Origin: Pseudoscleropodium purum
Taxonomy: Eukaryota > Streptophyta > Bryopsida > Hypnales > Brachytheciaceae
Reading direction: 5' to 3'
DNA length: 64,000 bases
Assembly (NCBI GenBank): GCA_963969395.1
Contig: OZ017801.1
Location: 21,705,611-21,769,610, forward strand
In this document: positions 1 to 64,000 of the stretch, one piece after another
Numbering within the stretch: the stretch's first letter is position 1
Layout: the number at the start of each line of letters is the position of its first letter
Notes under the pieces: model-generated
Database searches by the model: none
The model's input: the letters and a program-made list of their open reading frames with translations, nothing else
Told to the model about the DNA's origin: nothing
Translations under genes and position numbers: made by a program

Positions 1-2
1 AA

Positions 3-132
3 CATGTTGGCTCCAACAAAAAACGTCATTTGAAATTTGTTGAAAACCTTGCTTCCAATGTGTAGAACGTGTTGGAATGCATTGGAAACAAGGTTTTCAA
101 CAAATTTCAGACAACATTTTGGAGTCGACATG
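3..132. repeat. Foldback (inverted repeat, 29-bp near-perfect core arms)
   Basis: Bases 32-60 and 80-108 are reverse complements with a single mismatch, separated by a 19-base loop. The pairing continues less perfectly outward: 14 bases starting at 3 (CATGTTGGCTCCAA) match the reverse complement of 119-132 with two mismatches. The whole segment could fold into one long hairpin. It may be a small foldback transposon or a MIR-like precursor; the sequence alone does not decide, and I recognise no known microRNA in it. Confidence 0.8.
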
Positions 133-899
133 CTTTTCTTCTAGCGAGATGTTCACAATCAAAACATGAGAGCTTTAGAGAGCCTAATGTCACTTTTTTG
201 TACACCTTCAAACAACACTCTAAAATTTCATAAAACAGAAAGAGCTTCATTCCTTTGGGATTGGTGTAAATTAAGGGCTTGTTCATATTGGGCCCTACTT
301 CCAACTACAAGTAGAAGGAATGACACTAATTCTACATACCTAGGTTAAGAGTGAATTTTTGTCTTAACTAAATTTTATTATTGTAGGAAGATAATTATAA
401 TTATAATTGTAGGAATTGGTGTGGAACACATGTGCACGTGAAGGGTAGAATAGATGAGGTGTTACATAGTAGATGTTTTGGGATTGGTTGAACAATGAGT
501 AGAGTGGGTGAAGAGAGCATTGATGAATTATTGAATGAAAAGAAGTTTGTAAGGAAGTTTCTAATTGATATTTTTTTTAAATTCACAACTTATTTATATA
601 GTATTCAAATTATGCATGCTAAAGCATGTTAGAATCCTCTTCCATTTGCCAACAAGATCCAATAAAAATAATTTGTGCTAAAAATAGTAAGTGTGCTCAG
701 TCGCTATTTATATCAATCATGTGTGCACTTACCTTCCAGTTGATAAAAATTTTCATTTGAGTTCAGTTCAGTTGGGCTCAAATACTTCATCCATTCACGA
801 GTCTCCCTCTGGTTCGTGGCCTTGTGTGTGTCCCAATTGCGCCACTTCCCCTGCTCTGCACATTTATTTTTTGGTTGCAAAATTGCGCAAAGTGTCAAA
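133..899. other. AT-rich intergenic stretch, no gene seen
   Basis: Only short open frames without recognisable similarity occur here. The end of the stretch grades into the upstream region of the five-exon gene that starts at 2220. Confidence 0.5.
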
Positions 900-2219
900 A
901 GAGATTCTTGCATACCAGGACTGAACGCCGTTGCGTCCTCCAACCCTAAAGCCTAGCTCATGCGATCTCTTGTCTAGCGGTAAAACTCTCTCTGTCTCTC
1001 TTCCTGTCTCTGAAAATTTTCGATCATCTCCATCTCTTCCTCCAATCTTTCAGTCGAAATCTGTTTTCATCTTTTGTGTCCCGACCTTGAGTTTGTCGAA
1101 GAGGCAAACTTCTTTTGCTTTGAATGTCTGGTAATTTTTCAGCTTTTAGATCTGACTCGACCTCAACTCTATTGCGAGCGCTTTTCGAAGCCCTTTGGAT
1201 TCCTTTGCCTGGTTGTGCAACTGTCAACTAGTTAGGGTTTCCAGTTTCTATCTAGGAATATCATGAATTCATCGAGGGTTGGAAGATTAGAATTGAGTTC
1301 ATCTGAAATGTCCGGATGGCGCATATTAGTGGGAAAGCCTAACTGGATGAAGCCTGTCATTGTTTCCCTCTGTTACACAGCACCATTGCTTTGTTTGTGC
1401 ACTTCAACGACTTTACTTTTTTAGAATTGTCCCTCTGGACACGGTTCTAGTGTCGGGGGCTCGATATTGCATCCCTCTAGCAATAGCGGGGGTTTAGTGA
1501 GACTTCAGACACGGAAAGACTTCAAAGAAGAAGAGAATTGACTGATCTTGCAGGCGGCTGATTTCCAAGAAAATCTCTTAAGTCTGCCGAAAGTACCCTA
1601 ATCACGGGAGAGACCCCTCGTTGCGGTAGAGACCCCCACACTAGGACTGTGCCTTGTCTTTTGCTTCATATTTTCACCGATAATTCGAAGCTTCTACCGA
1701 TTCACGACTTTTCTTTGTATGGAATGGTTGAGGTTTGAAGTTCTGTGAGCAATGCTTTAGAGGTTCTTTTGTTCAATGTTGAATTTAGGGTTTACACAGA
1801 GTGAGTGAAAAATTATTACTTGACTTCAAGCGTACGTTCCTCTGTACTGAATGTCTTCAATTATGAAAGAAGCCAGAGTTTCATTATTTAACATCTGAAT
1901 GCATGATATCCGATTTCGAATGACTTGGAGGATTTGCGCCTTTGTGTGGATGACCATGCCACTCGTTTCTCTGTTCTAAGTCCGAAATCCAAGAGTCATT
2001 CGAAACCCTAAACCCTAACTGCTAATTCGTTACACAAAATTCCTTGAATTCTCGAATTATCGAATCCTTGGTCCATGAGGGGTCAATGCTGCACCAGGTG
2101 CTTTTTGACTGGAAATTCTCATCGTTCTCTGAATGTTTCAGTACCGTCATGATTCTCTGACATGTGACTTGTTTGTTGCTTTGTGGCCACAGGGGGCTGC
2201 GCTTTTGAATGACAGTCAA
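900..2219 (+). promoter_or_regulatory. Upstream region / 5' leader of the TCAIM-like gene
   Basis: This stretch is less AT-rich than its surroundings and contains a CT-rich tract around 985-1012, common in plant 5' leaders. It also holds a telo-box-like tract, AAACCCTAAACCCTAA, at 2003-2018, often found near plant transcription starts. A spliced leader is possible: a donor near 981 (GCG|GTAAAA) and an acceptor at about 2191 (GGCCACAG|G). No protein-coding exon was recognised. The transcription start and the leader intron are inferences. Confidence 0.4.
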
Positions 2220-4858
2220 ATGTGGGCATGCGGATGTAAGTTATTCTTGAGACGTGGCGCAGCTTTGGGTCAAGGAGACCATCACATTTTGCAAGTTGCT
2301 CGATGGATGCATGATGATTCTCTCACGGTCCCCAAATTTAAAAATGAACTCCGCCGCCTTTACAAGCTTATTCATCCTGACCTACTCCATAATTTTCCTA
2401 CCGAACAGGTCAGTATCCAGCGCGGTTGATTTAGTAACTCCTTGGTAAGAATTGAGGATGGTCTTGAAACTTTTTGGGTGAATGCTTTGAACTTCTAGAG
2501 CTTTTTGCGAACTGCAGTATTTTTAGCACTCAACAGAAGTCCATACTGATCCTTTCTTGACTAGAATGTTGAAATTTGAATTTTTCAGATCTTCTTGAAA
2601 TTTCATGCAGTGAGTTTCTTGCATTTCATGCTGCAGGCAACAAACCTACGTTCCTTTCAGTTGCTTCAGGAGTATTTGAACGCTGCCAGGGGCGGGAACA
2701 CTTCCAGTCGTTTCTCTTACCATTTTGAGTTCTTTATCAAGGACTCAAGTGATGATGAGGCTGAAGATGACAAGACGTTACAGCGAGTCGAGGTCTCCCT
2801 TCCACCACCACAAGTCAAATTTCATCCTCAAAGAGGGGCTGAAATGCTACCCGGAACGAAAGTCGCCATTGGGAAGTTGTTCGCTGCTTGTGGCTTGTCT
2901 TCTGAAGTCTCTCAAGGCTGGGTTGGCGATGATCACGTTAGTCTTTCCGATTTTTTCCAACAAGCTTCAGAGTTACAACGGAAAGATGCTTCAGTATTAA
3001 ATCGTGAACAGCAGGTAATTAGATGCCTTCACTCAAGAGCATGGTGGGGTTTGAATTTGACTTTGAAGTTGCCTGTGAAGTTGCATCTTTTTATGTCATA
3101 ATTTTTGTGCCAAGGGGATCTCTACCATAGCAAGCTACATATCTTGTGACATCTTAATTTGTCATTTTTTTAACATCAGAATGTGCTTGTAAATGTAGCT
3201 GATATTCTTTTTTGAGGCAGATTTATCAGGAAATGCTGTGGGGTATGGATGCCTTCGTAATCATCGATGTTTAAAATGCAGGTCCTTATGGTAAAGAATG
3301 CAATGAAGATGAGAAGTGGGATTACCGTTTCCTTCCTGCCACCTCTAACTGATTCTAGTGTAGAATCAATGGAGGCCTTGGAAAGACTTGCACAAGTTTT
3401 GGATAGATGCGGAGACATTCCACTGCTTGGGTTTGCACTTATGATAGGGGACTGTTATGGAATTGATGCTATTGGGAATCTATGTATAGATCGTAATGGT
3501 GGTGTCGAATCCTGGATTCAGTTTCTGCGCCAGGTGCGGTTTCTACTTTTGTATTGCTTTGAATGTGTTTTTTTGGATCCTCATTCTAGATTTATATCAT
3601 TTGTCTTATAATTGCGTGATTGTCTTACATCCTTTTTTATGGAAGGTTAGGATAAACAATGGCTCTGTTTTGGTATTTCCTTCCAAATTTGACAATCAAT
3701 GACTGATTATCCATGATCTACTTTGGCAGGTGGATCTAGAGGATGCAGCAGCTCGGAAAACTGCAGTGAAAGAGTATCGTTCAAGAGAGTTTGAGATTGC
3801 TAAAGCCATGCAAGTGGCAATGGTCTTTACCTATGCATCGCTGGCAACTACTCCTGCGTATTTTCATTTCCTTTCCGAAATGGCTGAAGGTGCTAAGAAG
3901 CATGGCCCCATAAGTGCTGGCAGGTTTAACGAGCTGCCCGTCCGAGTTTCTGGTAATATATTCTCCCGCCCCGTGACATATGTTTTAACCCCTAAGTATC
4001 CATCTCCATCTCCATATCATATCTGTAGGATTTCAATTGAGTCATTTGGATGCTTCTAGGATGGGTCATTTAGAATACAATATTGTAAAGGAAGCTCATA
4101 TTTAGCCGCTAAGTGCCCAAATGACCAAAAGTGGTCAAAAGTGGCGACTTCAATATCTACTAGAGTTGAGATAAATCATTCAAGAAGTTCTAAGAAGGTA
4201 CAAAATGTACCAAGTCAGAAGAAATCATGCCCTTCATTTTTGAACAACAGAAATACGTTCTGGGAGTTTTCAAAATCGATTATTAGCTCTAAATGGAATT
4301 TCTAGTTTTTATTTGGGTTCTTAGATGAACTCAACCTAGTGATTTTCGAGCATCAAAGGATTCTGGTATGCTCAAATGCATGACTCATTGTAAGTGGCAC
4401 ATTCTGAATCTATTGTATGCTCCGGTGCAATAGCGGCCAGAGAAGTGTTTGATTTGTCCGCATCAAGCAGCCAGGCTTCAGGCTGCTCTATGGATGAAGT
4501 CACGGGCGCAATTGTTGTGCCAGTCTCAGCCAGTTATTTGGTTGTATCTCGATTTATTTCGGAGCGAGGCCACGAGGCACTTTGGTACAGACGGAAGCAC
4601 GAGGAGGCAAGGAAAAGGATTGAGGGTCTTCAAGTAGAAGTCAGGAAAAAACTGAAGCTGAGGCATCTGTTGGTGGATCCTAAACTCTCTAGCGACCAAC
4701 AGGAATCCGCGTTTGCCAGGTTGTTGAGGAGCGTTCCAGAGTTGATGAGATATACTGAAGGTCTGTCTCTCATGATTTCAGATGAGTATCGTCTGCCATT
4801 GCCAGGCTTCAAGGGACTAGCACATTTGAAATGGGATTTCAGTATATCTAACTTGTGA
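2220..4858 (+). CDS. TCAIM-like mitochondrial protein (DUF4460-DUF4461), five exons
   Basis: Exons are 2220-2408, 2637-3014, 3282-3533, 3730-3952 and 4434-4858. All junctions are GT-AG and the phases agree, giving 1467 nt, 488 residues plus a TGA stop; human TCAIM is close to 500. The N-terminal exon has a short Arg-containing leader that could target mitochondria, then the DUF4460 signature around residues 45-60 (LRRLYKLIHPDLL). The last two exons carry the DUF4461-like part, ending with EGLSLMISDEYRLPLPG, which corresponds to the conserved C-terminus of the animal protein. Residues near 105-120 form an acidic linker (SSDDEAEDD). ATG 2220 was chosen because a likely splice acceptor (GGCCACAG, about 2191) lies between it and the in-frame ATG at 2133. 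The last acceptor (CAATAG|CGG, 4433) was chosen because it restores phase. In mammals TCAIM is a mitochondrial protein linked to T-cell activation; the plant role is unknown and cannot be that one. Family assignment is by recognition of sequence pattern. Confidence 0.8.
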
Positions 4859-5056
4859 TGAGTCTATTCTTGTACACTAGTCGTACCGGGGATTGAACAA
4901 TTCAATTTCTGTTACTGAAACTATATTGCCAACTCCCTGTTGATTTGTTGAAAAGCTCATTCCATAACATTCCTGAACAGAAGACTACCGTATTCTTTCT
5001 GTAGGGGTCTTCATTCCGCATGAAGATAAGCTTATTTGCCCCCCAAATGGTACCTT

Positions 5057-5994
5057 TTAACCCGTAAGAGTCCCTAGCATGTTGGGTTTAAAAACATGAT
5101 GATTGCTTTTGAAGTGTTATAGGTCTAAATGTCTTTAAGGTATAGAAATCTTAACTAATCAATCTTGCAATGTAAGTGTTGTAGATGATGTGAATCAAAT
5201 TTGGAGTCATTTGCCCTCATAAATTGCAAGATTATAATGTTTTATTGTTGAAAATGGATGCTGAAATTTTTCTAGCAACACATTAGAGGTGAAATTTGAT
5301 TTTTTGAACCTACTCAAATGAGAAGACTTTAAACTATAAAAGTACTTTAGAATTAGCATATAAACACATTGGTGAAAGAAAATATCATCCAAATGATTCA
5401 TTGTGTTTGCAAAATGGCTTTGAAGTGTCATAGTAGCATAAGAAATTGCAAAAAAGTCATCTTAAATTGATCCTCCTATTGAATTGCTTGCTTCTTAGAC
5501 ATTCATAACTACTTGGATTTATACAAAAAATTTACCACAAAATAAACTAGTATGTGTAACTTTTCCAAAAACATTTTTCGAAACAAACTGCCAAAGTTCA
5601 TTGTAATCCCAAAATGTTTAGATTTTGAACTTCGAATGTCTTCTAAACATTCCAAAAGTGGATTGATATAAAAAATTTATTGCAATAGCTAAACTCTAAG
5701 AGGAATCTAACCCAACAAATTTTATTGAAAACAAACATTAGATGGAGATAAAAGCCCCCCAAGTTGTAGCCATCAAATTGTAGTTTGGTGAATTCAAATT
5801 GAACCCATGAACTTCAAGTAGCTCCCAAAAAATCAATACATCATGGATTGATATGAAAATTTTACCACAAACTAGAAAAAAGAGTAAAGATTTTACAACA
5901 AGTTCTATTAAATTCAAACATCAAATGCAAAAGTTACAACACTTTAAATTGAAGTTCAAAACTATATAGACACTCTTGGTCACTTAGGGGTTAA
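5057..5994. mobile_element. TTAA-bounded non-autonomous element (divergent subfamily)
   Basis: The segment begins TTAACCCGTAAGAG and ends CTTAGGGGTTAA, so it has the same termini as the other TTAA-bounded elements in the window. Its interior is largely different from the 12241, 16703 and 29433 copies. It is AT-rich and has no transposase frame. The identical TTAA on both sides fits a four-base target duplication. It lies about 200 bp downstream of the TCAIM-like gene. Confidence 0.6.
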
Positions 5995-6568
5995 ACTCCC
6001 AAAAATTCTCTCCTAGCAAATTTGATTCTCCGACCATCCTATTTACTATTTTCTCCATCATTCTTGTAGCTCCCCATAGATCTACACAAGATCCTTCCAA
6101 TAAGATGGTCTCCCACCTTGTTCAAGAATGTTGTTACATTCATCATGATTTCACCATCAAGAAACAAAGAATTTGATATGCAATACTATTTTCATCAATT
6201 ATCATCAATTATAGAAACTATTGTCAATGCACTTCCGTACCTAGAGTTAGGGTGCCATACCTATTAATTCCTATTCAATTCATAGGTTTACCACCAAATT
6301 GGGCACGATAAGATTCTTTGTTCTCCAACAATATTATCTCCTTTGTAGAGTTGTGGAATGTGATATAGAATCTCCTTTTTGTAGGCCTAGTATACTATAT
6401 CTGAATGCAATAACATATACGAAATATTAGGTGTTAAACGTGAAAACTATGTGATCTCGATGATGCGCATATATTTATCAGCTGTTGCTCGAAATAAACA
6501 AAAGTCATGGTCAATTTACGGTAATATCATACTGGTTCCAGAATCGCAAAGTTCAAAAAAATAAAAGG
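5995..6568. other. Intergenic, nothing recognised
   Basis: AT-rich sequence between the TTAA element and the tRNA gene. I see no coding or RNA signature. Confidence 0.5.
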
Positions 6569-6575
6569 AAAAAAA
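6569..6575 (-). terminator. RNA polymerase III terminator of tRNA-Pro
   Basis: A run of seven A on the plus strand, which is seven T on the transcribed strand, starts one base after the tRNA 3' end. This is the standard Pol III stop. Confidence 0.8.
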
Positions 6576-6576
6576 G

Positions 6577-6647
6577 GGGTATCGGGAGAATCGAACTCCC
6601 GACCTCTTGCACCCTAAGCAAGAATCATACCACTAGACCAGATACCC
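6577..6647 (-). tRNA. tRNA-Pro (anticodon AGG)
   Basis: On the minus strand the 7-bp acceptor stem pairs perfectly (GGGTATC with GATACCC). The A-box-like D arm reads TGGTCTAGTGGTATGAT. The anticodon stem CTTGC/GCAAG encloses the seven-base loop TTAGGGT with anticodon AGG. The T arm is GGGAGTTCGATTCTCCC, with the TTCGA loop that also serves as B box. There is no intron and no encoded CCA. It reads CCU, and other CCN proline codons if A34 is modified to inosine. A T7 Pol III terminator follows directly. Confidence 0.95.
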
Positions 6648-6656
6648 AGAATATTC

Positions 6657-6690
6657 GACACGTGTCAGAGCCCACTAGGTACACGTGCCC
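6657..6690. promoter_or_regulatory. Pair of G-box (CACGTG) motifs
   Basis: CACGTG occurs at 6659-6664 inside GACACGTGTC, which is also an ABRE-type core, and again at 6682-6687. They lie just upstream of the tRNA gene. G-boxes bind bZIP and bHLH factors in plants, but no Pol II gene obviously uses them here, so function is uncertain. Confidence 0.4.
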
Positions 6691-8232
6691 TCCGTAGCAA
6701 CGAAAACTCACCGGCGCTTAGGCCGACTCTGCTAGCAGATGTCCCAAACTCTTGCTCAAGAGTAAATGATTCCTTCTCCATCCGGCAACGTGGGACCCAA
6801 CCTGCACACCCAGAACTGCCACTTGAAATGAATGAACTGAGTACATTTTAGTTGGCGAGTCGCACAGACGTTACAGTGGCAATCACGCACAATCCGAGTA
6901 CCTGAGATTAGATGCAAACTCCCACATGAACTAAACCTGGTACTCCGCAAACACTCTAATATCCATTGATACAACAAACAAAATCAAATAAACACACTCA
7001 CAGCTTATAGTCAAATGTAATAACTTCCTAATAACAGAATGAATGCTCTAGGAGAATCTTTAATGTGCACGCAGATCAAATATAAGTTCGTACAAGTCTT
7101 TCTCTTTCTCTTACGTAAGCAGACACTCAACCACACGAACTGGTTGGAGTCTCTCTCTCTCTTTCTACGAGGTCTCTTCCGTTCTCTCCTAGCCAAACAA
7201 TACCTCCAACATATTCGCAATTACTTTATCCATCGTTCCACGCAAACCTACACAAGATTTATTTCAGACTTCGGAGTTAAGAGTTAATGAGCTTCGTGCG
7301 CACAAGTTGTATTCTTGATCACTTCGTTCGAAAAAATTGGTTGGCTTAGAAGATACAGCGTACTGAAAATCATAGTTACATTTAAGAACGGAAAAGATAG
7401 TACAAGTCAGAGATGCACCACGGTGGCCACAAAACGGTCCTACTCTGGCTGTGTTTATTTTAAATGGATCCAAAGCAACAGCGTTGAACCTCTAGGTCAT
7501 GTACCACACTCTATGGACTTGGGAACACACTCTCCAGAGTTGAACCTCAAGGTTATGTACCAAACTTGAGAAGAGTTGAGAAAAAAGTACCGGCAAATTA
7601 CTCCGTCATATTATCCACGTCTTTTCATGCAAGTAATTGTGCCCTTCACATTGAATCGAAAGCGGACCAACGGCACTCACCATTCGAATGAGTGCTTCCA
7701 AATTACCATCGAATCTCGTGGCATTGTAGGAGGGACTGCCACAGCAGAGCCTTCCCGAGATCCTGCATCAGCACCAAGTCATTTCTGAATGAATAACCAG
7801 CTGAAGCACCTTACCCACTCTAGCGTAGTCACATAGCCTCCCAACAAACTCAAAAAGGCGACACTAGTCATACACTAAACCCTAAGTAAGATCCGGACAC
7901 ACCAATAAAATCATGACTTCTTCTGCAAACTGAAGGGACGAGCCTGCTACATGGGTACAGTACTCCTGCGGCAGCAAAGATCAGCTCTAACATTCAAAAT
8001 CCTCAAAAAAACAAGACAGAAGTAATGTGATAGATCAACACTTCAACTCCACCTTCCAGTCCTATCTAGAGATTGGAAATGAAACACTCCAAAGCGTTCT
8101 TGGAATTCTGGGTATGGAACATCAAAGTCGAAGGTATCATTACGCACCTGTTGCAAAAAGCTGTACTCCTCCGCTTTGTCATCCTCGTCTCCTCCAGTCA
8201 ATCATCTCATAGTAATCCAAGAGCGCAGAAAC
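6691..8232. other. Intergenic / 3' side of LIP2, no further gene recognised
   Basis: This stretch contains only short unconvincing frames. An imperfect direct repeat of about 30 bp starts at 7483 (GTTGAACCTCTAGGTCATGT) and at 7539 (GTTGAACCTCAAGGTTATGT). The part nearest 8232 is expected to hold the LIP2 3' UTR. Confidence 0.45.
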
Positions 8233-8922
8233 CTAATTAACCTCCATGTCCACAGCGTCAAATCCAAACTGCGTCGCCAAACCCTGAATCAGCTCCTCCG
8301 TCACCACATCAACATCTGCCACATCCGGCGCCACTTCCTTCCGCAACGACGTCACCTCCTTGTCCCTTATCCCGCACGGCACAATGTGATCAAAATGACT
8401 AAGATCAGGATCCACATTAAACGCCAATCCATGAGAGGTAATCGACCCGGACGAAACCCTAACCCCAATGGCGCCGATCTTCCGCATCCCCTTCACCCAA
8501 ACCCCAGTCTCCTTCTCCATCCGCCCACGAGCCTCCACCCCATGCATCTTGCACACCGCCACCATTACATCCTCCAACCCCTCGACGTAAGCTCGTACCC
8601 CAATTTTCAATTCCCGTAATCCTAAAATCGGATACAGCACTGGTTGTCCTGGACCGTGGTACGTGATGTCTCCGCCACGCTCAGTGATGTGAACCTCCGC
8701 GTTTAGGGTTTCCAGATCCGCGGGTGAGGCGAGCAAATTGTGCAAAGTGCGCCGTTTGCCCACTGTGAAGGTGGGAGGGTGTTGCAAGGAGAGGACGACG
8801 TCTGAGCCCCCTTGTCGACGCCGCTCTATCAGCTGGTGTTGCAGAAGCTCGGCTTCTGCGTATTTCACCAAACCGCGCATCCGCCACACCTCCAACCGCC
8901 GCCCGATCGCCATGGTAACCAA
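8233..8922 (-). CDS. LIP2: Octanoyl-[acyl-carrier-protein]:protein N-octanoyltransferase, mitochondrial type
   Basis: This is an intronless 229-residue member of the LipB family. The enzyme moves octanoate from acyl carrier protein to lysines of lipoate-dependent proteins such as glycine cleavage H protein and 2-oxoacid dehydrogenase E2; lipoyl synthase then adds sulfur. Visible signatures in order are LSLQHPPTFTVGKRR (about residues 44-58), the substrate-binding RGGDITYHGPGQ (about 82-93), the lysine motif RKIGAIGVR (about 146-154), TSHGLAFNVDPD, and HIVPCGI with the catalytic cysteine near residue 183. Length and start region match plant mitochondrial LIP2, which lacks a long plastid transit peptide, rather than the plastid LIP2p. 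Two in-frame ATGs (8922 and 8913) are possible starts; the choice changes three residues. The reading frame is full length and unbroken. Codon use is richer in G and C than the surrounding DNA. Confidence 0.93.
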   Translation of the reverse strand: MVTMAIGRRLEVWRMRGLVKYAEAELLQHQLIERRRQGGSDVVLSLQHPPTFTVGKRRTLHNLLASPADLETLNAEVHITERGGDITYHGPGQPVLYPILGLRELKIGVRAYVEGLEDVMVAVCKMHGVEARGRMEKETGVWVKGMRKIGAIGVRVSSGSITSHGLAFNVDPDLSHFDHIVPCGIRDKEVTSLRKEVAPDVADVDVVTEELIQGLATQFGFDAVDMEVN

Positions 8923-9549
8923 TTCCGGGCAAAGAAAAGCTTCAAATTCTGCAAATTGCCGATTGAGATTTGGGATTCTTGGGGACTCTGTTGATTTGCA
9001 TCTGTTGGTTGTGGGTGATTCTTGGCGATTCGCGATTGCGCTGCACCTGGCACAGTGACGGGAAGCGCACCAGGTTTTATGGATGAAAGAGACGATGGTC
9101 GGATGAAATGTAATGGATGCTGTTTGATCTCCACGACGTGTTCTGATATTCGAAGGACGAGGAACCCAAGGAAGTTGGGCTTTGGCCTAGAGTCAAGGCT
9201 TCAAGAGTTGAGACTTTGGACGTAGTGTGAAATCAGGAGTGAAATAAAATTCTGTATTGAAACAGGATAGCTATTGGGGGATTATATGCATCATTTTTCC
9301 TCAATGGATATGAAAGTCGGTATGTAATATTTAAGTAAGTGGTTTGGGCATATAAAGTGAGGTATTAAATTTTATTTACATAACAAAAAGAAATTAAAAA
9401 ATAAAACTTTAATGACACACAATATCAAGCATTATCAGGCACAAAGTAGTAGTATGTGACTTCAACACCATTGAGCATGTGGATGTTAAAAAGAGAGAAA
9501 AAGACAACACAAGAAGAGGTCAAGTAGAAATTACACCATAGGTAAACTT
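8923..9549. promoter_or_regulatory. LIP2 upstream region, then AT-rich spacer
   Basis: About 300 bp next to the LIP2 start keeps a gene-like base composition and should contain its promoter and leader. From about 9226 the sequence becomes AT-rich and featureless. No TATA box stands out clearly. Confidence 0.4.
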
Positions 9550-10990
9550 CTATTGAGATTAAGACCTTATTTAACACCTTTTAAAGATTGTCCAAAAAGT
9601 TTTATACTTGAAATTGGAATTTTGGTTACACATGAGATGATAGGATATGTACAAGGGTCAATTGCTTTTGCGAAATTAGATGGCATAGCTAATATTTGGT
9701 TGGCTATGGCACATATCTCTAACCACTCATATATTTTCAGCAAGTTACACAAGACAATATAATTAAGGGAAAGACATGTGTTTTTTAGCAAACAACTTTT
9801 AGCATTTGAAGAGGACAAGAAACTTCTTCTTTCATCTTGGAAAAATGCAATATCTAATACCAAAGGCCAACATTGGATTCATTAAAGAGCAAAAGTTGTC
9901 TGCAAAAAAAAATTTACATACTTTAGAAAACACTATTTGAAGGCCCTTAGATGAACAAATGGATTTTGAAGTTAGTTGGAAAAACACAAATGCTCGCAAA
10001 TGCTTTGACTAAGCCCTAGTAAAACTCCAACAAATTTGCCATCAAAAAATTTGATTATTAATTTGATAAAATCTTGTCAAAGTGGATTAGACTATGAGAA
10101 CATTGCAATGAAGTGCTTTTTGAGATTCCAAGTCTTCGTGGATGAGACAAATGCAAACTTTCAAGCACTATTTACAGAGATTTATGAAACATACAATCTT
10201 TAGACCAAATTGAACCAAAGTAAAATTATTTTACTTCTAGTAGATGGCAATATATAATTTTGGTCTAAAATTTTAGACCAATCTTTCTATTTGGGATGGC
10301 CTATAAGATTTTTTTTTAAACTATTAGCCATAACAATGTAAGAATTCCTTCCACTTGGAATTAGGAATTGCAAATAACGCTTGTATTAAAGAAGTCCATG
10401 TTTGATAATTAATATATGGCATTTGAAGTTATAGATTGAACCAAATACATCAATCAAGACCTCTATTAGTTTTCAATTTTGAAAAGGCCTATGATTGTAT
10501 TATAGAAACCTTTTTAAAGCTACAATACATTATTTGTGATTCTACAACATTTGGATCAAAGTAATAACGGTGTTGTATAAAACTGCATTAGCTTCAAATT
10601 AATTAAATGGTGCTAACAAAGACTTACATTTCCATTAGAATGATCCGTCATGTAAGGGTGCCTACTTGCATCCTATCTATATTTATTAATTGGGAACTTC
10701 TAGGTAATTGATATGCTTGATGATTCAATATAAAGAATTAAAAGTTTGAAATTCCCTCATGATATAAATACCAACAACCTCATCTTTGTGAATGACTGCA
10801 CTTTAATTACAAGGTACAAATACTAGCCTAAATACAACAATGAACATCCTCACAATCTTTTGTGATTCATCAAGCACCAAAATCAACTCAATAAAATGTA
10901 TTGGGATATAGGTAGGCCAACAATCTTATTTATCGATTTGAAATAATGACAAATGTTTTCATTGGCTTCCAAAAGTATATATGATGCGCT
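9550..10990 (+). mobile_element. Degenerate LINE (L1-type) reverse transcriptase remnant
   Basis: Conceptual reading across frames shows L1-type reverse transcriptase blocks in the correct order. WPI..FFKLLAI is at about 10280-10330, FEKAYDCI at about 10477-10500, VLYKTALAS followed by NGANKD at about 10570-10625, FVNDCTLIT (the position of the FADDT catalytic box, mutated) at about 10783-10812, and SSTKINSIKC at about 10868-10900. Frameshifts and stops are frequent, so it is dead. The boundaries are uncertain; 9550-10270 may be upstream LINE sequence and the 3' part fades after 10990. Confidence 0.6.
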
Positions 10991-12240
10991 ACATAGTCCA
11001 TCTAATCATATGTATATGTGGTTGTAGTAGTTTATTAGCAATCCAAAGATCTTGTAAGCAATTACACTTGGGACACCAAAACTAGGCAATCAAAAAAGGC
11101 TAAAATATCAGTCATTATTAAACCCTAACTAGTCCACTACTTACTATGTGTTTATAAAAAAATTAAAACCTATAAATACACCATATCATGTAACATATTA
11201 GAAGAAATGTCCTACTACAAAATTAAGAAGCTCTTGTATAATTGAATCATTTGCAAAATAAAAGAATATTAGCCTACAATTATACTTTTTATAAGCATCG
11301 ATAGGATTTTTTACAAATATTCTTGATAGACTATTATACTCTAAGCAAAACTACAATATCCTCTAGAGTTGGCATGGTCACAAAATTGAACTAGATACAA
11401 CTAGCTCTTTCTATGTTGATTCCAATCTAGCTACCAAGCTCCTTAGATTTTTCAAGATGACTTTGTGCATACTATTTTGAAAATATTTGGGATATCTACC
11501 TTGAACTCTTCTGTCATAATGCTTGTGTTATTTTGAGCCTACCATCATGTAGTTTGAATTTACATATAACGAATGCTTGGATTTATAAGCAACTAAGGAT
11601 TTTTTTTCAACTAAAATGAATAGGTGTAAATTAAAGGCCCTTGAAATGTAATAGATTGTTAGCTGAAGAAGTGCATAGGTTTTAAAAGATTCATCTGGTC
11701 ACTCTTCTACAATTCTATCTAGGAACAAGGTCTAGTAGCTACCTCAAGGTAATGAATTTGTCCTAAAGGAATTTACATCCCTCTTCAAGCAAAACTTGAG
11801 TACAAACCTTGTACCCAAGTACCTTATCAAAGAATGCACAAAGTATGATTGTAATTTTTGGATTTTCATAGTTCAAATTGCACATGAATTTTCAATAATT
11901 CAATAGCCATTGATGTTGTGGATTAATAAATATGAGCAAATGAAGGACATATGTGGATGTAGAAAAAAAATTTGAACATTTTTTGAGCATTTCTTAAAAT
12001 TTTACATGTAGCTGAAGTCGATGCATACATTGCTTCCTTGCCTTTTCAATTGGGGCCAATTACATGTATTTGTAATTTCAAAGTATTTACAACAATGCCC
12101 CCCAAATACACAAATGTTAGGAAGTCAATGGAATTGCTGAGGGAATTGTACCGTGAAGCTATACAAAAAAATCAATTTTATTTAAGCATTCTAAAATTAT
12201 CTATATTTTTTGGAACCTCAAAGTATTGCTTATACACCAA
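10991..12240. other. AT-rich intergenic, possibly more LINE debris
   Basis: No open frame or motif I can name. Weak coding-like fragments may be the eroded 3' end of the adjacent LINE. Confidence 0.4.
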
Positions 12241-12510
12241 TTAACCCCTAAAGCACTAAACTGCATTTTTTGGCAATGTAGTGATTTTGGATAGCTTACT
12301 ACAAGCAGAATTTTTATTTTATTTTCTTGAAATTTTCACACAACATTTTCCCAAGGAGTAGCTTCAAGGCCCAAAAATTTTCAGAACTTTTGATCTCATG
12401 GTTAAAAAGTTATTGCATGATAAGTCATTTCATTGCTCGGTGGACAGTCCAAAAGTTTCTTTTGAAATTTCTTTTTTTAGAAATAAAAATTTGAAATTGA
12501 TATTCAAGAT

Positions 12511-12582
<72 letters not shown>

Positions 12583-13214
12583 AATCATTCTATTTTGATT
12601 AATGAGATGAAAGTTATGAGGAGTTTTACTTTGCAGATAGTTATGGAATCTCTACTCTCAAATAAACTTTGAAGTCCTTTATTTAACTCAATTTCAAAAT
12701 TTTTGAAAAAAGGAAAAACATTGGGTGTAGATTTTTTATTACAACATTACAACCATTGAGATTGGCATTTTTCAATTTTATAATTATATTCATATCAACT
12801 TAGTGTTTTGAATCATTTTCTACTTTTTTCTACTTACTATTTTCCTATATGTTTTACAATTCTAAATGATTTGAAAATTTTTAAGAATGCAGCCAACTTG
12901 CTTTAAAGAATGAATCCAAAGAGTAACCATCATTTTGGAAATTTTTCATACAAATGTGACCTTGTAAAGTGCAGATGCTTGGTTTTTTGTAGGGCCTAAA
13001 AAATGAATTTTGTCAATTCAAACTCTAATATCTTGTCATCTATGTGGTCAAAAATTCTGAAATTTTTTCTGTCTTTTCAAACTACTGTATGACAAGATCC
13101 AATGGCTACATGTATCCCCAAATGAATTTTTTTCTAAAATTTTATAGTTGTGTTAGTAATGGCAGTTTTGGAGCATTCTTGATGAAAACATAGTCAAAAA
13201 TCTTTAGGGGTTAA
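12241..13214 (+). mobile_element. TTAA-bounded non-autonomous element, copy A
   Basis: It starts TTAACCCCTAAAG and ends CTTTAGGGGTTAA, a perfect 13-bp terminal inverted repeat that includes the TTAA target. Internal blocks shared with the copies at 16703, 29433, 30746 (inverted), 61350 and 61641 (inverted) include GCATTTTTTGGCAA near the left end, GAGATGAAAGTTATGAGGAG in the middle and TTTTTCATACAAATGTGACC toward the right. A TG microsatellite has expanded inside it. No transposase frame is present. Confidence 0.75.
12521..12579. repeat. (TG)n microsatellite
   Basis: An uninterrupted TG dinucleotide run of about 58 bases, preceded by a short TA run, inside element A. Confidence 0.95.
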
Positions 13215-13779
13215 GAAAGGAAATTTTGTATGGGCCACTTAGGAATTAATCCAAACTATGACCCCTAAAGAGCAAAAATGACCAATTCTTCACTACAAAA
13301 GGTTGCAATACTCAATGTCTTGAGCTCTCCAACCAAGATCTAAATTGTTGAAGGTATCTATATGACCCAACATTGGCTTGACTAATAAAAATGGAGCAAG
13401 GCTATTGCCACATCTTCTTATTGAATTATATGCATTCAAAAATTTCCCTGGAATGTGTATGTATTATGATGAGATATTGTCAATGCTAAGATATGCACAA
13501 AAAAAGGTTGGTGCACTCACTTCCATCAAACTATCATGAAATGATCCAATAGCCATTATTTGAAATTTCAATCACTCAAAGGCAATAGGCACAATTTTAG
13601 ACATTAACTAGACAATTAATTCCCATATATGGATACATTGAGGGGCGTCTACCATCCAAGAATTGCTATCATTAGTATTATGTGCATGAAGATAAATTAC
13701 ATTCTAAGACTTGATCTTGACACATTTACATCAAACATGAATAGGTCCTTCAAACTATGCTATGGGCTATGGCTATAAT
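13215..13779. other. AT-rich intergenic, one partial TTAA-type terminus
   Basis: At about 13260 the motif ACCCCTAAAGAGC resembles the left end of the TTAA elements, but no partner end was found. Otherwise nothing recognised. Confidence 0.35.
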
Positions 13780-14011
13780 GGTGCTAGTATATGAGCATGA
13801 AAATGCAAGTATAGGAACTTTTGAGCATACATATAAGTAGATATACAACAACCATTGAAGGTGCTTATAATATAAACACCTATTATATAGGTACCTACAT
13901 TATAATTACACTATAATTATGAAAGTTTTTTATAATATAGACACCTATAATATAGGTGTATAGTCAATTAGGCTCATGTGTTCATATTCTTAGGCTTACA
14001 TAATAGCAACC
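13780..14011. mobile_element. MITE-like element with long imperfect terminal inverted repeats
   Basis: The left end (GGTGCTAGTATATGAGC) and the reverse complement of the right end (GGTTGCTATTATGTAAGC) match over about 40 bp with gaps. The interior is built of short palindromes around CACCTATAATATAGGTG. The same family occurs at 28158-28404 and, by segmental duplication, at 44784-45030. No clear target duplication survives at this copy. Confidence 0.55.
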
Positions 14012-14179
14012 CTCACTATCCTCTCAAAAAATGGCTCCCCCTAGTTTGCATTAGTTGCCCCCCCTCTCAAAAAATTTACAGGCCATTGATTTTTTTAAAG
14101 AAAAAATGCTTACCTTCAAAATTGCCATTGATTTCTCAAAAAATCACAAGTTGTTGATCTTGTGAGATTTAATCTAAGC

Positions 14180-14250
14180 CGCCCAAATATGAAATACGAA
14201 ATGAATATTGAATACTAATATAGTACCAAATACGGATATGGGATGAATAT

Positions 14251-14289
<39 letters not shown>

Positions 14290-14370
14290 GATACGAATAC
14301 AATATTTGATACAAATACAAGATGAATATTGAATACAAATACCAAATACAAATACAATACTAGATACATA
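14180..14370. repeat. Simple-sequence region with (TA)n core
   Basis: A TA run at about 14254-14287 is flanked on both sides by imperfect repeats of GATGAATATTGAATACAAATAC. Confidence 0.8.
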
Positions 14371-16702
14371 TACATGAAGAATTATCCTATATTGATTGTC
14401 ACTATATAGGTTTATGAAAATTACAAAAAGGGGAAGAGGGAGGGCGGTTGTAAATGAAAATTTTAAAATCTGTAGTATGATTCTTGAGATCTAATCTCGT
14501 TCACTAAATCCGAGTTTGAACACTAGGGAATGAACTATGTAAGGCTAGCGTAATGTATTCAAAGGTCACAATGTACTAGTTTATTAGATTAAAAGATTTA
14601 TTTACTCTTATTTTCACTAAAATCCAAGATACAACTCCTGTTGTCCGTTAATAAATGCTATTGACAAACGTATGACGTTATAGTCCTATCTAGTGTGCTA
14701 CTGGCTCGTGACAATAGTTTTGGGGCAATAGTTCAAGGTGGACTGACTTGTAATGAATGCATATGCAATATAGGACTTTTGAACTTTATAAGTAATAGTA
14801 TTAGTATTTAGCAAACAAATTAAGGTTGAAGGTTTTAAAACAACTTACAATAGTTAGTACACACTTGAAATCAAGGACAATAGGGCCAAACATGTGCAAA
14901 TTAGTATGCTCTACCTAAAACACATACAAACATTTATCAACTACAATAATACTAATTCCACCAATTCTAAATTCAAAATCTTAATTATAAAATTTATCTT
15001 AAAGATTGTAGGATTTGTAGTTACTCATAATTCTATGACGTATACTCAAACTAGGGGTATGGCCCAAGGGCCGTTTGAAAAATTTGACCTTTTATTTTAG
15101 TTTATTTTTGGTCAAATTTTCAGATCAAAACGTCCAAAATTTTACACTTCCAAAACTCCAAGGTTGTGCAATGTCCAGCTAATACCCATGCAACATCTTT
15201 AGACCCACATCCAAGGTCTCCCGAGACTCAATCAATACCCGCACCTGATACCCAAGTAACTTCTTCTCGACCCGACCAATTGTCTTACGGACCAACCGAT
15301 TGTCCCGACCCATCTCCGATAGCTTCTACGTTGAAGCTCCTCTCCACTATGCTCGTCGCCGCGACTACTTCCGCAAGCCTCAAAATTTCTCTTTAATTTA
15401 TCCCATTCTTATCAGATTACGCAATTTCTTGCACAATTCATGAGCGCAAGACTTATGATTGTAACTAGATTTCAAATTGTTGTTTTTTCTTCAAGATTTT
15501 TCACACCAAAATCCAAATCCCTAATTCGGTTTACAGTTTGATCAAACTCCAATTTTTAATCGAAGTATTACAATTTCTACTTCACACTCAGCGAATTTTT
15601 CAAGCAATTCACAAACACAATGTACACACTACGAATCTTCAATGCTGACCCTCAAGCAATTCACTTCTCTAATCGAAAATTTCACCAGATCCGCTCCAAT
15701 CTTCCTTCCTCACACTACCTGATTTTCCTTGTCAGAGACTGTTCCTCGGCTAGCACTTCTATCGGGTTGGCCTTGACAACCATGTCGGCATCCAATCTTC
15801 CCGATTATAACACAAATTCAGCGTAATTCTCCTTAAAAATTGTCGCACCGCACTGCAACCTTCTCCTCTACGAACTAGTCAGTCTAAGCGTAGTCTCGGC
15901 CGATCTCGTCCCACGCCAATCCAACTCCGAATTCACAATCTCCTCTCTCTCTTGCTCAATAGCTTAAGACAAACCCACATAATTCCATCAATGTGCACAA
16001 GTTTGATTCCCAACCTAAATCACAAAACGAATGCAATTATACACAATAGACAAACCAAACATACAGAACTCGTTTTGCACAATTTTGATTTTTTATTGCA
16101 AAGACACAATTTCACGCACAAAGATTACAGCATTCAATCTTCACTTGTTTCTACACTAATGGGGGAAGGAAACAATAGGAGAGAGAAGTGAATTAAAAGC
16201 AATAAGAGAGGGGTAATTAGAAGCGTACAAGCCAGCAGCTGCAACGTTTCTACATCGAAGTTCCCCAAATCTTCATTTTCTATTTTCTTTTTCTTTTTCT
16301 CCCTTTTTTTTATCTTTTTTTTTACTTTGTATTTCCAAACTAACTACTTCCTTCAATAGTTTTGAATCATTTTCACACTTGGAAGATAAAATAAGCCTAT
16401 TTTTACACTAAATACTAGAAATAGAGTAGAATATATAAATATATATATATATAAAGTTCTTAAAAAAACGAAAAATTAGTAATAAAAGTCAAAAAGCTAG
16501 ACTACAAAATCTTTAAAATCCAAAAATGTGAGTCACTTTTGGGTGGATAGTGAATACTATCCATTCAAAAGATGGCACTCACTATGGCTACAAGAAGATT
16601 CCATCATTCCAAAACAAGGTCAGTAGATGATTCAAATATTGAAGGTCTCAATAGGATTTTTATAGAATTTTCTACATCCATTTAGAGGATTTGGGTTTAT
16701 CC
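14371..16702. other. Intergenic; weakly coding-like patch at 15160-15960
   Basis: The segment at about 15160-15960 has higher GC and a few short Pro/Ser/Thr-rich open frames (for example 15166-15396), but no family is recognisable. It could be eroded transposon sequence. A T-rich tract lies near 16280-16330. No gene is claimed. Confidence 0.35.
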
Positions 16703-17376
16703 TTACCCCCTAAAGAACCAAGCTAAGTTTTTCTGGCAACATAGCAATTTTGGATAGCTCACTACAAATGGAATTTTTATTTTTTTCTTTAAAATTTTCA
16801 TACGTCATAGAAACGAGGATTTTCTTTATAGCCCAACAATTTTCTTAACCTTTGACTACATAAATAAAATAATTAATTTATGATATGTAGTTTTTTCCAT
16901 AGGCCAAGCAATCGGAATAGATAAAAAAATCATTCTTTTAGTAACAAAAATTTGAAATTGGGTTTTTAGATTTATACATGCATTAAAAGCTTTGACTCAT
17001 TCTATTTTAATTGATGAGATGAAAGTTATGAGGAGTTTTAGTTTATACGTAGTTATGGATCTTCTACTCTAAAGAAGCTTGCACCACCATTTTGGATATT
17101 TTTTCATACAAGTGTGACCTTGTGAAGTGCAATTGCCTAGTAGTTTTAGCAGGGCCCCAAAAAGGATTTTGTCAACTTCAAACACTAATATTTTGCAATC
17201 TACATGATAGAAATTTCTAAAAAATCCTCCACATCTTTTCAAACCAGCATACTACAAGATACTATAGTTACATATACCCAAAAATATTTTTTTTCCTAAA
17301 ATTTGGTACTTGAACTAGAAATGGCAATTTTGGAGCATTTTTGGTGAAAACATAGTCAAGGAACTTTAGGGGTTAA
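16703..17376 (+). mobile_element. TTAA-bounded non-autonomous element, copy B (internally deleted)
   Basis: The right end is CTTTAGGGGTTAA and the left end TTACCCCCTAAAG, with one base of the TTAA changed. Internal blocks follow the same order as in copy A, but the copy is about 300 bp shorter, mainly lacking sequence between the GATGAAAGTTATGAGG and TTTTTCATACAAGTGTGACC blocks. Confidence 0.7.
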
Positions 17377-18562
17377 ATCTCTCCCATGGTACATAAGAAT
17401 GGTCTTTTTAGTATTGGCAATTGACAAATATTTTTTGGTTGGAAGGATGTTGTTTAGATTTTGCCTACTTTACTAACACCCACTGCTATATTATAGGAGT
17501 TTGACATCTAGGGAGTGATCAAATAGTACATTTAACATATTGTGACTAAAGTCACATTTAAAAATAAAAATATTTTATAATCTTAATTCTAATGGAAAAT
17601 AAAGTTAAAACATCCCATTGGTTTTAGAAAAAGGTGTCACTCATATATCCATTTTCTAAATTATGTCTGACACAAATGAATGCAACAATATAATCACAAA
17701 GTCCCTATCTTATTCTAGTATGGGGATTCAAGCAAGAAGCACACTTTTAGTAGGGGAGAACATACCATATAGCTTAAAGCACAATAGTAATCATTCCTCT
17801 TGTATTTACTTAAAGTGCAAGCTCACAATATTTGCTTAAAGCATCACTTATTCACTTAGTAAACTACCATTAATGCATCCATAATATCAGTCAAACATAT
17901 ATCTCTATATTTGCATATAGCATTTCTATACTAAAGTACTTTAAGCCATTCTATCTAAGCAATTCAACTATATACATCTCATCAATTCATTATTAAAGTA
18001 CACAATTGCTTCAGATTTTGTCAAATACAATGCTAGCATTTACTGGCTAGCAATTGAACTCCTTCACACTCTTCAATTTACATTCAATCACACAAACATT
18101 GATACAACTTCAAGCTATTTACTTAGAACTCAAATATCTACTTCCTGAATAACCATAATTTCATACAACACCCAATCATTGGGATTTCTACACAATAGAC
18201 ATACAATCTAACATTCACTCAATACACATGGAATAACTAGTGTTAAGCCATAAATCAATTCTAGTAAACCATGCTTAAAGTCCATTCTTAGTAGACTCAA
18301 TATACTTGCTTAAAGTGTACGACACACATAAGCCTGTTTAAAGCACGTTCAAGAACATGTACGCTTAAGTGCTCACAAACTCGTTCAACCATTCAATCAA
18401 GAACTATCATAAGTAATAGCTTAAAGCTATAATCCTCTCACTTAAGCAATTGCTTCAAGCTTCAATAAAATCACATACTACTTCCAAGCTTATAAAAACA
18501 ATAGGTATTTCAATCAAATCACATATACAGAAGTAATTGCTTTAACACAAGAAATCAACAAT
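17377..18562. other. Intergenic with recurring CTTAAAG motifs
   Basis: Between about 17770 and 18430 the heptamer CTTAAAG recurs many times, usually as GCTTAAAGC or GCTTAAAGT, at irregular spacing. This suggests a decayed tandem array or a low-complexity origin. No gene recognised. Confidence 0.4.
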
Positions 18563-18822
18563 CATTAGAGGATTTTCTTGGGTCCGGGAGGGTTGTTTCA
18601 AGTAGCTGCCCCTTGTAGTAAAGTGAACTCTACACTATCAAAAAAAAATGGAAAAAAAAATGGAATGAAATATTTTTAAATGAAAAACAAAGTTGAATTT
18701 TTTGGGGGAAAGTGACATGGCAATTGCACTACCACGTCAGGCAGCAAGTTTTGACTAGTTCATAGGGTCAGAGAATGGTTGGAAACTTGCAGCCCTCTCG
18801 GATCCTAGAAAATCCTCTAATG
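18563..18822. mobile_element. MITE with about 33-bp terminal inverted repeats
   Basis: The left end CATTAGAGGATTTTCT continues into TCCGGGAGGGTTG. The right end is its reverse complement with about four mismatches. The element is 260 bp, AT-rich inside, with A-rich tracts and no coding capacity. If the termini are GAGGATTTTC, a TA flanks each side, which would fit a TA-duplicating superfamily. The exact ends and superfamily are undetermined. Confidence 0.65.
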
Positions 18823-21780
18823 TCTTCTTATAAGAACACACATACAAAATCAATGCCCAATCACTAGGACTTGAAACCCAATTAAACACACAAACAAGGT
18901 CACCAATCACTAGGTCTTACACACACAATTCAAAATATATGCTTAAAAGTTTTATTACACAAAAGATTGTTCAAAGTAGTCATAGCTAGAAGTCTAAGTA
19001 AATGGAAAACTCACACACACATGAAATGAAGAAAAGAGAGAGAAAGAATAATAAGCAAGAAGCCTTTTTAACACCCATCAACTTAACCATCTTTCAAATC
19101 CACCTTAATTGAACTATCAAAAATTCAATAATTGTGCACTCTTGGAATTCTACGGTAATTCTTGAAATCAATTGACATATAAGCTCACATCACCATATAT
19201 TCCTAAAACCAAGTGTAATATAAACTCTATTCACACATCAAAACAATAAGAAACATTTATTTACAATTTCTCATACTTACAAAGGAATTGTGTAGTACTT
19301 GCCATCCACATGAAAGGGAAATCTTAGAACATGATTTTATGACATGCCCTACAATAAAGGAAGCATGGAAGTATTTCAAAGTTGTATGATAGCAAGACAA
19401 CCTACCAAAATTTGTACACTATGTAGTCTTTTTTTCTCACTCCATGTTAGCAATATGATACTTCTATCATTCAAAAAGAAGAGATTTATTAGGATCAAGA
19501 ACCAAAGTGCAATATCACTTGTAACATAGTATATAGGAAATTTCAAAGACTTGCTTCATATAGTATACTTCGATGCAAAAATGCAACCATGAACTTAATC
19601 AAGTTTATTTTAGTTTTGGCATGACTATTTTTTAAGCTTAGAAGATCACCATCCATATTGGTAAGGAGAATTGAAGTTTTATTTTCTAAAATCCAAAGAC
19701 AAACTAAAAGGAGGATCACATCATTCACATAAACAATATTTTTTTAGCAAACCTAGATAAAATTAAAAATATTTTTCCATATGGAGAAGCAACTCTAGTA
19801 CCAATGCATACCACTTCATTGCTTTCTACTATAATATCTATCCACTTTCAATTTACCACCCTCCATCACTCCTTGCATTGGTCCACCCGAACTCCCAATT
19901 ACTCCATCCATTGATGATATTGAAGAATTTGAGTTGGTCATTGATCATTCTTTTGTATTTTGTAGATGTTTTTATAGACCTTGCTAACTAAGATTTCAAT
20001 GGGTTGGAAGACAACAATAATTCATCCTCAAAGGTTGATGTTCAAATTAAAGGGGAGGTCTTACAATTAAATTTGGAATTTCAAATGGCTACGGCTACAA
20101 TCCTCAGTGCACTATTAGTGAATTTGATGTCCAAAACAACAACCAAGACTAAAAATGTATACTAAAAAGCTATGTCAATTTGGATGCTCAAATCAAATAG
20201 TGTATAACAAAAATATGTTAATTTATGCCACATCAACTTTAATTTTCTTGTGCCATGCTATATCATATTTTTAAATTTGACATAGAAGATGACATCGTAG
20301 TGTATATTTCTTGCCCATATGAACACCACTTGCTTCACTACTAATGATCAAGCTTCTCGAAGTTTTTGAAGTGGCATTAGCTACACCAAAACTTTCAAAG
20401 CCTTTTTGTTTTTGAAGTATACATTACTATTGCTCAACATCTTTCAACTCACAAATATATTTCGTAGATGCAAAAAAGATTGAGGTATTTCAATTTAGGA
20501 CTTTATTATCAAAGAAGAATGCTATGTATGACTTTAGTATTTCTTTCTACTATTTTGGCTTCATTCTTTTTGACAAGATGCTTTCTTTGGTTGAGTGTCG
20601 TTGATATATTTGCCTTGTCTGTACTTGCCATTGTTTTGTTGGGGTCTTAGTCTTAACATTGGGACCCTATTTTTTTGTAGAAGTACAAAGGACTTAGTCT
20701 TAGGCTTCTCCATACTTTTGTACTTGTTATATTTCAATTTCTAAATGTTTTTCAAAGTTTTTTACATTCTTTCTAACATGGGGAGGTTATACTTTTTTTT
20801 TAACAATCTTCTTGAAATTTTTTTTCAACATATTAGGTTTGACACAAAAGTGTCAAAAACAAGATCTTTTTCACCTTTTTTTCAACACTATGGTGGCTAA
20901 AAAACTTTCAAAACCTCACCCATTTGGGATAGTAAAAAGCATTAGAAGGGATTTGAGGCCAGTGAAAGCCTGCAAGTTTTCAAGTTGTGGGGAGCAAGAA
21001 AATTGTGCCACTATAGTAGTATGATGCCATATGAGACCTTGCCATGTTATATAAAATCTTTTTTCTTTTGAAAAATTAAAATTATTATTTTTTTCAACTT
21101 TTTTCAATTAAGAATTGAATTTATTTATTTTTCCTGATAGTGAGCCATTCCTTCAATATAAGAGGAACAACAAAGGAAACAAACTTGAAACATACTTCCA
21201 TTGGCCTCAAATCTCTTCTAAGAGACTCTATCTAAATTCAATACTAATGTTTTGTTTTGTCTTCAATTCTTTGTTTTCTAGTTAGGCCACTTGTAATTGG
21301 TGGTCTTGTATATTGTCCCAGCAATGAAATTTTGTTTGATTTGTTTATAAATTCAAATTTTAAGATTTAAAAAAATTCAAATTAAAAAAAACACTTTTAT
21401 TAAGAATAATAAGAATTCAGTACTGGAAGACTAAGGAAACATCCCTTGAGAAGACTTAAAAGTGGTCAAAGTCACCATACAAGTCATACACTCCGTACTT
21501 CTTTGCTCTCCACTTGATAACTTAGACCATGACTTTCCCAGGTGGTTCGATTTTCAAATTAGGCCCATCCTCAAACTTTCGGTTTGTCAATGCAAAAGCC
21601 TCATAAGTCCTGAGCCAAAATTAAATAAAAAAAAAAACGAGAGCTGCTGGTGACTTCTGACGACACCATGAGTCACGCTGCAACGAAGTACCAAAAGATT
21701 CCCCATGAAATCTCCTTTGAGTTCAAAAACTTTAAAAAAGAAATGGTTGGATACTACTGGATATTATGCAGCCAAGGCCA
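18823..21780. other. AT-rich intergenic, no gene recognised
   Basis: Several short frames exist (for example 20468-20650, hydrophobic) but none has a recognisable family or good context. The patch at 19800-20110 looks like eroded coding sequence, possibly from a retroelement. A slightly GC-richer patch begins near 21620 just before the foldback at 21781. Confidence 0.35.
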
Positions 21781-21911
21781 GTCACAGAACTGCCACATGT
21801 CGCCCTGGCAGATCGTTTCAAATTTCCAAGGGGCTTAAAATATCCAAACTGACTTTAATGTCCCTGCAATTTGAAACGATCTGCCAGGGCGACATGTGGC
21901 AGTTCTGTGAC
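21781..21911. repeat. Foldback with perfect 44-bp arms
   Basis: Bases 21781-21824 and 21868-21911 are exact reverse complements (start GTCACAGAACTGCCACATGT, 44 of 44 pairs). Pairing continues with gaps into the 43-base spacer (AGGGGCTTAAA with TTTAATGTCCCT). The arms are clearly richer in G and C than the surrounding DNA. This could be a young MIR gene, a small-RNA hairpin or a foldback transposon. No target duplication was found next to the arms. Confidence 0.9.
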
Positions 21912-24342
21912 ACACACTGCAAGGTCACTGATTTCAGGACTCCGGGGAAATTAGTTGAAAATTGGGGGTGCCAGCGCATCAGTCACCACAGCCACTGAAT
22001 TATAGGCTGCGACAGGAGGCAGGGCTTTATTGTGGTTTTTTTTCATTTATTTTGGGCAGTGCAAAAAACGATCTGTGGTGGAGTTGTGTACATCTACATA
22101 GATTTAGATTGGATGAAACGTGCGAGATGAGGATGAAATTTAAATTATTTATCCAAAAGAATTGGTGTAATTATGTTCATCCAAAAAAGAGTGATATTAT
22201 GTCTTTAAAATGTGTAGCAAATCAATTATTTCATCAAGTGGGAAATGGAAGAATATATCACCTAATATTCCTTCCAAAAAAATTTAATATGAAATATCAC
22301 TTTAATTTTAAAAATATTGATTTAGTAACAAAGTAAATTTTTGTCTTCCAATTGTTGCTCATGCGGTGATCATTTGTAAGATAGAGCCGATCTCTAATTT
22401 ATACTATTTTTAATTATTATTTTTTCTATATTTTTCTATATGTGCTTCATAATTTACTATAATATGAAAAATTTGGTGAATCTTCATTCCTCACTTGGAT
22501 AAATTTAGTGAAATATACTAAAAGAAACTCTACATTTTCTAAAATAGGACTCTTATTACAAAGATCTTTTTTATTGCAATAGATCACCTAAAGTTGATCA
22601 ATACACAAGTGAGGAGTGTTGACTAGTGATTCAAATAGGGAGTGAGAATTGACCTCTTCAAAGACCTTTTTTCCACCCATGGACAAAATTTAAAAAAATC
22701 ATGATTTACTTTTGTTGATCAAATTTGGAATCTTGAATTCACAATAGGAATCAAAGACCCCAAATTAGCAAGGATATGTTGAGAAATACAAACTTAAATT
22801 GTGCAAAAGATAGGGAGAAGATTTCAAACATTTAACCTAATCTAACATTTTAACAATGCAGGAATTAATTCTTTGTGGCATTCAATCATTTTTTGTACAA
22901 AAATTTAACAATAGATCGAAATTGGCATCATTGTCATATATTGGCCAACTTAGGGTCCTAAACAAATGGATTCTTCATTCAATTGGATTATTTCTTTTTT
23001 GTTAGCATGTGTTTTAAGTCAATATTTGTAATTCTAAATTTGTCACTTGTCTATTTGTCGTTGATTGTACAACATATCCTATTTTGGGACATTTTGAGTT
23101 TTTAAAAAGTTTTGTAGGTACAATGAAATCATATACAATTCAAATGAATTTCTTTTTGCCTAATCTAGTTACACTCAATTTTCCCCACTTTAAATTGCAT
23201 ATTTGACGTACAACCTCAAAATTTGTCATATTGGATAAACATTTGATTAGACAACTTCTACATAATAAGGGTAGACTTCCATTTACAAAAAACAGCCAAA
23301 CTTGGTGCAAAAAGCAAAAGGATGTCCAATATTCTACATGGAAGAGTGCAATATTTGCAAGAAGAAAATCAAAATTGTCAGTTCACAAATTTTTAGGGAG
23401 AGGTTCATGAAAAGCAGCGAAGACAACTCTCTCATATCCAAAAAGCTATTTTTAACATTGAAGTTGAACTTTTGGGTTACTTTTTGTTTGACAAGAAGGT
23501 AAAACTACTCCTTAAAATCTTAAATGTAGTTTCTCCCTACTCAATTGAAAGTGAAAGCATAATGAACCTCTAGAAGTTCCAACTCTGGAAAACTCCAAAA
23601 TTGTTTTCCAAATCTGACCCAGCATGGAAGTCTGCCCTAAGTCGTGACCTGAGAGGGTGTTGAAAAGCCCACCCCAAAATTTGACGAACTGCTCCAAGAA
23701 GTTTTTGTATAAAATAAACAAATTCATTAACATTGACCCCAACTTGGCCTTCTACTAAAGCAGTCCTACTAAAGCAGTCAGCGTCTTCCTCCCAAGAACT
23801 TGTAAGCTTAAGGCTTCAGTCCCTGCCCTCTTCATCTTTCAAGTCTCTGTATGCGTTGCTTGCATTCTCGTTCCAAGCTCCAGACCGTGCTCACAGTGCT
23901 TCTTGCGTGTTCTTCTCGTTGTCACCTAGTTTTTTTCTCCCTTTGCAAGTTTTCCTCTTAGTTTCGTTCCAGAGAACCGTCACCTTTTCTTTCAAGTTTT
24001 CTTGGGTGGCGAACTCTATAATTCGAGCAGCTAGGGACGGCATTACTGCTGTTAACTTACTGCGTTTTCCTGATTTCAGAGCGAGTGAGAAATGTTTGTA
24101 GTAGACTGCGATGAACACGTTTACGGCTGTGTTCTCTGATATTCTGTTTTGTATTTTTTATTTGTACGACATTGTCTATTTCTCTTTCTGAGCTCTGTTT
24201 CTGAGCGGTGAAAGGTGGGCTTCTGCTATTGCATATTGTGTTTCTTGGAATTTCTTCTGAGCTCGCGATAAGTCGAATTCTCATCAAGTAGAGCTGTTGA
24301 AGTTGTTCCCGTTGCTGTAAATTCGCTTCAAGGTTTACGGTC
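21912..24342. other. Intergenic, then upstream region of gene X
   Basis: 21912-23730 is AT-rich with nothing recognised. From about 23750 the composition changes to gene-like, with CT-rich leader-type sequence up to the ATG at 24343, and this part should hold the promoter and 5' UTR of X. A perfect 14-bp direct repeat, CTACTAAAGCAGTC, lies at 23752-23765 and 23766-23779. Confidence 0.45.
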
Positions 24343-24888
24343 ATGGCCCGTCCCGGTGATTACTATGAGCGCGGTCCGTCACCGTGGGTGCCCGCAACGA
24401 TTCTGGGCGTGATTTTACTCATAGCGACCTCGCCATTCAGAATGATACCCGATGCTTCCCAATTTGGATACCTGGCTTCTGCTTTTCCGTCGGCCCTGAT
24501 CTGGATTCCCTTGTTAGTTTTACTTGCGAGTCTGTTCTTTGGAGGAAACTCCAAGTCATACGGGTACGGGAGACGAGGAATGAGAACGGCTCCCGACGGA
24601 GGAGGCCTAGCTGGCGGATATGGCGATAGCATGTATCCACCTAACCGTGGTGAATACAGCAACAGTTACTATGATGGATACAACAACAGCTACTACGACC
24701 AGGGCTTGATCTCGTCGTTCATGGACTACGGAGGCCTGTGGATGCTAATCTTGCTTGGTATATGGCTGCTGTCAATGTTCGGAGCTCGTTCACCACCAGC
24801 TGCAACCACTGCGATGACGTCTTCGAGGTTTGGTTTTCCATGGTCACTGTTCTTGCCACGGCCGCAGTATGTAATTCCCTTGATGTAA
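24343..24888 (+). CDS. Small Gly/Tyr/Asn-rich membrane protein of unknown family (gene X, copy 1)
   Basis: An open frame of 181 residues starts in a good plant context (TCATGGCC). Three hydrophobic segments are visible: about residues 17-34, 50-66 and 129-146. Between the second and third lies a polar loop rich in Gly, Tyr, Asn and Ser with repeated SYYD/NNSYYD motifs. After the third segment comes a Ser/Pro/Ala-rich tail. I do not recognise the family. Support for a real gene comes from the leader-like upstream composition and from the duplicated copy at 35289, which differs in this frame only at synonymous positions that I could see. The stop overlaps a strong donor-like GTAAGT (24885-24890). 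Splicing to the CAG at 25005 would replace the stop and add a short alternative tail ending near 25058, so the C-terminus is uncertain. Confidence 0.65.
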   Translation: MARPGDYYERGPSPWVPATILGVILLIATSPFRMIPDASQFGYLASAFPSALIWIPLLVLLASLFFGGNSKSYGYGRRGMRTAPDGGGLAGGYGDSMYPPNRGEYSNSYYDGYNNSYYDQGLISSFMDYGGLWMLILLGIWLLSMFGARSPPAATTAMTSSRFGFPWSLFLPRPQYVIPLM

Positions 24889-27800
24889 GTGGAGCCGGAA
24901 TTTGCGATTGGAGTTCGCCACCTGCCAAATGAAAAGACTTCAGTAATGATTTCCGGAGAAGTAGCCGAAAGGGAAACTCGATACAGTTTGGAAGTAAGTC
25001 TGCAGGTTGTTCCCGAAATTGGTGCATGGAGTCCAAGGGATGCCATTCAATGGCGCGTGATTTTGAAACTTCATTGATCTTCTCGGATGTCATTTGTGTG
25101 GAACAAATGGTCGATGAAGTTTGGTTTCTCGAGTTCGAGGTGGCGCTTAATGTTTCCAGTGAATTTAAATCTCATCTGGTGCCTTCCATTTTGCTGCATC
25201 ATCTGAGCTTACCGACGGGTCGAGGCTGTAGTCTGTAATGAATATCCTCTTAATTAGGGAGATCCAAATGCAGTAGCTTTTGCCTCAGGGCTTCAGAACT
25301 AGTGCTGTACATATTTGGATACACAATTTTGCATATACTGGAGCTTTGACGAACCAATGCTGGAGAAGGCATTAATCTCTTAGCAAGCACGAGGCGGGAA
25401 CTGCTTACGGCCGATACTCCTGTTTGACGAGACAGCGAGTTTCCAGTGAAACAATTGGTGTCCCCACGGTGATCACTGGAGAAGCGCTGAGCAAGTATAC
25501 TACCCATTTTGGCTTTGTACATTGAGAACATTTGCAATTATATAAATGGGTTCCATTCGCATGGATTACTACTGTGTACTGGTTTGCATGTTTCATAGGT
25601 GTGTTTCAAATGTATGCAGCAGAAAATTTTGTGTGCATTGTATGTATTCGTTCGTTTTGCAGAGTCAGTATTAAACTTGAAGTAACTAAATTGCGGCGGT
25701 CACCAACACGGTTTCTATTACGATCTTTGAGCATCATCAACCCTCCTCGCCAAGCTGAAAACACCACAAGCTTTGAGCAGCTTTGAGCATGCCTCCGCCT
25801 CTAGAAACTGACATCAATGCCATTGCAACTTGAATTCAGTCACCATCCCCTTCAAATGGCATCCCTGGGTTGGTGGGATACAAGAACACATACACACACC
25901 GGACTCTCTCAGTACAGGTCGGGTACTGAGAGCTTACAAACTACCTTTTTGAGCCATTCAAAGATTTGTCCATAGTATAGAATAAAGTTGGGTTTTTTCG
26001 TTTTGGGTAACTATCACTATATTTTTACCCAATCTTAATCAAACATACCAAATTTCAGTTTCAAAAAAGCAAAATTCTAATTTTGGTGAATTTTTTAAGT
26101 CAGTTTTTGTGGTCTTACATAATATTTTAGTGTAAACAATTAGTGATCAATTTTTCTTAATTAAATAGCAAGGATACATAGGAAACATCTATATTTATCT
26201 CTTTCATATTTAAAAGCACCTCTTGAAGTAACAAAAATATGATCAAATGAAGGATTCAATGAAAAGTGTCATAATTATGATCTACCTTTGAAGAAATGGA
26301 TATCACTATATTTTAACTTGATTTTGGCAAAGTAATTATACCGTCATACTCAAATGTACAAAATTAGTTATTGCACGAAGTGCACATAGAAAAAATCTAA
26401 TCACAATAAAAAGAAATCTATTCTACAAAATTAAGATATAGTCATCACAACATTGAAATCTCTATAGATGGAATTTTGGAGCTTTTTGGAGATGCTTGTT
26501 GAAGAGAAGGACGTGCATACAAACACTTCTTATATATCTATGCAATCAAATTTTAAAAATTCATCACCAATGATTTTCAATCAATGATAATGTAAACTCA
26601 TGAATTTTAAAGGAAACAATTCACTAAAAATGAAGTTTTGGTTTTTCAAAACTAATATTTGGGTATGCTTAATTGGAATTGCATGAGAATGAAATGATAA
26701 TCATGCTTACCAAAAAAATACCAATTATAATTCACATTGTACAATTTTTTTTGAAAAGCTGAGAAAGGCAGTTTGTAAACTTTTTATACCTAACTATATA
26801 GTAAAACTTCAATAAAGTGAACTTTTGTGAGCCAATAATGTCTCCAAAGTGATATTATTCCTTCACTCTTAGCTTGGATGCATTGAAGATGTACAAATAA
26901 GTTAAAAAAAGATTGGAAGCAACTTTTATAGAATTTGAAATCCATATGCTGTTTTGGTGACATGACTTTTATTCCATGAGCAGCACAAAAGTGTAGTCCA
27001 ATAAAAAAAATCTTCATATGTCATTTAATTTGCATCCTTTCTCTAAAGCAATAACCTCTCTAATGTAATGTTCTCCTATAGTTCTAGGACTATTGTTTTA
27101 CGGAAGTTCTATTGTATCTTGGTTCTAGATTAAGTCTCTTTATCTTCTTGTCAAACTTGGATAAAAAGATGAAAAATTTCCTTAGTAGAGGAGTAGATCT
27201 TCGTGACTTTAGTTCAATCATGGGTGGGCAATATGTTGTCATTTGCTTGTGATTAATTAGCTTCTTTGAAGGAAAGATGGTCACGTGGGGTGGTCATGGT
27301 TTTAACCTCAAAAAGAAAGAAGCTCCCCTATGACCAAGGTAGCCCCAACCCTTTGATTATTGGAGCAATAGGTGCATTTTTTGTTTCTACATTTAATAGT
27401 GAAGTCATTCATCAGACTATTTAGATTTGTAGTGTCCATACAGGATTATGTTGATGTAGACACCAAGTGTCCATTTAGACGACTTCACCTAAAATTGTAA
27501 AATGGAAGAAAATGTTTTTTACATCTAATTTTGTTTTTGAAGTTACTTGAGTACATTTTTAGTGAAGAGTGTTGTAAATTCCCTCATCATGGTATTATTG
27601 ACTTTTGAAATGGAAAAGATGCTTAATCACCCTTGTAAAGTATTTTGGCCATTTCTTGCTATTTACTATTGATGTGAATTTTAGCTATAAAAATGATATG
27701 AAAATGATATTTTTGATTTTGAGTTTAACTAGTGAAATGAATCTTATCAAGTGTAGTCTCTATTCCAATTGTAGATTTTGGAAGCTCTTAAATTTCAACA

Positions 27801-28157
27801 TTTAAGAGCAATATGAACTTTGGACCTAAAACCATGGTTTGTTGATTTTCTAATTTAAGAACGACAAGGTGATTTTGGTTTATACCATGATGTTATATAC
27901 TATAATGTACATCTATTTTGAAATTTTTAGATTTTTGGGATATTTTTTGTGTAAGATATGAATTTTTATTATTTTTTTTTTAAAAATTCACAATAATTTC
28001 AAATTTTTCACCAAAATATTTGAAAATTTATGACTTGCAATAAACATATGACTTCATCTTTGAAAAATAAATATAAATCTTTTCATTCATATCTAGTTAC
28101 AAAATGGTAGAAAACCAAGTTACAGACAATGGGATTTGAAATCAATGGTCATGGGCA
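24889..28157. other. 3' flank of X and AT-rich spacer
   Basis: The first few hundred bases keep gene-like composition and probably include the X 3' UTR. An open frame at 25026-25238 is shared by both duplication copies but has no recognisable domain. The rest is AT-rich with no gene recognised. Confidence 0.45.
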
Positions 28158-28404
28158 GAGAATTGTTATTATGTGAGCATAGGAATGTGAGCCCATGAGC
28201 TTAGAATACTATACACCTATGTTATAGGTGTATATATTATAAAAACCATCTATGATTATAAAATATATATTACAAATACCCATATTATAGGTGCTTTTAA
28301 TACATACACCTTCTATATAGTGTGGTATCTATATTATAGGTGGGTATATTGTAGGTTCAATGCTCACAAGCTTGCATTTTTAGGCTCACATACTAGCACC
28401 GTTA
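28158..28404. mobile_element. MITE with 10-bp target duplication (Mutator-like), copy 1
   Basis: The element is bracketed by the direct repeat GTCATGGGCA at 28148-28157 and 28405-28414. Its ends are imperfect inverted repeats (left TTGTTATTATGTGAGC, right reverse complement GGTGCTAGTATGTGAGC). The interior carries short palindromes of the TATAGGTGTATA type. A target duplication of 9-10 bp is typical of Mutator-like MITEs. Related to 13780-14011, in inverted orientation. Confidence 0.65.
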
Positions 28405-29432
28405 GTCATGGGCATGTCCTTCCAAGGGGTTAAGGTAGGCTTTTCCAAATTGTGTCATGCCTTTAACCCCCAAAAGGATGTTAAAGACATTGTTTGTCCT
28501 TTGCATAACTTCAAGTAGGACTATAGGATGGATAAAACATTTTGAGAATAGTTGCTTGAATGCATTTTAGTGAATAGTATGTTGCATAGTCCTTCATTAT
28601 GAAATTATTGATTTTTCTAAAGAAGATCTTTCATCACCCTTGTAGTGTGTTTTGGCCAATTCTTGTTCTTTGCTCTTGATGTGAATTTTAACCATAAAAA
28701 TGATATTTTTTAAATTTGAGGCTAACTTATGAAATGAATATTTATCAAGTCTTGTTTCTATTCCAATTTGAAAATTTGAAAAGATCTTAAACTTCAATAT
28801 TTTATTGCAATTTGAACTTTGGGGCTATGAGTATGGTTTGATGATTTTGTAATTTAAAAATGACACAATGATTTTGTTTTATTTCACAATGTTATACATT
28901 ACAAAATACACCTATGCTAAAAACTTCAGATTTTTTAGCATATTTTGTACTTTGTATTAGATATAAATTTTCTTCACTTTTTCCTTACAAAATTCACAGT
29001 AACTTCAAAATTTACCCATAAAAATCTAAAATTTTAGCACTTGTAGTAGCTGCATATAATTTCTTCTTTAAAAAAAAAAAAAAATAAATTTCGTTTGTAT
29101 TTAGATGCAAAATAGCAATAAATAAAAATAAAAATTGTAAAGCTTGAATCTATGGGTATAGGTCCTTTTGGGGTGGGTGGGTGTGTTAAGTACAATCTTT
29201 ATAAAATGCTCATATTGTGCACATCTTCAAAATCAATGTGCACTTATTCTTCAAGAAATGGTTTTAGAAAATCTAATTTTTTTTTTACACTTCATAGTTT
29301 TTGTATATGGTATTGAAATGATTTTTTCTGGTGCATTAGAATCTCCTATCAATTACAAATGAAAATATATATAAACTTCATGAATTTGGTAATAAAAATT
29401 GTCCACAATATATAGGAATCCCCTTAAAACCT
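28405..29432. other. AT-rich spacer inside duplication copy 1
   Basis: No gene recognised. The same sequence is repeated almost perfectly at 45031-46058. Confidence 0.4.
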
Positions 29433-30357
29433 TTAACCCTTCAAAAATCAAGTTGCATTTTAACAACATAGTGATTTGGGGTAGCTTACTACAATTGGAA
29501 TTTTTTTTCATTGGAACTTTCACACAAGAAGGGGACAAGTTTTTTTTTGAAAGGCACAACAATTATAGCTTTTGACTACATTGTTAGTTAGTTATTGTAC
29601 GATATATTTTTTTTTTCCCTAGTGGGGTAGTCCAAGCAAATTAAAAGAATCACTTTTTTCAAGAACAAAAATTTGAAATCGATTTTCTAAATTTATATAT
29701 ATGTGGAAAGCTTGAATCATTCCATTTTGATCAATGAGATGAAACTTATGAGGAGTTTTAGTTTGCGGGCAATTATAGATTCTTTATTCTAAAATAAACT
29801 TTGAAGTCCTTTATTTAACTCAATTTTCAATATTTTTTGAAAAAATAAAATCATAGGATGTAGATTGTTTACTAAAACATTAAAACCATTGGAATTGGCA
29901 TTTTTTAATTCCATAACTAAGTTCTTAACAATTTAGTATTTTGAATCATTCTTTACTTCTATCTACTTACTATTTTTTCTTATACAATATGTTGTACAAT
30001 TTCAAATGATCTGAATATTTTCGAGCATATAGCCAAGTTGCCTTGAAGAAGGAATCTTAGGAGTTGCAACCATTTTGGAAATTTTTCATACAAATGTGAC
30101 CTTGTGAAGTGCAAGTGCCTAGGTTTTCACAAGGCCAAAAAAAGGATTTTTGTCAATTCAAACACTAATATCTTGCAATCTACATGTAGGAAGTTTCTGA
30201 AATTTTTTCAACTTCTTCTCAACCTGATGTTATACAAGATCCTACGGTTGGATGTGTCCAAAAATGTTTTAAAAATAAATAATTTGATATTTGTCCTAAA
30301 ACTGGCAGTTTTGGAGTGTTTTTGGTGAAAACACAGTCAAGGAACTTTAGGGGTTAA
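29433..30357 (+). mobile_element. TTAA-bounded non-autonomous element, copy C
   Basis: Left end TTAACCCTTCAAAAATCAAG, right end CTTTAGGGGTTAA. Internal blocks align in order with copy A. Repeated at 46059-46983 by the segmental duplication, so it inserted before that event. Confidence 0.7.
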
Positions 30358-30745
30358 AGAAACTACAGGATGGTGTCAACTGTGAAGGTACAATTGATTG
30401 CCCTATAGTGAATAGCTAGAACATGGATACTTTTACAGAAGTCATGAACTGTACATTCCACTCCAATTCTACAAAGAGCAAAAAAAGGCAGAATAAATTA
30501 TTATAGGAAGTGAATAGAAGACTTGCCAAACCGACCTTGGATAGCCAGCAGAGGTGCTCAAAATGGTAGGGACATATTTTTAATGGGTATTATTGCATGT
30601 GATTGGGCACACATTTTGGTCCTTATTTTAAAGAGTTTGCTTAATTTTTGGATGGAAGAACCTAATTGCAAGCATCAAGGCTTGCTCTTCAATCATAGAT
30701 TCTTTGGTTCAGATTGACTGATTATAGGTAGGAAATATGTGGTGT
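30358..30745. other. Spacer between inverted TTAA elements
   Basis: Sequence of 388 bp separates copies C and D, which are in opposite orientation. No gene recognised; this would be the loop of a large hairpin. Confidence 0.4.
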
Positions 30746-31665
30746 TTAACCACTAGAGTTCTTTGACTATGTTTTTGCCCAAAACTATCATTTTTTGTAC
30801 AAGTTTCAAATTTTAGAAAAGAAACATTTTTGGACACATATAACCATAGGATCTTGCAGTATACTAGTCTAAAAAGATGTGGAAAAAATTTCAGAAATTT
30901 TCACTGTATAGATTATATGATAATAGCATTTGAAGTGACAAAAATCAGTTTTTTGTCCCTACAAAAAACGAGGCAGTTGTATTTCACAAGGTCACATTTG
31001 TATGAAAAAATGTTCAAAATGGTGGTGCTTTTTTGGATTCATTCTTCAAGGCATGTTGGCTACATACTTGAAAAGTTTTAGGTCATTTGAAATTGTACAA
31101 CATATAGAAAGAAACAGTAAGTAGAAAAATTTACAAAATGATTTAAAATACTAAATTGTTAGCAATTTATTTATGGAATTGAAAAATGACAATTCCAATG
31201 GTAGTAATGTTGTAATAAAAAATCTTCATCTAATATTTTATGTTTTTTTACCAAAATATTGAAAATTGATTTCAATAAAAGACTTCAAAGTTTATTTTGA
31301 AGTAGAGAATCTATAACTATTTGCAAACTAAAGGACCTCCTAAATTTTGACTAATTGATCAAAATGGAATGATTTTAAGATTTTTATGTGTATATAAATC
31401 TAGAAAACCAATTTAAAATTTGAATTAAAAAAAATGATATTTTTAGATATGTCCTAACTGCCCAAGTTAAAAAACAAACTACATATTAGGTCATAACTTT
31501 TGAATAATATTTCCAAATGTCTTGAAATTTAGGGCACATGAAATATATGCTTCATCTACACCTTCTATTAAAATTTGGGAAACAAATATAGAAATATTTA
31601 GTCACATGCACCTGCCCAAAATTTCTATATTGCCAAAAAATGCAACTTGGTCCTTTAGGGGTTAA
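30746..31665 (-). mobile_element. TTAA-bounded non-autonomous element, copy D (inverted)
   Basis: It starts TTAACCACTAGAG and ends CCTTTAGGGGTTAA. Read on the minus strand it matches copy C block by block, for example ATGCAACTTGGTCC at the right end here against the left end of C. Repeated at 47372-48291. Confidence 0.7.
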
Positions 31666-32634
31666 TTAGCTCATAATTGCAAACTTTAGCCTCTTTAAAA
31701 TAAAGGTGGTGAAACAAAGTATTATGTTATCAATATTTTTAACAATCCACTTTCTACTACATTTTAGAAATTTGATGAATGATGTAATAGACCTTATGGA
31801 AATCTACTATATAAATTACAAGTTTGTTATCAAATTGGATAGAATTTAATTTGATAACTTTCCCAAAGTACCACCACGGGATATTTATAAAATTTTGGAA
31901 TGACTTTTTGGAATGGATGTTGAAATTGCCTTCTTTAAAATGCTAATTTTAATACCCCCAAGTTATATAACTTATATCTTCTTGAAATACAACCTTCCCC
32001 CAAAACTATAATATTGCAACAACTTCTTCTAAAAATTTGAAGATTGCATGAGATATATACAAAGGACACTCCTAATTCTATAGATAAGAATTAATTTTAG
32101 AAAAATAAACTCCAAAGCTTGCACTATTCCATATTAAAATTTAGTTAGAAATCATTCTTTAAACTTAGCTTTAACATTCAAGAAATACTTCTATAGTATA
32201 TTTGAACTCTCTATTATATTTGTTGGAGGCATTTACATACATTCATTTTGACTTAAAGATTAGTGTTGCTATTTTGCAACACAAATTATTAGCACTCATA
32301 AGAGAGACCTACATATTTTGAGCAAAAGTGTACAAAATAACTAAAACATATATAATAAAAAAGGAGAAATGATAAATATAAATTAATTTATCTAAAAATG
32401 TAAATTAAAAAAATAGAGATAAAAAAGGAAATTAAATAAAAGTAGGCCTCATTGGGATTTACCCACCCCTTGAGGGCCCTTACTTTTCATAATTTCTTCT
32501 TCCCTGGACATTGCTATGTATAAAATCAATCAAACATATCGATGAAATAACAACTACAAGTAGAGAAATACAAATATCAATCCATTGTTGTATCTCAAAT
32601 TCTCCCTCGATACATTTTTAGATCAAATAGAAAC
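31666..32634. other. 3' flank of SABATH gene 1
   Basis: This flank is shared by the array: related sequence lies at 48292-49260 and, more diverged, at about 55130-55898, and in two pieces at 59400-59900 and 63165-63622. It contains no gene and presumably holds the SABATH 3' UTR near 32634. Confidence 0.5.
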
Positions 32635-34859
32635 CTATTTTCGGATCAAAATAGCCAATATGCAATCCAAGGGCAAGCTAAATACCCTTTTCTCTTGTAG
32701 AGCCTTAGTCGCATTTTTCTCCAAGCGTTCAAAAAACTCATGGCACTTCTCCTCACCAATATGCTCAACCATGATTGAATTCAGAATGCTCCTCGTGAAA
32801 TTTTTTGTGAACCGGCCATATGCCTCAGGATTAGCAAGAATTTGCTCCACTTCATTTGGCGGGAAGTAGCTTTGCCGCTTGACCTCACATAGTTTGATGT
32901 GGAAAGTATTTGTGGACTCCACAACTGCTTTCACATCATCTACGCTATATAAGTAGATTGGAACATTGAAGGTATCCCTTCTCTCTTCTTCTATTATACC
33001 CTGCAACATTGAAACCAGTACAAAGATTGGTAAGAAAGTCATTGAAATGTGATGGACTAAATCAACCTGCTATGTATATAATGGAATTTTATAGGCCCAA
33101 ATTGAGTCTCCTTTGAAGAGAAAGCGTAAGTGATTGTTGGAATATGCAAAAAGTTTTTTTGTCTAAAGAAAATTGGAAATGTGTTGAAAAGTAATGATAG
33201 CTTGTTGGTTTATATCATTCCAAAGAATAAATTTCCTTGCAAAATTTTGAAATCACAATATTATCAAACGTTTGCAAATAGGATGAGTTTGGTGAATAAT
33301 ATTGCTTTGATAATATACTTTGTTAGTCTCTATTTGAATTAAGGTTACGAGTTTGACAATTGTAAAATGCTCTAACCCTAAAAATCTACTATGATTAAAT
33401 ATAAATAAATATGAGCAACTTATACATTTCAATCTAAAGTAAAAGATAAGTATTAACAGTCCTTTAGCTTAAGTAACATTCACCCTTCACTAAGCAAGAA
33501 TATATGACTTAATGGATAAGTAGTACTCAAGCATAGGCATCCTTCATATACCATACATAAAAAGATACATATGAAAATTATTCATTTGTTTCTATTTGGA
33601 ATAGAAACAATTTCAATTAGTTGTTGTTTTTATAATGATTTAGATAAATTAGAGAATACCTCAATGACAAGTTCTTCCCATGTCGCCTCAAAGACTTTAG
33701 TATAAGGCCCTACATACTCCCCCTCCCTAGGCCATTGAACCTCTGGATGGTTACCATCCGCACGACCAGGAGCATGAAAGAGAACAAGACCACCTGGGAT
33801 GACTTCATCTGCTCGAGATAGCAAAAAATTATAAAGATCTTGCCGTGCAGTTTGTGTGAAGGCTTGCACTGTTGCAACATTCTTGTTATCATTTATCCAT
33901 ATTCTCCCCTTGTTGTAGGCATGCGAAGATTTGTCCAACACTGCATCTGGCACCTACACAAAGGAGCAATAGCTAAATAATGCATGAAAAAGCTTGACTC
34001 AATTCAACTATAACGATTTCATTTAGCTTATCATAGTTTAAGCCATGGCCGACAATAGTTTTGACAATGGAACTACAATTTTCAGTTACACTCATTTGTC
34101 CTACTAATGATGGGAAAAAATTAGTATCATCTAGAAGCTTAGAGTCATTTTTGTGAAAATTGGTACAATTAAGAAATATTTAAATCTAAATTGATTCAAA
34201 ATAATGTGACTTTGGTAAAGAAATGTCACACACTATTAGGACAAATAGGCGTACTCTTCAGCAGTAGTTTTAAGAAAATGGCACCCACAAACTGCAAATT
34301 ACGGTACCTGTGACATCCATAGAACCGCGAAGGTAGAGATTGCGACATGAAGACTTCCCCTGGGAAAGAGGCGCCTGTGGAATGATCCCGCGACTGCCGT
34401 GGCATAGAAGTCCCCCATGCTCGTTTGCGTTTTTCTCCAGTCCTCCAATTGAAGAAACAACGTGTTGAAATCATTGGAAGGCAAGTCGCAGAAGAAATAC
34501 TGCACTTCATCAGGAATTTTCCTCCCGTTGCTCAACCTTGCTCGACACACATTTCGGTAACAGATCTCCGCATACCGAAGAGCATTCGGTCCCACGGAGC
34601 ATCCGAAATCAGCAATACGAATCGCGCTCCCGCTCCAGTCCTTGAATAGTTCGAGCTGCATAATCTCTTGCTCCAAGATCGGCTTCAAGATATTTATGGA
34701 CTGAGATTGCATCGATGAGTTTCTGGTGTAGCTGAACTCTCCTGCGCCACCCGCCATCCCAGCTATGGCTCGTGCAACCTTCATCGGTTTCTCTTCGCCT
34801 CCACGCCTGGCCCTCGTCTCACCATAAACCTCACCTCCACCAGCTGCTGCATCATCCAT
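32635..34859 (-). CDS. SABATH-family SAM-dependent methyltransferase 1, intact
   Basis: Exons on the minus strand are 34859-34308, 33953-33660 and 33000-32635; both introns are GT-AG and fall between codons. The product has 403 residues, slightly longer than typical SABATH enzymes (about 350-390) because of a Gly/Ala/Arg-rich N-terminus. Motifs in order: GGAGEFSYTRNSSMQ (about 38-52), with the Gln that contacts carboxylate substrates in SAMT; the SAM motif IADFGCSVGPNAL (about 83-95); CDLPSNDFNTLF (about 124-135); and AGSFHRRLFPRGSLHVAIST (about 155-174), followed by VLWMSQVP with the conserved pocket Trp. The residue before that Trp is Leu, where SAMT has Met and JMT has His, so the substrate cannot be read off. 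Members methylate carboxyl groups of salicylate, benzoate, jasmonate, IAA and gibberellins, or nitrogen of xanthosines. ATG 34859 was preferred over the upstream in-frame ATG at 34901 because the other three copies share only the former. Confidence 0.9.
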
Positions 34860-34861
34860 AG

Positions 34862-35288
34862 CTGTAACAGCTCCCGCAAATGCAATTCGATAGTTCTGCA
34901 AACTATTTCGAAGCTACGGTGAAACTTAGGAAAGCAGATACCCGATTACTACGAACAGCTCATTTGAAGCGAATGGAAGAACGCCTGCCATTATTGTGCA
35001 GTTACCGCGTTCACACACGGCAAGGGAAAATCTTGATACCCCCAACTGAAGTAATACAGCATCTTGGCCCGTCTACTCCGTAAAATACTTCGATTTGTGT
35101 GGCTGCACGTTTTATATATATTTCTGAAAAAGCGAGCATCTCTGCATGACTTCGAATCTCTAAAAGCTGTGGAAATGCCGGTTGCGCAAGTAAAAGACCA
35201 CTTTCGTCTGACCCTTCCTTAAAAAGACGTTCTAGAATACCCTAAACACTTGTCACACTATCCGTATTGTCTCACATTGAAACCCATA
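34862..35288. promoter_or_regulatory. Upstream region of SABATH 1 and duplication junction
   Basis: The first about 45 bases are related to the leaders of SABATH 2 and 3. From about 34935 the sequence instead matches 58565-58665, far upstream of SABATH 3 (shared AGAACGCCTGCCATT), so about 600 bp appear to be missing here. The stretch ends at the junction with the truncated X copy (CCCATACAGAATG), where CCAT is shared with the copy 1 sequence. Confidence 0.5.
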
Positions 35289-35739
35289 CAGAATGATACC
35301 CGATGCTTCCCAATTTGGATACCTGGCTTCTGCTTTTCCGTCGGCCCTGATCTGGATTCCCTTGTTAGTTTTACTTGCGAGTCTGTTCTTTGGAGGAAAC
35401 TCCAAGTCATATGGGTACGGGAGACGAGGAATGAGAACGGCTCCCGACGGAGGAGGCCTAGCTGGCGGATATGGCGATAGCATGTATCCACCTAACCGTG
35501 GTGAATACAGCAACAGTTACTATGATGGATACAACAACAGCTACTACGACCAGGGCTTGATCTCGTCGTTCATGGACTACGGAGGCCTGTGGATGCTAAT
35601 CTTGCTTGGTATATGGCTGCTGTCAATGTTCGGAGCTCGTTCACCACCAGCTGCAACCACTGCGATGACGTCTTCGAGGTTTGGTTTTCCATGGTCACTG
35701 TTCTTGCCACGGCCGCAGTATGTGATTCCCTTGATGTAA
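35289..35739 (+). pseudogene. Gene X copy 2, 5'-truncated
   Basis: The frame equals residues 33-181 of copy 1, so the first hydrophobic segment, start codon and promoter are gone; the duplication breakpoint lies inside the coding sequence. An internal ATG (35293) could in principle start a 148-residue product with two hydrophobic segments. The visible differences from copy 1 are synonymous (for example TAC to TAT, GTA to GTG). The copia element begins 127 bp after the stop codon. It lies head to head with SABATH 1, so it could only be expressed from that region. Confidence 0.75.
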
Positions 35740-35865
35740 GTGGAGCCGGAATTTGCGATTGGAGTTCGCCACCTGCCAAATGAAAAGACTTCAGTAATGA
35801 TTTCCGGAGAAGTAGCCGAAAGGGAAACTCGATACAGTTTGGAAGCAAGTCTGCAGGTTATTTCC

Positions 35866-36116
35866 TGTAGAAATGTAGTGTATAGTTTAGCTTACGGGTA
35901 TATGTCTTTATACATAGATTACCCTTGAAGGGTCAATAGCTATGTAGAAAGGGTACAACCTTCCAGGACACATCTATTCACAACCTATGTAAAGGGATTC
36001 CTCCCTTTTGTATTTATCATTATTAATAATTCACTTGTCATTAAACTTGTCTTTGAGTCTTTGAATTGTTTCTAGCTTTATTATGTTTAGACATAGATAA
36101 AGTCCAAGATTCAATA
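35866..36116 (+). repeat. 5' LTR of copia element
   Basis: Begins TGTAGAAATG and ends TTCAATA directly before the primer-binding site. It differs from the 3' LTR at five of 251 positions by eye. Confidence 0.9.
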
Positions 36117-36129
36117 TGGTACCAGAGCG
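36117..36129 (+). other. Primer-binding site (initiator Met tRNA)
   Basis: TGGTACCAGAGCG follows the 5' LTR directly. It is one base from the common plant form TGGTATCAGAGC, complementary to the initiator methionine tRNA 3' end. Confidence 0.85.
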
Positions 36130-36451
36130 ATAATAGAGCACATAAGATGTGTTGCATTAAAGAAGAAAATAATATAAATGCAACATTGTTAGTACCAATG
36201 CATGGAGAAATAATAATAGAAAATGAGCCCATAAATAATAGGCACTTGCAAATTAGAGAAGAAGAGGCATTTGTTCAATTGCAAACTAGACAAGAAGAAC
36301 AAGAATTAGCTCAAAGAATAAGTGATTTAATGGAAGAGGATGAAATACATCATATTCTTAACCTTGAGTGAAAAAGAAGCATAATCTTTAAAAGTAAATG
36401 ATATTCTTGTAAAACTTCCTTATTCCATTCTCTACAAACGTATAGAGCATC

Positions 36452-37141
36452 ATGGCATCTTTATCTATAGATATGCGTCAAATCAATCAATTTGATGGAG
36501 TGAATTTTCACACATGGAAAATTTGGATGGAGATGGTGTTGTTGGACAAAGATTTGTTTGGACATGTAAATGGTACAGATGTACGACCAACATCTCTGAC
36601 AAATCATTCGACATGGGATAAAAAGGATAGTAAGGCAAGAGCTAATATATTACTTGCTTTAAAAGATGCTCAATTGTCACACGTAAGTAAGTGCAAAACT
36701 GCAAAACAAGTTTGGGATACACTAGTAAATATATATGAAACTACTCATGCTCAAACAAAAATGTATTATAATAAACAACTATATGCATTAAAAATGTTGG
36801 AAACGGATACAATAGCAGAACATATAAGTACATTTCGAACATTGATTAATAATTTAGCAAGTACAGGAATTACCATAAGTGATGGTGATAGTGCTATTGT
36901 CCTCCTAGGCTCTTTGCCAGAGTCTTATGAAGGGCTAGTTGTCTCTATTAGTGGTCAAACCAACTTAACCTTAGAAGGTGTGACAAGTCTCTTGTTACAA
37001 GAAGAAATTAGGAGAAAATCCAAAGGGAAATTTAGTGAGGAAAAACCTCAAGCCTTATATAGTAATAAAAAAAACTATTTAAGGGAAATTCAAAGTTTCC
37101 AAAAAGGAAATTTGAAACTACTAACAAAATTTCCCAATTAA
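36452..37141 (+). pseudogene. copia gag (UBN2 / Retrotran_gag_2 type)
   Basis: The 229-residue frame has the copia gag signature QFDGVNFHTWKIWMEMVL near the start, then ILLALKDAQLSHV and KTAKQVWDTLVNIYE, which belong to the capsid-like domain. The frame stops before a proper zinc knuckle. At about 37149-37170, in another frame, only NCFHC of the expected CCHC box remains. A functional element would continue into pol, so this is a truncated gag. Confidence 0.85.
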
Positions 37142-37154
37142 AAAAGAAGGAAAA

Positions 37155-37966
37155 TTGTTTCCATTGTCAAATCACCATATCAAAGATTATAGGATTCGCA
37201 TTCAAGAAGATAAGACAAAATCCGGTAACCAAACAAATATTGTTACACACACTAAATTGTTTTTGGTGGCCTTGGCGGTAGAAGACATGTCAGAAAACAT
37301 GTGGTACCTTGACTCCGGTGCCACTCAACACATGACACCACATTTTGATTGGTATGTGTCCTACAATAAACTTTTCACAAAAGATAAAGTGTATTTGGGG
37401 GACAATTCTAGTCATGATGTCGAAGGACAAGGGACTGTCTTAATAACCTTAGATAATGGAGAAACTAGGACAATTGAAAATGTCCCACATATCCCGGCTT
37501 TGAAGAAGAGCTTAATATCCCTTAGTAGAGTTACGAATGCTGGTTATTGTCTAGAATTTACATCAAATTCATGTCTTATAAAAGACAAAGAGGGTAAAAT
37601 ACTAATTACCTTAGGAAAAAGAGTAGGTAATTTGTATGAGTTAGGTACTTCCCATACCTACCATCAAAATTTGTCACATGTTGTAAGTAATTATAATTCC
37701 ACCAACGTAGAGTTATGGCATCGAAGGCTAGGTCATCCTCGTTTAAAGAAACTAAAAGTAATGTATGAAGATGGATGCCATAACCGTCAGTGCATGGACT
37801 TAAAATTAAAGTTCCAAATTTTGAAATTCCTTTATATAAAAGTTATTTAGAGGGTAAACAAAGTCGTAAGAAATTTCCTAAGCAAGGCGGGCGACGAGCT
37901 ACAGATCTATTAGAAATAGTTCACTCAGACTTATGTGGTCCTATTCAAACTTTTTTATATGGGGGT
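37155..37966 (+). pseudogene. copia protease and integrase N-terminal part
   Basis: The first frame carries the aspartic protease motif DSGATQHMT and, about 110 residues later, LWHRRLGHPRLKKL of the GAG-pre-integrase domain. A frameshift near 37780 separates it from SYLEGKQSRKKFPK and IVHSDLCGPIQT, the start of the integrase core. Cysteines expected before GKQ are tyrosines here. The segment is interrupted by the solo LTR at 37967. Confidence 0.85.
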
Positions 37967-38432
37967 TGTCACGGAATGTGGCGTCGAGGGCATCTCCACA
38001 TCGTAGTGTTTTAGCATAGGTTAGTTGTTGCTAATCTACGTGTGTGTGGGACGTGTGGCCGGCACACTTCATTCATCCTACGGATGAGTTTAATATGTTA
38101 AGGTTTTATGTGTGTGTGCGTATAGTGGTGCACACGTGCTTGACTTGACGTCTTTGTCAAGTCAAGCTTTGTGAGTGAGTTAGAGAGTGTTAGTGATTGC
38201 CGTTGCTTGTAAGTGATTGTTTGTCATTAGTAAAGGCTCCGCATTCTCTCATACTTCTTACACTCGTTGATTCTCCCTTTGTGCAGTGCGAGCCGCTTGA
38301 CTACTCTTGTGATTTGCAACATACTCCTCGAGGGTGTACTTAGCAGAGTTGTGTTTGACTATGTTTTTCGTTTATTTGATGTTGGTTGAGACTCTCGATC
38401 TGTTGTGGTTATCGATCTTTCTTTATACGACA
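37967..38432. mobile_element. Solo LTR nested in the integrase region
   Basis: This 466-bp insert splits the integrase frame between FLYGG and TKYFVTFIDDY. It begins TGTCACGG and ends ATACGACA, the TG...CA form of LTR ends, and is more GC-rich than the host element. GGGT before and AGGT after it may be a diverged target duplication. No internal retroelement genes are present, so it fits a solo LTR of another family; no second copy occurs in the window to prove this. Confidence 0.6.
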
Positions 38433-40945
38433 AGGTACAAAGTATTTTGTTACATTTATAGACGATTACTCTCGAAAATGTGAAGTGACATTTTTAAAAG
38501 CTAAAGAAGAAGTTCTAGATGCCTTTAAAGCTTATAAAGCAATGGCAGAACTACAAACAAATAAAAGAATTAAAACCTTAAGGACAAACAATGGTGGTGA
38601 ATATATGTCCGAAGCATTTAAGAAATTTTGTTTAGATAGTGGTATATCTAAACAAACGACCGTACAATATACCCCTGAACAAAATGGAGTCACCGAGCGT
38701 AAAAATTGCACTATAATGGAGTGTGCTCGTAGTATGTTGAAAAATGCCAACCTTCCTAATACTTTTTGGGCTAAAGTTGTATCTACGGCTGTATATTTAC
38801 AAAATCGGTCATTCGCCTCTACACTTACAAATAAGACCCCTGACGAAGTATGGACAAGTAGAAAACCTATTGTAGCTCATTTACGTGTTTTTGGAAGTAA
38901 GGCTTATTCTCACATTCCAGTAGAAAAGAGAAGAAAACTAGATTCTAAAACACTTGAGTGTATACTTATTGGATATGATACTAATGTTAAAGGATATCGT
39001 TTATATAACCCTGATACAAAATCTATCATCATTAGTTGAAATGTAGTCTTTAATGAAGATATTCCAGATCAAGGGGGAGTACAATCACCAAGTACATTCA
39101 TTGATTTACACCCTTTAACATTCGAGGATGAACCGGTTTATAATGAAGATGATCACAATAATCACAATGAACTTGATAACTTGGAGTTTTATAATTCCAA
39201 ATCAGAATTCTCTGATCCCGAAGAAATTCTTGAAGACAACCAAGAAGACCCAACACCCCAATTATGAAGATCTACAAGGGAACGTTGTCCATCCCAACGT
39301 ATGGTTGATTCTTTGGACTTCATCGAACAATTAAATTTCATCCAAGGTATGGAACCTCAAATTGTCAAAGAAGCATTGAGTGGTCCAAATGCCAATGAAT
39401 GGCAAAAGGCCATGGATGTTGAATATAATTCTTTAATTAAAAATAAGACATGGACACTTACAAAATTATCTCCCGGTCGAAAAACCATGGGTTGTAAGTG
39501 GGTCTTTAAAATAAAATACAAAGCAAATGGTCAAATTGACTGGTATAAGGCTAGACTAGTAGCAAAGGGTTATTCCCAAATTAAAGGAATAGATTACCAT
39601 GATGCATTTTCACCAGTAGTCAAAATTACTACCCTTCGTTTTCTTTTTGCTATAGCAGCCATATTTGATTTAGAAATCCATCAAATGGATTTTATAACAG
39701 CATTTCTTAATGGCCACTTAATAGAAATTATCTTCATGGATCAACCAGAAGGATATATAGTTGAGGGTCAAGAATCCTTAGTATGTTTACTAGGTAAAGG
39801 ATTATACGGTTTAAAACAGTCTCAACGTGCATGGTACAATACAATCCATTCCTCTCTCACAAAGGTTCAACAATTTTTACAAAGTCTTGTTGATAGCAAT
39901 GTCTACATTAAGAGGGAGGGAGAGTCATATGTTATTCTAGCCCTATATGTAGACGATGCTATTTTATTTAGCAACAACATAGACTTATTAAAATCCACTA
40001 AGAAACTTTTATCCCCACAATTTGAAATGAAAGACTATGGAGAGGTGCATTATTGCCTAGGTTTGCAAATTATACGTGATCGAAAAAATAGAACAATACA
40101 TTTGAATCAACAAAAGCATATTGAAGATATTTTAGAAAGATTTAGTATGAAGAATAGTAAACCGTCCATTACACCTATGGAGGCAAATGTTAAGTTATCT
40201 AAAGAAATGTGTCCTCAAACGATTGAAGAAAAGAAATTTATGAGCAACATTCCGTACTGAAGTGTGGTAGGCTATTTAGTGTACGCTATGGTATGTACAT
40301 GGCCCGATATTACCTTCGTTGTTGGTACAGTAAGTCAATTTCTTGAAGACCCAGGAATCAAACATTGGAGTGTGGTCAAATGAATTATGAAGTACCTTCA
40401 TGGTACCACTACTCATAGGGTACATTATGGCCCAAGTATTAATGCTAAAGATACTCAAGTCATTGGTTATTGTGATTCTGATTGGGCAGGTGATATAAAT
40501 GGTCGAAAATCTACAACCAGATATTGTTTTTTACTTGGCAAAGGCATGATAAGTTGGCACAGTAAAAAGCAACCAACTATAGCTTTATCAAGTACAGAAG
40601 TTGAATATATGGCTTCTCCAAATGCCACTAAGGAAGCTATATGGCTTCAACAATTGGCACAAGATATTGGATTTCACCAAGTCGAACCAACTATAATCTA
40701 TTGTGATAATCAAAGTTGTATTTTCTAAACCCAAAATCCTAAATTTCACGCAAGGACAAAGCATATAGAAATCCATCATCACTTTGTACGTGAAAAAGTA
40801 CTCAAAGGAGATGTCGAGATTAAATATTGCAATACAGAAGAACAATATGCAGATTTTCTTACAAAGAGTCTACCTTGACCTAAACATGAATTTTGCAAAC
40901 TACAACTTGGCATTACAACTAAACAAGAGGAGACATAAGCTGAAA
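38433..40945 (+). pseudogene. copia integrase core, reverse transcriptase and RNase H
   Basis: One reading frame runs through FIDDYSRKCEV (first catalytic Asp of integrase), NNGGEY where the family has DNGGEY (second catalytic Asp changed to Asn), and TPEQNGVTERKN. It then passes into reverse transcriptase: KWVFKIKYKANG, RLVAKGYSQ, QMDFITAFLNG, GLYGLKQSQRAWY and the catalytic LYVDDAILF at about 39941-39967. The C-terminal part is RNase H: GYCDSDWAGD, KKQPTIALSSTEVEY, DNQS. The frame is interrupted by TGA at 39037, 39265, 40258, 40381 and 40876 and by TAA at 40726. Each TGA sits where relatives usually have Arg. Confidence 0.9.
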
Positions 40946-40950
40946 ATATA

Positions 40951-40964
40951 AACTACAGGGGGAG
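40951..40964 (+). other. Polypurine tract
   Basis: AACTACAGGGGGAG ends directly at the 3' LTR start and would prime plus-strand synthesis. Confidence 0.75.
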
Positions 40965-41635
40965 TGTAGAAATGTAGTGTATAGTTTAGCTTACGTGTTA
41001 TAACTCGGATTCCAAAGTGCCTATTTTGCTAATGCTTCCTCGTGGATTTCATATTTGATTGCTATTCTCCAACTCAACCACTCCGAATTAATACTTCTCT
41101 TAACATAACCTAAACTAAGTAGGAATAAGAATATAAATGCGGTCAATCATAATATGTCGAAATATAAAAACATCTTCTTCCATTACAAATCTATCATAGA
41201 ATCAACACAAAGAGATATCGAAGCGAAGGACTCATCATTAGAAATAGTTCTTACATTAACGTATATCAAGTGAGGGACATTGCTCCCCTCACCGAGCTTA
41301 AGTTCAAGCTTTGGTCCACGAACCCTAAGTAACTGTCTCGTCCTCTACTAGTACGACCCGCTTCCCATCCATCGTATAATCTTGTCCCTTGGAACGACTT
41401 AGTCGTAACATTACGGGTATATGTCTTTATACATAGATTACCCTTGAAGGGTCAATAGCTATGTAGAAAGGGTACAACCTTCCAGGACACATCTATTCAC
41501 AACCTATGTAAAGGGATTCCTCCCTTTTGTATTTATTTTTATTAATAATTCACTTGTCATTAAACTTGTCTTTGAGTCTGTGAATTGATTCTAGCTTTAT
41601 TATGTTTAGACATAGATAAAGTCCAAGATTTAATA
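40965..41635 (+). repeat. 3' LTR of copia element, interrupted
   Basis: The LTR is in two parts, 40965-40995 and 41416-41635, together 251 bp once the duplicated TTACG is counted once. The interruption is the solo LTR at 40996-41410. Confidence 0.9.
40996..41410. mobile_element. Solo LTR nested in the copia 3' LTR
   Basis: The 415-bp insert starts TGTTATAACTCGG and ends AGTCGTAACA, so its ends form the short inverted repeat TGTTA/TAACA typical of LTRs. It is flanked by the exact 5-bp direct repeat TTACG (40991-40995 and 41411-41415). No internal domain is present. The sequence is unrelated to the host LTR and to the insert at 37967. Confidence 0.8.
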
Positions 41636-41640
41636 TTCCC

Positions 41641-44600
41641 GAAATTGGTGCATGGAGTCCAAGGGATGCCATTCAATGGCGCGTGATTTTGAAACTTCAT
41701 TGATCTTCTCGGATGTCATTTGTGTGGAACAAATGGTCGATGAAGTTTGGTTTCTCGAGTTCGAGGTGGCGCTTAATGTTTCCAGTGAATTTAAATCTCA
41801 TCTGGTGCCTTCCATTTTGCTGCATCATCTGAGCTTACCGACGGGTCGAGGCTGTAGTCTGTAATGAATATCCTCTTAATTAGGGAGATCCAAATGCAGT
41901 AGCTTTTGCCTCAGGGCTTCAGAACTAGTGCTGTACATATTTGGATACACAATTTTGCATATACTGGAGCTTTGACGAACCAATGCTGGAGAAGGCATTA
42001 ATCTCTTAGCAAGCACGAGGCGGGAACTGCTTACGGCCGATACTCCTGTTTGACGAGACAGCGAGTTTCCAGTGAAACAATTGGTGTCCCCACGGTGATC
42101 ACTGGAGAAGCGCTGAGCAAGTATACTACCCATTTTGGCTTTGTACATTGAGAACATTTGCAATTATATAAATGGGTTCCATTCGCATGGATTACTACTG
42201 TGTACTGGTTTGCATGTTTCATAGGTGTGTTTCAAATGTATGCAGCAGAAAATTTTGTGTGCATTGTATGTATTCGTTCGTTTTGCAGAGTCAGTATTAA
42301 ACTTGAAGTAACTAAATTGCGGCGGTCACCAACACGGTTTCTATTACGATCTTTGAGCATCATCAACCCTCCTCGCCAAGCTGAAAACACCACAAGCTTT
42401 GAGCAGCTTTGAGCATGCCTCCGCCTCTAGAAACTGACATCAATGCCATTGCAACTTGAATTCAGTCACCATCCCCTTCAAATGGCATCCCTGGGTTGGT
42501 GGGATACAAGAACACATACACACACCGGACTCTCTCAGTACAGGTCGGGTACTGAGAGCTTACAAACTACCTTTTTGAGCCATTCAAAGATTTGTCCATA
42601 GTATAGAATAAAGTTGGGTTTTTTCGTTTTGGGTAACTATCACTATATTTTTACCCAATCTTAATCAAACATACCAAATTTCAGTTTCAAAAAAGCAAAA
42701 TTCTAATTTTGGTGAATTTTTTAAGTCAGTTTTTGTGGTCTTACATAATATTTTAGTGTAAACAATTAGTGATCAATTTTTCTTAATTAAATAGCAAGGA
42801 TACATAGGAAACATCTATATTTATCTCTTTCATATTTAAAAGCACCTCTTGAAGTAACAAAAATATGATCAAATGAAGGATTCAATGAAAAGTGTCATAA
42901 TTATGATCTACCTTTGAAGAAATGGATATCACTATATTTTAACTTGATTTTGGCAAAGTAATTATACCGTCATACTCAAATGTACAAAATTAGTTATTGC
43001 ACGAAGTGCACATAGAAAAAATCTAATCACAATAAAAAGAAATCTATTCTACAAAATTAAGATATAGTCATCACAACATTGAAATCTCTATAGATGGAAT
43101 TTTGGAGCTTTTTAGAGATGCTTGTTGAAAGGAAGGACGTGCATACAAACACTTCTTATATATCTATGCAATCAAATTTTAAAAATTCATCACCAATGAT
43201 TTTCAATCAATGATAATGTAAACTCATGAATTTTAAAGGAAACAATTCACTAAAAATGAAGTTTTGGTTTTTCAAAACTAATATTTGGGTATGCTTAATT
43301 GGAATTGCATGAGAATGAAATGATAATCATGCTTACCAAAAAAATACCAATTATAATTCACATTGTACAATTTTTTTTGAAAAGCTGAGAAAGGCAGTTT
43401 GTAAACTTTTTATACCTAACTATATAGTAAAACTTCAATAAAGTGAACTTTTGTGAGCCAATAATGTCTCCAAAGTGATATTATTCCTTCACTCTTAGCT
43501 TGGATGCATTGAAGATGTACAAATAAGTTAAAAAAAGATTGGAAGCAACTTTTATAGAATTTGAAATCCATATGTTGCTTTGGTGACATGACTTTTATTC
43601 CATGAGTGCCATAAAAGTGTAGTCCAATAAAAAAATCTTCATATGTCATTTAATTTGCATCCTTTCTCTAAAGCAATAACCTCTCTAATGTAATGTTCTC
43701 CTATAGTTCTAGGACTATTGTTTTACGGAAGTTCTATTGTATCTTGGTTCTAGATTGAGTCTCTTTATCTTCTTGTCAAACTTGGATAAAAAGATGAAAA
43801 ATTTCCTTAGTAGAGGAGTAGATCTTCATGACTTTATTTCAATCATGGGTGGGCAATATGTTGTCGTTTGCTTGTGATTAATTAGCTTCTTTGAAGGAAA
43901 GATGGTCACGTGGGGTGGTCATGGTTTTAACCTCAGAAAGAAAGAAGCTCCCCTATGACCAAGGTAGCCCCAACCCTTTGATTATTGGAGCAATAGGTGC
44001 ATTTTTTGTTTCTACATTTAATAGTGAAGTCATCCATCAGACTATTTAGATTTGTAGCGTCCCTACAGGATTATGTTGATGTGGACACCAAGTGTCCATT
44101 TAGACGACTTCACCTAAAATTGTAAAATGGAAGAAAATGTTTTTTACATCTAATTTTGTTTTTGAAGTTACTTGAGTACATTTTTAGTGAAGAGTGTTGT
44201 AAATTCCCTCATCATGGTATTATTGACTTTTGAAATGGAAAAGATGCTTAATCACCCTTGTAAAGTATTTTGGCCATTTCTTGCTATTTACTATTGATGT
44301 GAATTTTAGCTATAAAAATGATATGAAAATGATATTTTTGATTTTGAGTTTAACTAGTGAAATGAATCTTATCAAGTGTAGTCTCTATTCCAATTGTAGA
44401 TTTTGGAAGCTCTTAAATTTCAACATTTAAGAGCAATATGAACTTTGGACCTAAAACCATGGTTTGTTGATTTTCTAATTTAAGAACGACAATGTGATTT
44501 TGGTTTATACCATAATGTTATATACTATAATGTATATCTATTTTGAAATTTTTAGATTTTTGGAATATTTTTTTGTGTAAGATATGAATTTTTATTATTT

Positions 44601-44783
44601 TTTTCTTAAAAATTCACAATAATTTCAAATTTTTCACCAAAATATTTGAAAATTTATGACTTGCAATAAACATATGACTTCATCTTTGAAAAATAAATAT
44701 AAATCTTTTCATTCATATCTAGTTACAAAATGGTAGAAAACCAAGTTACAGACAATGGGATTTGAAATCAATGGTCATGGGCA
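41641..44783. other. Duplication copy 2: X 3' flank and spacer
   Basis: Repeats 25015-28157. No gene recognised. The frame at 41652-41864 is the copy of 25026-25238. Confidence 0.5.
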
Positions 44784-45030
44784 GAGAATTGTTATTATGT
44801 GAGCATAGGAATGTGAGCCCATGAGCTTAGAATACTATACACCTATGTTATAGGTGTATATATTATAAAAACCATCTATGATTATAAAATATATATTACA
44901 AATACCCATATTATAGGTGCTTTTAATACATACACCTTCTATATAGTGTGGTATCTATATTATAGGTGGGTATATTGTAGGTTCAATGCTCACAAGCTTG
45001 CATTTTTAGGCTCACATACTAGCACCGTTA
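44784..45030. mobile_element. MITE with 10-bp target duplication, copy 2
   Basis: Segmental copy of 28158-28404, with GTCATGGGCA again on both sides (44774-44783 and 45031-45040). Confidence 0.65.
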
Positions 45031-46058
45031 GTCATGGGCATGTCCTTCCAAGGGGTTAAGGTAGGCTTTTCCAAATTGTGTCATGCCTTTAACCCCCAAA
45101 AGGATGTTAAAGACATTGTTTGTCCTTTGCATAACTTCAAGTAGGACTATAGGATGGATAAAACATTTTGAGAATAGTTGCTTGAATGCATTTTAGTGAA
45201 TAGTATGTTGCATAGTCCTTCATTATGAAATTATTGATTTTTCTAAAGAAGATCTTTCATCACCCTTGTAGTGTGTTTTGGCCAATTCTTGTTCTTTGCT
45301 CTTGATGTGAATTTTAACCATAAAAATGATATTTTTTAAATTTGAGGCTAACTTATGAAATGAATATTTATCAAGTCTTGTTTCTATTCCAATTTGAAAA
45401 TTTGAAAAGATCTTAAACTTCAATATTTTATTGCAATTTGAACTTTGGGGCTATGAGTATGGTTTGATGATTTTGTAATTTAAAAATGACACAATGATTT
45501 TGTTTTATTTCACAATGTTATACATTACAAAATACACCTATGCTAAAAACTTCAGATTTTTTAGCATATTTTGTACTTTGTATTAGATATAAATTTTCTT
45601 CACTTTTTCCTTACAAAATTCACAGTAACTTCAAAATTTACCCATAAAAATCTAAAATTTTAGCACTTGTAGTAGCTGCATATAATTTCTTCTTTAAAAA
45701 AAAAAATAAATAAATTTCGTTTGTATTTAGATGCAAAATAGCAATAAATAAAAATAAAAATTGTAAAGCTTGAATCTATGGGTATAGGTCCTTTTGGGGT
45801 GGGTGGGTGTGTTAAGTACAATCTTTATAAAATGCTCATATTGTGCACATCTTCAAAATCAATGTGCACTTATTCTTCAAGAAATGGTTTTAGAAAATCT
45901 AATTTTTTTTTTACACTTCATAGTTTTTGTATATGGTATTGAAATGATTTTTTCTGGTGCATTAGAATCTCCTATCAATTACAAATGAAAATATATATAA
46001 ACTTCATGAATTTGGTAATAAAAATTGTCCACAATATATAGGAATCCCCTTAAAACCT
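45031..46058. other. AT-rich spacer in copy 2
   Basis: Nearly identical to 28405-29432. No gene recognised. Confidence 0.4.
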
Positions 46059-46983
46059 TTAACCCTTCAAAAATCAAGTTGCATTTTAACAACATAGTGA
46101 TTTGGGGTAGCTTACTACAATTGGAATTTTTTTTCATTGGAACTTTCACACAAGAAGGGGACAAGTTTTTTTTTGAAAGGCACAACAATTATAGCTTTTG
46201 ACTACATTGTTAGTTAGTTATTGTACGATATATTTTTTTTTTCCCTAGTGGGGTAGTCCAAGCAAATTAAAAGAATCACTTTTTTCAAGAACAAAAATTT
46301 GAAATCGATTTTCTAAATTTATATATATGTGGAAAGCTTGAATCATTCCATTTTGATCAATGAGATGAAACTTATGAGGAGTTTTAGTTTGCGGGCAATT
46401 ATAGATTCTTTATTCTAAAATAAACTTTGAAGTCCTTTATTTAACTCAATTTTCAATATTTTTTGAAAAAATAAAATCATAGGATGTAGATTGTTTACTA
46501 AAACATTAAAACCATTGGAATTGGCATTTTTTAATTCCATAACTAAGTTCTTAACAATTTAGTATTTTGAATCATTCTTTACTTCTATCTACTTACTATT
46601 TTTTCTTATACAATATGTTGTACAATTTCAAATGATCTGAATATTTTCGAGCATATAGCCAAGTTGCCTTGAAGAAGGAATCTTAGGAGTTGCAACCATT
46701 TTGGAAATTTTTCATACAAATGTGACCTTGTGAAGTGCAAGTGCCTAGGTTTTCACAAGGCCAAAAAAAGGATTTTTGTCAATTCAAACACTAATATCTT
46801 GCAATCTACATGTAGGAAGTTTCTGAAATTTTTTCAACTTCTTCTCAACCTGATGTTATACAAGATCCTACGGTTGGATGTGTCCAAAAATGTTTTAAAA
46901 ATAAATAATTTGATATTTGTCCTAAAACTGGCAGTTTTGGAGTGTTTTTGGTGAAAACACAGTCAAGGAACTTTAGGGGTTAA
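46059..46983 (+). mobile_element. TTAA-bounded element, segmental copy of C
   Basis: Same ends and interior as 29433-30357, with almost no base differences by eye. Confidence 0.7.
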
Positions 46984-47371
46984 AGAAACTACAGGATGGT
47001 GTCAACTGTGAAGGTACAATTGATTGCCCTATAGTGAATAGCTAGAACATGGATACTTTTACAGAAGTCATGAACTGTACATTCCACTCCAATTCTACAA
47101 AGAGCAAAAAAAGGCAGAATAAATTATTATAGGAAGTGAATAGAAGACTTGCCAAACCGACCTTGGATAGCCAGCAGAGGTGCTCAAAATGGTAGGGACA
47201 TATTTTTAATGGGTATTATTGCATGTGATTGGGCACACATTTTGGTCCTTATTTTAAAGAGTTTGCTTAATTTTTGGATGGAAGAACCTAATTGCAAGCA
47301 TCAAGGCTTGCTCTTCAATCATAGATTCTTTGGTTCAGATTGACTGATTATAGGTAGGAAATATGTGGTGT

Positions 47372-48291
47372 TTAACCACTAGAGTTCTTTGACTATGTTT
47401 TTGCCCAAAACTATCATTTTTTGTACAAGTTTCAAATTTTAGAAAAGAAACATTTTTGGACACATATAACCATAGGATCTTGCAGTATACTAGTCTAAAA
47501 AGATGTGGAAAAAATTTCAGAAATTTTCACTGTATAGATTATATGATAATAGCATTTGAAGTGACAAAAATCAGTTTTTTGTCCCTACAAAAAACGAGGC
47601 AGTTGTATTTCACAAGGTCACATTTGTATGAAAAAATGTTCAAAATGGTGGTGCTTTTTTGGATTCATTCTTCAAGGCATGTTGGCTACATACTTGAAAA
47701 GTTTTAGGTCATTTGAAATTGTACAACATATAGAAAGAAACAGTAAGTAGAAAAATTTACAAAATGATTTAAAATACTAAATTGTTAGCAATTTATTTAT
47801 GGAATTGAAAAATGACAATTCCAATGGTAGTAATGTTGTAATAAAAAATCTTCATCTAATATTTTATGTTTTTTTACCAAAATATTGAAAATTGATTTCA
47901 ATAAAAGACTTCAAAGTTTATTTTGAAGTAGAGAATCTATAACTATTTGCAAACTAAAGGACCTCCTAAATTTTGACTAATTGATCAAAATGGAATGATT
48001 TTAAGATTTTTATGTGTATATAAATCTAGAAAACCAATTTAAAATTTGAATTAAAAAAAATGATATTTTTAGATATGTCCTAACTGCCCAAGTTAAAAAA
48101 CAAACTACATATTAGGTCATAACTTTTGAATAATATTTCCAAATGTCTTGAAATTTAGGGCACATGAAATATATGCTTCATCTACACCTTCTATTAAAAT
48201 TTGGGAAACAAATATAGAAGTATTTAGTCACACACACCTGCCCAAAATTTCTATATTGCCAAAAAATGCAACTTGGTCCTTTAGGGGTTAA
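47372..48291 (-). mobile_element. TTAA-bounded element, segmental copy of D (inverted)
   Basis: Same ends and interior as 30746-31665, in inverted orientation to the element at 46059-46983. Confidence 0.7.
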
Positions 48292-49260
48292 TTAGCTCAT
48301 AATTGCAAACTTTAGCCTCTTTAAAATAAAGGTGGTGAAACAAAGTATTATGTTATCAATATTTTTAACAATCCACTTTCTACTACATTTTAGAAATTTG
48401 ATGAATGATGTAATAGACCTTATGGAAATCTACTATATAAATTACAAGTTTGTTATCAAATTGGATAGAATTTAATTTGATAACTTTCCCAAAGTACCAC
48501 CACGGGATATTTATAAAATTTTGGAATGACTTTTTGAAATGGATGTTGAAATTGCCTTCTTTAAAATGCTAATTTTAATACCCCCAAGTTATATAACTTA
48601 TATCTTCTTGAAATACAACCTTCCCCCAAAACTATAATATTGCAACAACTTCTTCTAAAAATTTGAAGATTGCATGAGATATATACAAAGGACACTCCTA
48701 ATTCTATGGATAAGAATTAATTTTAGGAAATAAATTCCAAAGCTTGCACTATTCCATATTAAAATTTAGTTAGAAATCATTCTTTAAACTTAGCTTTAAC
48801 ATTCAAGAAATACTTCTATAGTATATTTGAACTCTCTATTATATTTGTTGGAGGCATTTACAAACATTCATTTTGACTTAAAGATTAGTGTTGCTATTTT
48901 GCAATACAAATTATTAGCACTTATAAGAGAGACCTACATATTTTGAGCAAAAGTGTACAAAATAACTAAAACATATATAATAAAAAAGGAGAAATGATAA
49001 ATATAAATTAATTTATCTAAAAATGTAAATTAAAAAAATAGAGATAAAAAAGGAAATTTAAATAAAAGTGGGTCTCACTGGGATTTACCCACCCCTTGAG
49101 GGCCCTTACTTTTCATAATTTCTTCTTCCCTGGACATTGCTATGTATAAAATCAATCAAACATATCGATGAAATAACAACTACAAGTAGAGAAATACAAA
49201 TATCAATCCATTGTTGTATCTCAAATTCTCTCTCGATACATTTTTAGATCAAATGGAAAC
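48292..49260. other. 3' flank of SABATH gene 2
   Basis: Segmental copy of 31666-32634 with scattered substitutions. No gene. Confidence 0.45.
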
Positions 49261-51485
49261 CTATTTTCGGATCAAAATAGCCAATATGCAATCCAAGGGC
49301 AAGCTAAATACCCTTTTCTCTTGTAGAGCCTTAGTCGCATTTTTTTCCAAGCGTTCAAAAAACTCATGGCACTTCTCCTCACCAATATGCTCAACCATGA
49401 TTGAATTCAGAATGCTCCTCGTGAAATTTTTTGTGAACCGGCCATATGTCTCAGGATTAGCAAGAATTTGCTCCACTTCATTTGGCGGGAAGTAGCTTTG
49501 CCGCTTGACCTCACATAGTTTGATGTGGAAAGTATTTGTGGACTCCACAACTGCTTTCACATCATCTACGCTATATAAGTAGATTGGAACATTGAAGGTA
49601 TCCCTTCTCTCTTCTTCTATTATACCCTGCAACATTGAAACCAGTACAAAGATTGGTAAGAAAGTCACTGAAATGTGATGGACTAAATCAACCTGCTATG
49701 TATATAATGGAATTTTGTAGGCCCAAATTGAATCTCCTTTGAAGAGAAAGCGTAAGTGATTGTTGGAATATGCAAAAAGTTTTTTTGTCTAAAGAAAATT
49801 GGAAATGTGTTGAAAAGTAATGATAGCTTGTTGGTTTATATCATTCCAAAGAATAAATTTCCTTGCAAAATTTTGAAATCACAATATTATCAAACGTTTG
49901 CAAATAGGATGAGTTTGGTGAATAATATTGCTTTGATAATATACTTTGTTAGTCTCTATTTGAATTAAGGTTACGAGTTTGACAATCGTAAAATGTTCTA
50001 ACCCTAAAAATCTACTATGATTAAATATAAATAAATATGAGCAACTTATTCATTTCAATCTAAAGTAAAAGATAAGTATTAATAGTCCTTTAGCTTAAGT
50101 AACATTCACCTTTCACTAAGCAAGAATATATGACTTAATGGATAAGTAGTACTCAAGCATAGGCATCCTTCATATACCATACATAAAAAGATACATATGA
50201 AAATTATTCATTTGTTTCTATTTGGAATAGAAACAATTTCAATTAGTTGTTGTTTTTATAATGATTTAGATAAATTAGAGAATACCTCAATGACAAGTTC
50301 TTCCCATGTCGCCTCAAAGACTTTAGTATAAGGCCCTACATACTCCCCCTCCCTAGGCCATTGAACCTCTGGATGGTTACCATCCGCACGACCAGGAGCA
50401 TGAAAGAGAACAAGACCACCTGGGATGACTTCATCTGCTCGAGATAGCAAAAAATTATAAAGATCTTGCCGTGCAGTTTGTGTGAAGGCTTGCACTGTTG
50501 CAACATTCTTGTTATCATTTATCCATATTCTCCCCTTGTTGTAGGCATGCGAAGATTTGTCCAACACTACATCTGGCACCTACACAAAGGAGCAATAGCT
50601 AAATAATGCATGAAAAAGCTTGACTCAATTCAACTATAACGATTTCATTTAGCTTATCATAGTTTAAGCCATGGCCGACAATAGTTTTGACAATGGAACT
50701 ACAATTTTCAGTTACACTCATTTGTCCTACTAATGATGGGAAAAAATTAGTATCATCTAGAAGCTTAGAGTCATTTTTGTGAAAATTGGTACAATTAAGA
50801 AATATTTAAATCTAAATTGATTCAAAATAATGTGACTTTGGTAAAGAAATGTCACACACTATTAGGACAAATAGGCGTACTCTTCAGTAGTAGTTTTAAG
50901 AAAATGGCACCCACAAACTGCAAATTACGGTACCTGTGACATCCATAGAACCGCGAAGGTAGAGATTGCGACATGAAGACTTCCCCTGGGAAAGAGGCGC
51001 CTATGGAATGATCCCGCGACTGCCGTGGCATAGAAGTCCCCCATGCTCGTTTGCGTCTTCCTCCAATCCTCCAATTGAAGAAACAACGTGTTGAAATCAT
51101 TGGAAGGCAAGTCGCAGAAGAAATACTGCACTTCATCAGGAATTTTCCTCCCGTTGCTCAACCTTGCTCGACACACATTTCGGTAACAGATCTCCGCATA
51201 CCGAAGAGCATTCGGTCCCACGGAGCATCCGAAATCAGCAATACGAATCGCGCTCCCGCTCCAGTCCTTGAATAATTCGAGCTGCATAATCTCTTGCTCC
51301 AAGATCGGCTTCAAGATATTTATGGACTGAGATTGCATCGATGAGTTTCTGGTGTAGCTGAACTCTCCTGCGCCACCCGCCATCCCAGCTATGGCTCGTG
51401 CAACCTTCATCGGTTTCTCTTCGCCTCCACGCCTGGCCCTCGTCTCACCATAAACCTCACCTCCTCCAGCTGCTGCATCATCCAT
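49261..51485 (-). CDS. SABATH-family SAM-dependent methyltransferase 2, intact
   Basis: Exons are 51485-50934, 50579-50286 and 49626-49261, each exactly 16626 bp from the exons of SABATH 1, with the same GT-AG introns of 354 and 659 bp. The 403-residue product differs from SABATH 1 at two visible residues. Ala becomes Val three residues into exon 2 (PDAVLD to PDVVLD). Ala becomes Thr in exon 3 (NPEAYG to NPETYG). All six differences seen in exon 1 are synonymous. SAM-binding and pocket residues are the same as in SABATH 1, so the same type of substrate is expected. The upstream region differs from gene 1 and instead resembles that of the pseudogene at 57932, so the two intact genes could differ in expression even though the enzymes are almost the same. 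Confidence 0.9.
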
Positions 51486-51586
51486 AGCTCAAACAGCTCG
51501 GGTATTTGCAATTCGATAGAAGTTGCAAACTGCGTAGAGTAGAATTGAACTCATGTTAGTGTATCCTCTTTTATTTCATAACTGTC

Positions 51587-51770
51587 GAGTATGCCGAGAG
51601 TACGTTGGCGAAATTTCAAGCACATGTTCAAAACATGTTCAAAAGGTAATGTTATGCTGTACGTGTGGGGAGCTAACTGAGTATGCCGAGAGTACGTTGG
51701 CGAAATTTCAAGCACATGTTCAAAACATGTTCAAAAGGTAATTTTATGCTGTACGTATGGGGAGCTAACT
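51587..51770. repeat. 92-bp tandem duplication upstream of SABATH 2
   Basis: Units 51587-51678 and 51679-51770 are nearly identical (GAGTATGCCGAGAGTACGTT at the start of each, ending GGGGAGCTAACT), differing at about two positions. The homologous site upstream of SABATH 3 (near 58030-58100) has a single, shorter unit. The duplication lies 100-285 bp upstream of the start codon. Confidence 0.9.
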
Positions 51771-52322
51771 TTTGACCTCTCCTTGCATACTAGGGAACTA
51801 CCTAGATATCCTGCATGGGGGGGAAAAGAATTTGGCTTCTGTATAAACTAGAACAACTGTCGTCCTATTCAGCTTGCCTGTGTGAATGGGGTAACCTTTC
51901 CTTGTTTAGCAAGAAATTTCTTCATACACTTGCAATCCTTTTGCCGTCCAACTTTACCCTTTCAAGGCATGATAACAAGTGAATTGATGTAATAGTATTA
52001 TTCCAAACTTAGAATATAAACTCAGAAGACAAGTACTCCAACAAACTTATCTCCACACATCATGCAAAAAGGGGTTGTTTTGCCAACCAAAACTAGGCTT
52101 GTTTTGTGGCTTACAAAACATAAAGAGACGAAGCAATGTTCACTTTCTACAATATGAGGGATTTCGGGGGAGTTATTGAGTTGAAATGGTTTCACTTGTT
52201 GAGGCACTTCAATGCCGGCCTGTAGAAGTTCAATTGGTGTTATGTCATTTGCTTCAAGTCATGATTCATTTACTCATGGTTCCCTCAATTTTTTTTGTTC
52301 ATTCGATTATTTCAGTCCCCGG
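51771..52322. other. Distal upstream region of SABATH 2
   Basis: Up to about 52020 the sequence is related to 58100-58330 upstream of SABATH 3 (shared AGCTTGCCTGTGTGAATGGG). Beyond that nothing is recognised. Confidence 0.5.
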
Positions 52323-52610
52323 TTGAAATTGATTTGATGATTCATTTGGTTTACAGTGATTTTAGTTAATTTTGATGATTTCAATATAGATTCCGAAGTT
52401 CATTTGCTTATTTCTTTAATTTAGTATGTTTGAAGTTGGTTTTATGATTCATAAGATTTATAGTGATTTAAGTTGATTTTGATGCTTTCAACACAAATTT
52501 AGAAGTTCATTTGATTATTTTTTTATTGTAGGGTGTTTGAAGTTGATTCAATGGTTCATTTGGTTTAAGGTGATTTAAGTTGATTTCAATGATTTCAACA
52601 AAGATTCAAG
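52323..52610. repeat. Imperfect 107-bp tandem repeat, about 2.7 units
   Basis: Units start with TTGAAATTGATTTGATG at 52323, TTGAAGTTGGTTTTATG at 52430 and TTGAAGTTGATTCAATG at 52537. Each contains GTGATTT(A)AGTT and GATGATTTCAA-like blocks. Looser matches to the unit start occur again between 53040 and 53320. Confidence 0.75.
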
Positions 52611-53318
52611 AAAATAGCACATGCTTAGCTAGCTATGTGCCTAATTAATAAATCAATTGATCAATCAACGATCAATTAACATATGCAAATTTCACCCAAT
52701 TTCAAAGTTAGAAGTCCATCTCCACACAATAAAAAAATTGGTAACACTCTCACAAGTCTTCTCTTGTATAGTCACTCTTGCACAAGCTTACAAAACATGT
52801 ATATTGAAGAAGTTTTATAAGAACCCAATGCAAGCTAATGCAAAGCTAACTCGATACAATTGTCACTTTCCTTATGACTTAGCTGCAAACTTGGAGTCAC
52901 AAATAAGTTAATGCAAATCCCTCGACCATAGAATTTGATCAATCAAGTTCCAAGATAGACAATTCAACTTTCTAATTGTTTTTCCCAATTCTCAATTGAT
53001 CTTCCTAAACTATATTTTGAAAGAGCAACCAAATGTTGGTAGCAAACTATTCAATTATTTCCTTGGTTGAAGGTAGTTGAAGTTGATTTGATTTATGGGC
53101 TCTAGTCGAAATTCATACGATTGAATAGAATGGTTCAAGCTAATTTAGGTATTTCTTTTGTTGGAGTTGATTCAATTATTTTATTTGGTTTAATTTCATT
53201 CAATTATTTCTCTAGGTTTCATTTGATTTAATGCTCTCTTTAGTTTAAATTGATTTTTTTATTTCCTTGCTTCAAATTGCTTTACGTTGTTTCAATTATT
53301 TCCTTGGTTGAAGTTGAT
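52611..53318. other. AT-rich spacer
   Basis: Nothing coding recognised. Scattered GTTGATTT/TCAATTATTT blocks echo the preceding tandem repeat. Confidence 0.4.
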
Positions 53319-54124
53319 TTGGCCCCTAAATGTCTAGATCCTTCTCCAGAATTGACGATTTGGCAAAAAAACATTATGCCATAATATTTGGAAGAATATT
53401 TAGAAGTTGGTATACAAATAGAAGTTGTAGATTTTGAGTTCTACATTCCATTGTAATTCCATTGTATAGTTAGATGCACCATTGCTATGGCAAATTTTTT
53501 TTTTATTGAAAGAAAAATTTCCAAAGTCCTTTTTAAATTCAATTTCAAACATAATATTATCATTTTATAAGTGACACTTGCTAGAATGGATTTCAAATGA
53601 AGTTCTCTTGATATGATGATTTTTTAAAATTTATCTCTTTTTTAAATCTATAACTTCATTTATGCTAAACTAATTTTAAATTGAAGTCAACATAATTTTT
53701 TGCTTTTAACACTTCCACATTTGTAATTTTAGAAAAAATATAAACTCTAGTAATACCTAATCTACCATTAGATAGGACAACTTCATAAAGTATCTCCATG
53801 AAGTAGATTACCTTCATCTAGAAAAATCATGGATTATTTTTCACATTGAAAACTCTAAATTGGAAAATGCAACAAGTATATAAAATTTTTATTTTACAAA
53901 TTTTTATTTTACAAAATATTGAGATTTGTTTCACCCTACCTCAAATTTGCCATTGAAAATTTCAAGAGGACACATTGTGTGCTCTTAGACCTTGAGGATT
54001 ATGGATGATAAAAGACTTCATCAATAAATAAATTGATGGATAACTATTCACGATAGGAACAAAAAGTGGACCTATTGATTCAATAGTCGAAGCATTATGG
54101 TGACTAATGTACTCTTAGGGGTCA
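53319..54124 (+). mobile_element. TTAA-type element, subfamily H, eroded ends
   Basis: Ends are CCCCTAAATGTC on the left and ACTCTTAGGGGTCA on the right. The flanking TTAA is mutated on both sides. The interior (CTTCTCCAGAATTGACGATT near the left end) is shared with the element starting at 58771 but not with copies A-F. Confidence 0.5.
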
Positions 54125-54152
54125 TATTCTTTACAAGTAAATGTTGAGAACT

Positions 54153-55018
54153 TTAACCCTTAAACAATGCAAGCATCCAAAAAGTAGATGCGCCTTGGTC
54201 AACCTTGATTACAACTTTTAAAATAGCTACTTTTTGAATTTGATTTCAACTAAGAAAAAAAAGTTTGACGAGTTTTGTTTCTATTCCATTTTAAATTTTT
54301 GAGAAATGTCAAGAATTGAAAGAATTATTGCAATTGAAAGCTCTTTGTGTTAAAATCCATATAACATAATATGGTGTGCTTTTCATTCATATTTTATTTT
54401 TTGAAGATGTATTTTTAATTTAAAGTATACAATCATGTTTCTCATTCCACTCTTCATTTATAGTAAAAATTATAGATTATTCTAATATACAACGTAATTG
54501 GTATAATTTTATTTCCACCTTTAGCTTTGAAAAATCACAATAATTTTATTTTTCCTTCAAAATTATTGAAAAAATACAAAATAAATAGAAATTTCATTTT
54601 TCTACTAGCATAAAATATAAAAAAAATTTATATCAATTAAATAAGAAGATAAATTTGGTTTGATAGTCAAATTTGTCTTCAAGATGTTTGATGTGGCTAT
54701 TTCGGATGTAAAAAATAAAATAACCAGTAGAAAAATTTTCATGCTAATTTCCATTGCTACTTTTACCTCCCAAAAAAATTTCAAATAATTTGAATTGTTT
54801 TTGCTATTTTTACTCATTTATGTTCATTTTTTGCAATAAAAATGATAACAATTAAAAATTTCCACAAAACAAAGTGCAATTCCTCAAAGTCATATAAAAT
54901 TTAGAGTTTCAAGTAGTAAAAATATCAGATTGTTGTTTGAACACTATTGAAAAGGTTAAAATTAGCTCAAATAAGAAGTTTGACCATTTCACAATGGATC
55001 AAGTCCTTAAGGGGTTAA
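54153..55018. mobile_element. TTAA-bounded element, another subfamily
   Basis: Starts TTAACCCTTAAAC and ends CCTTAAGGGGTTAA; AT-rich, no coding frame. Intact TTAA on both sides. Confidence 0.5.
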
Positions 55019-55898
55019 AGTTGAACTCCTTCAAATAAAATTTAATTGTTTAGAGTGTTCAACATTTTTAGGTAGTGTTTTCAACCTTTAAAGAAAATTA
55101 TCATAACGTTTGACATCTTTCCAATAAATTTTTTTTTCTTAAAATCATAAGTTTGATTAGGAGCTTCTCGTTAACGACAACATTCTATTGGACACTTCAG
55201 GCCAACGAAAAGAAACTCTATGTTTCAAAAATCAAGTAAGCAACAAAATAAACTCTAGCCGTCTTGCTGAACGAATTGTCATCAGAGGATTAGTGTGTTT
55301 GCAGTCTGTTCAACCGGTAACTACAAATACACAGAATAACTAGAATATATACAATGAAAAAGGAGAAAAGATAACTACTGTAAAAATGAGTCAATTCATT
55401 ATTCCAAAAAAATTCAGAGATAAAAACTGAACAATATTTTATTTAAAAGTAACTTAAAATAAATTTGGGGCTCATATGGATACACCTACTTTTAGAACCC
55501 TAATTTTTCATAATTTCCCCTCCATTGGATGTTGTTCAGTACAAAATCACCTCAACATTCATACCTTAAATGAAGTTGTTTGTTTGTTTGTTTGTTATGG
55601 TGAGATCTTTTGGAATTTGGACTATATGTCATTTGATTGCATTCTTGGTACCAATAAAAAGCCCTTTGCAAGGAAGTGTGCATGGACTTTGTTTCATAGT
55701 TTTCCAACTCAAGAAAGGAAATATATTGAATTTATTTTGAAGTTTTTATGATTTGAATAGTTAGTAAATTACTTTTATTTTTATTATGTAATACTCTGTC
55801 AATGGCACAAGGAATACTAGTATCAATGAAATCCAACCACAAGTAGAGAAATGCAAATAATTATTGATCCTTTGTTTTGTCTCCAATTCTTCCTAAAT
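55019..55898. other. 3' flank of SABATH pseudogene 3
   Basis: From about 55130 the sequence is diverged array flank related to 32250-32634, with a roughly 240-bp insertion at about 55570-55810 of unknown origin that carries a (TTTG)n tract. No gene. Confidence 0.45.
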
Positions 55899-57932
55899 CT
55901 ATTTTTGAATCAAAATGGCCAATATGCAATCTGTAGGCAAGCAAGACACCTTCTTCTCTTGCACAACCATAGCAACATTCTCTCCAAGTGTTCAAAAAAC
56001 TTACGACACTTCTCCTCACTAATATGCTCTATCATGATTGGATTCACAAGGCTCCTAGTGAAATTTTTTGTGAACCGACCATATGCCTCAGGATCAGCAA
56101 GAATCTACTACACTTCATTTGGTGGGAAGTAGCTTTGCCGCTTGATCTCACATTGTTCGATGTAGAAAGCATTTGTGGACTCTATGACTACTATCACATC
56201 ATCTACGCTAAGATAGTATATTAGAACATTGAAGGTATGTCTTCTTTCTCCTTCTATTATACCCTGCAACATTAAAATCTCTCCAAAGATTTGTAAGAAA
56301 GTCATTGAAATGTAATGGACTAGATCACCCCATTGGCCCTTTGGGCACAAGGTGTAACTTTGCTAGCTCAAAATCTCTTCATTGAGTCTTTTCCAAGAGA
56401 AAAAGCTAAGTAATTCTTAGAACATGCAAAAAAATTTGGTGTCCAGAAAAAAATTGGAAATGTATTGAAAGTAGTGATAGCATGTTGATTACAATCATTC
56501 CAAAGAACAAACTTCCCATAGATCCTTGAAGTCATAATATCATTAAAATCATGCAAATGGAACGATTTTGGTAATTAAAACAATATTACTCAAATAAATA
56601 TAACTTGTTAGTCTCTATTTGCTTTAAGGTTAAGAGTTTGACAATTATAGAATGTTCAACCTCTAGCCATCCACTACAAAAGATTATATGGGAAGAAATA
56701 TGAAGAAATTCTATATTTCAATTTGAAGTAAAAGATTGGCATTGACATCCCTTTAGCCTAAGTAAGACTCACCCTTCACCAAGCAACAATATATTGATCA
56801 TTGGCATTCTTTATATACCGTTCATGAAAAGAAACATATGAAAAGTATTCATTTATTCAAACTTGTGGTAGACACAATTGCAATTAGCTATTTTTTTGAG
56901 ATTGACTTGAGTAAACTAAGGAATACCTCAATAACGAGTTCTTCCCACGTTGCCTCAAAGACTTTAGTAAAGGACCTTGCATACTCCCCCTCCCTAGGCC
57001 ATTGATTCTCTGAATGACAGTCATCCACACAAGTAGGAGCGTAAAAGAGAACAAGACCACCGAGGACAATTTCATTTGCTTGAGATAGCAAAAAATTATG
57101 AAGATCTTGCCTCACAGTTTGAGTGAAGGCCTGCACTGTTGCAACATTCTTGTTATCATGTATCCACACTCTCCCCTTGTTATGAGCCGGTGAAGATTTG
57201 TGCAACACCGCATCAGGCACCTGGACAATGGAGTAGTAGCCACACAATGCATGAGAAAGCTTGACTCAGTCCACTGCAATGATTTCGTTCAGCTTGTCAT
57301 ACTGCATGCAGTGAACAGCAGTAATTTTGACAGTGGAACTACACTTCCCAGTTACACAAACTGCAAGTAACGTTACCTGTGACATCCACTGAATCGCGAA
57401 GACAGAGATTGCGACATGCAGACTTCCCTTGGAAAAGAGGCGTCTGTAAAACGATCCCGCGACTGCCGTGACATACAAATCCTCCATGCTCGCTTGCGTT
57501 TTTCTCCAGTCCTCCAATTGAAGGAACAGAGTGTTGAAATCATTAGCAGGCAAGTCACAGAAGAAATACTGCAACTCATCAGGAAATGTCCTCCCATTGC
57601 TCAACCTTGCTCGGCACACACTTTGGTAACAGATCGATATCTGCATATCCAAGAGCATTCGCTCCCACGGAGCATCCGAAATTAGCCATACGAATTGTGC
57701 TCCCGCTCCAGTCCTTGAATAATTCGAGCTGCATAATCTCTTGCTCCAAGATCGGCTTCAAGATATTTATGGATTGAGATTGCAACGATGAGTTTCTGGT
57801 GTAGCTGAACTCTCCTGCGCCTCCCGCCATCCCAGCTATGGTTCGTGCAACCTTCATCGTTTTCTCTTCGCCTCCACGCCTGGCCCTCGTCTCACCATAA
57901 ACCTCACCTCCGCCAGCTGCTGCATCATCCAT
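55899..57932 (-). pseudogene. SABATH methyltransferase 3, pseudogene
   Basis: Exon remnants are 57932-57377, 57220-56927 and 56263-55899, with the same splice sites as the intact genes. Exon 1 is 556 nt instead of 552: four extra bases within 57630-57643 (in GATCGATATC) shift the frame after motif I. The SAM motif itself is altered, reading MANFGCSVGANAL, with Asn for the conserved acidic residue and Ala for Pro. Exon 3 has two TAG codons in a row (56105-56110) where the intact genes have Glu-Gln, and a later frame change near 55980. Exon 2 remains open over its full 98 codons. The number of lesions argues against a sequencing error. Many substitutions separate it from genes 1 and 2, so it is an older duplicate. 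Confidence 0.88.
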
Positions 57933-58770
57933 AGCTCAAACAGCTCACGCAATTGCAATTCGATAGTGCTGCAAACTACAGTAGAACTCATATTAGTACG
58001 TACATCCCCTCTTATTGCATAACTGTCACAAGTATGCTGAGAGTAGATTGGCCCAATTTCAAGTACATGTTCATAAAGGTAACTTAATGCCCTACATATA
58101 GGGATCTAACTTTGACTCCGTGCATATGGAAAAGAAATGGGCTTCTGTTCCAACAAGAACACGTATCATTGTATCTAGCTTGCCTGTGTGAATGGGGTAG
58201 CCTTTCATTTTACGCAATTATTTCTTCATGCACTGGCAATCAGTTTTGCCATCCAACTTTACCCTTTGAAGGCATGTTGACAAGTGAGTTGATCCTATAG
58301 TAATACTCCAAACTCTCAATAAGACATGTACTTGGATGGACTTAAATAAACCGAGGCTCTGTAAATGCATATCCTCTCTGTGGAGACCTAACTGAACCAT
58401 CAGTCCCAGCACCATGCATCACGAAGACAAGTTCTACTTTTTACGGAAGCAATGGTGTCATTCTTGTCCATCTAATTCTACTGCAATTCCTGAGGAAATT
58501 GTCCTCCTGCTCATGCAACATGGTGACAAGAACCAGAGTATGCGGAATCAATGAGTCAGAGTGTCAATTAAAAGAGCAGATACTTGGTTGGTATGAACAG
58601 CTCATGTGAAGGAGAAAGAACGCCTGCCATTAATTGATGTGCAGCTACCTCGTTTGCACAGGGCACAAGAGTATCATGATATCACCAAGGTACTGCCCTT
58701 CTGTAAAGCTTCTCTTTGTCGGTGCTACAAGTTTTATGAATGTCTCTTGAAAATATACATATATTTCAGA
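57933..58770. promoter_or_regulatory. Upstream region of SABATH pseudogene 3
   Basis: 57933-58330 aligns with the upstream region of SABATH 2 (51486-52020), and 58565-58690 aligns with the far part of the SABATH 1 upstream region (34935-35060). It therefore keeps the most complete version of the ancestral 5' flank. Confidence 0.6.
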
Positions 58771-59290
58771 TTAACCCCTAAAACGGCCAGAGTCTTCTCC
58801 AGAATTGACAATTTGAGAAAAATCATCATAAAGGACTATTTGGAAGAATATTTTGGAATTGATGTCCAAACAAAAGTTGTAGACTTTGAGTTTTAGATTT
58901 CACCCGTATGGTTAAATTCACCAATGCTATCACCACTATTTTTCTATAAATTTTAAAAGGGAAATTTCAAAATTCCTTCTAAATTCAATTATCAACAAAA
59001 TATTGTCATTTTTTTTAGTAAAATTTGTTGGAATTAGGATTTGAAATTAAGTTTTCTTGATATGCTGATTTCTTGAATTATTTCTGTTCTTTAGATCTAT
59101 GACCTCATTTTTGCAAATTCAATTTTGAACTAGCCAATCAATGCAATTTTGACTTGGTCAACCACTTGATACACTTCCATATTATTTTGTAATTTTAGAA
59201 AAATATTAATTTACTCTAGTAACACCAAATTCAACCATTAGATAGGACAATAAGTTGATAAAGTATCTCCATAAGTGAAGATGCCTTTTA
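58771..59290 (+). mobile_element. TTAA-type element, subfamily H, right end lost
   Basis: Left end TTAACCCCTAAAACGG, then CTTCTCCAGAATTGACAATT as in the element at 53319. Similarity fades near 59290 and no right end with AGGGGTTAA was found. Confidence 0.5.
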
Positions 59291-59900
59291 TCCAAGCAAG
59301 AATGAAAAAGAATAATGGTTTTTAATTTTTTCATTGTTCAAAAATTGGATGTTGGAGCACTTCAATGTTAGGTGATCGTAGTTGGGAAATGTGTTGTGTT
59401 TAATCAGGCTTATAATTACAAACTCTAGGTTCTTGAAAATAAAGATGGTTATTGGAAACATCGATACTTTTAATAGTTCACTTTCCACTACATTTTAGAA
59501 ATTTGATTAATCGTGTGTTGGACCTTACAAAAATCTACTTTGTAAATTACAGGTTTGTTATCAAATTAAATAGAACCTAATTCTTCTTGCCCAAAGTACC
59601 ACTATGGGACATATATTCAATTTTAGAATGACTTTTTGGAATGGTGTTGAAATTAACTTCTTTGGCAAGCCAATTTTAATATTTTCAAATAAAATAATTT
59701 GTATATTTTTTAAATACAACCTTCCCACCAAAATATAAATGTTGCAACAACTTGCTATGAAAAATTGAAGATTGTATGAGATATGTGAGAATGGAGCTTC
59801 TACATCCACATGCTAAAAATCAATTTGAGAAAATAGGCTTATAGGCTTACACTATTCTTTCTTAGAATTGAGGTAGAATTTTTTTTCTTAGACTTTAGCT
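59291..59900. other. Array flank of the fourth SABATH unit, first piece
   Basis: From about 59400 the sequence is related to 31670-32170 (CACTACATTTTAGAAATTTG and AGTACCACTATGGGACATAT resemble that flank). It belongs to the fourth unit and is separated from the rest by the elements at 59901 and 61350. Confidence 0.55.
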
Positions 59901-61290
59901 ATAACCTCTAAATGCCCAAAGCCTTTTTTGAGCTTCTTGGAAATTTCTCTAAATTGATCAAAACACCAACATTTTGATAAGTTTTATGAATTTGCTTTGA
60001 ATTGTAACTATACAAATTCAAACTAGACACATTAGAGATCATGTGAGAAAAGAAAATACAACAATATTACTTATGGATTGAAAGATTATAATGTTTGATG
60101 ATGAGGGTAATACAATTACAAAAGTAATTTGAAGTCTTTCAATCCTCTTTTCTCATGTCAAATCTAAAAAAATGGTCACCAAAAGAATATGAAGTTAAAG
60201 GGCATAACATACATAAATCATTCAATTTATGTCTTCTCAAGGATGAATGCAAGAAAGATTGGTCCTTTTTGGGTCACATTTGAAATTTTTGAGTTGTCAA
60301 TTTGTCATCAACAATAACTTCTGCACATTGAGGTGGATGTACTTGAATTTTTTTAAAGATTAGTAATTAGACATTCATTAAAAAACTTATTTTTCAGAAA
60401 ATTTCAAAAATCATTTTATATTTAAATTTAAATTTAGCTAATTTGTCACACTCTATGGTTTAGGAATTTTTAGTATTGGGGGCTCTCCAAAATTAATGAT
60501 TTAGAGCTGAAATTTATGTAGGCTATTCCTATACTTGAGAGGCATGTACCCATGGTTTGTTTTTTTAAAAACATTATTTTATATCCTCTACATTTATACA
60601 CTCAAGGCTCCCTTGTGCACGCAATTTTGAACATTGAAAATAGTTTCAAGGTGATTCTTTTGGTGAATTCTCTTTACCATGAAGTCTTTCCAAACGTCCA
60701 ATTTTAATTTTCTTTAAAAAAGAATTCCTATTTTTACAAATTAAAATGTCAAAGTATTTATTTTCATGAGATTTTTTACTTTTCTAGTTTTCCTACTTAG
60801 AAATTTTTTTCTATGCTTTTCTTTCCTAAAGTACGTTCTTCTTAAAGGTGTATCTATTAAACATATTTTTTTACATTTTCTTAAAAAAAAACTTTTAATT
60901 ATAAAGTACTCTATAAAAAATCACAAGTATTGTAGGAATTGCTATACAAAACAATCAATCTTTCTTGCATTCACCCTCAAAATCTATTCTAAATTTTTTT
61001 TAAATGTATTTCAAATGTGATTATTTTTTTTATGATCTAGTGTATTTGAGGCTTATTTCTAAGAGTCTTCAATATTAGAAAATTGAGATTTGCAATGGCC
61101 TCCCTTGCAAAAAAATCTTTAATAAAATATCATGATCATTCATTTTCAAAATTGGAATTTGATGTTTAAATTAGACTTCAAAAGGAATTTTTTGTAATTA
61201 TAAACTACTCAAATTAACAACTTGGTAAGGTAATTTGACTTCAAAGTTTTATCAACACTAGAATTGGGTGCCTCAGGCATTAAAGATTAA
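59901..61290. mobile_element. Possible TTAA-type element interrupting the array flank
   Basis: This 1.39-kb segment is absent from the corresponding place in units 1 and 2 (near 32170). Its ends, CCTCTAAATGCC on the left and GGCATTAAAGATTAA on the right, are imperfect inverted repeats resembling the TTAA family. The interior is AT-rich and unique in the window. Confidence 0.35.
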
Positions 61291-61349
61291 CAAATCAAGC
61301 ACATTTACAAAATACTTCCATACTCTATCTGAAGTCTCTATTACATTTA

Positions 61350-63164
61350 TTAACCTTTAAAGGACCAAATTGCTTTTTTGGCAACATAGTGATTTTGGGC
61401 AGCTTACTATGAATGGAATTTTTAATTTTTTTTCTTTGGAATTCTCATACAATATGAAGATGAGTTTTTTCTTTAAGGCCCAATAATTTTTGACTATATG
61501 GTTTAAAATTATTGTATAATATGTATTTTCTTTTACACCAAATAGTTGGGGAAGTGAAAAAAAATCTTTTTTCTTAGAAATAAAATTTGAAACTTGTTTC
61601 TAGATCTATATGTAAGAAGAAATCTTCTAATTGTTCCATTTTAACCCATAAAGTTCCTTGACTATGTTTTCACCAAAAACTCTCCAAAACTGCCATTTTT
61701 AGGACAAGTATCCAAAAAAAATTTTAATTTTTTTTGGACACATCCAACCATAGGATCCTGAATTATGATCATTTGAAAAGATGTGGAAAAAATTTCAAAA
61801 ATTTCCACCGTGTAGATTGCAAGATATTAGCATTTAAAGTGACAAAAAGCCTTTTTTGGCCCTGTAAAAAAACGGGCAGCTGCACTTCACAAGGTCACAT
61901 TTGTATGAAAAAATGTCCAAAATGGTTGCAACTCTTTGGATTCATTCTTCAAGTCAAGTTGGCTACATGCTTAAAAAATTTCAGACTATTTAGAATTGTA
62001 CAACACATAGGGAAAAAATAGTAAGTAGAAAGAAGTAGAAAATGAATCAAAAAACTAAATTGTTAATAATTTAGTTATGGAATTGAAAAATTCCAATTCC
62101 AATGGTTGCAATGTTTTAATAAACAAACTTCACCTTAAATTTTTATTTTTTTCCAAAAATATTTAAAATTGAGTTCAATAAAGAACTTCAAAGTTTATTT
62201 TGGAGTAGAGAATCATTAATTGCCCACAAACTAAAGCACCTCATAACTTTTGACTCATTAATCAAAATGGAATAATTCAAATCTTTCTTTATATATATAT
62301 ATCTAAAAATTTAATTTCAAAATTTAATTTTGAAAAAAATATTTTTTTCAGATCTGCCCGGACTCCCTAAGTTGAGAAACAAACTACATATTAGGCCATA
62401 ACTTTTGACTCATATTTCCAAATGTCTTGAAATTTGTGGACGTGAAAGATATTCCTTGTTCACACCTTCTATTAAAATTTGGGCCTAAAATATGGAAATC
62501 TCCACCCACATGCACCTGCCCAAAAAAGTTATGTTGCCAAAAAACACACATTGATCCTTTAGGGGTTAATTAATGAAATGAAAGTTATGAGGAATTTTGA
62601 TTTGTGGGTAGTTATGGATTCTCTACTCTAAAATAAATTTGAAGTTATTTATTAAACTCAATCTTCAATATTTGAAAATGAAATAAAATCATACAATGTA
62701 GGTTGTTTATTACAATGTTACAACCATTGGGATTGTCATTTTTCAATTCCATAATTAATTCCAAAAAATTTAGTATTTTGAATAATTTACTACTTCTTTC
62801 TACTTACTATTTTTTTTCCTATATGTTGTACAATTCCAATTGATTTGAATTTTTTTTCAAGCATGTAGCCAATTTGCTTTGAAGAATAAATCCAAAGAAG
62901 CACCACCATTTGGGATATTTTTTCATACAAATGTGACCTTGTGAAGGGTAGTTGCTTTGTTTTTTAGGACCTAAAAAGGATTTTTGTCAATTCAAACACT
63001 AATATCTTGCAAAAAAATTTGCAACTTTTTTTTTGCAACTTCTAAAACTTGTATATAACATCATCCTTTCGATATATGTATCTGAAAATATTTTCTAAGA
63101 AAAAATTTGGAACTTGTACTAAAAATGACATTTTTGGAGCATTTTTGATGAAAACATAGTCAAG
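61350..63164 (+). mobile_element. TTAA-bounded element, copy E, split by copy F
   Basis: The left part 61350-61640 starts TTAACCTTTAAAGGACC. The right part resumes at 62570 with TTAATGAAATGAAAGTTATG and runs to about 63164, where the terminal AGGGGTTAA has been lost. The unit 4 flank resumes after it (GGATTTGAGGGCATTG, cf. 32225). Removing F restores the normal order of blocks. Confidence 0.7.
61641..62569 (-). mobile_element. TTAA-bounded element, copy F, nested inside E
   Basis: Starts TTAACCCATAAAG and ends CCTTTAGGGGTTAA, inverted relative to E. At the same place the uninterrupted copy B reads CTATTTTAATTGATGAGATG. Here the host reads CCATTTTAA before the insert and TTAATTAATGAAATG at its end, so TTAA is the duplicated target. 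Confidence 0.8.
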
Positions 63165-63622
63165 TAAGTTTTGGATTTGAGGGCATTGATACATTTGTGT
63201 TGACTCAAAAACTAGAATTGCTATTTTAGAAGACAAATTATTAGCACTTTTAGGGGAAGACCTATTTGTTTAAAGTAAAAATACATAAAATAACTAGATC
63301 ATATACAATGAAAAAGGAAAAGTGATAACTATTGCAAAATGAGCCAATGCATTTACCCAAAAATGGTGATTCAAAAAATTTTAAGATAAAAAATGATTAG
63401 TTTGTTTTAAAAGATAACCTAAAAAAGAAGTCAAGGCTTGTTTGGATTTGTCTACACTTAGAAACCCTATTCTTCATAATTTTCTCTTCACTGGACATTG
63501 CCATATATAAAATTACTCAAACATATCAATAAAATACCAATTATAAGTAGAGATTTACAAATATCGATTCAACTCATTTGTCTCAAATTCTCTTTGGATC
63601 TATTTTATGGACAAACAAAAAT
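63165..63622. other. Array flank of the fourth SABATH unit, second piece
   Basis: Diverged counterpart of 32225-32634 (for example CAAATTATTAGCACT). No gene. Confidence 0.5.
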
Positions 63623-64000
63623 CTATTTTTGGATCAATATAGCCAATATGCAATCAATAGGTAAGCTAGACACCTTCTTCTCTTGTATAGCCATAGTAGC
63701 ATTTTTATCCAAGCGTGGCACTGCTCCACACCAATATGTTCCACCATGATAGAATCCACAAGGCTCCTTGTAAATTTTTTGGTGAACTACCTATATGCCT
63801 CAAGGTCAATAAAAATCTTCTCCACTTTGTCTAGTAGGAAGTAATTTTGCCGCTTGATCTCACACTATTTGATGTGGAAAGCATTTATTGACTCTATAAC
63901 TACATTCATCTTGTTCACACTATAAAAGTATGTTGGAACATTGAAGATATCTCTTTTTTCTTCTTCTATAATACCTTGCAATATTGAAATCTCTCCAAAG
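63623..64000 (-). pseudogene. SABATH methyltransferase 4, exon 3 remnant, cut by window edge
   Basis: 63975-63623 reads as exon 3 of a SABATH gene (GIIEEEKRDIFNVP, then FHIK, EIKRQNYF and EAYR). It contains TAG codons at 63865-63867 and 63787-63789 and a deletion of about 13 bp near 63715 that shifts the frame. The splice acceptor before 63975 reads GCAA instead of GCAG. Exons 1 and 2 would lie beyond the window. This exon is not functional as written. Confidence 0.8.

Follow-up and report, generated by a model that had tools for sequence, protein, structure and literature searches.

The short, TTAA-flanked repeats that populate this part of the genome of the moss Pseudoscleropodium purum are, we are highly confident, non-autonomous, MITE-like members of the piggyBac superfamily (~0.92 kb, with no coding content found), an established type of element that here occurs in large numbers and in a host where it was not expected. 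The piggyBac superfamily, source of a major genome-engineering transposon, is familiar chiefly from animals and has seldom been reported in land plants, for which repeat annotation usually works with the classes CACTA, hAT, Mutator, Harbinger and mariner and does not seek piggyBac. An initial annotation of the 64,000-nucleotide stretch analysed here (the window) had taken one copy nested in another as proof of TTAA duplication, and had proposed a piggyBac-like non-autonomous family in a plant. The host is indeed a plant, and the superfamily assignment is supported by ends that the family has in common with elements encoding the PF13843 transposase; the argument from nesting, as discussed below, needed replacing.

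Six independent copies of the short family (A-F) lie in the window, accompanied by two (C2, 46059..46983, minus strand, and D2, 47372..48291, plus strand) that duplicate C and D within a 99.3% identical segmentally duplicated block and are not independent. Copy F (61641..62569, plus strand) is an intact non-autonomous element in which 921 bp (CCCATAAAG...CTTTAGGGG, 61645-62565; start TTAACCCATAAAGTTCC, end CTTTAGGGGTTAA) are enclosed by TTAA at 61641-61644 and at 62566-62569. As first noted, F lies inside, and interrupts, copy E (61350..63180, minus strand), relative to which its orientation is inverted. Copy E begins with TTAA at 61350, this end reading TTAA + CCTTTAAAGG; its far end, previously placed at 63164, is identified by alignment as the decayed TTGA at 63177-63180. 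The remaining copies are A (12241..13214, minus strand; 966 bp, TTAA at both ends, with a CA microsatellite expansion), B (16703..17376, minus strand; internally deleted, with ends TTAA/TTAC), C (29433..30357, minus strand; TTAA at both ends) and D (30746..31665, plus strand; TTAA at both ends). Pairwise identity among the six independent copies is 66-77%, counting in 40 bp of flank per side, and their twelve outer ends read TTAA in ten cases, TTAC in one and TTGA in one. The family consensus measures 932 bp including both TTAA, and has 28% G+C; the stretch repeated exactly in inverted form at its two ends, CCCCTAAAG, spans 9 bp just inside TTAA, and beyond it matches are scattered. The window has 11 occurrences of the motif TTAACCCCTAA, of which 2 fall in the duplicated block; the expected number is 0.10, and none of 60 Markov-simulated sequences had more than 1. 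None of the comparison motifs TTAAGGG, TTAACAC, TTAACAG, TTAAGAG and TTAATGG is enriched there. Consistent with the non-autonomous character originally attributed to the family, no Pfam match was found in the three forward frames of copy F, and the longest open stretch of the consensus in any frame is 91 residues.

Empty sites within the window bear directly on the target. When F is removed and its flanks are joined at a single TTAA, copy E reads CCATTTTAATTAATGAAATG, and the two uninterrupted copies that serve as empty-site references, A (CTATTTTGATTAATGAGATG) and B (CTATTTTAATTGATGAGATG), have a matching stretch equal in length to joined E; the comparison with copy B made in the initial annotation thus holds. 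For copy D the empty site is kept in a paralogous block at 59400..59403, as a single TTAA in ...GTGTTTAATCAGG, the flanks matching between the paralogous blocks except for a one-base gap nearby. The probable empty site for E, also in a paralogous block (32223..32226), is the weaker case because it now reads TTGG. Empty sites, whose collection across the genome had been proposed, were gathered in the window, where the tally is therefore two sites with one TTAA (F and D) and one mutated site (E).

Taken alone, the nested pair F/E indicates a target that contained TTAA and a gain of 4 bp. It does not prove TTAA duplication, and the earlier claim to that effect was overstated, because TTAA is palindromic and a TA duplication flanking an ACCC...GGGT element gives identical letters: CCCC...GGGG within TTAA and ACCCC...GGGGT within TA can be told apart only by whether the outermost T and A vary freely. 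Tc1/mariner-type (Stowaway-like) elements, which combine TA duplication with ACCCC...GGGGT ends, would accordingly read the same at the nested insertion and at every TTAA-flanked copy.

A count across the genome (313,191,705 bases in 52 contigs, the window lying on C45) replaces this ambiguity. Counting single ends, rather than the end pairs that had been suggested, and including other families with the same nine bases, TTAACCCCTAAAG occurs 3,972 + 3,873 = 7,845 times as a perfect end (backwards control 10 + 4 = 14), whilst VTAACCCCTAAAG, i.e. the same end with any other first base, occurs 196 + 225 = 421 times (backwards control 9 + 13). The outermost base is hence T at 7,845/8,266 ends (94.9%), compared with a base rate in the window of 30% for T before TA at 5,151 TA sites, from which we conclude that the target is TTAA; on this point, on which the empty sites of F and D agree, the initial annotation was right. 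Were the duplication TA, the base outside it would be free and T would be expected at ~30%, so that the TA model is refuted by the count of outermost T unless base context is biased far beyond that of the window. Since, furthermore, the transposase encoded by elements with related ends is of the PF13843 type (see below), a Tc1/mariner-type identity is vanishingly unlikely. The TTAACCCCTAAAG ends come from more than one family, the bases after CCCCTAAAG being of several types in the sampled loci. In 20 stretches sampled around genome sites, all 40 of the profile matches that reach a profile end stop at TTAA, a sample that is not an independent test because the stretches were chosen by end pattern and aligned with a profile containing TTAA. 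The end pattern had no match in the viral and prokaryotic contigs. At L016:1519-1540 (C1:3081018-3081039) a single TTAA (CTTTAGGGGTTAACCCCTAAAG) serves two ends arranged back to back, the pattern expected if one element inserted into a TTAA that another had duplicated.

The same genome contains a piggyBac transposase. Matches to PF13843 (DDE_Tnp_1_7) number at least 117, a lower bound given that 116 of 512 first-look candidates were scored; all are above the curated cut-off, with a best E of 2.2e-66, and none was found in 14 control genomes. In-frame stops interrupt 115 of the 117 listed matches, the remaining two being partial, and the genome yielded no autonomous copy that is intact. Among the 157 stops of the 30 best loci (L029-L058), 92 are TAG, 38 TGA and 27 TAA, and at the seven leading stop columns of the 30-locus alignment, in which two loci are on the wrong strand, the other copies mostly have CAA/CAG or TGG. 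This bias to TAG, often at glutamine and tryptophan codons, suggests C-to-T decay, perhaps linked to CHG methylation. A conserved in-frame TGA was considered and rejected, no column of the same alignment (30 loci, two wrong-strand) having a conserved stop. No transposase remnants were detected in the window with a profile built from 118 animal-type piggyBac proteins (best E 0.23).

When the translation of one of these loci (L035, its one stop written as X) was searched against 5.8 billion proteins at E <= 1e-8, 102 relatives were obtained, all with PF13843 and all from raw or metagenome assemblies. The closest of them, P0241 (73% identical, 646 residues), matches the PDB structures of piggyBat (1.1e-25) and piggyBac (2.9e-23) and keeps all three catalytic aspartates. 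Across the 102 aligned relatives, counting those with a residue at the position, these aspartates are kept in 77/79 (D268), 83/91 (D346) and 77/79 (D447). The PF13842 zinc domain was unreported for P0241, P0257, P0270 and L035; the C-terminal tail of P0241 is cysteine-rich.

The 5' end of the extended transposase elements is homologous to one end of the short family. Within +-1.5 kb of the 30 best transposase loci a short-family end was absent at 29/30, the exception being L051, whose 5' side carries TTAACCCCTAAAGTCCC and ~220 bp homologous to one short-family end. Seven of these 30 loci (of at least 117 in all), belonging to one transposase clade and chosen for similarity to L051, were extended: L051, L035, L053, L058, L039, L037 and L033, which with their flanks are denoted z51, z35, z53, z58, z39, z37 and z33, and all of whose transposases are decayed. 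In L035 the end block seen in L051 recurs ~3 kb ahead of the transposase. A 5'-end profile gives one match per locus in 7/7, lying ahead of the transposase and pointing outward, with E values from 3.5e-23 to 2.1e-12 in the five loci not used to build it (L053, L058, L039, L037 and L033); the initial annotation had proposed looking for a DDE_Tnp_1_7 transposase gene with the same ends, and such loci are indeed present. From the 5' end to the homologous transposase block the distance is 0.23 kb in L051 and 2.2-3.7 kb in the other six loci, for which the negative result at +-1.5 kb is explained by the long stretch that precedes the gene. The same profile matches short copies F, D and A, mostly from the first base (TTAA) to ~218, and 12 sampled loci, matches to window copies B, C and E being unreported; it is not a clean control, because it missed full short copies that the family profile found in z51 (10703-11616) and z53 (8000-8904). 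The 2.2-3.7 kb stretch itself, present in six of the seven elements (L033, L035, L037, L039, L053 and L058), has almost no BLAST homology among them apart from short matches of z35 to z33 and to z58; it could represent an intron, a leader sequence or an additional gene.

The opposite ends are likewise related. A recognisable 3' end is present in 6/7 loci, reading TTAACCCCTAAA in z39, z58, z53 and z51, CTAACCCCTAAAG in z37 and TTAACCCTAAAGT in z33; z35 retains the 3' block, of which the last part was not found. The best two-ended case is z33 (C48:163873-170531), with 6,659 bp between two TTAA, in which the 5' block corresponds to 711-931 of the family profile (E 4.6e-16) and the 3' block to 4-383 (E 1.9e-47), both at TTAA and in the order and orientation of the two ends of the short family. 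Both ends were also found in z39 (6,720 bp), z37 (6,520 bp), z53 (6,748 bp, holding the short element at 8000-8904), z58 (7,883 bp) and z51 (3,807 bp), these lengths carrying the reservation that two of the six measured elements contain, or may contain, insertions. Eleven of the twelve ends of these six elements start CCC, and one starts CTTC. A 3'-end profile constructed from z39, z58 and z37 matches the other half of copy F (61731-62005, E 3.1e-11), together with copies A and C and four sampled loci; no match to copy D was reported. A search with the L051 junction region gave at least 40 matches (40 of 231 candidates scored), amongst which are two more places, besides L035, where transposase and end parts lie on the same strand a few kb apart (C48:14481707 with 14484961, and C48:10144476 with 10138187). 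The middle ~340 bp of the short family was not traced to any transposase element.

Because the short family is so common (7,845 perfect ends), and because full or partial copies do occur beside or inside some of the loci (z51 and z53, at the positions given above), the transposase loci might merely adjoin truncated short-family copies, in which case the link to piggyBac would be a coincidence of crowding. We consider this very improbable. The 5'-type end is on the same side and outward-facing in 7/7 loci, and L051 and L035 are 77% identical in the end block and 79% identical in the transposase by BLAST. These two blocks are, moreover, closer to each other (72% alike over the whole block) than to the four short copies compared (49-59%). 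Finally, the 3' homology among z39, z58, z37 and z53 stops at the element ends or within 7 bases of them (7640, 9151, 7640 and 8962, where the sequence is TTAA, TTAA, CTAA and TTAA).

The TTAA target is in itself compatible with superfamilies other than piggyBac. Sola3 duplicates TTAA. Kolobok does so too, according to PMC9587614, where its ends are given as 5'-RR...YY-3' and so differ from the CC...GG ends of the short family, a comparison of ends that covers Kolobok only. Kolobok also differs in its transposase, and against both superfamilies stands the piggyBac transposase carried by the elements with related ends, such that a Kolobok or Sola3 identity is exceedingly improbable.

Assignment of the short family to piggyBac also provides a plausible origin for it. 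The family lacks a transposase, is present in high copy number and has ends in common with transposase elements, as is characteristic of MITEs; in its members, ~220 bp correspond to the 5' end of the ~6.7 kb piggyBac elements, and a second stretch of up to ~370 bp to their 3' end. Given related ends on both sides of the transposase, the short family is most likely an internal-deletion derivative of the piggyBac elements, as judged from sequence comparison. A deletion inside a ~6.7 kb element would have produced the short form, and, by the known piggyBac mechanism, transposase binding to the shared ends would have moved it in trans. The transposase would cut adjoining the CCCC ends and insertion would take place at TTAA with four-base duplication; by analogy with piggyBac (PMC7351741), excision would pass through a 4-nt TTAA hairpin intermediate and be seamless.

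Fifteen full-length short copies (11 sampled and 4 from the window) are 66-87% identical in pairwise comparison, with a median of 76%, and lie 11-21% from consensus, figures that lean to better-kept copies because those scoring below 500 bits or not reaching both ends were left out. Divergence of this order means that the bursts are old and makes present activity doubtful. We incline slightly towards the view that mosses harbour a deep piggyBac lineage of their own, consisting of large elements (~6.7 kb) and represented here by thousands of copies with deletion derivatives; as the 102 relatives of the transposase all come from raw or metagenome assemblies, such a lineage may be widespread among mosses and absent from plant repeat catalogues.

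Comparison with known members of the superfamily (Trichoplusia ni piggyBac, piggyBat and coral AmiPB) reveals the same TTAA target and duplication and the same CCC ends (PMC7351741, PMC2872659), animal piggyBac ends being mostly of CCC type (PMC10813416), together with a PF13843 transposase that has three aspartates and matches the solved piggyBac and piggyBat. However, the moss transposase elements are larger, at 6.5-7.9 kb in five of six and 3.8 kb in the sixth, than the coral elements for which a length is given (2.2-3.7 kb). The short family's exact inverted repeat of 9 bp is shorter than the 12-19 bp stated for piggyBac in PMC2872659; this is a soft criterion, since PMC10813416 gives a range of 4-24 bp with a few longer. 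The coral CMITEs described in PMC2872659 resemble the moss short family in being non-coding and TTAA-flanked, with CCC(C)T ends and an empty site, and at least one CMITE family has ends in common with a piggyBac element; they differ in length (~100 bp, against ~920 bp in the moss) and from the moss elements in that the two ends of the latter are of unlike sequence.

A general absence of piggyBac from plants, in the direction of which the initial annotation pointed, is not established, the fern Ceratopteris being credited with 1,230 PiggyBac-labelled fragments (122 kb; PMC6890710). For mosses, a Physcomitrium transposon paper describes DNA elements of mariner type (PMC7466625), and the word used in the moss paper PMC10619864 is "piggybacking"; no report of piggyBac in a moss was found in the literature searched, in which subscription journals were thinly covered, and one may exist. 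What is unusual in the present case is the abundance of the elements, the size of those with a transposase, and the derivation of their relatives from raw and metagenome assemblies. The presence of TTAA elements among the common repeats of a moss indicates that a land plant can be a favourable host for the superfamily, offers candidate plant-adapted transposases and ends, and serves as a warning that plant genomes can contain such copies by the thousand without their being annotated. The question of vertical descent from early land plants as opposed to horizontal arrival thereby becomes testable.

Other TTAA-type elements in the window, with CCCC, CCCT or CCTC ends, number at least two and perhaps six. 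Two of these, both of other families, have TTAA at both ends: G (5057..5994; TTAACCCGTAAGAGTCCC / TTAACCCCTAAGTGACC ends, 930 bp between TTAA) and L (54153..55018; TTAACCCTTAAACAATG / TTAACCCCTTAAGGACTTG ends, 858 bp between TTAA). A perfect 13-base pair at 3985/5994 was rejected as the ends of a 2 kb element, position 3985 being in a host gene region and 5057/5994 the better pair. Weaker candidate families, in which one or both flanks are decayed or one end was not located, are H (28463-29177), M (53319-54125), K (59901-61290) and a left end at 58771; K, which measures ~1.39 kb and is flanked by ATAA and TTAA, is missing from the paralogue, with borders that are less clean.

The segmental duplication that accounts for C2 and D2 comprises 25010-34893, repeated at 41636-51519 (9.9 kb, 99.3% identical, 16.6 kb away), and a Ty1/copia-type element with reverse transcriptase at 39268-40260 lies between the duplicated segments. 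SABATH-type methyltransferase genes are located at 32537-34913, 49163-51678 and 55821-57978, PF03492 being found in the first and third and the second being the 99.3% duplicate of the first; their diverged paralogous flanks are the empty-site references for D, E and K. A perfect inverted repeat of 44 bases with a 43-base loop occupies 21781-21911. Amongst the best 120 of 7,535 matches to the LIPT2-like protein encoded at 8233-9186, two from raw assemblies reach 96% and 93%, and the closest named are those of the mosses Ceratodon purpureus (82%) and Physcomitrium patens (81%), the other named plants lying at 54-66%, including Sphagnum at 66% and 60%.
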